64,000 nucleotides of DNA, taken from positions 496,001 through 560,000 of the forward strand of contig NW_026516211.1 in NCBI RefSeq assembly GCF_025602895.1, written 5' to 3'. Positions within the stretch are counted from its first letter, which is position 1. Each line of letters begins with the position of its first letter. The notes beneath the pieces are model-generated. The model was not told the origin of the DNA and searched no databases. It was given only the letters and a program-made list of their open reading frames with translations. This document shows, one piece after another, positions 1 to 64,000 of the stretch. The position numbers and the translations under genes are program-made. The DNA comes from Polychytrium aggregatum. Lineage: Eukaryota; Chytridiomycota; Chytridiomycetes; Polychytriales.

Positions 1-639
1 ACACAGCCTGAGCCTGACCAACTCTGGTGGGCTGTGGCATGATTCGGCCCAGGTTGATCCTTTGATCGTGGTTGCCAGTCCATCAACCGGGCGATATCCC
101 CCCGAGGCGTGAGGCCGTCGCAAGGCCTCCCCACTGTCGGATGAACAGTCGTAGAACCAGACACCCGAGCAAGAAAAACGAAATGGTATCCTTAAACGTT
201 CTTCCTTGGACGGAACATGCTGTTCTGACTCAGAGCCGTCGCTTTTGTTCTGGATACTGAATACACTTGCCTGACGATCGCAATCACGGCCAAACAGCGT
301 GCTCACAGTGTCTGGAGACCAACCCACTCCAGTCATCCGACCAGATGTGCTCGAGACTGTGCTCGAGACTGTGCTCTCGTAAGTCAGCCAACCAAGACAG
401 CGGTGCAATCCCGTGGCCTGCCCGCTGGGCCCGCATATCGCTGGGAGGGGCACTCAGGGACATCACTGCCCTGTTTCGTTACGAACAGAGATATCATAGT
501 ATTCGTGACAGTTTGGGTCGGCTGGATACGATGAGTCACCATATCGCCGCCGCTGTAGAAGAAGGTGAGAAAAAGTTCAGGACATAGCTTGAGGGTGCGC
601 ATGGATCTTTCGTTTCGCTATCGCCATGGAAATGCAAAT
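1..639. other. Left-edge spacer, no gene supported
   Basis: This stretch lies downstream of protease A. Open frames here are short, overlap on both strands and carry no recognisable domain or splice pattern. A small direct repeat of a 13-base unit (ctcgagactgtgc) occurs near 347-375. It probably contains the 3' UTR of the minus-strand protease A. Confidence 0.5.
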
Positions 640-3600
640 CTATTCGAAGGAGTCTTGGTGTTCGTGATTCTTGAGAGATGCAGCTGATGGCCCACCGCGC
701 AGACGTGCTGCGGCATACGGCGAGCGGCTTCTGTTGCGGTTCTGTTTCTGGGAAAAGTCCTCGGTAGATTCGTTTGCTCGGCGCAGGCGCTCGGCATAGA
801 CTTCTTCAGCAACCTGGCGATCAGCATTGCCGGCCGATGGAGTGCGGCGGTGATGCCGCTCGTGGCCGACATGGGGCTGGTCGCTCGAAGATGGCGCGTC
901 AGGTCTGACGCCGGGGGACATGTGCGGCGACCGAACCCCAGGGAATGGTGAGCGACTGCGGCTGCGGCTGCGGCTCTGGTTGCGGTGCTGCTGTTGCTGC
1001 ATTTGATGACCAAGCAGATTCTCGTTCGATGGGGCTGCATCAACACGGACACGGGGGATATCAGCCGATGCATTTCGGCTGTGGTAGCCGCGGCCGCTGT
1101 CTGTCGAGCCATTATGTTGGTGCAGCGAGTGGTTGATATCTCGTTGCGGGATGACGGGCGTACTGTTGGCGGTATTGGGGCGAACGTGGGGAGAGGATCC
1201 GGTGTGAAGATATGGGCTTGAATGAGATTGAGCCGGTGTACCGTGGCTAGGATTGGGGCCATGATCGTTGCGACGAAGTTCGGCCGCCGAGGGTCGATGC
1301 ATGTTTGTGGGCTCGGACGCATCGTGACGAGCTTCGCCCCAGGCTAGAGCTCGCGAGCTGACATAGGGCGATCGGCCACGGGAGTCTTCTGGGTGATCGC
1401 GGGCAGCATTGCCGTCGCTCTCGGGATGGTCGGTGTGGGATGGGTTGCGCTGATGGGATCGGCCACCGCCACTCATCTGACGCGAGTGGCGGGAGCGAGA
1501 GCGGTCCCGGGGCGGTATGGCCGGACCGGATTGGAGGACAGGAGAGGCAACGGCCCGAGGAGTGTTGGCGTGGCTGTAATCGTCCACGGTGATCTCGACA
1601 TGCTCGCGGGCGCGGTTGCCCGGATGAGCTTGGGCATGGCCATCGTGGCCGTGCTCCAGCGCCTCATGGGACTCGGTGTGCAGCGACTTGTCGCGACTGG
1701 CGATCACAGGAGTGCGGGGATGCTGCTTGGGTGTTCCTGCAGGAGTGCTCTGGAGGGCCTCGGCACTCGGTCGTGGATGATACAGGCGGTCTTGCTCGAG
1801 AGACCTGCGAGGCGTCCCAGGGCGGCTTCCATGGTGGGGGTCATCGCGCTCATGGACAGGACGGCCATCGCCGCTGGCGATAGTGTGGTGGTACAAACGA
1901 TCCTGCTCGAGAGACTTGCGGGGTGCATCGGGGCGATCTCCCTGATGACCTTCGTAGGTTGTGTAGAGCCCCGAGCGACGTTGGTCCAGGCGGCTGTTTG
2001 ATCGGTCCTCATGATTATGCGTAAAGGCGGCTTCTGGAATGCGTGGGGTGCCGGGAGCGGCTTTGGGGCTCGTGTACGGCGACGCCGCACTGGCAGCGGT
2101 GTTCAGCTGGCGAGGAGACTGAGCAGGTGAGGTAATGTGGGAAGCGGCAGCCTTGGGCGAAGTCCCTGGTGCGGTGCGCGGGGTTGCGCGGGGGGTTGCG
2201 CGGGGAGTTATGTGCGGGGACTTGACACTAATCTCCTCAAGCCCAGGACATTCGTCACCGTTGGCCTGGGCTTTGGGCGAGCCCTTGGTTTCGGATGGCT
2301 TGCTCTCATCGCGGGTACCAGCAGAACCTGCCTTGGCCTTGTTCTTGCGCGATCGGACAATCAAGAAGGCGGCGAGACCAACGGCAATCAGGGCAGCAGC
2401 AGCTCCGCCGATGACAAGATAGAGATTGATCGCCACATTGCCGACAAGGATGTAGGTTGATCCCCCACCGACGACCTTGGTGGTGCCGGAGTTGTTGCTG
2501 ATGACGACAGGGCCGATGGGGGCGCTGGACGAGTTGGAGGGTCGGTCTGTTGGGGAACCCGGGGTGGTGCTGTTGGTGAGGGTGCCGTTTTGGGAGCTGG
2601 GGGAACTCGGCTGCGGTCCGGTGCCGCCTCCGCCACAGAAGCAAGAGGTCTGGGCAGGTGTGCTGCCGGATCCCAGTCCTGTACCGCCAGACGAGGCTGC
2701 CAGCCCGACGACGAGGTTCGATGGATCGTAGACCGAGTAGAAGCGACGGAGGAAGGGGTCGCCGAGGATAGCCTCTGGCGCCGCGATAGAGCCGCTGCTG
2801 ACGAATCCGAGGTAGCAGGTACTTCCACTTTGAATGACATAGTCCGAGCCTACGAGGCAACAGGATTAGTCACAAGAGCCGCCAGCCAAAGCACACCTTT
2901 CGATGACTTGATCATCGCCACGGACAAGCAGAGCACGGCGATGGGCCGTGATCGTCGGCTGAAGCAAAACCAGAGTCAGGGGACTGAACTGCCTACAGAC
3001 GTACCTTGGAGGGTGAAGCTGCCACCACCGAGATTGAAGGTTATGGGCGGCAGCGATCCGACCGCGCTGCAACTGACCACCGAGATGCCGCCCGAGTTCT
3101 GCAGCGGCACATTGAGGGCCTGCACCATCGACTGGAAGATCGGATCCGGGAAAGCCATGACGGAGCTGCCTGTGTCAAGAATGGCGAGGCTGTTGCCGCT
3201 GGGGATGGAAACGGAGCTGGATCCGACGCTGATGCCGCTCATAGCGACGCGCCAGTGATCATTCGTTCCGGAGGAAGATGGGAGAACGCTCATACTGGAC
3301 AGCGCGAAGTTGGTGAAGTGGGGGTGGGTGGGAAGAGGACAGGAGTGGTGAGCCATGGAGATCAAGCACCCAGGGGGCTGTTTGTTGGTAGCAGAAAGAG
3401 CTCGTTCGAAGCAGACACGAGGCATGCTGCAACAGCCAGTCATCCACACAGCCACAACTTGCCCGTACCAACTGAGCTTGCCAGAGAAGTGATTTGGATT
3501 GCAGCCGCCGAGCACAAACTCTCCATCACCGGTGCCAGAGGGGCTGTTGGTTTCGAGCCAAAAGGCAAAGACCGGGGTCTTCAGGAGGTTCTGCTGCATC

Positions 3601-4957
3601 ATGTTGAAATACGGCGGGATTGGACGGACACCGCCAGCTGGCATCAAGACAACAGATAATGCCGACGCGTTAGCGGCTCGCTGCCCATGATTCATGACGT
3701 GACGTGCGCATTGACGGCACTACATGCGTCTCATGAACGGGAAATGGTCTTGGTGCTAGCAAACATCTCCAAGCCATAGGTCGCCAACGTATGTCCACAT
3801 AACAAGAGCTGCGGGGGAGGCGAGCGACTGCCTACATGATGCCGTGGCCAGAGACGGGAAGGCCAGGCCCCAGATGCCGTCCCATCGTGCGCCGGAATTG
3901 AGGAGGCTGGCCATGGCGCCGGCCGAGTCGAACTGCGAGGCGAGCAGAAACGCTTGCTTGGTGGCGACAATGTTGCCGACAGCAAAGTTGTCTTGGCCAA
4001 GCGAGCCGGAGACTGAACCAGTGCCGTAGGCCACCGTCAGGCCATCGCCGTTTGGGACGGACGCAAACGTGGAGGACTGGGAGGAGTCGAAGCTGTGGGC
4101 CTGAGTCTGGGGAGCCTGCTTGGAAGTGAGCCAGAGCGTGGCGGAGCCGGTGTCCAGGATGACGGTGAAGGCCTGTCCAGGGGTGCCGAGGGAGATTTGG
4201 GTGGTGTACTGTGCGATGATGGGATTTCATAGGGTCGTGGCGATACAGGGGCGCGCCAAATGCCAAGTGCCCAATGCCATTGCGGAGGCGGAGGAGGAGG
4301 AGGAGGAAGAGGAGGAAGAGGACAGTGCAAGCAGAGGAAGCAGTCAGCAGAGTCGCTGAGGCGGTCTGGGCCTGATGCGACAGCCAGATCGACACACCCG
4401 CTTCACCAACCCAGCCCCGCGCCAAGGGATGGCTCCGTCCCAGGTGAGAGCCGGGAGTGGGGCAACCGCACACTTGTGACTTACAGATGATCCATCTCCA
4501 ACGAGTGTCTGGCCCGAGGGCTGTGGCAGAAGCGGTAAGCATACCAGTTAGACGTGGCAAGCACAGCACGGATCAGGCCGCCGCTCACGGCTGCTTGTGG
4601 GCCCGTCCTTGAGTTGCTCGAACGGGCCAAAGTGACCTGGCCAAGCGCTCTGGCAAATGCAAAACGATAGTCCCTTCGCTCTCGGCTGAAGGGACGGGAC
4701 AGACAGCAAAACTAGCGTACATCCGAGGCAGCCAGGATCCGAATGCCCGACGAGTCCGTGAGCAGCTCGGCATCGGAAAGTGAGCCGTTTCCATAGCGGG
4801 TGCGGATCAGGGCGAGCGAGGCCCGCAGTCGTTGCTCTGCGTTCATCGACGGAAAGTCGGCTCGGCTGATGTGGGACACCACGAGGGTGTCGTTCGCCTC
4901 GCTGAAGGTGGTGGAGAGAGACATGGTGATAGAGCGGGAGGTGCCAGCTGCAACCAT
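640..4957 (-). CDS. Protease A: membrane-anchored pepsin-like aspartic protease
   Basis: Spliced model of about 1,104 residues: exons 4957-4721, 4520-4485, 4208-3836, 3637-3469, 3294-3005 and 2849-640, with intron phases 0,0,1,2,1. Both catalytic aspartates are present, as ILDTGS near residue 110 and ILDTGS near 312, with the flap motif YGTGS between them. A short Cys-Gly segment (CFCG) and a single membrane span near residues 507-530 follow. The cytosolic tail of about 570 residues is rich in Ser, Pro, Arg and His, with repeated ATPR units. The family is A1 (pepsin/yapsin-like), which cleaves secreted or wall proteins at the cell surface or in the secretory path. No signal peptide is evident at the chosen ATG (4957), so a further upstream exon is likely. 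This is the most downstream member of a four-gene array and has by far the longest tail. Family assignment is firm; the start is not. Confidence 0.88.
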
Positions 4958-6224
4958 GACGGGAATGTCCTCGTCTGCTGGGGCCGGGGCTGACGGTGGA
5001 TGGGAATATACGGACGAGGGTCGTTCGAGGACGAGGTCAAATCGGTGGAGTGTCGGGGGGAAGGATGGTCTGCCCCGATATTCAGCTGCACGCCATCGAG
5101 TTGTGGTGGACGGAGAACGACCCTGCTGGAGGGTTGCAGGACCCAAAGACGAACGAGGGGCGAGCGGATGCTGGTGCCGAGCAAGCGACGCTGTAAGAGA
5201 CGCTGTAAGAGTGGCGCTGTGAACTGCCTGTGACACAGACGGGGCTCCACAGACACTGTGGGGTGGGTCGCTGAGCGAGGTGGGTGACTGCGGGGTCACT
5301 GAGCAGCAGTGTCTGTGGTCGAGGTGCGTGGACAGTGGCTGGTGCTGAGCATGCACAGGAAGCGCGTGGTTGCGCGTACGTGTGCAACGATACGCGCGGC
5401 CAGCGATCCGTAGGCCGACAGCAGGCACGCGCCGCTGCAAACAACGCGCCTGGGCGTGCGGGCCACGCGCCCGGCTGTGCGGCAAGGACCAAGGAACCGC
5501 CGTGGGCTGAGTCAGGGTGACGGCCGGATAATGCGGCTGCATGTCCACTGGACGCGCACCGCTTGGCGGACACAGCCCCGGCCACGCGCCTGTTTGTTTG
5601 GGTCCGCGGACGCGTCGGTGTCGCCCTATCGGGCAATGGACCAGGGTCGGCGATTGGCAGGCCACAGACGCGGTCCAGCGCGCGTCCAGCAGATCCAGCG
5701 CCTCGGCACCAGCTGGTCTGGTGTTAGAAATGGATCTTGCGATCCATCTTTGCTCCAGCGCCGCAGCGAGTCGTGATGGAGTCGGTCAGTTGGGCGAATG
5801 TATTGGGCATTCAGAGCGACGATCGTCGTTCTTGGGTCGGTGCCATGCTTCGGACTGCGAATGCTGCAGCCAACGAAACTGCACCACCGAGACCAGGCGT
5901 GTGCTCGAATACCAAAGGACACTCCAACATTCGCACATTCCGACATTCCACGAGACTCCTCAAAAGCGTATGCAAACAATGTGAACGAATAGAAAGAAAG
6001 GAAATGAATGAAAGGGCTGCGGCTCCCTTGCGATGCAAACACGGCTACCATTTGCGCGGCACTCCTCCTGTCGCCCCAGGACTGTTCGGCTTTCGTCCTC
6101 TATTCATCTATTGCTGAGTGTGTCGTGGCGAGTCGCGCGGGGCTCGAGAATGCGGCCTCGTTGGCCATCGTATGTTGTGGGTGGCAAAGGATTTGCTCGG
6201 TCAGGGGGGGGGTCAGCAAATGCT
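4958..6224. other. Spacer between protease A and protease B
   Basis: About 1.27 kb of GC-rich sequence upstream of protease A and downstream of protease B. Several long frames run through it (one extends upstream of the protease A first exon), but they overlap on both strands and show no domain. It should contain the promoter of A, and possibly an unrecognised first exon with the missing signal peptide, plus the 3' UTR of B. Confidence 0.5.
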
Positions 6225-9200
6225 TCATCGTCTGGCTTGGTACTGGTTCGGATTGAATCCGTCGTCGTCCTCTTCGTCTTGCTGGAAGCGCCGCGCGCTA
6301 GGGTTCGCAGAGCGAGGGCTGCGAGCCTCGGAAGAGGCGTTGTTGCTGCTGGAATAGGGCGATAGGCGCTCGTTGCGACCGCTGCGGACATTGTCTTCAT
6401 AGCTTCCGCCATGGCCGCGCGAGCTGGCCGGCGCTCCCTGAGAACGCTCCGAGCGGCTGCCGTACTCGGATTGATCCTGGCCGCGCTGGCGGTTCGACCG
6501 GCTCTGGGAGCGCGAGGAGGGAGCCCCGCTACGAGTGTCGCTTCGACCAGATCGATCACGACCACTGCCTTGGTCCTCGTAGGAGCCTGTGCCGGCACTT
6601 CGGCCATATCGGTCGCCGCGTTCATAGCGCTCATCGCGGTTGTCACGGTCATAGCGATCGTTGCGGTTATCACGGTTATCACGGTCATAGCGGTCGTTGC
6701 GGTCGTTGCGGTCATAGCGGTCGCCACGTTGCTGATGTTCGTTGTCGTACACGGGCTGAGGGCTGGTCGGGTATCCAGATCGAGAGCGGGGCGTGTCTGA
6801 CGATGGGTTCGGCGAGCCGTATCGGCTGGCGGGCGACGTCACAGGCGCTGGCATAGACTTTTCCGAAAGTTCGCGATGGCGACGGCGACGGCGGCGACAG
6901 CAGCAGATCGAGCCAATGATCGACGACAACAGCAGGATGCCGACAGCCGCACAGACACCGATGAACAGATAGAGGTTGAAATACAGAGGGCCGATCTGGA
7001 TGTACTGGCTACCGCCGCCGATGATGGTCGCTCCGGCAGGGAGGTTGCTCTGGCCACTGCCAGTGCTACCGCAGCTGCAAGCAGACGAGACGGTCGAGTT
7101 TCCGGAGGTGAGAGCAGCGCCCTGGGCGGACGGTGCCAAGCCAACTTGGGTGTTCTTGGGGTCAAAGACTGTGTAGTATTTCCGGAGGAAGGTGTCGCCA
7201 AGAATGACGTCGGGGAACGTTCCGATGTTGGCGAACCCGAGGATGCAAGGGGAGTTGGACGAGGTAGGATCGCGGTACACATAATCGCTGGCTGTGGAGG
7301 AGTCGTCGTAATGAACCGAGTCAGGGCGCAACTAGAGTGTCGCAAGAGGTGACGCTCACTTCAACCTGGGATCGCAAGAGATGCCATGGATCAAGGGGGG
7401 GAGAGAGCATATCCACGGCTTCGGGTCTATGCTGAGCCAGACACGAGAATGAAAACGAACGAGACAGGCAGAATACAAATGGGGCTCCACACAGAAGAGG
7501 TGCTTACCAGTGAGAGGATAGGCAGCGGCCGGAGAGCCCAGCTGCAGGTTCATGGTCGGCATCTGACTGAGTGTCGAGCAGTCGACCGAAATCGTGCCAT
7601 CCTTCTGCGTGGTCACTGACGTGCCGATGCTGGCCATGACGGTTTGATACACCGCCGAGGGGAACCCAATGAACGAGGTGCCCGTGTCGAGAATAGCATG
7701 CTTGTTGCTGAACGGGAAAGTGATGTTCTGCGAGCCCATGAAAATCGACGGCATGCTGACACGCCAGTGGTCAAAGTTACCACTGGTGCTTGGAACAACG
7801 GGAGAGCTGTGGGATGAGGGATGAGGGATGTGGGATGAGGGATGAGGGATGAGGGATGAGGGATGAGGGATGAGGGATGAGGGATGAGGGATGAGGGATG
7901 AGGGACGTGGCCCATCAAGTTGTTTGGTCCGTGCACCGGATCGAGATCGGGAGTACATTCAGACATGTAACGAATGACGGGATGATCGTTGGATGTAGTT
8001 ATGATCGTTGAGTGTAGTTGTGATCGTTGTGTGTGGATACAAGCAGGTTAGCGATGTGTCGAGGCGCCCATGCACATTCCCGGCCTCTGGACCCCGCATT
8101 TTGTCGGCCAATGCTCATCCGAGGTCAAGGCACTCCCTGCGAGCCGCTCTTCTCAACAGTCATCGTACCATTGCAGTGAGCCAGTGAAATGGTTGGGGTT
8201 GCAGCCACCCAAAACCATCTCGCCTCCAGAAACGCTTGTTGAGCTGGCGCTACCGATCCAGAAGGCAAACGTGGCCGACGAGAAGACTTGCTGGAGGTTC
8301 TGGAAGGGCGGGGTAGGGCGGACGGAAGCTGGTGGAGTCGTCGAAGGTTAGAACGACGGGTTGATGATCGACCCGCACAGCACGATAGCCGGGTGTCGAC
8401 GACAGCGCAGTGTCGGTCGAGTACATGTAAATAGCCGCGGGCCGCACCACACGAGCAAACGAGCGACGCCCGATAGATGCGGATGCTTGTGAATACAATA
8501 GCTGCTCATCAGAAGCATGCAGGCAGACCCGACCCGCGCAATACATACCAGTTCCCGAGGCAAGAGATGGGAAGGCCAGACCCCAGATGCCATCCCAGCG
8601 GGTTCCAGAGCTGAGCTGGCTCGCCATGGCGGCATCAAGCTGGGTCGCCAAGAGAATGTCCTGTTTCTGGACGCTGATGCCGGCGACGCCAAAGGTGTCC
8701 TGGGCGAGATAGCCGCTGAGCGAGCCCGTGCCGTACTGGATGCTGACGCCGTTGCCGTTTGCCGTCTGGACATAAGTCGAGGAGCTGGTTGACGAGAAGG
8801 GATTGACGGTCGTGACCTTGGGGGTTGTCTGGGTCGTTGTGACCCACAGGTTGGCCGAGCCAGTGTCCAAGATGACCTGGAAGGCTTGCGGCGGGGTGCC
8901 CAGGGTGATATTACCCATGTACTGGAGCGGTAGGGAGCCATGTAAATCGATCAGAAATCGACCGGGTGCGAGCGGTAATTGACAGACTTGTACGGTCATC
9001 GGTCACGGTAGATGGCCATCGGTCGTGGGAGACGAGCCCAAGGCACCAATGCCGCTATACTTACAGACAAGTCGGCGCCGCTGATCAGGGATAGTCCAAC
9101 GGGCTGCACATGGGAGACAGAAGGCATAGCCGTCAGACCTGTTTCGACACGCTGGATGGGGCAGAGCAAGCAGGCCCCAGGACGCGAGCCGTCCACCGGC

Positions 9201-9646
9201 CAGTCGCTGGTATTTGGCATGGCCATAATGCTGCTTTGGCTGCCGGCGGCCTCGGGGGTTCAGCGCTCTGTCGCCGAGCGAGCGGGCGAGTGCAGGCTAC
9301 TCACGCCGAGGGATACAAAGCTCCGAGAGCTCGGGTCCTGCCCGTATCTTGAGAGGGTGAGCTGCAGCCGAGCAGCCATGCGGTCCTGGAAGCTGGCATT
9401 GCTGGAGCCCTGGGTGAACGGGGTAATGATGGCGGTTCCAGGCTCCTCAGACATGGCGATGGCGCTGGGAGAGAAGAGCCGAGCAAGTGAGTCCAGCGGC
9501 CAGAGTGCAGGGCGAGAAACAGTCGTTTGAGCAGGAGAGCCTGCGGGGCAAGGTCGATGCCTCGATGAGGCCGGTGGTGGCAGCGAGTCGTTGGCCGAAG
9601 CAGCGAGAGCAAGCTGCAGCCGGTCGACGAGGCAACTGGCAAACAT
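6225..9646 (-). CDS. Protease B: membrane-anchored pepsin-like aspartic protease
   Basis: Spliced model of 759 residues: exons 9646-9305, 9103-9065, 8921-8549, 8328-8169, 7806-7508 and 7291-6225, with the same phases (0,0,1,2,1) as its three neighbours. The chosen ATG gives a plausible signal peptide (MFASCLVDRLQLALAASA). An alternative 3' splice site near 9474 would give a different N-terminus. Catalytic motifs are ILDTGS near residue 146 and ILDTGT near 345, with flap YGTGS. A CSCG motif, then NLYLFIG leading into a membrane span near residues 510-535, is followed by CCCRRRRRR. The roughly 220-residue tail carries many Arg-Tyr-Asp/Asn-Arg-Asp repeats. Intron 4 contains a heptanucleotide tandem repeat. 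Expected to act at the cell surface, with the charged tail in the cytosol; substrate unknown. Confidence 0.92.
7810..7905. repeat. Heptanucleotide tandem repeat (GGGATGA)n in protease B intron 4
   Basis: About 13 near-perfect copies of a 7-base unit lie just upstream (in gene sense) of the exon 5 acceptor of protease B. On the minus strand the array is pyrimidine-rich (CATCCCT), so it doubles as an extended polypyrimidine tract before the CAG acceptor at 7807-7809. Confidence 0.95.
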
Positions 9647-10686
9647 CAACCGACGGCACCAAGGGGAGACGACAACGGGATGATGAGGATGGACAGGGCC
9701 CGAGCGGTGGAGGGTGACCTGCCCAACGGTGCGGCGAGCCAACGGAGGCAGCGGGCGGACGGGGACTTACGGGAGGAGACTGGCGGTGTCGATTGCAGAG
9801 GATAGACAAGTGTCTGGTGCAGACCAGAGATGATGATGATGATGCTGATGGCGACGGTGATGTCGCTGGACGGTGTTGCGGGTGACGGGACAGATGCAAA
9901 CGCAACTCTTGGCCAAATGGCAGCCAACCCAAACGACGCGGCCTTGCAAACCCTGCGCGGCTGTGCGTGGACAGTCGCTGCTGTGTCGTGCGGCGCGACG
10001 CTGTGCGACTCTGTGCGACACGCAAGAGCGTCAGCGGCGCGGAGGTTCTCGGTGCGGTCTCGGCGAGATCTCGGCGATTGCTGGTGTGGCCTTGGTGCAG
10101 TCTCGGTGCAGTCTCGGCGGTGTCGCGTCGCGTTGCCTCAGGGCTTCCGAGGCGCAGGGCCAACAAGGCAGCAACCCCACCACCACGCCTCCCCTCCACG
10201 GCAGATCGGATCACCTGCGGCGCCCCAGATCGAATCCTTCAGGCGCTGCTTCGGACATTTCATCCATTCACATCAGACACAGCAACAAAACGAGGTTCAG
10301 AAGAGCCAGCGGTCCCGCCAAGGGAGGGGGTCAAAACTCAGAGTTCAAGCCCAAGCCCGAGCCTGGGGGGAGAGAAGGCTGGTGAGAGAAGGAGGGCGAA
10401 AGAGAGGGAGAAAGAGCGAGCAAAGTTGTCTCAAAGAAAGATTACGACGACACCAAAGCGACACAGTACCCACGCCAAACACAAATACATTTAGACAAGC
10501 ACACGGACAATATACACCGGCAGGTGGAGGTGAGAAAGAGCAAGAGATAGCAGCTGGGAAGCAACTGGGAAGCGGCTGAGAAACAGAGGGCGATGCTTTG
10601 GGAAGGGGACAGGTCCGTCCAGGACAACGACATGAGCTGCAAATGCATCTAGCAGGACAGAGCAGGACAAGCACGACACAGTGCCA
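9647..10686. other. Spacer between protease B and protease C
   Basis: About 1 kb with no supported gene. It should hold the promoter of protease B and the 3' UTR of protease C. Frames seen here are GC-driven overlaps on both strands. Confidence 0.5.
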
Positions 10687-13600
10687 TCATCTTCGACCAC
10701 CTTGGCCGTTGTCTCGGCGTGTCTGAGGGTAGTCGTTGCGGCCTCGATTTCCACCATTATTGCTGCCTTGGGATCGGTCTGGACCATTCTGCGAGCGGCC
10801 GCTGTTGGAACGGTTGAGCGGTTGGCGCGAGCCCGCGCTGGGCGAACGGGCCGATGGTCGCTCCTGACGGTGCGGCGATGGTGATGCCCTGGACCGAGAT
10901 TCGACGGGCCGGTTGACGCCAGGGCGGCTGGCACCATTGGAGCCACTCGAGCCGTTGGGAGGGTATTTGGGTCGACCGTTGTTGCCATTGTTGTTGCTGT
11001 TGCTGCGATCTAGGTTGGTGTTGTTTCCTCGGCTGTTATTGCGACTGAGATTGGCGTTGTTTCCTCGGCTGTTGCTGCGGTCCAGGTTTCCGTTTCCGTT
11101 TCCATTGCCGTTGCCACCGCGTTGGCCTTTTCCGGGTGGGAGGGGCATAGGCGTCCTGGGACCCACGGGGCGCCGTCGCTTTCCACGGCGGGAATACAGC
11201 ACAACGCCCACAATGATGCCAATCAGTAGGAGAACCGAGCCCACGATTATGCCAATGAAGAGATATAGGTTCATGTAGACGCTGCCGAGCTTGATGGCGT
11301 TGGTGCCTCCGCCTATGACGGAGGAGCTCAGGGTGTTGGCGGAAGGAGCCTGGCCGGTGCCAACCGAGCCACAGGAGCAAGCCGCGGCCGTCGCGCCAGC
11401 GGCCAAAGCGGAGCCTTGGGCCGACGTAGCCAAGCCGATCTGCAAGTTGGTCGAATCGTAAACCGAATAGAACTTGCGAAGGAAGGTATCGCCAAGCACG
11501 ACTGTGGCAAAGTTGCCGTTGTTGAGGAGCCCAACCACGCAGCTTCCTCCCGAGGGGTAGACATAGTCGCTGCCTGGAGACACAGATAGATACAGATTCG
11601 ATGGCACAAATGGCGCAGGCCAGTTACGGGCATGTCAGCAGGATGTACGCCCGGTAGAACTGCGGTACGGCCTCACAGCAGGCTGCCTCTCTCGGGAGCC
11701 AATGGAGGCTTCGGAAATGCAGCTCAAGTCCTCGTACCTTTGAGCGTGAAGGTCGCGTTCTGGGAGCCAAGGCTGAAAGTCAGGTCGGGCAAGCTTGATG
11801 CGATTCCACAGTCAATCCTGCTCTGGCCACCGGTGATCGAGCTGAGGGAAGACCACACGCTGGTGTAGATGGCCTGTGGCAGGCCAATCACGGGTGCGCC
11901 CGAGTCAAGGATGGCAAAGTTGCTTCCGCTGGGGATGGTGATGGAGCTGGAGCCGAGCGTGATAGCGCTCATGAGCACACGCCAGTGGTCAGGCTGAGCC
12001 GAAAGCGTCGGCGGCAGGACCTGGAGGCTGAGAGAAAGCAGTCGTGATCAGAGCAGTGCCATGCCAGCAATCAATGAGGTGTTGCAGCTGGCAACACAAG
12101 ATGGGCTCGCAATTCAAGTTAGACTCTGTGGGCCAGACTTGGTCAACCTATTTTGGCAACGACCAGAACCAGAGCCAAGTGTTGCTTCGGTACGCAATGA
12201 GTGTCCTTGGGGAGATCCGGAGGTGTATAAGGCCGACATACCATTGCATCGTTCCCATAAAGTGGTTTGGATTGCATCCACCGACGACAAACTCGCCACC
12301 GCCGCCGCCGCCGCTGCTGCTGCTGGTACCGATCGCGTCAAGCCAGATGGCAAAGGATGCATTGGCGAAGGATGATCTCATGTTCCAGAACGGGGGCACT
12401 TGGCGGATACCGGAAGCTGTTGAGACCAAAACCATTTGATGAGTGGTTGCTGCGCAGTAGTACGATGAAGTGGCCGCGATAGACGGGGCTCACACTCTGC
12501 TTGAGCCAATGCTCGCTCATTATCGTCTCGTCTTGTCTGCTCCCTTCAAGCTATCCTGCTTACTCGTGGCGGTCGTGAGTCCGGGGAAAGCCAGTCCCCA
12601 GACACCATCCCATTTCGTGGCCCCGCTCGTCATCATGCTGACGAGGTTGGAATCGAGCTGGTTGGCGACGACAACGCTCTGGGGGCTGACGCTGGCGCCG
12701 ACGCCCGTGAACGTGTCCTGGGCAAGGTATCCAGATAGCGTGCCGGAGCCAAAGGAAACAGTAATCGAGTTGCCGTTGGGGACTTGGTTAAAGCTGGAGG
12801 ACTTTGTGGGGTCAAAGACGTTGCCGGCGGGGCTGGTTGGGTTGCAGCCGGTGCCGGTGACCCAAAAGTTGGCCGAGCCCGTGTCCAGAATGACGTTGAA
12901 CTGCTGAGACGGGGTACCGAGGCTGACGGAGATGAGGTACTATGGCGGAACAGAATCCGGAACAGCAATCCGAAGTGTCAGCGAGCAAGTCAGCGAGCAA
13001 GTCAGCGAGCAAGTCAGGGGGGAGGGGTCAAGCACTTCCCCAGCTCCTGTGCCAAGGGACACATCGATTACGGCGACAGCATCGACACACGGGCCCTGAG
13101 GACAGTACACGGCATTGAAGCGGCTGCGGGAGCACCTACCCCCAGATCAGCATCGTAGTTGATTCCTTGGCCGATCGGCTGAGTCGGAGCAAGGGCAAGC
13201 AAGTTGAGGAAGCCAAGAAGCGTTAGTCGGCCACCGGCACAACCACACACGATTTGAACCTCTATGGGTCCTGGGCACTGGGTGGTGCGTTCAGAGCACC
13301 CCTCCCGAATTCCCGCCCGGATTGGAGTATCGCTTCGAACATGGTCGGGCGACAGCAAAATCAACGGCAGCAATAATAAGGGCCCAGACACAGAGGCCCA
13401 GACCGGACCACGGGCAAGGCAAGGCAGGGCAGGGCGGAGGCGGCCGCTGCCATGACAACACCGGCCATGATCCAGCAGACCGTTCTCGGCAGCTCGACTT
13501 ACGCCAGACGCAGCAAATATGACGGGGCTGTGCTTGGACTCGGTCTGAGTCTCGGTGTCGGTGTCGGTGTCGGTGTTGGTCTCGGGCTGAGACGGGTCGG

Positions 13601-13748
13601 GGCTGTGGTTCTGCCGAGCAACGAGCCGAGCTAGGAGCCGCTGGTGCCGAGCATGAATACGGTCGGCAAGAGGCGCATCGCTGGTGCTGGCTCGCTTGAT
13701 GGGGACAGCGGCGACCCCAGAGGAGTCTCTAGGATGCTTCAGGAACAT
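10687..13748 (-). CDS. Protease C: divergent membrane-anchored pepsin-like protease
   Basis: Spliced model of 670 residues: exons 13748-13503, 13178-13140, 12939-12564, 12416-12242, 12027-11738 and 11573-10687, phases 0,0,1,2,1. The first catalytic motif is ILDTGS near residue 114. Two positions differ from the paralogs. The flap reads FGSG instead of YGTG/YGSG, replacing the usual flap tyrosine with phenylalanine, and the second motif is ILDSGA instead of ILDTGS/T. A DSG second motif occurs in some active family members such as BACE. A CSCG motif and NLYLFIG precede a span near 477-502, then a tail rich in Asn-Gly and Arg-Gly-Asn-Asn repeats, ending Gly-Arg-Arg. The ATG at 13748 is in frame but gives no clear signal peptide; an upstream exon is possible. 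It is probably an active or specialised protease, less certainly a pseudoenzyme. Confidence 0.88.
12978..13017. repeat. 12-base tandem repeat in protease C intron 2
   Basis: Three and a half copies of tcagcgagcaag lie within the intron between exons 2 and 3 of protease C. Confidence 0.9.
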
Positions 13749-14771
13749 TGGCCGGCGACAGACGATCCCAGACGCATGCGAGGATCGAGCAGAGGAGCCC
13801 AGGAAGCGAAGAAGACCAGAGGGCGGGGGCGGAAAGACCGGGAGCGAAAAGGAAGGGAAAGCCCCTCGGCGACAAGCGAGCGGGCCCATGTGCGCCGACC
13901 GACAGCACAGACAAGGCACAGCCGCGCCGAGAGACCGCGCAACTGCGACGCTGCACAGTCTGTTTGTACAGCAACAGCAGAGACTGCGCACTGCCAGCAG
14001 CACCACAAGCAGGGGCCGGACAGTGTCGCACAGGTGTAGCCGCGGGCTGCAACCAAGGTGGCTCCGGCACAGCCGCCGACAGAGAGTGTCTCGCGCCACG
14101 CACAGGGACTGTCGCGCTCAGCTGCACGCGTCGCTCGGCAGCACACGTTCCCCCACCGGCACCCCGTGCTGTGTCGGGCTGACTCACTGCCGCAACCCTG
14201 TCCCTTGTCGCAGGTGCTGTGCGACTTGCTGGAAGCGCGCCCCTCGCCCGGCAGACGCGCACAGCGCAACGCGTGCAGCCGGCTGCGCGAGAACGTCTGC
14301 ACAGAACCACTCGCTGCCGGGCTTGTCTGTGCGCAGCAGCTGCGGATGCGCATGCGCTGTTTCTGCGACTGGAGGCCGTGGCTCTGGGAATGGCGCCCCA
14401 GGCCGATGCTGCGAACGTGTCCGCTGCAGTGGCGAATTCAGTATCATTCGATGATTCATCGAGCGCGAACGTGTCCGGCCCAGTCGATCCACTGCGTTTT
14501 GTATTGGCTTCTCGAACGTCAAAAATGAGGGTGGTGTGCGTGTGTGGAAGGAAAAAAAGCGAGGCGACACCATTCCGGATGCAGAGAGGGTTCCGGGCGC
14601 CCTCCGAACGGGCTCGTTGTGGCCACCGTGCAGCGGCTTGGTGTCGAGCCGACAGGATCGTCCACCGAGTCCAATCCAAGCGAGACTGACGCGTCCATCG
14701 GCGCAATCGCTTTTCAATAAATAGAAGAGAGAGCGACATTTGATCGATTCATGCGTGTCACAGGCCCCAGG
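13749..14771. other. Spacer between protease C and protease D
   Basis: About 1 kb holding the presumed promoter and 5' UTR of protease C and the 3' end of protease D. No domain-bearing frame was found. The minus-strand frame upstream of the protease C start stays open for a long way and could hide its signal-peptide exon. Confidence 0.45.
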
Positions 14772-17700
14772 CTAGTAGTATCGTTCGCCGTTGTTCGCCT
14801 GGTACTGCGCGGGATAGCCCGGGTTGCCCCGACGACCGCCGCCGGTGTTCGCGCGATCCGTTGCGCCGTTGCGGGGCGAGTATGACTGCGGAACGAACGA
14901 CGGCGACTGGTCGTTGCGGTACGACTGCTGCTCGTATTGGTAGCGTTGATACTGATCGTACTGGTAGGGCTGCGGCTCGTGCTGGTATTGATACTGCCCC
15001 GAAGTTGCGTAGCCTTGCGGCGACGTTTCATACCCCGACGAGTACATCTGGCTTGGACTCGCGCTCGAATTGTATCCAGGCTTGATCCGACGGCTGCCGC
15101 GGCACCGTTTGAGGCACGACGCTGCGATCGACAGAACGATGATTGCCAGGATGCCGCAGATTCCGATAAACAGATACAGGTTGATGTACCAAGGCCCAAT
15201 GCGAATATACTGACTTCCACCACCGATGATGAGGTTGGTCAATCCACCAGCCGGATCAGCCGCCTGGCCAGTTCCCGATGCTCCGCATGAGCACGCGTTC
15301 GACGACGCTTGAGCGCCTGTGCCAAGGCCCTGTCCGCCAGATGACACCGCCAGGCCAACTTGGAGATTCGTGGTGTCGTAGACGCTGTAGTACTTGCGCA
15401 AGAAGGTGTCACCCAAGATGACGTCGGTAAAGGTGCCGACGTTGACAAATCCGAGAATACAGGGCTGAAGCATGGATGAGTCCTGGTAAATGTAGTCCCC
15501 CGCTGGAAGGTCCACAAGGGATCATCGATACAGGAGTGAGTAAAGTGTGTACAGCCCGTAGACATCGAGCATTAATGCCCGGCGTGCTTGTTGCAACGAG
15601 CGAGCATCACAGCGAGATATCAAGGCCCCTCCGCTTCTCCGTTGTTGCCAAGCCCGGCAACGTCACCCACCACCGGTCTGGCACGGCAATCCAACACGCG
15701 GCTACTCACGGGCAAGGGTGAAGGGCGAAGTTCCGAGAATAAAAGTGATGTTGGGCAGGGTGGTAATGACCGAGCAGTCGACCGCGAGCAGGCCGCCGCT
15801 CGTTGTTTGTGTTTTGAGCTGAAGCATTGGGATGAGGGCCGAGTAGATCGCACTCGGAAGCCCAACAAATGACGTGCCGGTATCGAGAATGGCATGTCGG
15901 TTCGAGACAGGCAGCGTCACGCTCGCGGAGCCCACCGTGATGTTGGGCATGTTGACTCGCCATTGATCTGGGCCCACAGGGCCTGGCACGACCGACATAC
16001 TGCGGCAGCGAGAATCAAATCGAATCGAAGGGAAGGATGCACAAATGCCATATAGCGCGTTAGTCACTGGAGCCTGGGAATAGCCACCGTCGGATTGAGA
16101 ACCGCCAGACCGAGAACCGAGCGACCCAAGCATATACAAGGTTGCTGAGGCGCATGCAAGGTTGCCGGAGGATGCACAAGGTTGCCAGAGTATGTACAAG
16201 GTTGTTCGAGCATGCAGCAGCACACATATATGGGAAGACACTACCCATACCGCACTGCTTACCACTGCAGCGACCCTGTGAAGTGGTTGGGGTTGCAACC
16301 GCCGAGCACCAGCTCTCCGCCGCCGGTTCCCGTGGACCCTGTAGTGTCGAGCCAGAAGGCAAACGTGGAGCTGGAGAATTGCTTGCCGAGATTGATGAAT
16401 GGTGGAATGGGCAAGCTGGCCAATTCTGACGAACCAGCAAGAAGATTGGATTGATTACCGGTGGGGAGGATAAAGGATCCATGTCAGCGCGCCAGTTGCA
16501 AAGGGTACTCCTCAGGGATGCTATCCGCGATGCTGCTCATGTTGCTGCACATAGCGCTGCCCAGGCTCATCCAGCACAGCACAACACAGCACAACACAGC
16601 ACAGCTTGAGACGACAGGATCGGCGGGCGTGCATCAGTTCCATCAACATACTTGTGCCCGCAGCCAGAGCCGGAAAGGCCATGCCCCAGATGCCGTCCCA
16701 CGAAGTGCCCGTGCCCATCTGGCCCGCAAGGGTCGAGTCGAGGCTGGTGGCCAGCATAAAGTCCTGTCCGGTCACGGAAAATCCGGACGCCGAGAAGGTA
16801 TCCTCGGCCAGAAAGCCGACCAAGGCGCCGCTTCCGTACTGGATTTTGACGCTGTCGCCGTTGGGTGTCTTGACATAGGTCGAGGATACTGCAGAGTTGA
16901 ACTTTTTCACGGCAGCGACTTGAGGCGTGGTCTGTGTCGTGGTGAGCCAGAGGTTGGCGGATCCCGTGTCGAGAATGACGGTGAACTGCTGGGCGGGAGT
17001 TCCCATCGAGATGGGAGCCATGTACTGCACAACATCAGAGCCACAGAGGATTCGGATCAGCGAGTGCCAGGTCGGGGGCGTGTGGCAGCAGGCTGCCAGG
17101 ACCACCAAAGACGAGAAGGCTCACAAGCATGTCATCTCGGCGACGGGCAAGCAAACAGCGGCGGTGGAGGCGGCGGGACATGGCAAGAGCGAAAAGCAGC
17201 AAGTGCGCCCAAGGCGGACTGGTGCTGAAGGGGAGATTGAGAACCGGAGACACGGCCAAGGGCAGTGGTGCCCGTGCTGGAACATGACTTCTCCAAGCCC
17301 CACAAAAGCTCTCCAGACGGCAGGGATCTTGTGCAAATCCGCATTGCATGTCGGACGGTGTTCTGGTGCAAGAAACCAGAGACCTGAGAAAGGCGATGGC
17401 TTTCCAGAAATAGGATGATACTCACAGACATATCACCGGCGTTGATCAGGGTTTGGCCAACAGGCTGGGACAATAATCCAAAGGAGCGTTAGGGGACGCT
17501 CATGGGAGATGGATATATCATGGTGAAATATGCAAAAGGCAGCATGATATCCAATCGATTCGGCGAGCGGAAGGGAGGTTCCGAGGAAGTGCGACGGACA
17601 CAAGAAGGCAGAGACGACGAAAGCGATACTCACGCCGGAGGCAGCAAGGACAAACGAGGACTGGTTGGATGCGCTGCTGTCACTGGAGTAGGCTGGATCA

Positions 17701-17882
17701 TAGCGAGCAGACATGAACAGCGCCTGCGAGTTGAGGCGATCGAGGAGCGGGACCTTTCTGTCGGAAGTGACTCTGGAGAAGGCCGTGACGACCGAATGGT
17801 CGGAGGACGCAGCCGCAAGCACGGTGCCGATAGCCAGCGAGACGGCGAGGGGAGCGACGAGGGGTCGGTGCAGACCGGCCAT
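14772..17882 (-). CDS. Protease D: membrane-anchored pepsin-like aspartic protease
   Basis: Best-defined member of the array, 614 residues: exons 17882-17634, 17464-17426, 17024-16652, 16425-16263, 15999-15710 and 15502-14772, all GT-AG and closing exactly in frame with phases 0,0,1,2,1. The ATG at 17882 starts a clear signal peptide with an Ala/Val/Leu-rich core. A propeptide and a 13-codon mini-exon (PVGQTLINAGDMS) follow. Catalytic motifs are ILDTGS near 115 and ILDTGT near 314, with flap YGSG. A CSCG motif and NLYLFIG lead into the span near 479-501. The short tail is rich in Tyr-Gln repeats (YQYQ, QYQRYQYEQQ). Likely a type I surface or endosomal protease; substrate unknown. It is divergently arranged with the Sec14-like gene. 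Confidence 0.95.
16133..16215. repeat. Degenerate 18-20-base tandem repeat in protease D intron 4
   Basis: Four imperfect copies built on acaaggttgc followed by a variable half ending in catgc or tatgt. It lies in the same intron (between exons 4 and 5) that carries the heptamer array in protease B. Confidence 0.85.
16572..16605. repeat. Short tandem repeat (agcacaacac) in protease D intron 3
   Basis: About three copies of a 10-base unit in the intron between exons 3 and 4 of protease D. Confidence 0.8.
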
Positions 17883-18450
17883 GATGCTGTGTCTGCAGGA
17901 GCCGAGGAGACGTGGGATGGAGCGATGGAGCGATGGAGAGATGGAGGGATCAGGAGCAGAGAGAGCAGCGATGGACAAGTCCCAGGCCTTGCCGGAAGGG
18001 AGCGATGGACACACCGCCAAGGCGGTCTCGTGCCTGGCGCCGTGGAGGCAACCTTGGGCTGGGAGCGGCTGTGGGCGCCGGGGGAGGTCTGGAAACCTTG
18101 TGTTTGTTTGTGGGGCGGGGCATGGCGAGACGGCCAGCGAGACGGACAGCGAGACGGCCAGCGAGACGGACAGCGAGACGGCCAGCGAGACGGCCAGCGA
18201 GACGGCCAGCGAGACGGCCAGCGAGACGGGTGTCACATGTACGGAGCGCGTTGCACAGACAGGGTTGCACAGCGTGCCTCGCCGAGAGAGTGCGGCACCG
18301 AGAGCCCACAGAGAGCGCACAGAGAACCCACAGAGGTGGCAAAGTGTTCACCCTTTTGCCGAAGGGGCGGGTCGTCGTTTTCTCCTTCTCTTCCCTTCTG
18401 CCCTCTGCCCCTTCTGTCCCTCTGCCACTTCTCCCACCTCTCCTGCTGCA
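17883..18450. promoter_or_regulatory. Shared upstream region of protease D and the Sec14-like gene
   Basis: A 568-base region between two divergent start codons, so it must carry both promoters. It contains the tandem repeat at 18122-18231, and the last 90 bases before the Sec14-like ATG are pyrimidine-rich (runs of ttctcc and ctctgcc), as is common in fungal 5' UTRs. No clear TATA box was seen. Confidence 0.6.
18122..18231. repeat. 10-base GAC-rich tandem repeat in a bidirectional promoter
   Basis: About eleven copies of gcgagacggc / gcgagacgga, alternating two variants, between the divergent starts of protease D and the Sec14-like gene. Confidence 0.93.
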
Positions 18451-20253
18451 ATGACTCAGACCGACGACCAAGCCGTGCCCATTCTGCGCAACACCCAGAA
18501 GCACGATGTCCCTGAAAACTGGCCGCTCTCGCTCCTCGACGCCGACCAACTCCCCAAATTCGACGCCTTCAAGGCAAAGGCCAGGGCCCTTCTCGGCTCT
18601 CCCGAAACCAACGACCGCCACGAGCTCGAGTCCAAGTGGATGTCGGATCTGATCATCGTCAAGTACATGCGGGCCACCAAGTACAACCTTGATTACTCCC
18701 GTGCGTATCCGCACCATGCCCATCCCCGTCCGGCTCGCGCCCTTGCGTATCGCCAGCGATTCATGCGCCCTCGGCTTATTGACTGGAATGTGCTCTGTAT
18801 CGCATGCCTGTGCACTCGCCATCCCCGGCTATCCTCGGCCACCCTCTCCCTAACATGCTCCTGGCATTCGTGTGACTCGCCCAGTGACCCGCTTGGAAGC
18901 CACCCTTCTGTGGAGACGTGAAAGCAAGCCCGAGTCCATGGATCCGAGCGATGTTGCCGGCGCTGCTGCGTGTGGACGCTCCTACTTCTGCGGTAGGTCA
19001 CCCATGGAGCCAACGGCGCACCAACTCAGGGCCCCGCGAAACCAGTCAGCCAGTGGGACTCTTCCTCCAATCACATGCGGGCTGTGTCGCAGATTCATGA
19101 GCCCGAATCATGCTCGCTGCTCATGCTCTCTGTTTCGCCACAGGATTCGATCTCAACGGCCGCCCACTCCTGTTCCTGGTTCCCCGCAACAGCGATGGCT
19201 CCAAGAACTACGACGAGCAGCTCAAATTTGTCATCTACAATCTCGAGAAGGCCACCCGCATGTTTGAACACGGCGTTTCCCAGGTCGACATCATCATCGA
19301 CTATGCCAACATGAGCATGTCCAACTCGGTTCCGCTCAGCGTCTCGCGACAGTTCCTGCAGATCCTTGGCGACCACTACCCCGAGGTATGCCCCTGGGCT
19401 GTTTCCGGTCTCTGGATCTGCGCATCGCTCGAGTATTCGCCTCAGTCGGCCACTTTTTCGTCTCCGCAAGCTCGTGGCTGCTTGAGACTGTCATCCAACA
19501 CGATGAATCTTGTTCAGCGTCGAGCGGGCTCGGCCACATGTGAATCGCTAACTCGCTGTCCTTGCCCTCCGTCGGTCAACAATGCTCCACAATCCCATTG
19601 CGTCGCGGTCCTGCGATCAAGACTCTGGGTCTGGGTTTCTTTGTCCAAGCCAGGTGCAGTGTTGCTTTCCAGGATGTGAATCGTGCATGAGTGCGGTGAC
19701 GATCGTGATGCTTCGCGGGCTATCTTTTTAACGCCTCTACTCGGCTCTCTCGATTCGCTGCAGCTGGTATCTCTCAGTCTTTTGGAACGTACGTCGACCG
19801 GCCCGATTCGCGTGTTGCTCCACCACAGACTCTGCGTTCGGATAGCCGTTTGTTGTTTGTTGCCCTCCCATTCACTATACACCATGCACCATGCACCATG
19901 CACCATGCACCATGCACCATGCACCATGCACCATGCACCATGCACCATGCACCATGCACCATGCACCATGCACCATGCACCATGCACCATGCACCATGCA
20001 CCATGCACCATGCTTTCACCAACAATCCTCGCTTGCTGCTGACTTTCCATCGCCATCGCAGTTGATCAGTCCGTTTATCGACCCCGTCACCAAGGCCAAG
20101 ATCCATTTTGTGGAAGAAAAAGTCAAAGACGACAAGTCGTCGACAACGCTCACCCGCTACATCGCCCCAGAGCAGCTGATGGTCGAGTACGGCGGCACCT
20201 GCCCATACCAGTTTGTGTTCGACACTTACTGGAAGCACTTTTCGCTTGTTTAA
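18451..20253 (+). CDS. Sec14-like CRAL-TRIO lipid-binding protein
   Basis: Exons 18451-18700, 18885-18992, 19144-19385, a tentative 19692-19766, and 20062-20253, giving 288 residues. The N-terminal part matches the CRAL-TRIO N region (LIIVKYMRATKYNLDYS then LEATLLWRRE). The lipid-binding fold follows, with GRPLLFLVPRN, VDIIIDYANMSMSNS, QFLQILGDHYPE and finally SPFIDPVTKAKIHFV. Sec14 relatives exchange phosphatidylinositol and other lipids between membranes. The segment normally reading ERLG...NAP..F between the third and last exons is weak here. The only candidate is 75 bases in phase (residues DRDASRAIFLTPLL), with a poor acceptor. If it is wrong, the gene may be damaged. Intron 4 contains a 7-base minisatellite. 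The family call is firm; the complete model is moderate. Confidence 0.85.
19879..20013. repeat. Heptanucleotide tandem repeat (ACCATGC)n in the Sec14-like gene
   Basis: About 19 near-perfect copies of a 7-base unit inside the last intron of the Sec14-like gene. Because 7 is not a multiple of 3, every third codon set repeats. The array is free of stop codons in several frames on both strands, producing artefactual long frames. Confidence 0.97.
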
Positions 20254-20754
20254 CGGAAGAAGCGGGATGTCCCGTCGTTAGAGATTTCTTTGGATGCGAA
20301 TACACACCTATCCATCCTCTACAACGACACTGCGCCGCATCATTATTTCCGCACTGCTGTGTTGTGCCGAGTCGCAGCCCTTGAATGTGTCCAAGGGTCT
20401 GGCACCGAGCCCCGAAGTGATCAGCACCCATGGCGTCTTTGGACACCTCTCTCCATGAGTTTGCTGATGGGCAGCTCGCAATCCTCCTTGGAGCCTCGGC
20501 ACACTGCCTCAGCACACTGCCGCACGTGTCCGGCCACATGGTGAGATTCGGTAGAGCACAATATATTCAGATCTCAAGTACAAAGAGGCGAGAGCAGCAG
20601 ATGAATGGCAGAAACGACCGGCTGATCGAGATGCCGGGCTAGTCGAGATACCGAGGCATTCCCGTCCTCAAACCGCTGCACACTAAATGATGATAATTTG
20701 GCCAAGGCATTGCACGCTCGCGCTGCGGCCTACACCCGAAACTGGCCGGAGCGC
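20254..20754. other. Convergent 3' spacer
   Basis: About 0.5 kb between the convergent Sec14-like and Cys-rich secreted genes. Nothing beyond presumed 3' UTRs was seen. Confidence 0.5.
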
Positions 20755-22000
20755 TTAGTGGTTGGCAGCCGTGGTGTTGGGGCACTTTTGGTTGTAGCTG
20801 TTGGTGATGGTCTGGTTGCCAAGACTGACAACAGCTGTTTTGTAGCAGCTGTCAGGATGGAGGCAGCAAGAGTCAGTCGGACGAGCGGACAGAGAGCCGT
20901 TCCTGTGTGCAAGCCGTGGGCCCCTTGAGGATACATGTATTGGAGGACAGCAACGCGAATGTGACTTGCCTAGTGCAAATGAAATCTCGTCGGTCGACAT
21001 GATAGGAGCTGTTCCAGATCATGGGCGTCCAAAGCTTCTCGATGTCCTCGACGATCTGAACGCCACAGTAGTTGTTGGTGGTTGGGTCATGCATGCACAA
21101 GGGGTTGGTGGCGGGCATGAGCAGACGGGTGATGGTGGCGTTATAGGCCGACTGATCGAGGCCGGCAAACTCGGACATGTAGCTGTGGATGAGCTTGGGA
21201 CACTGGAGTAGCATGATGCCAGCGGGCGAGTCAATGTCAGTGGATAAACAAGCGTCAGTGGATGAACCGGTATCGTCAGAGAAATGCCAGCCAGCGGACA
21301 TCGATGTGATGGACAGGGTGAAATGGGAATGCACAAATCAGTGTTGCCACAGACTCGTCAGACTCCTTGTTGGATGGTCACAGAGTGCCAGCACTCTGAT
21401 AGAGCCTTCGGCAGAGTCTGTTCGCCCAGGTCGAACCGATCAAGCAATGTTGGCTGGAAGGTGCATCCACACCGCTCGCGCAGACCCACCTTCTTGTAGA
21501 GCATGATATACTCATCCTTGATGCCGTTGTAGCAGGTTGCATTCTTGCAGAGCTGGCCGTTGAAGTTGATAACGATCATGTTGAGCTTGCTCTCGAGATC
21601 GCTGACGATTTGCTTGTCATACACCATGGTGGTGGATGCCTCGACCACCAGATCGCCGAGGGCTTTCTGGCTGACGTTGCAATCCTATGCAACCCATGGA
21701 CACGACAGGCGGAGGGGGGGGGAATGACGTTTTGCTGGTCAATATCAACGTTATGGCTGTGAGACGGATGGCGGATTCCCACAGCACGGCCCACGAATAC
21801 CCGTAACTCACCTTGATGGTTGTCCAGACCGTACGGGTCAGTTGGTCGGTGCATTCCATACCAAAGATTGGAATCAAAGCCGGAACGATCTCGTCGTCCC
21901 ACACAATTTCGAGGATATTTGCGGGCTGGTGCTTGCTGGGGGCTGCAAGAGTCAGAGTGGTCACTATGGCGACGAGCGAGAGCACAGCGGGGAGTCTCAT
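20755..22000 (-). CDS. Secreted cysteine-rich protein of unknown family
   Basis: Four-exon model of 272 residues: 22000-21812, 21684-21382, 21202-20970 and 20848-20755, closing in frame. The ATG begins a clear signal peptide with a typical cleavage context (LTLAAP). The mature part is rich in Cys and Asn-glycosylation sites (NVS, NAT, NSS, NQT, NTT), with no membrane span, so it is probably secreted or wall-associated. I do not recognise the family. The third intron appears to use a GC donor (GCAAGT after ACTAG), which is the only choice I found that keeps the frame; the second donor (GTGACC) is also weak. It is divergent from the CCC1-like transporter. Confidence 0.78.
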
Positions 22001-23038
22001 GACGTCGAGAAAGCAACGGTAGGAGGGGGGGTCGAGCGAATGGAGTTTGGAGGTGGGGCTGGGCCAAATGGAACAGGCAAGGGGTCTTTCTCTGATACCG
22101 ACTGCTTCCCTGCGAATGCCATATCGGGCTTTTATGGGGTCGCGGTGCACTGCCTCTGACTGCCCGGGCCATCGCTTCGCTCCATTTCTGCTCGGCGCCA
22201 TTTCCCGCCCGGACGTGTGTTTGGATTGCCCCCCTTCGCCATCCCACCACTGCCTCCTTTCCCACGAGCCACCGCCTCAGTGGTCGACATGACGGGTCAG
22301 AACAGCACTTTGCTGGTCACTGAAGCGCAACAGCCCACATGGATCCGACGACATTGGCGGGGATGGGGCAGTGGAGGATCAGGAGACCCGCAAGCGCGGG
22401 CTTGGAGCTGAGCCACTTCTTGGCATAACTGCAATTTCCCGCCAAACCCACCTGCGTTGCTCAACCCCACAATCGGACGACAAACAGCGCACTGGCCCAA
22501 TACTCGAGGGCCAGCAGGGATTGCAGCCGCACTGCCATCATCACGATTCGCGCTCCCACCATTATCACGATTGACACTCCCACCATTCGCGCTATCACTA
22601 TTCGCGCTATCACGGCTTGCACCGCCATCACTATTCGCATCGTGTTTCCCCGACGCGGCTCCCGATTCGCACTGCCACAAGCGAACCACTCCAGAACCAC
22701 AACCAGCCGGACAAGGCGCCGCCAACAGCGGCTGACCAATGCGGCTGTTCTGGGTGGGACCAGGGCTCATGCGATTGGCCAGACACCCCCCTCCGAAGTG
22801 GCACCAACGGAACGTGGATCATCTCGCGCCCTGTGATTGGTCCCGGCCCCAAGCGCCACATGTCGCTGCTGCGCATCCGCGTCCGGCCAATGCCGTCGCC
22901 GTGTGCCTCTCGTATTTACCCGTCCCGACTGGCTTCGATCCGTCCGTCGTCGTCTCCCTCTCTTGGCGCAATTCCTGCCTTGGCTCCCCATCTTCCTTCT
23001 CAACCGTCTCTTCTTCTCCGAATCGCTTCTCTGCCGCC
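22001..23038. promoter_or_regulatory. Divergent upstream region of the Cys-rich secreted gene and the CCC1-like gene
   Basis: About 1 kb between two divergent starts. Around 22545-22635 there are several partial copies of a motif built on atcac(g/t)att and attcgcgctatcac, which could be a transcription-factor site cluster. In fungi, vacuolar iron importers are often iron-regulated, but no specific GATA-type cluster was confirmed by eye. Confidence 0.5.
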
Positions 23039-23905
23039 ATGTCCCATCCCGAAGCATCAGCCTTCGCCGACCTCAATGCCTCGACCGACACCCACATCAT
23101 CAACCTCGACGCCTCGACCAGCACCCACCTCGCCGACGTCAAGGCCGAGAGCGAGTCCATCAAGTCTGTCGAAGGCCCTCTTGGCCTCGACCACCACCAC
23201 TACTCGCACCGAAGCCCCTGGCTGCGTGCCGCTGTCCTGGGTGCGAACGACGGGCTCGTCTCGGTCGGTGCCCTGCTCATCGGCGTTGTCGCTGCCGGCA
23301 CCTCCAACAGACCCACCTTCCTCGGCCCCGACCCTGTCGTTCTGGCGGGTCTTTCTGCTCTCATCGCCGGCGCCCTGTCGATGGCTCTCGGCGAGTATGT
23401 CTCGGTCGCTTCCCAAAAGGACTCGGAGCTGGCCGATCTGCGGCTCGAGCGCCTCGCTCACGAAGGCGGCCCGGAGCAGCGGCGCAAGGAGCTCGAGGAA
23501 CTCACCCGCATCTACATGAGCCGCGGCCTCGATCGCGAGCTCGCCAAGACCGTCGCCATCGAGCTCTCCAAGAACGACCCCGTTGCTACCCACGCCCGCG
23601 ACGAGCTCGGCATCGACGTCGACGACCTCACCAATCCCTTCCAGGCCGCCGTGACCTCGCTCCTGACCTTCTCTGTCGGAGCAGTGATGCCGCTGCTGGT
23701 TGTTATCTTTGCCAAGACGTTCCTGCTCCGGATTGTGCTTCTTGTCATTGTCAATCTCATCTTCCTGTTTGTTTTTGGTGCCGCCGGATCCTACCTCGGC
23801 GGTGCCCCGCTCTGGAAGGGTGCCCTGCGAGTCACCATCGGCGGCGGCATTGCCATGGGCGGCACCTATCTTGCTGGATTTGCATTCGGAACCGTGTCGT
23901 CCTGA
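23039..23905 (+). CDS. CCC1: CCC1/VIT1-family vacuolar iron (Fe2+/Mn2+) transporter
   Basis: Single-exon 288-residue protein. A polar N-terminus of about 58 residues leads into the first membrane helix with LGANDGLVSVGALLIGV, and the second carries GALSMALGEYVSVASQ. The conserved Asp and Met/Gly/Glu residues there are typical of the VIT1/CCC1 family. A charged cytosolic helical domain follows, rich in Glu and Arg (roughly residues 115-190), where the family binds metal. Three further hydrophobic segments end near the C-terminus. Family members load Fe2+ or Mn2+ into the vacuole in exchange for protons, detoxifying cytosolic iron. The ATG sits in a gccgccatg context. It is one of the few neighbours without an intron. 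Confidence 0.93.
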   Translation: MSHPEASAFADLNASTDTHIINLDASTSTHLADVKAESESIKSVEGPLGLDHHHYSHRSPWLRAAVLGANDGLVSVGALLIGVVAAGTSNRPTFLGPDPVVLAGLSALIAGALSMALGEYVSVASQKDSELADLRLERLAHEGGPEQRRKELEELTRIYMSRGLDRELAKTVAIELSKNDPVATHARDELGIDVDDLTNPFQAAVTSLLTFSVGAVMPLLVVIFAKTFLLRIVLLVIVNLIFLFVFGAAGSYLGGAPLWKGALRVTIGGGIAMGGTYLAGFAFGTVSS

Positions 23906-24639
23906 GTCATGATGGTTATCCCTTGGAAGGGAACCATGTGGCTCCGATGATTTAGCCCCGACAATTGATCTGGCCCTTTCGCTTCCCCGGTTCGTTGCTA
24001 CTGGTTCCCGTGCCCTCGCCCTGCGATGTATGCTCTGTCCGATAATTTGTGTTTTATTCTACCCTGCCCATCGGCCCCCCGCTCTCCCTTCCTCCCATCG
24101 AATCGCAACTATCGGCCTAATCGCTGGCTGGGTCCGATATGCTGTCCAGTGGGAGGTACCGAACTGTGGCTGCGCCAAAAATATATTGTTCACATTTGAT
24201 GTCGCCGTGACGCTCTGGGTCTACGGCTGCTCCCGGCCGGACTCGTTCGCATCGGGAACCACAAACGCAGGCGGCGAAGGAAACCATGACATGCTGGGCA
24301 CGGACGAAGCTGTCGAGTCCACCATGCGCGACCGCAGACTGGCATGCGAGAGCAAGCTCGCCTCTCGAGTCAAACCCTGCGTCGCCGAGCCTGCAATTTC
24401 GCCGACGCCAGTTGCAAGGCGAACAAATATGCCGATATCACCGGATCGGTCACAGGCGTTTGTCGGATAAATGTTCGAGTCCCCCCCCATCAGGTGGAGT
24501 GTCCGGATGCAGAATGGGGCGTCAGTGGATGGTTGAGATTTGAAAATACCCATGGAAATACCCATGGAAATGAAACAGATGGAGCCACGGTAGAGTGTCG
24601 ATGCGACCCCGTGGACGGGTGTCGTTCGGATATGCAGTG
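23906..24639. other. Convergent 3' spacer
   Basis: About 0.7 kb between the convergent CCC1-like gene and the unknown PPxY gene. Only presumed 3' UTRs; a direct duplication of aatacccatgga occurs at 24543-24568. Confidence 0.5.
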
Positions 24640-26132
24640 TTAGTAACCAGCGCATCTGCGCCCATTTCGAGCAAGTAACTCAACTTGGATGCGCATGGCC
24701 CCGCTCTCATCGTGCTCCTGGCAAGCTCCAGAGCATCCATACTTACGCTCGAGAATGGCCGTGAGATCGGCATTTGAGTCGCGCAGCGGCGCCGTCTGCA
24801 AATTCTGCACCATCATGGACGACCTGCGGTTGGGATATTCTCTGGGCTGAATCTCGGTCTCGGTCTCGGTCTCGGTCTCGATCGGATCCGAGTCGCTCTG
24901 GAGCGAGGCCTTGAGACATGAATCAGGGAGCTGCATTCGCTTTTCGTCTTCAAGGGAGTACGGCGGCGGTTGCGTTTGCTGGCGCATCCACTCGGGAGGC
25001 TGGTACGAGAGCGAAATGCTTGGGGCTGGGCATGGGCGATTCAGCATCGATAGAGTCGAATAGGGTATTTCAATATGGGCAAGCTGAATGGACGATTCAT
25101 CATGGACAAGCGGTCCGCCGCGGATGCCACCGAGAAAGAGCAAGCCTTTCTGGGGCCATTGGACACATGCATCTGCATTTCCATTCGGCCCATTCGGCTC
25201 GTCTTGTGCCCATCGCCTCAGCTCGCATTCATACCATCCCTTTCGCCCACATCCATTCATCCATACAACCATTCATCTATCGCCTCGGCTTGCACCGACC
25301 CTGGCTCGATGCATGCAACGATGGACCCACCTGCCGATTCGTCGTCCGACCCTTCGCGCTCGATTTTCCACACGAGCGAGGACGACTGGCTTGCCTTGAT
25401 CTTCTCTGCGGTTCGCTGGTTGCGGCGCTGTTTTCGACCGGCAATGTAGGCGCTCTTGTCGAACTGGGCCGAGGCCGAGTACTGCGGGGGGTCGTTGGGA
25501 TGGGCAGTGGCACACGATCCGGACCAAGCGTCGCTTTGCAGAGATGGCGGCCTGTTGTTGCTGAGCGTCGCCGAGCTGCCAGTGCTACTGCTGCCGACAC
25601 TTCTGAGCGATTCGGATGCACTTGGCGGCGGTGTCGGTGAGGCGCTGTTCATCTCAATGTTCATGAATCCCGCCGAATTGAGGAAGCGTACCCGCCGTCG
25701 GCTGCCGGTATCGGTGGAGTCCTCCTGCACTGGGCCTTCCGGCGGGTCGGCCAGCCCGGCCGGTTCGTGCTGTTCGATGGAGCCGACTGACTTTTCGATG
25801 GCGACCCCGCACGATCCGTGCAGGAGACGAGAGAGCAGCGATAGAACCTCGGTGTAGTTACCCGCATCGATTTCTCGCAGGATGCGGTCAATGTCCGAGC
25901 CAAGCTCCGGCTGGGAGGACTGGATGGTGTGGAGCAGCGAAATCAGGCTGGGCAGATGGATGGTGCTGTGCTCGGGATGCGGGCCGGTCTGGGCCGCAAG
26001 GGGTTGATCTGAGGACGACCCGGCCGGCTGGGCATTGTCCCTGTTGGCGATGGGGGGATCGGTGTGAATCAAGACCGACTGCTGGATGGAGTGGTAGTGC
26101 GAGACCAGGAGATCGACCTGCTGCGGGTCCAT
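24640..26132 (-). CDS. Unknown Ser-rich protein with PPxY motif
   Basis: Two-exon model of 395 residues: 26132-25331 and 25025-24640, spliced in phase 1 at GGCAG|GTGGGT. The N-terminal third is partly helical (from MDPQQVDLLVSHYHSIQ, and LISLLHTIQSS...LLSRLLHG). The middle is Ser/Pro-rich and disordered, with a basic patch GRKQRRNQRTAEKIK. The second exon carries QPPEWM and PPPYSLEDEK; PPxY motifs bind WW domains, for example those of Nedd4/Rsp5 ubiquitin ligases. A Glu-Thr repeat (ETETETEI) comes from a cggtct repeat. I do not recognise the family; an adaptor role is a guess. The 3' end could instead use the GTAAGT donor near 24753. Confidence 0.65.
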
Positions 26133-26577
26133 TGCTGAAGATGGGTGGCCAAAGCGGGTTGGTCGGCGAGGAGGAGGGAGAGGAGTTGGTTGGTTGTCGA
26201 GGAAACAAGAAAGGGGAACGACGGCGGTATTTGAGGCCGAGCACATTTCTTGGCAGGCCGAAACAAGCAGGCCGAGACATGGCTGGAAATCGCCCAACGG
26301 CAGCAACGACGGTCTGGTTGGCCTGGTCGGCCCAAGCACATCCACACTCATCGGCACTCATCGACACTCATCGACACTCATCGACACTCATCAAACTCAT
26401 TGACGACGGCCGCCGATCCCGGGCGCACGTTCGCTATCGGATAGGGGTTCGGTATATTCGATGGCGGTCAGAGCCGGACCAAAGACCGCATTGGTCGACA
26501 TGCAGCTCCCGACTCACCGCACAGACCACTCCTGAATGACGACAGCATGGAGGACGGATGGGGCTTGCGATGCGGCA
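26133..26577. other. Spacer with short repeat
   Basis: Upstream region of the PPxY gene and downstream region of the TULIP-like gene. It contains the 10-base repeat at 26344-26400. No gene seen. Confidence 0.5.
26344..26400. repeat. 10-base tandem repeat (cactcatcga)n
   Basis: About five copies, the first and last imperfect, upstream of the PPxY gene. Confidence 0.92.
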
Positions 26578-27574
26578 CTACTGCTCCTTGGCTCCGGCCG
26601 CTGCTTCTTGGGCACTCTTGTCCTTCACGAAGCTGTCAATGGCCAGGAGCAGCTCGACGCCGTTGGCCTTGGAGATCGTCGGGTTGCCCATAAAATCGAC
26701 GTTGAGCCGGTAAAAGATAGACGAGACGTTGCCGGTGACATCCCAGTCGCGGCCAAGGACCGAGTCGAGCCCGCCGGTCAGGGCATCGTCGATGGGCTGC
26801 GACAGAGCCGACTGCACGAGGCCCTTGAGCATCACCTCCAGCAGCTCCAGCACGGACGACAGAAGCTTGCCCGAGTATCCGGTTCCGATCTTGTTGTCGA
26901 ACTTGGAGATCTTGACCTTGACGTCTGGTTGTGCCAAAGAGTTGGACATGGCAGCAGGGCAGTGTTAAGCTCGACCCGCATCCGCCCTGAGGCTGCATTC
27001 GGTGCCTGCAGAAGGAGGGTCCGTACCATACACATCGGTCTTGAGCTTGCCCTCGACCTCGTTCAGCCGAACCTTGGCGGTGATGGAGAGCTCCAGGGTC
27101 ACTTCGACACGGCCCAGGTTGCCGCCGATGGTGTTGAGGTCCAGGTGGATTTGGGCATCGACATCGTCGATGACGACGCTGAGGAAGCCATCCTCAATCA
27201 GCAGCAGCACCTTTTCGATATCAAACTGCGCGATGGAGACGTTCGAAGCCGTGGCGAACGCTGCCTTGCCAAGCAGCGGCACATCCTTTGTGATATGCTG
27301 CTCTTCGATCTTGGTGTCAAGGGCCAGACGCCGGGCGATGGGGCCGATCCTGTCGGGCACAGTGAGGAAGAGGAGCAGCGGGCGAACAAGGAGGACGATG
27401 AGGAGGGTGGCGAGGACAGCTCGGCGAGGCTCGATGCAGCCCGATGTAGCTCGATGCAGCTCGATGCAGCTCAATGGCTCACAGGTTGGCGATTTCGTTG
27501 AAAATGTCCTGGCACAGCGTGATCCGGATCGAGTTCTCGCGGGTGACCTTGGGGCGGGGCAGTTCGCTGGACAT
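26578..27574 (-). CDS. Candidate TULIP/BPI-like lipid-binding protein
   Basis: Three-exon model of 253 residues: 27574-27483, 27349-27027 and 26924-26578, all GT-AG and closing in frame. The first exon is polar (from MSSELPRPK). The rest alternates hydrophobic and polar residues in long beta-like runs (VLLLIEDGFLSVVIDDVDAQ, LNTIGGNLGRVEVTLELSI), then an amphipathic helix pair (LLSSVLELLEVMLKGLVQSAL). That resembles the elongated barrel plus helix of TULIP (BPI/LBP/SMP) lipid-binding domains. No signal peptide or membrane span is seen, so it is probably cytosolic or membrane-peripheral. The family call comes from pattern and length only and needs a structural comparison. Confidence 0.6.
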
Positions 27575-28131
27575 GGCTGGCGGGGTTGGTGGACAGGTCG
27601 GTGGACAGGTCGATGAACAGGTCGATGAACGGGCGGCCGAGGCGGACGAGATGGGGGACAGGACGGACAGAGACCGGGCGGGTGCAAGCCGATTCCCCAT
27701 CGGCGGTGGCTGTGGTTCGACTTTCCCCCCACCGCACCGCCGTCGTTGGGGTCGTTCGGGGCTGCTGTTGGATCCATACATGGGCAGGACAGCCAAGGCC
27801 GTGGGCCTGGTGCGCCGGATGCACTTGCGATCCAACTCGATGTCCGCCAGGCCGAGTCCCTGTCCCGGTTTCAAAGAGTCCAAGACACTCTCCAAGACAC
27901 TCTCCAAGACTCTCCAAGTCACTCTCCCCAAGACATGCTCTCCAAGGACCGATCTGCGTCGAATTCCAGAAACCCGGCTCGCCCTTGCGTCGGTCGCACA
28001 GAGTTGTTGCTCGCTCGCTCGTCTCGGCTGCCGCGCGGCACAGTCCGTGAGATTCGAAATCGCCTTCTCCCCCCGGCCTCGTCTTGCCCAAGAGGCAATC
28101 TGATCTGCCCGAGTCCTCCCGCACCGCTGCC
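27575..28131. promoter_or_regulatory. Divergent upstream region of the TULIP-like gene and MFS gene
   Basis: A 557-base shared upstream region. It holds a short direct repeat (gacactctccaa, about 27889-27925) and a paired ggtggacaggtc / gatgaacaggtc repeat near 27590-27630. No TATA box was identified. Confidence 0.5.
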
Positions 28132-30178
28132 ATGCGGCCCCCCGGTCCCTCCGAATCGTCCCCGCTGCTGCGGCCAGCGTCCCCATCGCCCCGGTCCTGG
28201 CGCCGGCCACCGCCGTCGCTGTGGGTGCTGGCCCCGCCGCTCGTCCTGCACACTTTTGCAAACCACCTTTCCAAAACGCCTTATGACCAGCTGGTGCTTC
28301 TGTTGAGCTGCAAGCTGCTGCTCGGCGCCGAGCCCGGGGGCACCCTGCCCGAATTCGCCAGGTGTCGGGAGGATGCGAACGTGCAGGTTCGATGCCCTCC
28401 CTACCTCGCAGTTTTAGCCAACCGCATCAATCGCTTCCACTTCTATGGCTGGATTGCTGGCGTGGCCAAGTTTGCTAACGCTGCTTCTGTCCATGCGGTT
28501 ATCGGTCCTGACTTTCTGTGCAGGCGCTTACGTCCTCATGGATGCTCGTGCTCGACCTGTCGCTCTCGATTCCCTCGCTGGTCATGCTGCCGCTGATCGG
28601 GTTTCTGTCGGACCGCTGGGGCCGCAAGTCCATCATGATCTCTGGCATGCTGGGATCGCTGCTGAATCTGCTGACGATCATTGCAGTCGGCCATTTCGGC
28701 CTGCCCATGTCCTCGCTTGCCATCGCCCATGTCGCCGAGGGACTGCTCGGAGGAAAGAGCGCCATGGGCATGACCATGATGGTCTATCTCACCGATGTCT
28801 ACAAATCATCGACCCGGACCGAGGCCTTTGGATACTTCCAGGCCGCGACGTGGGCCGCAATCACCTTTGCGCCTGTAGTTGGCGGATGGATTATTCGGGT
28901 AGGTGGCCGGGCCGAGCGAGAGAGCCCTCAAATAGCGCTGGTCTGCGATTCGCCTCGATATCGTGCTCTGGACCAACTCCTATCTCGTCGCTGCCATGCG
29001 CCAGATGGCCAGCGACGCCGTCTTTCCGTTCTATGCGGCAGCTTGTCTCGACGTACTTGTCTTTTCCTATATACTTCTGGTCTTGCCAGAGTCCAAGGGA
29101 TGGTCCTCCGTCGGCAGCGACCCCAGCCAGCATCCCGGCACAGAGACCGCTGCTGGCTCTCACGACGACAGCCCACGCAGGGCCAGCGAACCAAGGACGC
29201 CGCTGTCCGTGAATATCTCTCGTGAAGGTTGGATTCTCGCCTCGGTCTTTTTTCTGGTCTACATGACATCGCCGTACTCGCTGTTCTACCTGTACACGGC
29301 CTTCAAGTTTGGATGGGACGCTTTCGAGAACGGCAAGTTCAACATGATCAACGGCTTCAGCAAGATCTTTTACATTGGCTTGATGCTTCCGCTGGCTCTC
29401 CGCTTCGGCGGCGCCGGTCTGCGTTTGGGAACATCGTCCGAGGCACGTTTGACGACCCAGGATCGACTGAAGCGACTATCTGTCGAACTGAACCTGGCTC
29501 GGATTGCAGTCCTGATCTACGGCGCCGGATTCATCGGCTTTGCGCTCGCTGAAACAAGCTGGGTGTTTTATACAGGTGAGGCTGTCGAACACATGTCATG
29601 GAGGCCTGCGTCGTCTCAGCCGGCGGGCGTGGTATGGAATGGCACTCCGTCAACGACTCCGACTTTCCATGTTGCAACCCGGTACTAATGCAGCGGTACC
29701 GACTTCATCGCATAATTGCATTACTCCAACACTTATCGGACAACTCGTGCCTCATTCGCCCAACCGACTTCCACCGTATCGCTTCGCTGTGGAATGCTCC
29801 TCTCTCTCTTCTCATGTGGCCGGATCCCTTCGGGTGACATGGTTCACAGTCAGCATCCTCGATGGCTTTGGCATCGTCGCTGCCCCGATCTTGCGCTCGA
29901 TCCTGTCCCAGGTCAACTCGCAAAGCCGCCAAGGGTCGTTGTTTGCGCAAATGGAGATTCTCATTCAGCTCGCCATCCTGGTTTCCAACGTGGTCTTCAA
30001 GCCTATCTACAGGGAAACAGTCTCGTGGATGCCGAACCTGTGGCTGTTTTTGATGGCGGCAGTTCTTGGCCTGGCTTGGCTGGTCTCGCTCTTCGTCAAC
30101 GTCGAGGAGCTCGAATCGCAGTGCCGGGCACATGCCGATCTGCTTGCGACCGACGAGACACCAGACCCCGAGGAATAG
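28132..30178 (+). CDS. Major facilitator superfamily transporter
   Basis: Four-exon model of 532 residues: 28132-28386, 28524-28898, 28936-29575 and 29850-30178, closing in frame. Exon 2 holds the MFS signature loop between helices 2 and 3 (GFLSDRWGRKSIMISG), and the helices that follow are Gly/Met/Leu-rich. A hydrophilic loop of about 55 residues after residue 260 separates the two six-helix halves, and the last exon encodes three or four helices with a polar acidic C-tail (ETPDPEE). Overall shape resembles SLC46/MFSD14/TetA-like proton-coupled carriers. Substrate cannot be inferred. The third intron contains short frames that are not coding. Confidence 0.9.
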
Positions 30179-30601
30179 GGCACAATGGCCCTGGCAGGAG
30201 CATATGGGAGTTCCTGGCAGGAGCCATATGCAAGTGCACAAATGAAACGGCGGCGTTCCATTTCGTGAACACATGGAATATACGTCCTTCGATTGCCCGT
30301 CGCTTCCCCGACTCTCGAAAGGCAGAGTGCTCCTGGATGGCCGGGCGGCGATCTCACCTGGGCGTGCTCGTCATCGAGGATGCATCCCGCTGGCATGCTC
30401 TGGGAAACCCCCCAGCACATTCGCGCGGATGCCAAGGAGGCGCCAAGCCCTGGAGCCAAGACCGGCCTGGACCGGCCCACCCTTGCCGCTCGCCTCTGTG
30501 CTGATCCAGGCGCTCTGCGACCAACGCTGGACACCCCCCCAGCTCCTCCCCCCCTCTCCGACAACCGACATCTGCATCCATCCGGCCGTCCACCGCACGC
30601 C
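30179..30601. other. Spacer upstream of the Rab GAP gene
   Basis: About 420 bases between two plus-strand genes, holding the MFS 3' UTR and the promoter of the Gyp7-like gene. A small duplication (ggcaggag-catatg) occurs at 30194-30232. Confidence 0.5.
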
Positions 30602-33600
30602 ATGTCCAAGACCGAAGACGTCCGGGCCATTTTGAAGTTTGTCAAGAGCAATGTATCTATCCGAGCCGGCGAGGACGATGTGATGCTTGGCTTCCTGTCC
30701 CTGGCCGAGCAGCAGGTAGAATCCGTCCATGTCCAGCCGAGGCCAACATCCTCTCGTTGCAGCAAGAGCATGGGCTGGACAGCAGCCAGCGTACCATTTT
30801 AGCGACAGCGCTTTGTGCCCTGGATCTGCATCTTCGCCCCTGCTGGGCCCTCCAGCCCATCATCAGGAGTGCGCATTTTCCCTCGGGGCATCTTCTGGGC
30901 TTTGGCTTAGATGTGGCCGCTAATGCGATCTGGGCACGCCGTCTGTGGCTCTTCTCCAGTCCGATTCGCCGACACCCATCTTCCTCTGGATCCCCAAAGG
31001 CAACATCCCAACGCAGGATATTCAAATCTACCGCGAGGTGGCGTCCCGAACCCGCAAAGGTAGAGTCTTGCCAGAGCGTCCGCCTGGGGTATGAGGATTG
31101 CGAGCAGGACAGGGCAGGATAGGGCAGGACAGACAGGGCAAGACTCTCGGCCGTTCGACACTGGTGGCTGAAGAGCATCTGCGGCATCGTCACCCAGCAA
31201 GTACTGAGCGATTCTGCCTTCGTTATCCTGGGGATTTGGCGCTCTTGTCGGCCACCGATCCTCATCCTCCTCGTTGCTCATATCCGGCCGCAACCGATCC
31301 CGCAGCACGACTCGAGGGCACTCTGCTGCAAAAGTCGCCGTCATTCTCGTCCGTCTCGAGCCCCGGGTCAGATCTTGGCGTCGGCTCAAAGTCCGGACCC
31401 GGTGGCATCGCGACCAGCTTCCCATTCAAGTTCCTCTCGCCCGGGCAGAGCACGACCCAGCCAGCCTCGGAGGTCACCAGTGTTGTGGTGACCGAAGCCA
31501 TCTTCACCCCGGTGGCAGACATCCATTCCATCATTCTGGAGAACGGCTTGACTCTTGCCGACGATGGCGACAGTATATGCCTGCCCAAGCTCAGCATCCA
31601 CCTCTCGATCGCCAACCCCAAGCCCACATCGGACCTCAAGTCGCCCCCGGGCTCGGTCGATGCCAAGAGCCAGAACACAATCGAGGCGCTGCTACCGGAG
31701 CTCTGGATTGACCCCGATGAGGCCGGCAAGATCATGCCTCTTGAGGAGGTCGAGAAGGAGCTGCGGGCCTGGTTCCTGCCTGCCGGCATCCAGCTCGCGA
31801 GGTAAGACCAAGTCCTATAGAACCCCCTGTGCCCGATGCAGATCCCCGGGCACAGTCAGCCGCTGCCTATGTTGTGTCGATTGAGAGCGCTACCGTGGAC
31901 TTGTATCCAGCGCACTGTCACTCCGCCGAGCGAGCATCGAGCGACATTCCGTCCAATGCAGCATCGGTTTGTCGATTGCGGCTCAGCGGTGCAATTGGGT
32001 GTATCCGGGTCATGACACATATCCCTTTGCTATGGCAGGGTCGAGTCCGAGAACCCAAACATGTCCCAGAAGATTGTGCTGATTCCATATCCCATCACAA
32101 AAGACGGGCGGGTTCCTCTCAATCTCTCCCAAGACTCGACACTCTACAAACTCGGGGCGCTGTCGCTCGGGGTCGTCTCTGGAATCGTCGGCGAGCCCAT
32201 CGCCAATGTGAGCTTGCAGTGCCGGTTGGGCCTAACGGTGTCTTGGGACGCCATGCAGCATCGTGTGGCGGCAGGTCGTTCGACTGCAGCTTCTGTTCCT
32301 CATCAACAGGGGCGGTTCAGGCTGGTGGCGCATAGGGCACCCTGGCCTCGCTGTGTCTGACGTCATGACCATGGAATTCCTTGCCAGAAAATCGAGGACG
32401 TGGGCTGGGACATCCTCGAGCGATTCTCCAAGGTCACGCAGCTCTACAGAGACACGCGCGGTAAGCCTGGGCCATTGACCACTCTGGCGATTGCGGCGAA
32501 TCTGTCTCGATTGTCGGATATGGACCTGTGGACCTGTGGACCTGCCGACATTGGGCTGACACTGTCCTGTGACTTGTCTGTATCCTGCCAGCCCAAGTGC
32601 TGGAGCACCCTCTGGCCCGTCCATTCTTGACGTCGATCCCGCCCCAGCTCCGGTCATACTTTCTCTCCTCAGCCGAGGCCGAGATGTTGCTCGAGGAGTA
32701 CGACTCGGCAGCCCACTACTTTGCCCGGTGGGCCCACGAAGTGCAGGATAAGATCACCCGCAGACACTCGGCGAAGCCACCCTTGAGTGGTCAGGCACTG
32801 CCCGTCGATGCGCCACTGGACACCACCCGCAGCTTCGAAGCCCTGTCGGTAAGCACTGCCAGCGCATCTTCTACCATCGTCTGGGCTTTCGTCAGTTGCC
32901 GCATGTGCTAATGATTCAGAGGCCATATATAGCGAGTCGATTGCACTATCGTGGACTCGACGCAACGCCGGTGGCTCATGCAAGTCTAATCGCCCATTCT
33001 GGTGATTTGTTTGACGGCTCCTCCCTCATCCAGCACGACTATGTCCATGAGCGCTCGGGGGTCGAGATGACCGCAGAGTACTGGATTGCGCTCTACAACG
33101 AAAAGGGGCAGCTGATGGGATCGGCGAAAGAAATCCAAAAGTCGATTTTTCAAGGGGTAAGTGTTGCGCACAAACAATAACAGCATCCCAGCAGAGCAGA
33201 GTCCATGTGACTCTGGGGCGAAGGGATTGAGCGGCCCCATCGCTGATTCCGCGGATTGGAATTCCAACTCGCCGCCAGGGCATCGAGAACGATATTCGAT
33301 GCGACGTTTGGCGGTTCCTTCTCGGGATGTACCCGTGGGACTCGACCGAGAAGGAGCGGATTCTGATCAGTGAGCAGAAAAAGTAAGTGCTGCTGATGTG
33401 CGGGCATCGGATACTGCATTCGAGTCCGCGATAGATGGCCAATGACGACAGATCTTAGCATATCTTGGTGATGTCCTGGGCGAATCGCGATGGCAGCCGT
33501 GTCGGATCTCTGGATTGGGCTCGTGTCAATCGAGCCAGAGCCGTCCTCATCGTGCCGGAGACGTAACCGTGCCCTCTCGCGTATCCAGAAATGACTACGC

Positions 33601-35771
33601 CGCCATGAAGCAGCAGTGGAAGACGATTCTTGCCGAGGCAGAGTCCAACAACCCGACCGGCGCTCAGACGGGCAAGCAAACCAGCAACTCCGAAGACCCG
33701 AACTCCGTTGCCGGAGACGAGCAGGAAGACGGAGATGTGGTCTCCAAGATCAGGGAGCGCAAGTATCGCATCGGTAAGGGCGGCTGGACAAATCCATGGG
33801 AGCAGGTGTTCGAGCCACTTTACCGTTTTTGTGTTTCGTCGAGGCGGTCGATATGATGCTGCCCTCCCAGCTCCGCATCTCGAGACGGGTTTCTCGCTCT
33901 CGCCTTGGCGATCTGTGCCGATCTTCATTGGTGCTGCCCACCAGCGGTTGGCTCACTGTCCTCTGATGATCGCACAACACAGAGAAGGATGTGGTGCGAA
34001 CCGACCGCGCCGAGCCATTCTTTGCCGAAGAGCTGCCCGGAATCGCACCGGGCCGACAAAGCTTCATCCGGCTCAAGAGCGACCGTCCGAATCCGATCAG
34101 CGAGTTTATGAACCAGCCGTCGGCCGACGGGGCCAAGATAATGCCCAAGAACCTGGAGATGCTGCGAGATGTCCTCGTCACCTACACCATGTACAACTAT
34201 GAGCTGGGTAGGTGTGCAGAGAGGCTCGCTTGCGCAGGGTGATGCAAGGCGTGGCGGCGGCGACTGGATGCGGCGGCTGGTCCCTTGTGACAGCCTGAGA
34301 TATGATGCGTCGTTTCTGATGCGAGATACCGTCCGTGCCGGATGGCAGGCTATGTCCAGGGCATGAACGACCTGCTTGCACCAATCTTGGCAGTCATGCG
34401 CAACGAAGTCGACGCATTCTGGTGCTTTGTTGGTCTGATGGAGCAGAAGGTAGTATCTGCACGGCCACGCTGTTCGCTTGCGTGGGTGGACAGCAATCAC
34501 CACGCAATTGGCCGCTACGTGTTTGGCACAGACTCGGCTGGCTCGGCTGGCTCGGTTCATCCGATATATGGCTTGTTGCGCGATGGCGGCTGAACTCGAT
34601 ACATTGGCTCACGGAATCATCACTTTGGCCCAACAGAAATCCAATTTCAATCGAGACCAGAGCGGCATGCGTGAGCAGCTCCTGCTCCTCGAGGTCTTGA
34701 TCAAGTTCATGGATGCGCCGCTGTATGCACATCTCGGTACGATATTGGAGTTGTTGGTGTCGCCAGGGCGCCCTCAGAAGTACTGCGGCCTTGACGGCTT
34801 GGAGCGAAGGATGGAAGAGAGGAGCCGCAAATGCCAGGAGGGGGGGGGTGTCTTGGATCTCAATCTGACTTCACTCCTATCTTGCTCTATTTGTCTTCTT
34901 GTCTGGGCTTGCCTTGTTGCTGCTCATCTCCAGAAACCACCGACTCGACCAACATGTTCTGCTGCTTTCGGTGGCTCCTGGTGGTATTTAAACGCGAATT
35001 CAAGTTCCGTGACATTATGAGGCTCTGGGAGGTGAGCATCATGTCCCCGGTCGTAGTGTCGTAGTGCCGGCAATGGCAAGGAGTCGCTTGGAGCGGACAT
35101 GGGATCCGCCCGCCCTGCTTGACGCATGAAGCTTTGGGCACGGTCGATTCTGAATTGGCTCGACGGCTTGCCCTCCAGACGCTGTGGTCCTCCACGCAGT
35201 CCAAGCACTACCATCTGTTTATCGCTTTGGCGATCCTCAACATGTACCGCCACGACCTGATGCGGTGCAAGGCATTCGACGAGATCCTGAAGGTAAGGGC
35301 GTCGTTGGGAGTAGCGAGGAGGGCACGATCTCGCCTGCAAATCGGGGGGTTGTATCCGGCAACAATTGGTGCACCTGCGCATGGACCGCTGGTCTGCAAG
35401 AGATGTTCATGGATGCTCATGGTCCACTTCATCCGCGCCGACACTTGCCCCGCGACCAGTTCATCAACGATCTCTCCAACAAAATCGACCTGGAGTCGAT
35501 CCTGATCCGCGCCGAAGTCCTCTCGAAAGTGTTTGCTGGCGAGATTCGCACGGCGGTGCGGGAGAAGCTCGGCGTCAATCTCGACACGGGACGGGAGGAG
35601 CCTGTTCTCCAGGCCACTGGAGCAGTTCCAGAGTCCAAGCCCACGCCCAAGCCTGCGAGTCGGCAGAACGATGCAGCGTCCGCGGCCGACGACGTCGCCA
35701 AAGGGTACATTGAAGAGGACGGCGAGATTGGGGCACGAGGGCTCTGGGCGCTTATCCGATTGCTCGAGTGA
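30602..35771 (+). CDS. GYP7: Gyp7/TBC1D15-type Rab GTPase-activating protein
   Basis: Fifteen-exon model of 856 residues that closes exactly in frame: 30602-30715, 30960-31059, 31306-31801, 32039-32207, 32388-32460, 32592-32848, 33034-33156, 33279-33382, 33589-33773, 33983-34207, 34349-34449, 34637-34736, 34934-35031, 35179-35292 and 35460-35771. The N-terminal region matches the Gyp7/TBC1D15 Rab-binding domain (KSNVSIRAGEDDVMLGFLSL). The TBC domain covers roughly residues 444-740, with RFLLGMYPWDST, IEKDVVRTDR (arginine finger about R546), GYVQGMND (glutamine finger about Q619) and DAFWCF. Both catalytic residues are present, so it should stimulate GTP hydrolysis by an endolysosomal Rab such as Ypt7/Rab7. 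The C-tail is disordered. The Fanzor element begins about 180 bases past its stop. Confidence 0.95.
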
Positions 35772-35953
35772 TGTTCTTGTGAGAACGTTGGCGTATGGAC
35801 TTTGCTGTAGACCCTTGGCGAGTGTATCGCGGTCGAGGTTTGTTTTGAATACGGATTCCTGAGCCAGAACAGCTTGATATGGATGATCAGGAGCGCATTC
35901 GAGGCCCATGAATACACGTGTTCTCCCGCTTTGGTATGGTACACTTTATTCAG
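35772..35953. other. Rab GAP 3' region and left flank of the Fanzor element
   Basis: This holds the 3' UTR of the Gyp7-like gene. At 35945-35950 the minus strand reads AATAAA, a polyadenylation signal for the leftward Fanzor transcript, placed just outside the putative element end. Confidence 0.55.
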
Positions 35954-35967
35954 AAAAAAACGGGACA
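35954..35967. repeat. Candidate terminal inverted repeat, Fanzor-gene side
   Basis: The sequence aaaaaaacgggaca pairs with 39420-39433 with one mismatch. It lies 73 bases beyond the Fanzor stop codon on the downstream side. Confidence 0.5.
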
Positions 35968-36042
35968 ATATAGCCGTTTCCATGAACATGTAGTATGTGC
36001 TGTGCTTGCGTCAAGCAAAGCCACAAGAAATAAAACAGATCA
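35954..36042 (-). ncRNA. Candidate Fanzor guide (omega) RNA region
   Basis: In Fanzor and TnpB systems the guide RNA scaffold overlaps the 3' end of the nuclease gene and runs to the element end, with the guide copied from the flanking DNA. Here that interval is the last bases of the Fanzor gene through the inverted repeat. It contains a perfect 6-base stem with a 3-base loop (tgcttg-cgt-caagca, 36003-36017). The guide would then be templated by the bases just left of 35954. This placement follows from family knowledge and position only; the scaffold probably extends further into the coding sequence. Confidence 0.4.
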
Positions 36043-38412
36043 CTTTGGCAGCCTCCGAGTGAAAACCGCCGGTCGCTCTCCGATCTCCACAATCGACCTG
36101 CACACTGTGATCATGTTGCGCGCCGCATTGACGTCGCGATTCCACACTGTCCGGCAGCTGGGATTCTTGCAGCTCCTGACAAAGTGGGAATTCGCAACAC
36201 TGGGCGCATCGAGTCCTTCCAACCGAACCGGCTCCAGGCACTTGGAGCACACTTGCGAGGTGTTGAACTCGTTCGTCGAGGCCACCTTGACACTTCCATG
36301 AGGGTGATTGGGACGGCGGCGGTGGTGCTCGAATTGCTCAAAGTACCGAGCAAATCGCTGCCTCCGAGGGCTGGATGCATAGCCCTTGCCTTGCCGCCAT
36401 GACGCATTGCCAAAGGCGATCACCACATCGGTCCGTATCGGGGCGTGCTTCAGGACGGCCTTGCACATCCTGTCGACGGCCACTTGGCGCCTCTTGTGGC
36501 CCATGAAGCGATGGTGACGAGTCTTCTTGCCAAGGCGGAAGTCGAGCTGCACTCGCAGCTCCGGTCGCAGGACATGGGTGAGATGGACCTTGAAAGCCTC
36601 CGAGGACGACACCTTGGGCGAGGGGGTGGACGACATCCAGGTCTCGATGCTGAGTCGATACTTCATGGTGTTGTGCCACTTGGTGTTGGACGTATGGCCA
36701 CACATTTGCTGGTAGTGGCCATTGGAGAATGAGACCACCTCGTCTTGGTGGCCCGGTGCTTGGATGACCGCCGTGAAGATGGAGCCGACTCCAGGATCGA
36801 TGCCAATCCAAGTGGTGCGACCGGGGTCTGGGTCGCCGATGTGGGCCTGGATGCGCTGCTCGGCAGTCGGAGGAGGCTCGATGGTCTCGGTGTGATCGGT
36901 TCGAGGCAGAAACTTGACGAGACCGATGGTGCATCCAATGCCATCGGTGCTGATCTCGTAGTTGAACAGCTTCTTGTTCACGTCCCGCTCTTGGAAGAGG
37001 GAACTACGCAGCTTGAAGCAACTGCGCCAGAGACGATCCTGGTTGTTGATGCCGTCATCACCTTCTTCCTTGAGCTTGTCCCTGGTGAGTCCAAGGCGCT
37101 TCTTTGGACCCAGGAGATTCCAAAGAGTAGCCGTGTCAATCTTGACATACTTGGCCCTTGCAGTGCATAGAGGAACTATCGTGCACACGGCCGGAGGAGT
37201 GTCCAGAGCGAGCTGCTTGAGTGCCCAGTTGATCCTGGCGGCCAGCTTGTTGATCTTGGACTTGGTGGTGCCGAGCTCAGACTTGGCCGTGGTGAGCCTC
37301 TTGTCGTCGGAGGGAATGCCTTGGGTAGTGAGCTTGTCCAGCTTGGCCTGGCGCTGCAGCTCGGTGACTCGGAGGGCGGGCATGTCACAGTCGATCCACT
37401 TGTGGACATTGTCGACCATCTTGTCTCGGGCGAGGATTCCCACATGGTGTGAGAGGCGGTGGAGGGCCCGGAAGCGGTCCTGGTCGTTGCTGTACCGAAA
37501 CTCGTCCAGGATGTGACCAAAGTCGGGGTAGAGGAACTCGAGATCGGCCTTGGGTGGAGTCTGCCCTGGTTTCTCGAAGAGCTCGAGACAGACCTCGATG
37601 GCTTCATGCTTGTGCTTGTTGGCTGGGAAGACGGCAGCGCAGAAGCGGCGAAGGAGTCGCCAGTAGGCCAGGTCGAGGTGGGTGGTGCAGTTGGTGGCAT
37701 AGGCATTGACAGCCAGTGTGAGAAGCTGACTGTGAGCACCATCAGGCAGACGAGGGGCCGGAGGCAGGTCTGCGTGCCGAGTGGTCTGATAGTCGCGAAA
37801 GGAAGCGACCAGATGCTCGTTGTATTTCTCATTGTCCCCGGTCGGCGAGAGGGCACCGGCCTCGACAATCGTGAAGCATTGGCGAACGAAAGCAGGGGTG
37901 GACTTGGAGATGACGGGGATGGGAAGATCCTGCTCGATGCACCGGAGGATATGCAGGTTGAGCAGCCTGGATGCCTCGAACTGGATCTGGGTCATGGCCT
38001 CGACGGTGGCCTGGGTCTTGTCGCGGAGAGCGGGATTGAGACAACAGCCATCCATCGTCTGCTTGAAGCAGCCGAACTGAGGGGCGGATGACCTTCCATC
38101 CACGAGTGGGACGACAGAACTCTTGAGGGGCCGGTATTTGGGACATTTGCTGGTGTTGCAACGTTCGTGATCGGTACCGTCGCACTGGCGACATCGCTTG
38201 CCGGTACTCGAGGAAGTAGATGGACCAGGCTCGGTGGGATCGACATCCATTGGATCTGCAGAAGCAGTGGTGGTGAGCGACGGAGCAACAGACGACCAAG
38301 CATGTGTGGGGTCAGAATACGAACCAGAGACAGGCTCCGACTGTGACTTGGCTTTCTTGGGCCTGGGTGGCCGAGGCTGGCCATCACCGGTACCCTTACG
38401 CTTCGGAGGCAT
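36040..38412 (-). CDS. Fz: Fanzor: eukaryotic TnpB-like RNA-guided DNA endonuclease
   Basis: Single uninterrupted 790-residue frame. The N-terminus is basic and nuclear-signal-like (PPKRKG, RPKKAK), then Ser/Pro-rich, with a Cys/His cluster at C74, C77, H82, C85 and C90. A largely helical region to about residue 530 should bind the guide RNA and target. The RuvC nuclease follows: RuvC-I GIDPG with Asp539; a beta strand VVIAFGNAS at 663-671 where bacterial TnpB carries its glutamate but this protein does not; Glu715 in TNEFNTS as the likely relocated RuvC-II glutamate; a zinc ribbon with C722, C725, C748 and C753; and RuvC-III NRDVNAARN with Asp760. All catalytic positions are intact. Fanzor proteins such as that of the chytrid Spizellomyces punctatus cut DNA guided by an element-encoded RNA. 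The ATG at 38412 follows a TATA-like box at 38541-38546. Activity and guide are untested here. Confidence 0.96.
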   Translation of the reverse strand: MPPKRKGTGDGQPRPPRPKKAKSQSEPVSGSYSDPTHAWSSVAPSLTTTASADPMDVDPTEPGPSTSSSTGKRCRQCDGTDHERCNTSKCPKYRPLKSSVVPLVDGRSSAPQFGCFKQTMDGCCLNPALRDKTQATVEAMTQIQFEASRLLNLHILRCIEQDLPIPVISKSTPAFVRQCFTIVEAGALSPTGDNEKYNEHLVASFRDYQTTRHADLPPAPRLPDGAHSQLLTLAVNAYATNCTTHLDLAYWRLLRRFCAAVFPANKHKHEAIEVCLELFEKPGQTPPKADLEFLYPDFGHILDEFRYSNDQDRFRALHRLSHHVGILARDKMVDNVHKWIDCDMPALRVTELQRQAKLDKLTTQGIPSDDKRLTTAKSELGTTKSKINKLAARINWALKQLALDTPPAVCTIVPLCTARAKYVKIDTATLWNLLGPKKRLGLTRDKLKEEGDDGINNQDRLWRSCFKLRSSLFQERDVNKKLFNYEISTDGIGCTIGLVKFLPRTDHTETIEPPPTAEQRIQAHIGDPDPGRTTWIGIDPGVGSIFTAVIQAPGHQDEVVSFSNGHYQQMCGHTSNTKWHNTMKYRLSIETWMSSTPSPKVSSSEAFKVHLTHVLRPELRVQLDFRLGKKTRHHRFMGHKRRQVAVDRMCKAVLKHAPIRTDVVIAFGNASWRQGKGYASSPRRQRFARYFEQFEHHRRRPNHPHGSVKVASTNEFNTSQVCSKCLEPVRLEGLDAPSVANSHFVRSCKNPSCRTVWNRDVNAARNMITVCRSIVEIGERPAVFTRRLPK

Positions 38413-38540
38413 GGGGGCAGAGGATGCTGGATGTCTGCCAGTGGTACTGGCCAGAGCAGAGACTTTTTTTATCGTACAATAGCGCGATGATCAGATCAAG
38501 GCGAGATGAGGGAAGAAAGCAGCAGGACGAAGGTGTGGCA

Positions 38541-38546
38541 TTTATA
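38541..38546 (-). promoter_or_regulatory. TATA-like box of the Fanzor gene
   Basis: The minus strand reads cgggTATAAAtgcc about 130 bases upstream of the Fanzor ATG. It suggests that Fanzor has its own promoter rather than depending on the transposase transcript. Confidence 0.5.
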
Positions 38547-38654
38547 CCCGAGAGCAGGAGCCCGTCTGCGCGGGCTGGTTGGGGAAGTGACCCTGTTCAA
38601 AAATCGCCGAGAGGTTCAAGCCAGGGATTTGAGCGCGAAAATGGCGGAGTGATT

Positions 38655-38717
38655 GGAGGGACTCAACCCCAAATTGGAGGAACTCAACCCCAAATCGGTG
38701 GGGACTCAACCCCAAAG
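38655..38717. repeat. Three tandem 21-22-base repeats at the transposase 3' end
   Basis: Three copies of a unit centred on actcaaccccaaa, separated by ttggagga and tcggtgggg. The rightmost copy overlaps the end of the transposase frame and supplies its stop codon. They sit between the two genes of the element. Confidence 0.93.
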
Positions 38718-39361
38718 AAGTTCTCGATGGGATTGTAGTCGGGTGAAGCAGGTGGGGTGAAGATCACTGACCACCCTCGGCGATCGATGCAGTACAGGAC
38801 AGGCATTGTCTTGTGCATGCTGACATCGTCCATCACAATCACAGAGTCGTCTGGGAAGCTCGCTCGCTCAAAGAACTCGACCATCGAGTGTGTCTTGAAT
38901 GATGTGGGGATGTACATGCGATGCAGCACACCAGAGTGGTTGATTGCAAATGCAGCCGAGACAGACTTGTGTTTCATGTGATTGCGCTGGCGAAGCGGAG
39001 CACCCTTCGGTGAGTATCCGTAGAGAGGGAAAATGGATCTCCTGATCCCTGTCTCATCGACAAAAACGAATCGTCGTGGGTCGATGGAACGGGTCTCGTC
39101 CCTGAACTGTGCCACTCGCTCATCCAGTCGCTTGGACTTGTAGAGGTGTGTGGCTCTCTTGTGAGAGAGACCTGCTCGGTGGATGGCAGTGTGGCAGAGT
39201 GAGAGTGATACTTTCCTCTGGAGGATGGACTCGAGCTTGCATCGCAACACAGGACCAGTCTGGAACGGGTCCTGTTCAATCAGGGTGCGAATGACTGGAC
39301 ATGCCTGCTCGAAGAAAGTGGATCTGCGAGCTGGGACCCGGGATGTGTGGCGAATGGTCAT
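38684..39361 (-). CDS. Tc1/mariner (IS630-like) DD34E transposase, probably truncated
   Basis: A 225-residue frame. A helix-turn-helix-like segment (residues 33-70) precedes the DDE catalytic core: Asp102 in FVDETGI, Asp178 in VMDDVSMHK and Glu213 in SPDYNPIEN. Exactly 34 residues separate the last two, which defines the DD34E class. The usual C-terminus after NPIEN.FG is missing: the frame runs into the tandem repeat at 38655-38717 and stops within 12 residues. The N-terminal DNA-binding region is also shorter than the roughly 330-350 residues usual for the family. It lies about 270 bases upstream of Fanzor on the same strand. The enzyme would cut and join transposon ends; the missing C-terminus makes activity doubtful. 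Confidence 0.88.
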   Translation of the reverse strand: MTIRHTSRVPARRSTFFEQACPVIRTLIEQDPFQTGPVLRCKLESILQRKVSLSLCHTAIHRAGLSHKRATHLYKSKRLDERVAQFRDETRSIDPRRFVFVDETGIRRSIFPLYGYSPKGAPLRQRNHMKHKSVSAAFAINHSGVLHRMYIPTSFKTHSMVEFFERASFPDDSVIVMDDVSMHKTMPVLYCIDRRGWSVIFTPPASPDYNPIENFFGVESPPIWG

Positions 39362-39419
39362 GGCTAGCGCGCGATAACATTGGGTAACAAAATATTCGAT
39401 GAATGGTCAAAATCCCGGG

Positions 39420-39433
39420 TGTCCCGTTTTATT
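39420..39433. repeat. Candidate terminal inverted repeat, transposase side
   Basis: The sequence tgtcccgttttatt is inverted relative to 35954-35967 with one mismatch. Just outside it, aaaaacggaac (39445-39455) forms a second, local inverted copy, so this end can fold into a hairpin. Confidence 0.5.
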
Positions 39434-40503
39434 GGATTGCCTGTAAAAACGGAACGAAACACACCATCCACCATGACCGTGGGGATTGATTGGCTGTGGA
39501 TACTACAGCGATTTCACGCGAGGAAACCGTCCTTCATTCACACAATCAGCCGCTCACACAGTGGTTCCCGTTGGTGTTTGGTTTAATTTCTTTTGATTTT
39601 TCTTTTTCTTTTCAACGACGAATATCATGGGTCGTTTTTGTGTGTTTGATCGCTCTAACATGGATGAATGGATGCATTTGGATAGATTCTTGAGGATTTG
39701 GGGGATTTGGGCCGAAAAAAAACAAAGTAGAAGAGGAAGGAGTGGCGTGCAACAAAATGGAAGTGAAGAAGAAAAACGAAAGAAAGAAATGCGATTGATA
39801 GTCTCAAAGAAGCACAGGACACGGGAAGAGGGAGGGGCCGGAGGTTACAAACGAGAAAGTGGATGCAAGCTAGCTTGGCGACACACACTATGCCCGGACC
39901 CCACGAGGGCCAGACGGAGCACAGCGGGTCGAGGAGGCGGTAGGCAGCGAGAGGTGGGGTGGGGAGAGTTGCAAGGCAAAACCAGCACTCTACCGAATGG
40001 AGATGCTGAAGGCAGACACAGCAATGTATGGATTGGTAGGCTAGCCCACCACCATTGCCAGAGAGCGAGAGAGCTGTCGAGCAACACCATACAAGCAGGT
40101 ACAAGAGGAGCCGAAAAATCGAGAGAGGGAGGGAGAAGGAGGAGGACGGCGGTGAGAGTAAGAGTTACTGCCAATAAATAGGAGTGAGATCGTGCTGAGA
40201 AGAAAAAAGTGCCAGATTGGATATGCAATGCGTGCGTGTGTATGTGCAGTTTTTTTTCTGTAAACAGAGAGGATCAAGAAGCGCAAGAAAGAGAAGCAAA
40301 AGTATGAGTTCGGAAAGATCAGGTTGGGTGGTGGGGGTGGAGCCAAGCAGTACTGGGGGCGGGGAGCAACGAGCGGCAACAACGGCAGCAGTGGGATGCA
40401 GAAGCAACACATTGGCGCCTTTGGTGGAGTAAGTATACAAGGACCGATGGAGCGGGAGGGGCTGCTTCATCACGCGCTTTTGCATCAAAGCGTATCCTGT
40501 CAA

Positions 40504-40590
40504 TGATGATGATGTTGTTGTGGTGGTTGTGGAGGTGGTGGAGGTGGTGGTGGTTGTGGTGGTTGTGGTGGTTGTGGTGGTTGTGGCTGT
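40504..40590. repeat. GGT/TGTGG-rich microsatellite
   Basis: A run of tgatgatgatg followed by many ggtggt and tgtggtggt units on the plus strand. Confidence 0.9.
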
Positions 40591-41042
40591 CCTTCTTTCT
40601 CTTCCTGCTGCTTCACCCACGGACAGATTAACCGAGCCGCGCCGGTAAGTTGCCGCGAGGGAGATAGCAGCTCCTACCCAAACCAGCAGGAGTAAGTGGC
40701 AAGCAATGAAAGAGAGAGAGAGAGCAAGGAGGTTGGTGGCGCTGTGTCTAGTTGAGCGGCGAGCCCCTGGTTTCTGAGTTTGGCGGTACTTGATTTTTGG
40801 GTTGCATTTTGGGTTGCATTTTTTCGTTTTTTTCATACGTGGGTGGGTCATGCGGGCTTCAAGCCCCTTGGCCTTGTGAGGATCAACGGAACTTTGGATG
40901 CAGGGGGGGGGCGGGTGGCGCCTTGCTGGACTTGGTGGCGACATGGAACGCGGCGAGGGATGCCAGCGGCCTCTGGTGGCGCAGGGTCAGTGCGGCTGGT
41001 TGGGGAACGATCGCCCAGCAGAGCAGGTCCGAGACACCGATC

Positions 41043-41127
41043 GCGCATGTTCCAAAGGAGACGGCGCATGTTCCAAAGGAGACGGCGCATGTTCCAAAGG
41101 AGACGGCGCATGTTCCAAAGGAGATTG
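41043..41127. repeat. 21-base tandem repeat, about four copies, 3' of the velvet gene
   Basis: The unit is gcgcatgttccaaaggagacg, the last copy degenerate (gattgcacatgttgcg). It lies 70-155 bases beyond the velvet stop codon (on the minus strand), so probably in its 3' UTR. Because 21 is divisible by 3, it is open in several frames. Confidence 0.95.
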
Positions 41128-41196
41128 CACATGTTGCGACGGGAACCACGCACGCACCCCCCCCCGAAGACATACCAGATGCGCCGGGCCTGCCGC

Positions 41197-43561
41197 TCAG
41201 GTGTCCTCCTCCTCGTCTTCGTCGCTGTCATGGTCGGGCCCCGGGGCAGCATCAGCAGACGAGGCTGCGACATGGGCCGTCGACGAGGTTGGTGTTCGTG
41301 TCGAGATCAGAGCGCCCTGGCGCGACAAGTGTGCGGTGAATGGCGTGGGCCCTGTGCGTCGTGGTGAGGAGTGGGGAACGGCAGAGAAGGACAGACCGGC
41401 CGGTCACGAGAAATGGCGTGAGAACAAGCAGCGGCGGCGGCGCCAGGGTGGGCAGAAGGACGGAGAGCAGGGGCAACAGGTGTGGAGATGTCCGAGGGGC
41501 TGCCAAAGGCGAGGCGGCCATTGGCCGCACACCGCCCAGAGGGAGCAAGAAAGGCGGGTTCAAAGAGGGCAATCCGACGGGACAACGGCAGCGACCAGGG
41601 ACAACGGGCCGTAACGGGCCCGGGTCGGGAGAGCCCACCCGCCTGGCCGCAGCGGACACGGCCGACCCACCTGAGATGCCGGGGTACTTTTTCCACGAAT
41701 AGGAGATGAATGTATCCGAGAAAACGCTTGCCAGGGCTTCAGACCTCAGGCCACGGACAGCACTGCAGCACGGGGAAGGCAGTCGTCAGCAACAGCGAAG
41801 CGGGTCTGGCCGGGGAAGGGAAGGGAAGGGACAGCGGCCCACAAGGCACGAACGGCGAGGACGAGCACAGGAAGCACGTTCGCGCCGTGACGACAGCGGC
41901 GGGGGGCCATGAGACGAACGAACGGAGCGCAATCCAGGAATGGCACAAGAGCCAACCGGGAACGGCCAGCCCACAGCAGCAGATACGGTATCGGGAAGTG
42001 ACAAAAGCGCACGCAGCATCACAGACCGCACCACAGAGTGCGTGGCCGCTGCAGACCAGCACCGAGTGGCCATGACCCAAGGGTGCGTGCGAACGCACTC
42101 GCGCCATGGCGAGGGATCGATGCAGCAGCAGACAAACGAGCGACGGAACGACGGTGCAGACGACGGTGCAGACGAAGGTGCAGACGACGGGGCCATGGAG
42201 TGCTGGACCATGAAGTGCCGGAGAGGGCGACAATCCGGCCATGCATCCTTCGCACCGACACGGCAGCATAAACACCTACTCGGCGAGATTGAAAAGCTGA
42301 AACCGCAACCGATATGTGCCCTGGACCCGGACGGCTATCGAGGGAAAGATAAACAGCACGACATGCTCGCCCTCGGGCGATATCAGGAACTCTGAGTGGG
42401 CGACCAGGCCCCCAAAGATGGTGGGAATGACCTCGGGCTGATCGGTCGGCGGCGACGACTGCTTGGGCGCATGGCCCGGCAGTCCGCTCGGCAGTCCGCT
42501 CGGCCCAGGATACGGCGGATACGATGGGGCCGAGACGAAGGAGTGTGTTGGCGAGGGCCGAGGGCCGGCTGCTGACCCGGAGTGGGTGGTTGTCCCTCGG
42601 AGGACATGAGTTAGAGACGACTGCTCGTCCGTGGACCACAGTTCGACGATCACCGTGAAGTTGGAGGCCCAGCGAGCCAGCTCCCTGCTACTGTTACCGG
42701 GCCCAGCGGGCGGTTGGTGGGGAGAGACGAACAAGAGCGGGCACTGTAAGCATGGCGAACGCCGGGCGCTGAGAAGCGCTGAGCAACGACGAGGATTCGC
42801 ACGGACGACGAGCCAGGCACAGCCCGACACTCGAGCATCAGTCCGAATATCCACCCATCCATGCATCTGTCTGCCTGTTTGTCTGTCTGCTGTGCATCGA
42901 GACATCCATCCATCATCTATCATCCATCATCTATCATCTATCATCCATCATCTATCATCTATCCATGCATCGATCCGATATACATCCGTCCATCCATTTG
43001 CCAGATCGTCGGCGCTTCCTTTCCCTCTCGTCGGGTCCAGCCGAATGTGAGCCGATCCCGGGGCCAGCTGGGCCGGCTGGCCTTGTCGGGCTCATCGGTG
43101 CGCTTTGGAGTGACTATGGCCGTGCCGGCGGAGCAGAGGGGCGTACTGCTCTCTGGTGCTCTCAGCAGCAGTCGCCGCCGGAGCTCGACGGACAAGGGAA
43201 CGATCGCTTCCCGGCCTGAGGACTGCCGACGGATTCACACAGCGGACAGTGTCCGCTCCCCCGACAATGTCTGCGGCCCACCAACCAAACCCAACCGAAC
43301 CCAACTTAACCGAACCCAATCGAACGAGGGCGGCAAGAGACAGAATGCGCTCACGTACTTGGTAACGACGGCTCCATCGGGTTGGAGGAGCGACAGCTGA
43401 ACGACAGGAGGCGGGTCGATCGATCGTTTCTTTGTTCGGGTGCCGAACCCGCAGCATCGGATCGTTGACGGTTGCTGAACAACAGTGAGTTGGAATCTAA
43501 CGCGGCCAACGATGGAAGAAAGAGAGGGAGGGGGGGATGAGGGATGGATCGAACAAGGCAT
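41197..43561 (-). CDS. Velvet-domain transcriptional regulator
   Basis: Four-exon model of 299 residues closing exactly in frame: 43561-43355, 42743-42280, 41744-41671 and 41351-41197. The velvet domain is split over all exons: RFQLTVVQQP and CCGFG..., RSIDPPPVVQL (exon 1); PLLFVSPHQPP, FTVIVELWS, then IFGGLVAHSEFLISPEGEHVVLFIFPSI and GTYRLRFQLFNL (exon 2); EALASVFSDTFISYSWKKYPGIS (exon 3); TAHLSRQGALISTRTP, then an acidic tail ending DEDEEEDT (exon 4). A Pro/Ser-rich insert of about 55 residues interrupts the domain. Velvet proteins (VeA, VelB, VosA, VelC) are fungal DNA-binding regulators, related in fold to NF-kB, that couple development to secondary metabolism. Which subtype this is cannot be told by eye. 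The start may have further upstream exons. Confidence 0.93.
42898..42965. repeat. catc/tatc microsatellite in velvet intron 1
   Basis: Interspersed catccatc and atctatc units in the large first intron of the velvet gene. Confidence 0.85.
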
Positions 43562-44540
43562 ACCGAGTGGGTAGACAAGTGGATGGTATAGTAGTCGGCC
43601 GGCTCTGGTCAATGTACCATAGCCAACAACCAGACGATTTGCACCAAGCAAATGGGTAAATGTGGAAAATGTCGAACGGCGAGGCTTGCCAAGAGGGTCA
43701 GCGATGGCCAGAACTCCAACCAAGCAACAGGACCAGGCCCGCATCATGCCTCTGTCGGCGGCGACGCATCCACGGCCCTTCGCGGCTGCTCGCGATCGCC
43801 GTGGGCCCCCGTTGGTGCAGAGAAATGCCGCCGAGATATCCAAGAGGAAGGAGTGCCGATGGGCAGACCCCGAGGGCGGCATGACAGGAGCCATCAATTC
43901 GGCCGAGAGCACTCGTGGCCAGTGCTCCGAGTCTCGATGCAACATCTCGAGCGGACACACTGGGCTTCATGTGCGATCGACGACGAGGCAGGCTCGGGCG
44001 AGACAGCAGCGAGGATTGCACAGAGGCGAGGGGAAGGGAGCAAGGCGAGCAGACGGAAAGAACGAACGAGAAACCTTTCGGCGTGGGAGCCGCCCGTGGA
44101 GTCGGGAAGCGCTTCGGTCTTTACAGCCGCCATTGACATGGTGCCATGCGCACCCAGGATCGACAAAAAGAAAGGATGAAGACGACGACGAGGCTCGAGG
44201 ATGCGCACCAGCAGACGGGGACGCAAGAGCGTGAGATTTCTGGTTAACGCAGACAGCGCCGACACGGCCCGGTTTTCTTGGTGGGACCCATTGGCGACGT
44301 GCGCGACCTGGTTGGACTGGAGGGGCGGAACAAGGGCAGCGGGAAAGTGAGGAGCCGACGACATGGGGACGGGCCACAGGGCGGGCTGGCCCGCAGCACA
44401 GAGCCCAGTGTGATTGTATGGAGATGGACACCCGGGTCGCCGCTTGCCGTGGCGGCCGTTGCGCACGACGGGCGATTCGTTGTCGTTGTGCTTGCGGCCG
44501 CTCTGTGCGCCCCCGCGGGAAGCGGGCGTGTGCAGGAACA

Positions 44541-44640
44541 TGTGGTGGTGCTGTAGTGCTGGTGGTGCTGGTGGTGGTGGTGGAGCTGATGGTGGTGCTG
44601 GTGGTGGTTCTGGTGGTGTTGCGGTTGTTAATGCCGCGGT
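44541..44640. repeat. GGT-rich trinucleotide region
   Basis: Runs of gctggtggt and related triplets that would encode poly-Pro/Ala on the minus strand or poly-Gly/Val on the plus strand if translated. Confidence 0.85.
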
Positions 44641-44995
44641 CGTTAATGCTGATGGTGCTGTAGATGATGCAATTACTGTGGTTGTTAGCGCTAATGCGGC
44701 TGCTGCAGGAGCACCAGCTGCTGTTGTTGCCTTGTGGAATGGTGGGACTGTGCCTCGGTCTGGGTCGTCTGCGTCGTCGAAACAAACAGAAAGCGAAAGA
44801 GCCCAGACCGCCAGGCGGTGGCGCACGTTGCTCGTGGTCTGCTGGCAAATGCCGAGCGAATACCGCCTTGCTGATGCCCAGCTGTTGTTTTGATGATGCC
44901 TTGCCGTTGTCCTGCCGTTGTCCTGCCGTTGTCTTGATGATGCCTTGCTTTGAGGCGGTGGCGTCGTGCTGCTCGGCCTGCTGGTGTTTGGCGAC

Positions 44996-45056
44996 AACGG
45001 CAACGGCAACAGCAACGGCAACAGCAACGGCAACGGCAACGGCAACAGCGGCGTGC
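44996..45056. repeat. caacgg hexanucleotide repeat
   Basis: About ten copies of caacgg/caacag. Confidence 0.9.
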
Positions 45057-45796
45057 GATTTGCTAACGACTTCTGCACCCGTGACCGCCTCCTGCTGCTG
45101 TTATGGTGCTTTCTTTTGGTCTGGGACTTGCCCATTCGCCCAGAGAGCCACATCTCCGAACCACCTGTGCCATCTTGCGCCGTTTGGTGACGGCCGGGGC
45201 AGTTGCTATTGGTCCCGTGGCGAGGCAGTCGGCTTCCGCTGCACTCCCAATCCCGGTCCCGTCCATATTTCGCCACGGCCATATCTCGCACCCGCCTGCC
45301 TCCACCGCCTCCACCGCACGGCCGCTGGGATTGCCCCCGTCGAAGGCCCATCCGTGCATCTCCCTCCCTTTGGCTGCTGCGTGGGATGGGTGGGGCCTCT
45401 TGGCTCCTTGCGTCGGCGCCAGCCAATCCGGCTCGCAAGGGCCGCGGGCCCAGCGGTGCCTTGGCGACAAGACCTCGGGCGGGTGGGAGGCGTACAGGCG
45501 GAATGTCCTTGCCAGCGGTGCAGCACCAGACCCCAGGCAGGGCAAATTTGAGCGGCAGTCCCCGTGGAGCCACGCAGATCGAGGCGCACCGCCGAGGGCG
45601 ACAGCGGTGTTTGGGTGGTGGGTGGGTGTTGAGGGAGATTGCCGATGCTCGGCGCCGGCGGGTCTGACCGAGGAGCAAATGGCGGCGGCATTTGGCGGTG
45701 CACAATACGGATCCAAGCCTGCCGGCGGGAGGACAGCCCAGATCGCCCCGGCGGGAGACGCAGAATGGGCGATCGATCGGCCGGACAGTCCAGCGG

Positions 45797-45850
45797 TCAT
45801 CACCGGGTCATCACCGGGGTAACCACCGGGGTAACCACCGGGGTAACCAC
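45797..45850. repeat. 13-base tandem repeat (cggggtaaccacc)
   Basis: Three near-perfect copies, preceded by two shorter related units (tcatcaccgggg). Confidence 0.9.
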
Positions 45851-46029
45851 TGGGCAGTCCATCAATCACCAACCGGCCAGTCCATCAACCATCAACTGAT
45901 CAGTCCGCCGATCACCAACGGGGCAACACCCGAGTTCCCTTGCAGTCGAAAACGTGGGGGCGTGGATCCAGGACCGCAAGGCCGCACCAGTGCCAATGCA
46001 AACACAAGTACCGGGCAGCGCCGATTCAC

Positions 46030-46070
46030 ACGTTCGTTCAGTTCGTTCAGTTCGTTCAGTTCGTTCACTC
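46030..46070. repeat. gttcgttca tandem repeat
   Basis: Four to five copies of a 9-base unit in the velvet/CYTH spacer. Confidence 0.9.
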
Positions 46071-46822
46071 ACTCCGTTCACACCTTCACTCGCTTGGACA
46101 CCTTTGTACATTTTCAAGCGTGCCCTCGGCTCGCTGATCCCACCCGCTGTCGACCGGGCCAATGTGACCCGCGGCTGATTGTGGTTGCCCGGCATCTGCC
46201 CTGGCATCTGCCCTGGCGTCTGCCCTGGATGTCCCCGCGCTGGCTGGCATTGCGGCCGTTCGATAGGGTTCCCGCCAGCGGCCTGCAGTGGCCCCATCCC
46301 CATATGCCATGGAAAGGCCCATTTGGTCGATTGGAGCAAGCAAGATCCTGCCTGTCGAAGGATCCCCCCCCTTGAATCTGGTCTGGCCCAGCCCGACAAA
46401 GTGCCTCTGCCCGCCAGCCCAAAGTACTCCATGAGTTACCCAGTCGGCAAATGCGTCGCCCCGGTCGCTCCGTGAGTGATCCAGCCAGAGTAACTTTTGC
46501 TGGGAGAGACCGCAGACCAGGCACGAGACGGCAATTCCACGCCGCCAGCGGCCGCCATATCACTTCTGCACCACTTCCGTGGTGTGCGATCGTCGCCATC
46601 AGGGCCGGCATTTCAGCGTGTGCTGTCGGTGCGTTGGGATGCAGCAGCGACTCTCGCCGTATCTCCTTTGGCCAGCTTGAAGCCGCGTTCCATCCGACGC
46701 CCTGATCGGCCATCGCCCAGTCCTCGCCTTCTTCCTGTTCACACATCTCGGCTCGGCCAGCACCCCGGTCCTGCCTGTTATCGCCTCGATCTCACGCTCG
46801 CCCAGCCAAAGAGTCGCAGCCC

Positions 46823-48277
46823 ATGGAGATCGAGGTCAAGATTCGTCTGCCAGATCGCCAGACCTTCGACAGAGCACTCAGTGCCTTTGAGCGTTCCTCC
46901 GAGCTGCTGGCCAAAGAGCTCCAGGAAAACTACTACTTCGACACCACCTCGATGCAGCTGTAAGCCCAACCCCCGACATTTCCATCCTGCTGCCTCCGAC
47001 AGACCCTCTCTCCCGGCCCAGCGGCCAGTCCGATGCTCTCGGACTTGCCTGTCCCCGTTCTCCAGCAATGGCCTTGACCACATCCGATCCCATCCCGCCC
47101 AAACGGCTCTTTCCACTCCATCCAGAGAGCGGGCAGACTTTGCCCTGCGTCTGCGGCGGACTGCGATCCTCAAACCGGAAGAGCTGGCGTGTGGCGACAG
47201 CAAGGGATCGGTCGTATCCACCATAGCGCTCAAGTCCAAGCCGATCCTCGTCGATGGCATCTCGACTGTCCAGGAGGTACCCGAGGCATCGCATATCGCT
47301 GTCGCTGGCTTGGTGGTGACGATGAGGCTGGTTTATACACTGGGCTCCTGCAAGTGACGAGAAGGGGTCGCTTGCGATGCTCACCATCATGCTTCGGGCC
47401 ACTTTCTTTGTCTGCAACAACCGATTCGCAGCTCGAAGACATCATCGATGATGCGCTTGTCAATCAAATCCTCGACAACCCCGATAACTTTGCCCTAAAG
47501 TCAAAGGAGTAAGCCGGTCGAGCCCCCTCGGGATCCCGTTTGCAATCTTTCCCCGAGGACTCACTGTCCCCGCGCCAAGCTTCCTGAGCACCCATCAAAC
47601 TCACCGACCCTGCTCTTCGACAGGCATCCCATTCTAATGGAGCTCTCGAAGCGCTTTCCCAATCCCTCGCCATTCCGGCTCCTGGGCAAGTTCGTCAACA
47701 CCCGGCTGGTCTTTTCGTGGCTGCGCTTCGTTGTGGAGCTGGATCGGACGGAGGTATGCAACTTGCGGCCGTGATTGTGGTTGTGGAGGAGGCGTTGGCG
47801 AGATCAAGTGGTCCTTGTCGAATCGCCGATCTCCCGTTGACGCTCGCCGCCGCCTGTGGATGCACCTTCCAGTACGACTTTGGCGAGGGATATGAAATCG
47901 AACTGGAGCACAGCGACGCCGAAGCAGCAAAGGGCGAGCTGTAAGTTGAGTGAGGGACTTGCAGTCAATGTGCTGCCGAGCAAGTACCAGTGCGAAGCGG
48001 AAACAGAGCGGTCATCCAGCTTTCAGTTGGGCCGGGCAGCCTCGGATATCTGCATATCACCGATATACCGGCGGATTGCACACAACAAATCTAACAAATC
48101 CAACATATTCCACACTCCGATTTGATCTCCGTGTCCGCACCATCGGCTTTCTTGTTCATACCCGCGGGCCGTGCTCTCGCTCACGGCAGGACCCAGTTCC
48201 TGGAAACGAACGACATTCCCTATACCTTCAGCAAAGGCAACAAGCTCTCCAACATGGTCCTGGGCAAGATTGTATGA
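46823..48277 (+). CDS. CYTH-domain triphosphate tunnel metalloenzyme (ThTPase-like)
   Basis: Six-exon model of 216 residues closing in frame: 46823-46959, 47126-47276, 47432-47508, 47624-47753, 47873-47940 and 48190-48277. The protein opens with MEIEVKIRLP, the ExExK metal-binding signature of CYTH enzymes. ENYYFDT, then the basic strand ERADFALRLRR, a Lys/Glu strand with SKPILVDG and TVQE, and the C-terminal acidic strands WLRFVVELDR and YDFGEGYEIELEHSD all fit the eight-strand tunnel. Relatives hydrolyse thiamine triphosphate, tripolyphosphate or similar substrates with Mg2+ or Mn2+. The size (about 220 residues) is typical. No targeting signal is seen, so it is probably cytosolic. Exact substrate unknown. 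Confidence 0.9.
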
Positions 48278-48457
48278 GTCGCCCCGCAGCTTCCAGCTAT
48301 CGATCGCGCCATGTCCTGCCTCATCGACTTGCTGCTGCACTTGCGGCTGCCACTCCATGTCCATTGTCTGTCTGTGACTTTCCCGAATACACTTACTCCT
48401 CCATCCAAACATCATCTGTCTACCGTCGTCATCTACTGCGCTCGCACACGAGCTACT

Positions 48458-50792
48458 TTATTTGCCCGCCAACTCTACAAGATACCGCACCTCATCGCCC
48501 GACAGTCGCTTGCGCCCGTGCGCATCCTGGATAACATCCAAATGCTGCTGCGAAAGCGTCACGCCGCTCTGCTTCATTCTTCGGATGACGGCTTGCGCGC
48601 CGTGGTAGAGCACTACCCCGTCCGTGGCCAGCATCAGCTCGAGCAGTACGAGCGCATCGTCTGCCGAAAGTGCAATCTGCTTGTCGCGCATCTCGATCAT
48701 AATCTGGTGACCTTGAGCCTGGTTTCCGCATGCCAGGCAGCATCGCAACAGCTCCGAGTACAGCTTGTGGTTGGGAGCGATTCGCTGCCGAAGCATGGAC
48801 GGATAGAGGTCCTGCAGCACGAACAGGGCTAGGTGTCGATACGGAGCAGCATGCCGAATCAGCTCGACATAGAATCCCACGGAGGGGCGGGGGCGGATGC
48901 CAGAGAGCTCCATGTCCGAGAGTCGGCGCATGGCGTAGGTGGGCTGGAATCCTTTCCAGTACGCCATCACTGCAGCGCTGGCGCTGTCAAAGTTGTGTGC
49001 GATCCCGCTTCCGAGCATTTGCTTCTCGATGTCGAGCAGCACCATGTGTGGGATCGGATTGGTTGGTGTGGCTTCGTGGTCGGCCGTAAAGACAGGAAAC
49101 AGAGGTGCGTACATCGAGGCGGTGGGCTTGAGACCCGTCTCGGGGATGTGCTGGAAGATGCGCTCGACGATCTGTATCCGCTGCGGGCTCTTGGAAAGCA
49201 CTGCCGGCTGCGCCAGAACTCGGAACAGGGCCGCAATCGATTGATCCGTGACCCGCCAGCCATACAAAATGCACTCGGTCCAGAGAGCAAAGAATCCGTC
49301 TTGCGAGAACGCTGCAGGGCTCCGCGATGGCTTGTGGATCTCGATCGAGAGCGACCGCAGGTAGCCCTCCAATATCAGCACGAAGCACTCGTCCGGGACA
49401 ACAAAGTCCGTTTGGGAGAGGAGGTACTGCTTGATCTTGAGCCATGGACGCACATCAAACTCATCGGGGGTGGCCCTTGCAGCTCGGATCTCGGCGCGGA
49501 GCAAATGCAGCTGCGTCATGAAGACCAGCCTCTTGTACTCGATGGTGTTGGAGAGTCCAGGATCGATCTGGGCGAGAACCAGGTCAACCTGGATGCGGAC
49601 GCTCGCAAGAGGCTCGTCCACGACCGAGAACTCCAGATACGCTTGCAGGGCCGAATGCAGCAATTGGATCCGCTCGGAGGTGCTGCAGAGCGAATCCGGC
49701 TTTGCCTCGATGGCTTCTTGATATAGACGGAGGAAGCTCGGTGCGATCGCCGACCGACTCGATCGTGCCCGTGCGAGTGTATCCAGCATCTGCAGACGAT
49801 CGGCAGCAGCGGCTTGCGTTTTTGAGGCAAAGTGTGTGAGGACTGGCTCGAGAAGATCGTGCCGGCCGTAACCGCTGCAGACCTGGTCAACGACATTTTG
49901 ATGCCATCGGAGGCAGTCCAAATTGCGCCAAGGCGAACCACGATTCCAATCCATTTCCCAGGAAAGCAGCGAATGAGATGAACCACGAGCAATAAGTAGT
50001 GCGCCAGTTTGAGCAAGCAGCCGCTCGCCGAGCTGAATGAGCGACCATTCGTCAAGCACAATCCAACCAGCCGAGCTATGTGTGCTTCGATTGCAAGCTG
50101 CATACCTCCACAAGTGCAACGCAGTCTCTGGGTGTCAACTCCTCTGACAGTGAGCAGAGCTTCTGGAGCATTGCCGACGCAATCGCTTCGAGCTCACGAT
50201 TGCGAGTGCCGCGGTAGGCCCTCAGGAGATTCAGATAGCACTCTGGCGCGGGATGCATGGTCTCGAGATTGGCCAAGATCTGGCGAGTTTGGGCCAGATG
50301 CCGATGCGGCTCCTTCGACAGAGTGACGAGCAGGAGCTCGTGGACTTTGGCGGTCAACGGATATCGCTCGGTCTCCATCAGCCCGATCGTTGTGAGGGCC
50401 GTCTTGACGTCTCCGGCCTGGGCACAGGCGGCGAGAATGTCGAGGCAGCAATCGGGTGTGAGCTTCTGCTGCTCCTTGAAGCTGGAGCTCAGTCTTTGAA
50501 ACAGAGGGGTGCCTGACGACGATTTGAGTTGCCTGCCGAGATCCGGATCCAGCGAGGCCGGTTGAGCAGACGTGAAGTGTCTGATGGTGTGATAGGGCTG
50601 TGAACGGGATGCAGTGTGACTTGCGGGCCATGCGACGTTATGCGCAGACGGTGCCGACAGCCATCGACGAAGAGGTACACAGGCCCGAAGACAAGACTCG
50701 TGTGTCAGCGGAAGCATCATATCGGCGTTGAGCAAGCGGGACATGCATCCAAAGTGGATTCCGGCAGAGGCGCCTGATTGCCAGAGGGCCAT
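48458..50792 (-). CDS. Pentatricopeptide-repeat-like protein, probably mitochondrial
   Basis: Two-exon model of 753 residues: 50792-50106 and 50032-48458, joined in phase 0 across a 73-base intron. The N-terminus is rich in Arg, Ser and Ala without acids (for example RACVPLRRWLSAPSAH), consistent with a mitochondrial presequence. The body is all alpha-helical with repeating 35-residue-like units, for example LTPDCCLDILAACAQAGDV, HPAPECYLNLLRAYRGTRN, RPRPSVGFYVELIRHAAP and PNHKLYSELLRCCLACGN, typical of PPR modules. PPR proteins bind organellar RNA and act in its processing or translation. Specific target unknown. It is convergent with the CYTH gene, with 180 bases between stops. Confidence 0.83.
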
Positions 50793-51155
50793 GGCCGAGT
50801 TTTGGGAGCAGGCGTCCGAAGCGAGCGAGACTGTACAAGGGGATGGATGCCGTTAGGTGGGCAGCACGGCTGGTTTGTCAGGACAGCTGGTTTGTCAAGA
50901 CGGCGTCGTGCAGCCGGGTTGACCAGATCGGCTACGTTGATCGGGCTGATTCGGCCGAGGGGCAAGATCAAACTTGATCGGTTTCCTTTCGCCGTGGCTG
51001 CGCGCTGCGCACACACAGCCAGGGCGGATGGCGTGTGTGTGTGTGTGGCTAGCCACCCATTGGCAGGATGTGTGCGTATATTGTAGGATGAGGATGTGGA
51101 TGTGGATGTGTGCGTATATTGTGGGAGCCACTTGGCCCTGGTGCAAAGCACATGC
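50793..51155. other. Spacer upstream of the PPR gene
   Basis: A 363-base region holding the PPR promoter and the 3' end of the O-acyltransferase gene. It includes gtgtgtgtgtgtgt at about 51033-51047 and paired atgtgtgcgtatattgt copies at 51068-51084 and 51106-51122. Confidence 0.55.
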
Positions 51156-53692
51156 TCAGATGATATAAACCCACTCGCTGCCAAACTTGCTCTCAAGATG
51201 GCCCTTCACCGCGGCGCCGACGTTCGGCAGGTCAATCAAGAAGGTATCGTGGCCGTACAGCGCATCCAGCTCGTAGTAGGTCACATTATTGTTGCCGCCG
51301 GCGCGGAGGCAGTCGGCAATCTCCTTCTGCTGCGTGACCGGGAACAGAATGTCGCTCTGCACGCCAAGCACAAGCGTGGGCACCTGGATCTTAGCGAGGC
51401 CCTCGATCAGGACGTCGAGCTCGGGCTCGTCGGTGGAGAAGCGGTGGGTCTTGGTGTTCAATCGACCCCGGATATTGGTGCGATGGCTGATGTGGACCGG
51501 GGCAACCTCCTTGGGGGGTTCCTTGGACTCTTCCGTCGGGTCCGAGACCTCCTCCTCCTTCTTTGGAGCGTACCCAGACATGTCGAACAGGTCCATGGCC
51601 TTGGATATGTAGAGAAGCGAATTGGCGTCGTAGTTGAGGCAAAACTTTTCGCCCTGTCGACCGGGAGAATGAAATGTCAGAAAGTCTGTCTGTCCAGGCA
51701 TGAGCCCTGGTGGAATTTGAAGACCATGGCGAGCCAGAGTTGCATCGCCGAGTGGGCGTGTTACGCTCCGCTCTCTGCATCGAGCCCCAGGTCGTCTCGG
51801 CTGAGTGGACATGCTGCACACATCCAGGAGCGAGGACCAACCTGGTGGTCGAGATACGACTCAATCAAAAAGTCGGGACACAGCACAGGCATTTCCTCGG
51901 GCTTGGCTCGCTTGCGACCGAAGCGCTGCTCCCATTCGGGGCCAGACCGATACGTGATCGTGCCGATTTCTCGAGCGAGCTACACAGGAGGAAGCACATC
52001 CGACACGGGTTAGTCCAAAGGCAGCGGCTCGACGACGATATCGATCGCATGCGCTCATGGCGGGATCGGCTACAGGTCTGGCCACGAGCACATGTGTACT
52101 TTCCGAGCTGAGCGGCACGGCGTACCTTCATGCCAACATGCGGCGGGACGCTGTCGTAGTAGAACCCGTGCTTCCAATTGGGGTCGGCCATCAACACTGG
52201 ATCAAAACAAAGTCCGTTGTCAGCTCGACTTTGACTGCTGGCGAGGAGGCCCCAGCGACCGAGGCGCTTGTTTCGAGCTCTGCGAGTATCCGAAAGCGCA
52301 CAACACCGCTGCCAATCAGCCACCACCTCTGCTCGCTCGCATTTGTTACGGGCGGAGGTGATGTGGACTCGCTCAAACGCAGCAGCCTCGGTCGCGCAGA
52401 ATACTGTCCATACCTTGTCTCTGGACATGCCGCATGGCAATCGCATATGGATGTGTGCGAGCGGCGGCGCTGATGGTTATCACTCGTCCGATTCGGTGAG
52501 GCGCCTCGGCAGCGATGGCCAGGCTTTGCATGCCACCCATGGACGCACCCACACTGGCGTGCACCCGCTGGATGCCCAGGTGGTCGAGGAGCTCGAGCTG
52601 GGCCCTGACCATATCGCTGATGGTCACCAGTGGAAAGTTGGTGGCATATCGCTGTCCCGAGGCCGGGTCGATCGAGGATGGGCCGGTCGAGCCGTAGCAT
52701 CCGCCGATAACGTTTGTGCAGATCACGAACCACTTGTCCGTGTCGATTGCGCTTTGGGGACCTGCAGTCAGGTGGAAGGATATGTCGGCAGATGCAGCGA
52801 CGCATCGGCGGAGACAGAGGAAGCATTAGTGCCGGGCGTGGACCCGAGACGCAGGCAAACTGCCAGTCCGCCTGGCCACGCATCGATGCTGCCCCACAGC
52901 CTTCGTCCGCAGCAGCGGAGAGGTGGGGAGGAAAGGAGAGGAAAAAAAAGAAAGGAGAAACAAATAGGGGGAGAAACTCTGGCCTCGGCCAGATGCCAGA
53001 GCAGCGCCGAGTCGCAAGCGATGGGCCGTATCGACACGTACCAATGAACTTTTCCCACCAACCGGGTGCAGGGTTCTTGGGGTGGCTCTTGGCATGGCTG
53101 CTGGCGCTCAGGCCGGTATGCAGCAGGATGACGTTGTCTCGGAGAGGATTCAGCCGCCCCCAGGTTTCATATGCAATTTTGAACTCTGGGAGAACGCCAC
53201 CGTGCTCCAGCTTGAACTCTCGCTTGTAGTGGTAGACCTCGTAGCCGGAGACAACCTTGTCGTAGTTGGGCTCTGGGCCTGACTCGCTCGACTGCTTCTC
53301 GGTGGCCTCGCGAGAGTATTGGGCGAACGGCGAGTACGAATGGATGGATGTGTGTAGCGGGGCCGGCGCTGAAAGGCGAGTTTGGTTGGTAAAGTGGCCA
53401 GCAGCGTCGCCAAGAATGCCGTGCTGTCGAGTCCTGCTTTCTCCCACCAGATTCAGCGCATCCCAGTGGGCCGTCTCCCAGCGCCATCCAAATGCCCGAC
53501 AAGCCCAGCGCAGTTGAATCTGTACCCACCTCCGGCCGATGGCGGCTTCGAGGCGGCTTCTCGGAGGGCCGAACTCGAGTGGTAGAGAGAGCAGGCCACG
53601 TTGCGCAAAGCGAAAGCCTGTGACTTCAGGGGCCGGTGGAGGCCTGCTGTGGCTCTTGGGAGGCTGGACTGTAGCAGCTGGCGCAGAGACAT
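51156..53692 (-). CDS. Homoserine/serine O-acyltransferase (MetX/Met2/Cys2 family), mitochondrial
   Basis: Six-exon model of 514 residues closing in frame: 53692-53530, 53368-53042, 52761-52414, 52196-52126, 51979-51842 and 51653-51156. The N-terminus ([20 protein letters not shown]) is Arg/Ser/Leu-rich without acids, a likely mitochondrial presequence. The alpha/beta hydrolase core has [32 protein letters not shown], the nucleophile elbow VGASMGGMQ (Ser about 237), VQSDILFPV (Asp about 449) and [10 protein letters not shown] (His about 483). The family acylates homoserine (methionine synthesis) or serine (cysteine synthesis). The close similarity of [20 protein letters not shown] and the mitochondrial signal favour the fungal serine O-acyltransferase branch (Cys2/CysA). 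This choice of substrate is inference. Confidence 0.93.
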
Positions 53693-54039
53693 GATGCAAG
53701 ATCGTGGGAGACGAGGGCGCTGAGGCGAGAGGAGCCAGAGATGGATGTCTGTTGAAGGAACGCCGGTGCCTCGAAAACTGGGTAATCTGGGGCTGGGTAA
53801 GGTCGCTGGAGGATGTTTCGATGCCTGGGCGACTGGCGGATCAAGTGTCGGTGTCGGAAGAGCTCGCTGTGCAAGACACTGGAGGGCCCTCGTCGTCGAC
53901 CGGCCGGGCTTTTGAGACGACGGCGCGATGGGTGCGATGGGTGCGATGGGTGCGATCGAGAGCGAGTCAGCAAGACCGGCATTTCAAATTTTGTATTTCG
54001 ATCACGGCATTTGTGCGACGGATGGCATCATCGGCGAAA

Positions 54040-54106
<67 letters not shown>

Positions 54107-54141
54107 AACACCAACACCAACATCGACATCCAGCGGCGGCA
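53693..54141. other. Spacer with hexanucleotide repeat
   Basis: A 449-base region between two minus-strand genes: promoter of the O-acyltransferase and 3' UTR of ATG10. It contains a triple gatgggtgcg at 53928-53958 and the hexamer array at 54041-54120. Confidence 0.6.
54041..54120. repeat. Hexanucleotide repeat (ACACCG)n
   Basis: About 11 perfect copies followed by ACACCA variants, ending 22 bases past the ATG10 stop codon on the gene's downstream side, so it is probably transcribed in its 3' UTR. Confidence 0.96.
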
Positions 54142-55076
54142 TCACGGCTGCTTTGAAACTTCGGCATCATGCTCAATGGCCCGCGGCCCCGCCGCAGTCT
54201 CAAACATCGCTCGCGGCACCAGTCCCGGAACAACGAGCGACGTCATGGCGCCGAGCCATATCAGCATGTACGCATCGCCCACCGGACAGCCGTTCTCCAG
54301 CCGCTCCCTCATGAACTCGGCTGTGTTGCATGGATGGATGTAGTAGAAAGGAATGTGCAGCAGCGGATGCTCCTTTGGACGGGTTCCGCCGAGCCAGTCA
54401 GTATCGAGGCATTGACTCTCCCCATTTGTGCCGCTGACTTTCCGCCCCCGGCAATTCGATAGCTGAACCACTGCACCTGTTGTGATATCGTCGCCGGTGT
54501 TTGGTTCCTCGTCAGCGTTCGGAGGGCGGCCCAGTCCAGCACCTGCCCCGAGGCATCGTATGCGTTGAAGAACAGCACCGGACAGCCCCACGACGGCAGA
54601 TAGACAACATGAAGATCGACGGTCGCCAATATCGCGCCGGGCGCATCGGCGGGATCCCGCTGGGCAGGGTCGCCCTCGTCGAGATCTCCCTCGTTGAGGT
54701 CCTGGTTGTTGGTTGACGGCCAGCGGTGAATACGGCTGGCCTCTCCGGAGCATGCTGCTGTCGTCTGTCTCGCTGCCGGGCATGTCGGTGTCGCAGCAAT
54801 TGTGTGAGTGTTGCTTCCTCAGGCAACAGGCGCCCCTACCTCGAGATCCGCCGGCAGTTCGCTATCGCTGCAGGCAGCAGGCTTCGGGACGCCGTCGAGC
54901 CGGGAGATCACCATCGTCTGCTTCGCCAGGTATCCGGTGCGAGCATCAATCGTCCGCTCCGAGCCGGCCGGGAGCGGCGCCGTCGAAACCCACATCCAGG
55001 TTTCCTGGTGCTGCCTGGCTCGCTGCAGAAATGTGGCCGTCTGCTCCTCAAACTCGGCCCGCGATAGGCTGCTCAT
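54142..55076 (-). CDS. ATG10: Atg10-like E2 enzyme of the Atg12 conjugation system
   Basis: Three-exon model of 251 residues: 55076-54840, 54764-54477 and 54372-54142, all phase 0. The N-terminus (LSRAEFEEQTATFLQRA) fits the Atg10 start. Exon 2 carries LHVVYLPSWGCPVLFFNAY. The second junction creates TISQQ|EHPLLHIPFYYIHPCNTAEFM, the hallmark Atg10 active-site region in which the Cys of HPC accepts Atg12. Atg10 moves Atg12 from Atg7 to Atg5 during autophagosome formation. The linker between residues 80 and 115 is low-complexity and the second acceptor (near 54765) is the least certain point. The catalytic Cys is present. Confidence 0.92.
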
Positions 55077-55888
55077 GGCTGTCTTTTGGCAGAGACCGGA
55101 CCGATCCTTTGGCTGGCACCGAGGGAACTCGCAGAGATCGAGACGACCCTGGCAAACCGCGTTTCCCAGGGCCAAGGACCAATACCGATATGCGCAGATT
55201 CCATCACCCCACGAAGCCACACCGCTTCACATGTCCATCGATCGCCCCCGAGATCTCCGCGATACTGCACCACGACACCGCGGGCTGGTCCACACTCGTA
55301 TCGATATCCGCGCTCAGGACAAGTTTGCCCTGTCAATAACGGCAGTGCATTCACGAGCATGGTCCATCCTGCCGTCTCTACAACCGCCAGGGAGAATCCG
55401 ATGTATTCAAGGCCATGCGTCCCAAGAAAGGATTTGCTGATGGGATGATCCAGAGGCAATCGAGCAGCACCACCAACGCTGTTGAGGGCATACGTGTGCC
55501 ACCGACGAATCGCAAGGCCAGAGTGGCGGACAGTTCCTGTAGATGAGCCGCATCGATTCGCTTGAATATGCTGTACATTCAGGCTCTTGCTCAGCAGCAC
55601 CGACCTTGGGCGATTATCGGACGACGACCCGTGTATGGTCGTCCAGTGTTCTGCTCTTTGCACATCCTTGCTTCCAAACCATGCGTGTCTCCCTGGAAAG
55701 ACTGTGCCAGGGCCAGGGCCGGGACCAGGACCTGTTCCAGCCACAGATCAGCTTGTCGTTCCCAGGGCCGGTTCCAGTTGCCGGCGAAGCAGATAACCGA
55801 CGAGGCAGATAAACCGACGGTATGCCCATCGGATCGATTGAAAAATCGGTTGTCTCGGCCGGACGGCGCCCGGCCAAGCCGCTCAGCA
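55077..55888. other. Spacer between Med13 and ATG10
   Basis: About 0.8 kb holding the ATG10 promoter and Med13 3' UTR. Frames on both strands show no domain. Confidence 0.5.
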
Positions 55889-58800
55889 TCATAGACTCGA
55901 CAGCCGATTCACGATGCTCTCGACCGTCTCGTACATCCAGAGTCCCGATTGATCTCCCGACAGAGCCGAGAGTCCGTTGTACATCTTTAGCACGTCCCGC
56001 AGGATGGCAACATGCGACGGGTTGACAAGAGTCGGGGTCTCGCTTTGAGGATTCTGTTGGTGCGAAGGTTGCTGATGGTGCTCCGACTCAGGGTGCCACA
56101 GCGAAAAATTAGTGCACTTTGGATCGGCAAAGCAGCTTTGGTGATGCCAGACCAGCCCGACTTCGGACACCCGGGCGGGCGTGCTTGAAAACGCCGCCAT
56201 CGTCGGCAGCGGCGATCGGCGCAGGTTGAGAAAGTAGCCCGTGACGAGCGGCACGAGGTCGGTCATGGGCACCCGATGGTGACCCAGCCAGAAGCCAAAG
56301 TTGCGGAAGCTCGGTGCGATCGAAACGTCCTTCTGGGGCATCGAGTATAGCGTCGAGACGTTGTCGAGCATGACCGGCAGCGCCCCCTGTGTGCGGAGCG
56401 ACTCGAACACTCTGAGCTTGGAGCTGGGGGCAAGCGCGACGATCGACACAGACGACACCATCAAGGATCCCGACGGGTCAATGTCCCTGGCTTCGGCGCG
56501 ATGGTGCTGTCGCGGCTGTCCGGCTGGCTGATGGCTGAGCGGAGAAGCTGCAGCTCGACTCGGCACCTCCATGGGCGTTCCAGGTATACTAAGGTTGATC
56601 GGCGACGAGGACTGGTCGTTGGTCAGAGCAGCGAGCTCGCTGGCCCATGACAGATCTGGACTCGAGTTGGCGGTCGGCGGCTGCCGCGACGTCTTGCAGA
56701 CAAAGTCCGAGAGCACCCACTTCCAGTCTTGCAAGCCCAAACCGCAGCCGGTTGAACAGTCGAGTCAGCAGAGACGTTAATCGATCGCGTCAGGTCCACC
56801 GAAACGACGACGGCAGCGCACATAGGTCCACTGCACGACCAAATCGCAGCGAATTGTCTCATCGCCAGCCTACCTTCTAGCTCTGCGTTGCCGATGGATT
56901 TGTTCCGGGCGAGGATAATCCGCCACAAGAATCCTCCCATCTTGGTGATCCGCAGCGTCCGAGCCCAGATCTCGTGAAAGACCCCTCGGCGTCCACCGCA
57001 GCTGTCGACGTTGAAGCTGGCGCATTCCATGAGCTCGCCGATTGCGTCGCACCACAGCACCGAAACCCACCGACTGTCGATGGCGTAAGATACGTGCAGC
57101 AGCCGGTCCGGCTCCATCACGAGGTGCGGGCTTGATGGAACTCTGCCTGCTAGCGAGTACTGCGGGTGGACCAAGGCTTGTGCGGCGACAAACGGCGGGG
57201 CAAACAGCGGGCTGACGGCTGACTGGTCGCCGCTCTTCGAAAGCACCCGCCGACATGACCGGTAGATGCCGTCCATAACCAGGCGGACGCTGCTGAATGA
57301 CCCAGGGGCATACCGCTCCGTCAGCACGGAATGAGGCAGGATCGCAGGGACGATCCGGTACCGCAGTTCCGCATATGACATGGCTCTTGGGGTCTTTTCG
57401 GCAATCAGTTGCAGCAAGTGATCGTATCCGGAGAGGAGCTTCAGCAGGATCTCGGTGCGGTGCTCGAAGGGATTGACGATATACACAACAATGTAGGAAC
57501 GTTCGTGCCCAGCCAGATCCTCGATGCCCTTGGATGCGACCAGGTAGTCGGCTGGAACGAAGAGAGGCAAGGGGATCCTGGTCAGATTGCGAGCAGCCCG
57601 TCTCATATATGGAGGACGCGCTCGCTGATTATTATCAGCAGTATAAGCATCTGCCTACCAAGGGTCTTCATCTGCGCCTTGTACGTTCGAATGTAGGCGG
57701 CCACGTCCGACTCGAGGGTTCCGGCGCCTAGACAGAGGAAGTGTGTGTTGATATCAAGCAGCGTATGTACTCAACTGCCCATCCGGCGCCCGCCTTCACG
57801 GCCGAGACTTACCTTTGACATCGATTTTAAGAATGCCCGAGTTCATGGTCACGTTCGAGTTGCCCATGCGAGCGTAGTGGCCGTACTGATATGCCTCGTA
57901 CATGGCCCCAACGTCCTCGCAAAACGCCATCAGATTCTTCCGGATTTCGGGCGCCGGTGGGACGACACTCAGCCATTTGATGTCCTTGGGGCCGCTGTAT
58001 GATTTGAGCCCAAGCTTGCCCCAGAATGGAACTGCGCTCACGTTAAGACGGAGGAACGGGCACTGCTTGTGAGACACCACGATATCCGGGCTCGGGAACG
58101 CCTCGAGTACGGACTGGTCATTTTGTCGCTTCCGTTTCTTCAGCGCGAACTTGCCGTACTTGGAGTAGCGATCGGTATCCTCTGAGAACAAGTATCGCCC
58201 ATGGGCAGTCCGTCAGTACCCAGAAAGATGGGGCAGTGATCACGAAGCAGGCGTAGCTCCAGCCGCACGAGCGGCCAGACAGACAGGCATGGGGCTTGGG
58301 CCGGAGAGCCGTAGCAGCCCCACCCACTTGCTCATAGGCATGCTTACCGTGTATGTCGTGATATTGTTCGATCGACAGCGGGCCGCGAGACTCGCCAGGG
58401 GCGCGGCCGATGGCTTCGGAGAGCAGCGAAAACGCCGACCCAATGTCGCTCAGTAGCAGCTCATGCGGTACGACGTTCTCCTCGAGGCTCAGTGTTGCGG
58501 GGGCTCCGTAGCTTTTCTCAAGCTCACGCTGCCAGTCGACGCCCAGAGCCATGTACTCTGAAAACATGGACAACTCGGCGATGCCTTCGGGGCTTGTATG
58601 CCAGCCATCGGAGATGAGCTCCTTGATCACGGCCGGGGGCTCACTCGAGCCGCCGAATGGCCTGCCTTCAGCAGTTGATCCGATGGTCGAGCCAAATCGC
58701 GCACAAAACTCGATGTTCTGATGGTACATCATCGCCACAACGCTGCGCTGGTAGGATGCTGAGCTGATGACAGGGGCTTCGTGAATCTCGCCGGCCTCGG

Positions 58801-61800
58801 ACTCATCGGTGGACAGTGAGTCGCTGTCCGAGCTCGAGCTGGTGTCTGAGGAATCGTCGCCATCCACGGCCATCGCACTCGTTTGCTCCACCGGTAGTGC
58901 CGGACTTGGGTGGTAGCTCCACTTGCCCCCTGGCCCGTACTTGCCATCGTGTCCAAAGACAGTGGGGTGGTCGATGTTGATGGAGAGCCACTGCTCTGGA
59001 ACATTGCTGTCCGTCCCGACATCTGGCGACGAATCCAGCACGCGAATCCGGAAGGGCTCGTGCTTGGCAAGGTGTGTCAGGGCTTCGGGCGAGGTGTGCT
59101 CGAGCCTCTCGCTCTTGTCGACAGCCGGATCCTCGAGGATGGTTGGGTCGGCCATGAAATGGTCGCCTGCATCGTCGAGAGGCGAGTTTAGTCCGGTCGG
59201 GGTTCCGTTGACATACTTTGGCGTTGACGTGCCAAAGGGCGTGCTGATGCCGTGGTATTGCGGCGTGGCATACGCCGGCGACATGGGCTGATATGCTGTC
59301 GATGCCGTAGCAGGGCCAGGGGTGGGCGTCGGGGCCGCCGGGGACGCAGCGCTGAGTGGCTGAGCAAATGGTGTCGCCACGCTCTTGGTCTCTTTCTTGG
59401 ACGACGATGCAAAAAAGTCGTCAATGTCGGCCTCGTCGAGATCAAAGTTGTCATCCAGCGACCACTCCGATTGCGGCTCGATTCGTGTCGACTGGAAGAA
59501 CGTGTTCGTTGGCGAAATCAGGTTGTTCGACACCGGTGGCATACCCAGGAGGCTGAATTCATCGTGCATGGCGGAGTCGGGGTTCAGAGAGAGGGATGTC
59601 AGTGATGGAGCATACAGTCCAGGCCATAGCGCCGCTGTGTCTCGGAGCCACCGATTCATTGGGCTGAGGACAAGAGCGCAGCAATCGAGCAACCAGGTCT
59701 TCAACGCAAAACCAAAAACAAATCGAGCTGCAGATCCATGAGGACGACTGCCGCAGTGTGGGCAAAAGTGGCTATGACTAGACCATGCAAAAGCTCCTTA
59801 CTCGTCCATCCGGTCTCGTGCGTCCGATTTGGCTTTGGCCTGAGGTTCTGCTTTTGTTGGTGTCGTGGAGGAAGCAGCTCCGGTGAGCGTCGAGAAGGAC
59901 ATGTACTCCTTTAGCTTGTCCTCGGCCACGCGGATGCCTGAGACAGCACGCGGAGCAGACTCCAACTGTGCCGCTTCTTGAGTTGCATCGATGCTGCCGT
60001 CGATTTGCCCGCGCTGCTCAAGAATCGACTCCAGGTTGCCGCTGGGTATGTTTTTGAAGATCCAGGGGTCGTCCAGGCGATCTGGAAAGCCTGCTGTGGG
60101 TATCCAGGCGGGCCGACTGGCTGCAGCGTGCGATCGACCGTCCGCTACATAGTAAACCAGGCTCGAAGGGTAGTCCATGATGATCCCCGAATCATCCAGT
60201 TGCACCTGCACAGTGGCAGGGAGCAGCCGATCGCCGGGCTGGCAAGACGAGAATCCAAAATACGTCTGCCAGTCTGATAACACAGCCTTAGCTTTGAGGT
60301 TCGAGGCAGGCGATGCTGGAAGCAAGGTTGCCCGGAGTCCATGCGGACACAAAACGACTGTTGCACCGGAGTACATTGAGATTAGTGGTGCAATCGTCCA
60401 GACACATTGATGATCTGCTTGCTGCAGACACCGTGGAGCCGGGCTTGCGCCATGATGGGATCTTGGCTTTCGTGACTGTCCACTCACCTGGAAAGGGCTG
60501 GGGCTTCGCTGTCCACTGCTGTTGAAGGAGGCTGTCGTAGTCAAGGGCCGTGATGGCCCGCACTTTCACATAGTCCATGGTGATGTGCACCATCAGGTTG
60601 CTGAGCGTCAGGAAAAAGTCACACTGGAACGCCAAGCGAGTGTCGCTCGGCGTGCTGCCGGGTCCAAAGTAGAGGGTTGGTCGAGCGAGTGAGTTACGTT
60701 GGCTCGACGCTTGAGCTGACAAGTGGCGCGAGTGGTTGTCCGCAGTTCGGTGTGGTTGGCGCCATCGGCCGATCCTGCTCACCTTTCGTCAAGATCCAGG
60801 TCTTTGCCCTGGTTCTGCGCCGGTCTTAGCAGATATGATTCACCGATGCGCACGATACCGCTCTTGAGAAGCGATCTGGAATACGAGATGCATCTTGTCA
60901 GCAGCGAGACCCGAACGAATGCTGCGCCGTGCAAGGTGCTTTTGCTGAATACGACATCGAAAGCAGCCCAGGGCCAGCAATTCGGCTAGAGAGAGTACCT
61001 TTCGGCCAGATTATTGAGGGCGTTGATGAACAATCCGTACTCGGTCGTCTGGGTTTGTCTTGGGGAGCTGGAATCGCCATAGATTTCATCTGGACCGAAG
61101 TCGCCTTGCTCCAGAAGCAGCAGGTCTATTCAACGAGCAGTAGAAGCGTTGGAATGCCGTTCGATCCGAGTAGATCTGCGCCAGCTTGGCTTTGGGTCCA
61201 TCCAGGCGCATGGGCAGAGTCTTTGGACTCTCCTTCTCTGTGCCAGCCGTTTCGATGGAGCAAGATACGAGCGGGAGCGATTGCGTCTCCCGGGGATCGA
61301 TTTGGCACTTACCGGCGTCGACTTGGGGCTCGAAGCTGTCCTGGGTGCCCGAGTAGTCAAAGACCCACAGCTCTCGGTAGACATGCTCATCGTGCACGCC
61401 TGCATGGGCGGTGCGGATGCTTTCCGTTGGGCTGACGCTCGAGGGCACTTTCCCGAAGGGACTGTGGTTGGCCGTGCCATTATTGAGGCTTGGCACGAGC
61501 GCTACTCCGTGGGCTAACCGTCCTCGATTCAAATGCGTTGCGTGGGCCGAAAACAGCTCGTGTGGCAGAAACACAATGTCTGATCTGGTGTACATCTTGA
61601 AGGCTCGAAGATCATGGGTATCCGGGGGCGGCGGTGAGGCATACTCGGCCATCCGCCAGACGCATGGGATGCCTGAGGACAGGAGGGTTGCATACGTTGC
61701 CAGGAGGGGGTCGGAGGGCCGTGCGCCAGAACCAGCCGTGGCCGTGGGCGATAGCAGTCTGCGAATCAGAGCCTCTGTCGACCGACAGCAGAAGCGTTTC

Positions 61801-62073
61801 CATCGGATCCTGGACACATTCGCCTGAGCGATGCCGATACGCACACGGGCGACGAGATTAGACTGGAGCTGCGAGCCGATCGGCGGGTCCAAGGATTCGA
61901 CGTGCGTTTGAGCCCCTGGATGATGCTCTCTCTCTCGGGCGAAACACCGGAATCGTGTGGCCGGCATTGGGGGCTGGTCATGTTCACATGCAGAGGGCCG
62001 ACTTGGCAGGGTACAGGAACCTTACCAGTAAGAACACATTTGTCAGGGAGGACTCGTCAATTAGCGCAGCCAT
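55889..62073 (-). CDS. MED13: Mediator complex subunit 13 (Med13/Srb9)
   Basis: Eleven-exon model of about 1,670 residues: 62073-62026, 61973-61313, 61090-61000, 60875-60783, 60654-60488, 60414-59802, 59663-58348, 58181-57813, 57727-57659, 57620-56874 and 56727-55889. The tiny first exon encodes the typical Med13 opening LTNVFLL, and ELWVFDYSG follows in exon 2. The middle has the disordered acidic region (DIDDFFASSSKK) and the KYGPGGKWSYHP segment seen in fungal Med13. Exons 8-11 hold the C-terminal PIWI-like Med13 domain (GAGTLESDVAAYI, HVSYAIDSRWVSVLWCDAIGE, WARTLRITKMGGFLWRIILARN, DWKWVLSDFVC). Med13 links the CDK8-cyclin C kinase module to core Mediator and represses or tunes RNA polymerase II. 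The acceptors of exons 3 and 10 are weak and should be checked against RNA. Confidence 0.92.
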
Positions 62074-62855
62074 TGGGTGGGGCGATCGAGTGCAGCACTG
62101 CGGAAGGCCGCGGATATTCAAGAGGGCTTCGAGACGACCAAGGGAAGACGCAGGCCGTCGCTACTACAGCAGGCTCGGATGGGGTGGACAAAGCGGGAAC
62201 AGGTGCCGCAAGATGCATGCAGCAGGAGGAGGGGAGGGGCACCACGACGGGGGAGAGGACAGGCGGGAAGGGGCTCGATGGCTCTGCCCAGGCCTCTCTG
62301 GATGATGTCGGGGAGCAGAAGCTGAAGGCGGCGGCGACGGCCAAGGCAGAGAGCACACTGTGCGGTTGCTGAGGGCAGCGGGCGATCAACAGCAGTTTTG
62401 ATGGCCAGGAGCGAGCAGAACCGATTCGATCCAGCCAGCGGGCCTTGATGTTCAACGAGCGCGGTGCAGCGACCCCCGGATCGCAGCGAGGGCAGAAGCG
62501 ACAGAAGGACGGCGATGCCGTGCGCTGGACATGGGCTGCACGGCCTGCGAATGCATATGATGCGATGCAGGCAGTCGTTCGAGGAGCGGGGCTCGTTTGT
62601 CGCAGCCTCGACAGTGCATGGCATCATGGGGATGCCCGGCAGTCCAACGAGTACATGGCGGCTCTGGAACACCATGGGGATCTGCTACGATCACCGCAAC
62701 AGCACTCATGCCGAGGATCGTCCATGTCGCCATCCGGGAGCAATTTAACCACTCGATAGTTGTCGACAAGCCCGACGCTCCAAGAGCCCGGGGGTTTATT
62801 CACGAGTGCTTGGCAGATACCCACAGGCGCAGGCATCCAGATCGACACGCACCCG
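62074..62855. other. Spacer between TMEM86-like and Med13 genes
   Basis: About 0.8 kb: Med13 promoter and 3' UTR of the TMEM86-like gene. No domain-bearing frame was found. Confidence 0.5.
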
Positions 62856-63545
62856 TTACTCGTCGCTCTTGCGGTTGACGGCGTACTGAGCAATAAAGTA
62901 CTGGCTGCTGTAGTAAGTACCCATGACGTAGAGAGCGCTGGTGGCGAACGGGTGCTTGAACTTGTCGTAGGCCAGGATCGAATCCGAGGCAGCAAACAAG
63001 AGCGCACCGATGACGCCGGACCATCTCTTGAGGCCAGAGCGCCTGGTATCGGCAACGGCGGCATCCAAGCTGTTCCAGATGACCGAGCCAAGGACGCCGA
63101 TATAGACAGCGACAGGAGCCTTGAGATCCCAGGGAGTCGAAGGCACGATGAGGGCGGCAATGCTACCAGAGAGGCCGACGGCAGTGGCCAGAGTCCAGCC
63201 CCAGTGCTTGGAGCGGGGGCTCTTGAAGCCGACAATGTAACTGATGTGGGCCGCCAGGAACGAGGCCAGGCCGGCGGTGAAGAGGCTGGGGTGCAGATCC
63301 TCGACGGCCAGGAAGGCGTCGCCCAGGGCAGAGAGGGTCAGACCGGTGGCAATGGCGGCGGTCTTGTGGCGGAGGGCCTTTTGGTCCTTTGAGCGGTGAA
63401 CCTGGTGAGCCAGCAGGAGGATGGGGACGCACTTGGAGATGGTGAAGAGGGTGTGGGAGCGGTATGAGGAGCCGGGGTTGAGCAGGTAGTGGAAGTGGAG
63501 GCCGGCGCTTCCGAGGCCCAGTCCGTAACCCAGTTGAGCGAGCAT
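62856..63545 (-). CDS. TMEM86/YhhN-family membrane protein (lysoplasmalogenase-like)
   Basis: Single-exon 229-residue protein that is almost entirely membrane-spanning, with about eight hydrophobic segments. Family hallmarks are KCVPILLLAHQVH near residue 40, LSALGDAFLAVED near 75 (the conserved G/S-D-x-x-L motif), AAHISYIVGF near 98 and LLFAASDSILAYDKF near 190 (second S/G-D motif). TMEM86 and YhhN proteins hydrolyse the vinyl-ether bond of lysoplasmalogens. Whether this fungus uses that substrate is unknown. The C-terminus is polar (NRKSDE). Confidence 0.9.
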   Translation of the reverse strand: MLAQLGYGLGLGSAGLHFHYLLNPGSSYRSHTLFTISKCVPILLLAHQVHRSKDQKALRHKTAAIATGLTLSALGDAFLAVEDLHPSLFTAGLASFLAAHISYIVGFKSPRSKHWGWTLATAVGLSGSIAALIVPSTPWDLKAPVAVYIGVLGSVIWNSLDAAVADTRRSGLKRWSGVIGALLFAASDSILAYDKFKHPFATSALYVMGTYYSSQYFIAQYAVNRKSDE

Positions 63546-63927
63546 GGCGACGATGGCGACGATGGCAGAGACGAAAGAGAAGAGCAGAGCAGAGCAGAGG
63601 AGAGGTACAGCAGGCGTATGAGGCAGCAGGCCGGCAGGACTTGACCGGGGGGTTGATCAAGGCCAAGAGGACCGCGAGGCGAAGGGTCGTGGGTGGGGAG
63701 AGCCCTGGCGGGACCACGCGGCCAATGCCTGGTTGGCCTCTGGGCTGTGTGGGGCTGCCGGGAGACCGGAAGATCCAAACGGGATCACAGGACAGGCCGG
63801 ACGTGAAAGCCGATGCGAGAAGATGGAGGCCGATGCGAGAAGATGGAGACCGATGCGAGAAGATGGAGGCCGCAGAATGCCGCAGACGACGCCGGGTGGC
63901 ATCGACTCTCCAGGACCAGCCCGGGCT
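63546..63927. other. Spacer with 20-base tandem repeat
   Basis: A 382-base region upstream of the TMEM86-like gene; it contains the repeat at 63806-63868. Confidence 0.55.
63806..63868. repeat. 20-base tandem repeat, three copies
   Basis: The unit is cgatgcgagaagatggaggc, nearly perfect, upstream of the TMEM86-like gene and downstream of the gene that runs off the right edge. Confidence 0.95.
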
Positions 63928-64000
63928 CTATAGCGACGAGTTCTGCATCATTGCAATCAACTGGTCGTCATCGAAGCTGTCGTCGAAACCGTCGTCGAAA
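63928..64000 (-). CDS. Partial gene: acidic C-terminus, runs off the window
   Basis: The minus strand reads from the window edge with no break to a TAG at 63928-63930. It gives an acidic, repeated tail (FDDGFDDSFDDD) followed by QLIAMMQNSS and a final Leu. Such Asp-rich C-termini are common in eukaryotic proteins. The upstream part is outside the window, so the identity is unknown and even coding status is tentative. Confidence 0.5.
   Translation of the reverse strand, partial: FDDGFDDSFDDDQLIAMMQNSSL

Follow-up and report, generated by a model that had tools for sequence, protein, structure and literature searches.

A Fanzor gene in a highly repeated Tc1/mariner transposon of Polychytrium aggregatum: anatomy, one-sided insertion sites and mosaic copies

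Introduction

What a Fanzor nuclease might do for the transposon that carries it is the question raised by a stretch of 64,000 nucleotides from the chytrid Polychytrium aggregatum (NCBI RefSeq GCF_025602895.1, contig NW_026516211.1, positions 496,001 to 560,000), referred to here as the window. An open reading frame within it had been predicted, from the letters alone, to encode an intact Fanzor in a Tc1/mariner-type element. Fanzor1 genes in Mariner elements have been known since 2013 (Bao and Jurka 2013), and the element of the window is a new family of this already-known kind. Saito et al. (2023; PMC10432273) describe the biological role of Fanzor as unknown.

The Fanzor gene and its protein

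The frame is unbroken over 790 codons, as had been claimed, and D539, E715, C722, C725, C748, C753 and D760 all lie at the positions first assigned to them (Table 1). The profile check that had been set beforehand also supports the original prediction: residues 708-767 score above the cut-off of PF07282, the zinc-ribbon domain of the Cas12f1-like TNB type (E 6.2e-09; 36.3 bits, cut-off 26.3). The expression that defines Fanzor and TnpB proteins, D-X(125,275)-[TS][TS]XX-C4 zinc finger-X(5,50)-RD (PMC3627910), is matched from D529, in a second DPG, to D760, and the 178 residues from D539 to T718 also fall inside its range. Fanzor is separated from TnpB, according to PMC10711439, by DPG at RuvC-I and by a catalytic Glu that precedes the zinc finger by six residues, and the frame has both (D539-P540-G541 and E715-x6-C722); a narrower CxxC-spacing pattern given there for Fanzor-related TnpBs does not match, the second pair being C-x4-C with a spacer of 22. 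When a two-family profile was compared with solved structures, the Fanzor of Spizellomyces punctatus (8gkh) came first with a weak score (E 0.023), LaTranC came second, also weakly (E 0.11), and the third hit, Fanzor1 of Guillardia theta, was not significant (E 1.8). The gene is carried by a non-IS607 DNA transposon, here a Tc1/mariner element with TA duplications, which is one of the marks of Fanzor1.

The sequence thus supports the identification of the protein as a Fanzor, and the frame is beyond chance because the gene was scored at 57 places in all, of which the window is one. Nuclease activity of this copy is possible. A second Fanzor family of the same genome (L117, C402) is 42% identical and has the same catalytic motifs and a related right end; it differs in having a longer frame (911 residues, counted from the first Met as far as the examined sequence runs) and two N-terminal zinc-knuckle-like motifs, where the window family has one. 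Viral contigs, scanned once with the complete protein and once with its last 100 residues, yielded no relative.

Table 1. Features of the Fanzor-carrying element in the window (positions are those of the window)
Feature	Position	Strand	Basis
Fanzor-carrying Tc1/mariner element, window copy, 3502 nt	35942..39443	-	End-to-end comparison with other loci
TA target-site duplication, left end; conserved T at 39446 precedes it on the - strand, predicted motif TTA	39444..39445	.	Flank comparison
Left terminal inverted repeat CAGGCAATCCAATAAAACGGGACA	39420..39443	-	Sequence comparison
DD34E (IS630/Tc1/mariner) transposase frame, 225 aa, deletion derivative	38684..39361	-	DDE_3 and IS630 profiles; comparison with full copies
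21-nt tandem repeats at 3' end of truncated transposase	38652..38715	-	
Fanzor gene, 790 aa, uninterrupted	36040..38412	-	Open frame, profile match, residue check
Zinc-knuckle-like C74-x2-C77-x4-H82-x7-C90	38143..38193	-	Motif-only label; kept in the 42%-identical second family
RuvC-I catalytic Asp539 in GIDPG	36796..36798	-	Residue check, family alignment
RuvC-II 'alternative' Glu715, six residues ahead of first zinc-ribbon Cys	36268..36270	-	Residue check, family alignment; signature (PMC10711439)
Zinc ribbon: Cys722, Cys725, Cys748, Cys753	36154..36249	-	Pfam profile, residue check
RuvC-III Asp760	36133..36135	-	Residue check, family alignment
3' region, Fanzor stop to right end: predicted omega-RNA (guide-RNA) scaffold	35942..36039	-	Inferred from SpuFz1
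Right terminal inverted repeat CACTTTATTCAGAAAAAAACGGGACA	35942..35967	+	Sequence comparison
TA target-site duplication, right end	35940..35941	.	Flank comparison
Predicted guide: first 20 nt of right flank CCATACCAAAGCGGGAGAAC	35920..35939	-	Role by analogy with SpuFz1 and with Fanzor1 of insect viruses

The element and its transposase

TA duplications, terminal inverted repeats (TIRs) and a DD34E transposase make the element a Tc1/mariner DNA transposon. The repeat arms first proposed as its ends (35954-35967 and 39420-39433) are present, with 13/14 positions paired (93%), but comparison with other loci places the true ends further out and shows the arms to be the inner portion of imperfect TIRs, which are 24 and 26 nt long. 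Full copies measure about 3.74 kb, against 3502 nt in the window. Independent insertion sites have TA on both sides in 18/19 cases, and the remaining site has TA on the left and TG on the right.

The transposase frame expected upstream on the same strand was confirmed, as was its spacing of 34 residues from the second Asp to the Glu; it matches DDE_3 (E 6.6e-19) and IS630 (E 1.2e-25, 90.6 bits, below the cut-off of 100). The frame is nevertheless incomplete, with 225 residues against the 310 of full-length transposases in other copies of the genome: a 43-aa block bearing the first helix-turn-helix (HTH) is missing, and the frame stops 12 residues past the catalytic Glu. Copy L020 has D145, D221 and E256, with the same 34 residues between (PF13358, E 5.7e-23). 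Because its transposase has lost the HTH block and the C-terminus, the window copy is probably not autonomous, though its Fanzor is intact.

Copies and ghosts in the genome

At least 57 near-full-length copies of the Fanzor gene, 94-96% identical, occur in the genome (51/57 without a stop), together with 313-bp 'ghosts', derivatives that retain the predicted guide-RNA end. At 19 sites chosen by Fanzor score the Fanzor frame is open in 18 and a 310-aa transposase is present in 4. Among the first 12 copies listed by their left end, the Fanzor frame is open in 5 (3 of the 10 retrieved and 2 others), and 2 of the 10 retrieved have a full transposase. This sample was drawn without regard to Fanzor, and many copies are therefore dead. 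In view of these counts we do not claim that the Fanzor gene is specially preserved relative to the transposase.

At one site a full element (L015) lies on one contig and a ghost (L049) on the other; their left 100 nt are identical, and the right ends show 5 differences in about 215 nt. Among the matches listed for 21 of the 27 joined-flank sites, which were those queried, there were no empty sites. A second contig brackets the site in 15/21, in 12 of these with an element of similar length; internal deletions were seen in the second-contig elements at C156 (about 0.3 kb) and C93 (about 1.1 kb), and at C14 the second-contig flanks are 32 kb apart.

Mosaic copies

Mosaic sequences characterise 28 dispersed copies. 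Between sites separated by more than about 30 bp, linkage disequilibrium (r2) is at background, also for transversions, and where two transversions lie over 15 bp from each other, all four gametes are present in 61-74% of the pairs. Low r2 (0.06-0.09) is likewise obtained from clonal simulations in which rates vary strongly, and these show four gametes in 37-49% of pairs when all sites are used; only the transversion comparison is therefore strong. Linkage is lost across the whole element and not just at the right end, a pattern that favours an origin without Fanzor, be it transposase-induced gap repair, ectopic gene conversion of a general kind or the emission of copies by a source population with much recombination. 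DNA transposons are well known to have double-strand gaps repaired with other copies as template. Nothing decisive counts against this explanation of the mosaics, to which we give only slightly less than an even chance.

LTR copies show long runs of equal score. The hAT family, taken for comparison, had no match in this genome and none in the control genomes.

The one-sided T before the left TA

Genome-wide, T precedes the left TA in 183/189 exact left ends, second-contig copies counted, and it does so at 18/19 independent sites; the background is 12.2% of TA sites in the window. A or T stands ahead of that T in 36/45 left flanks. One insertion (L025) lies inside a 19-nt minisatellite whose repeat unit is rebuilt with a single TA, and there the base before the TA fits the repeat and hence belongs to the target. 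Related ends met in passing also read TTA.

Such a mark would be expected from a target motif of Fanzor. In SpuFz1 elements a CA is conserved just ahead of the 5' inverted repeat, and the motif measured is CATA (Saito et al. 2023; PMC10432273). The ratio 183:6 is also what a fixed T would give if some 3% of copies had mutated it. The T might, on the other hand, reflect a target preference of the transposase or of the asymmetric ends, Fanzor having no part in where copies persist: nearly every insertion examined for this transposase has the one-sided T, and the TTA of related ends agrees with this. TA is palindromic, however, so that a symmetric preference should also show A on the right, where the mirror position (A at +1) has it in only 16/57, near background. 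Tc1/mariner elements do not usually have a target preference that depends on one of their ends, and we regard this explanation as possible but rather unlikely.

The right end and the predicted guide RNA

Diversity (pi) among copies is 0.0186 in the right region, between the Fanzor stop and the right end, against 0.0552 in the left 87 nt and 0.078 at Fanzor synonymous sites. Predicted folding of the right-end RNA is only slightly more stable than that of shuffled sequences (z -1.7 and -1.8); for two related right ends the scores are z +1.6 and 0.0. Forty-five right ends were collected and one, which had no anchor, was dropped; the 44 aligned sequences contain no compensatory pairs, and their minor alleles (27 across the 62 paired columns and 27 across the 42 unpaired ones) leave the pairing unsupported. 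An Rfam scan of 35800-39700 returned 4 matches up to E 5, none at the gathering score.

Same-site copies and the Fanzor frame

Very many similar copies could invite assembly or polishing artefacts, and the mosaic pattern might be one. Yet copies of the same site on different contigs agree, L018 and L019 differing at 1 of 3743 element bases and L012 and L035 at 4 of 600 with one gap, far under the divergence of roughly 4% between sites; an artefact is accordingly improbable, although the L018 and L019 contigs could be one locus assembled twice. Least probable of all is a Fanzor gene that is a passenger without nuclease activity, as the frameshifts or stops of many copies might suggest, against which stand the retention of all named catalytic positions, a family pN/pS of 0.29 (copies picked by Fanzor score), a private N/S of 0.57 (copies picked by left end) and catalytic motifs conserved in the 42%-identical second family.

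Proposed mechanism and significance

The best explanation, held with moderate confidence, is a multi-copy Tc1/mariner transposon in which a DD34E transposase is combined with an RNA-guided endonuclease of the Fanzor1 type, and which would persist by guide-directed cutting and copy-repair. The right-end RNA (3' UTR and TIR) would run about 15-20 nt into the flank and guide Fanzor to the empty site, (A/T)TTA followed by the guide sequence, and an occupied site would be spared because GTGTA precedes the guide there. The transposase would excise the element, Fanzor would cut the emptied or uninserted site, and repair off another copy would restore or spread the element. Transposase-defective copies and ghosts might thereby persist, with short tracts swapped between copies. 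Copy-repair driven by Fanzor would explain both the one-sided T and the mosaicism. The low diversity of the right region and the site shared by L015 and L049 also speak for the proposal; against it count that no empty site appeared among the matches listed for the 21 joined-flank sites, that the right end folds only weakly and has no compensatory pairs, and that many copies are dead. A further step, which we put forward tentatively and think rather doubtful, would make Fanzor an RNA-guided copying engine for a cut-and-paste transposon: successful insertions would be confined to sites where Fanzor's (A/T)TTA motif stands in a single orientation, and template repair would merge dispersed copies into one recombining pool, sustained even by transposase-less copies and guide-only ghosts.

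In this family a transposase, a Fanzor, a predicted guide region and ghosts come together with a very large number of insertion sites within one genome. The one-sided motif is directly testable as a cleavage motif, and landing sites and shuffled copies offer a way to probe the natural role of Fanzor. Should Fanzor be the cause of the mosaicism as well, then transposon families of eukaryotes are shaped by RNA-guided copying, and if the copying engine is real, the genome keeps a natural record of Fanzor's biological role. On the topics searched in the open-access literature, no paper on Fanzor-driven copying shaping eukaryotic transposon families was found.

Comparison with known systems

SPu-1/SpuFz1 of Spizellomyces punctatus (Bao and Jurka 2013; Saito et al. 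2023) shares with the window family Fanzor1, putative TA duplications, TIRs, several intact copies, ghosts with the right end, and conserved bases ahead of the left end, which match the measured motif in SpuFz1 and a predicted one here. The two differ in motif, CATA in SpuFz1 and predicted (A/T)TTA here, and in protein length (633 aa and 790 aa); moreover, Saito et al. (PMC10432273) found no transposase inside the inverted repeats of SPu-1, whereas many window-family copies have one. The Mariner elements PUl-1 and PGv-1 likewise combine a Mariner-like transposase and Fanzor1 in one element with TA duplications, but PGv-1 was reported as single-copy (Bao and Jurka 2013), and the window family is highly repeated with mosaic sequences.

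A system with a single-strand HUH transposase has in common with the present proposal right-end RNA as guide and a proposed retention or spread by RNA-guided cutting. There the single-strand HUH transposase itself recognises the motif; the window family, in contrast, has a DDE transposase and a palindromic TA target.

Identity of the Fanzor protein and its relatives

The reading frame claimed for the Fanzor gene in the original prediction is indeed uninterrupted, with 790 residues and no stop, and residues 708-767 match PF07282 above its cut-off, the NCBIfam TnpB and PADLOC Cas12f models giving weak matches to the same stretch. The protein contains the Bao-Jurka motif, as defined in PMC3627910. 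It also has two features that PMC10711439 describes as setting Fanzor apart from most TnpB: a DPG at RuvC-I, and a Glu that precedes the zinc finger by six residues. A profile built from the window protein and a second Fanzor family of the same genome (L117) was compared with solved chains. Scores were weak, with Spizellomyces punctatus SpuFz1 first (E 0.023), LaTranC second (E 0.11) and Guillardia theta GtFz1 third (E 1.8); despite its weak score, the SpuFz1 alignment falls where expected, over the zinc ribbon and RuvC-III (WNRD versus W-RD). The window protein is almost certainly a Fanzor.

L117 shares 42% identity with the window Fanzor, along with its named catalytic residues, zinc ribbon, N-terminal basic tract and Cys-Cys-His-Cys knuckle. 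The PF07282 matches include several frames open for about 880-977 codons, which may be members of its family. L118 encodes a fusion, whose N-terminal part is IS607 TnpA-like as judged by eye, the MerR match being weak, and whose TnpB/Fanzor2-like part carries a DPG motif as well as OrfB_IS605 and TNB domains; 477-codon frames of equal score occur at two places each on contigs C124 and C379.

Coordinates of the element, related loci and other features
Location	Coordinates	Strand	Feature
Window	35942-39443	-	Tc1/mariner element
Window	36040-38412	-	Fanzor gene
Window	40505-40594		Short tandem repeat adjoining element, 9-nt units
Window	41043-41147		Short tandem repeat adjoining element, 21-nt units
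Window	3466-16700		Possible tandem gene cluster: four segments resembling one another, at intervals of about 4 kb (families D4, D5)
Window	6225-7331		Eukaryotic aspartyl-protease fragment
Window	22739-23905		VIT-family frame, E 1.8e-61
L117, C402	40000-43250		Larger Fanzor; two N-terminal zinc-knuckle-like motifs; right end related
L118, C379	92650-94350	-	One 477-aa frame: MerR-like HTH and serine-recombinase-like start, then TnpB/Fanzor2-like protein
L025	6435-6785		Older related 350-bp ghost, about 160 bp from element, opposite orientation

Element structure and copy number

Element ends were defined from 20 loci (10 kb each, window copy included) that carry this Fanzor; they have one common alignable stretch and diverge past both ends. 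L018 and L019 are one site on two contigs, which leaves 19 independent sites; their flanks are distinct, with TA on both sides save for one right end reading TG. Full copies measure about 3.74 kb. A 310-aa transposase, open in four loci (L018, L020, L023 and L027), matches DDE_3 (E 5.7e-23) and, weakly, HTH_23; among the matches listed, 53 of 150 DDE_3 places have a 325-codon open stretch without a stop, a count that takes in second-contig copies and perhaps the second family (that of L117). The window transposase lacks 43 residues, including the first HTH, and runs into 21-nt repeats, stopping 12 residues past the catalytic Glu, a truncated form common to other copies. The family is most likely a Fanzor1-carrying Tc1/mariner.

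At least 57 Fanzor copies were scored among 1277 candidates in a protein search. All span the whole protein (one starting at residue 2), 51 are without a stop and, the window itself aside, identity is 94-96%. Exact 20-base left ends number 189 genome-wide, including second-contig copies and ghosts, that is, internally deleted derivatives keeping both ends. Two or more LTR-like integrase families also occur in the genome and may have been active recently, to judge from their long equal-score runs and their frames open over 1361 and 1498 codons.

Fanzor pN/pS is 0.29 (153 pairs, 18 copies chosen by Fanzor score). In nine copies selected by their left end (L062, tenth in the set, is a ghost and was omitted), private Fanzor changes give N/S 0.57, and Fanzor there also has 8 frameshift indels and 2 stops; private transposase changes give 0.29, from just 23 changes. 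Both genes look constrained until recently, with many copies now broken.

Mosaic copies and a possible role of Fanzor

Thirty element loci were read at length and 28 analysed, omitting L019 and L062. Over 230 informative sites, mean r2 falls from 0.20 within 30 bp to 0.047 at 31-100 bp and 0.038-0.045 further (baseline 0.037), a decay reached by 0 of 500 permutations. Restricted to the 73 transversion sites, the analysis gives r2 of 0.42 for pairs up to 15 bp apart and 0.03-0.06 past 30 bp, and 61-74% of pairs more than 15 bp apart show four gametes. Clonal evolution was simulated three times along the inferred tree, for comparison with the last 2480 positions. The simulated data had 8-12 transversion sites and no more than 6 minimal recombination intervals (observed, 57 and 32); for all sites the figures were 85-93 and 45-53 (observed, 172 and 92), with r2 of 0.06-0.09, flat with distance. 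Recurrent mutation can thus mimic part of the mosaic pattern.

The transposase C-truncation is spread across the Fanzor tree. L018 and L019 differ once in 3743 element bases. L015 and L049, one site on two contigs, hold a full element and a ghost. Between the two, the flanks have 1 mismatch plus 2 gaps over about 260 positions and the left ends 0 differences over 100. Over about 215 positions the right ends have 4 mismatches plus 1 gap, two of these differences adjoining the deletion junction. The pattern is consistent with the interior having been replaced from another copy. L017, L052, L053 and L055 agree in one flank but never in both, on the left for C23 and C346 and on the right for C23 and C334, as if copies had recombined or contigs were chimeric.

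Fanzor might re-cut empty sites, and repair of the cut site would then copy the element in. That Fanzor causes both retention and mosaicism is a tentative proposal, somewhat more likely wrong than right. Among the papers listed by a search of open-access literature for Fanzor and gene conversion, none is about Fanzor element copies, judging by titles.

Predicted target motif and guide RNA

T precedes the left TA at 18 of 19 independent sites, in all 10 further left ends (one being L012 again) and in 183 of the 189 exact left ends, against 12.2% of TA in the window background; the right-side mirror position is A in 16 of 57. The next base outward is A/T in 36 of 45 left flanks (p ~3e-6 versus 45%), 20 of the 45 having been selected for the T. 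Two of the six non-T ends have one common flank, and another, on C119, has T at the corresponding place on another contig. The T could instead be a fixed base of the element itself, mutation yielding the ratio of 183:6. Against this, at one site only, L025 lies in a minisatellite of 19-nt units: with one TA the interrupted unit is restored, and the preceding C is as in the neighbouring unit. The older ghost in L025 is flanked by TTA and GTGTA. By analogy with SPu-1, the predicted motif is (A/T)TTA; at an occupied site the guide would be preceded by GTGTA and would so be without it.

The 99 nt from the Fanzor stop to the right TA have pi 0.0186, compared with 0.0552 in the left 87 nt and 0.078 at Fanzor synonymous sites. 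Ghosts at three places (L114-L116) retain roughly 100 nt on the left and 216 nt on the right, joined at an identical junction; in L062 these lengths are 210 and 168 nt. The folding signal of the right-end RNA is weak, and no covariation was found in it. Jointly, the guide and motif predictions are probably correct.

The guide was modelled on the SpuFz1 omega-RNA, of 88-90 nt with 14-15 nt of flank according to PMC10432273, and on insect-virus Fanzor1 RNAs, which extend about 15 nt beyond the duplication (PMC10711439). For the motif, PMC10432273 describes in SPu-1, the element of SpuFz1, a conserved CA ahead of the 5' repeat that matches the measured CATA motif.
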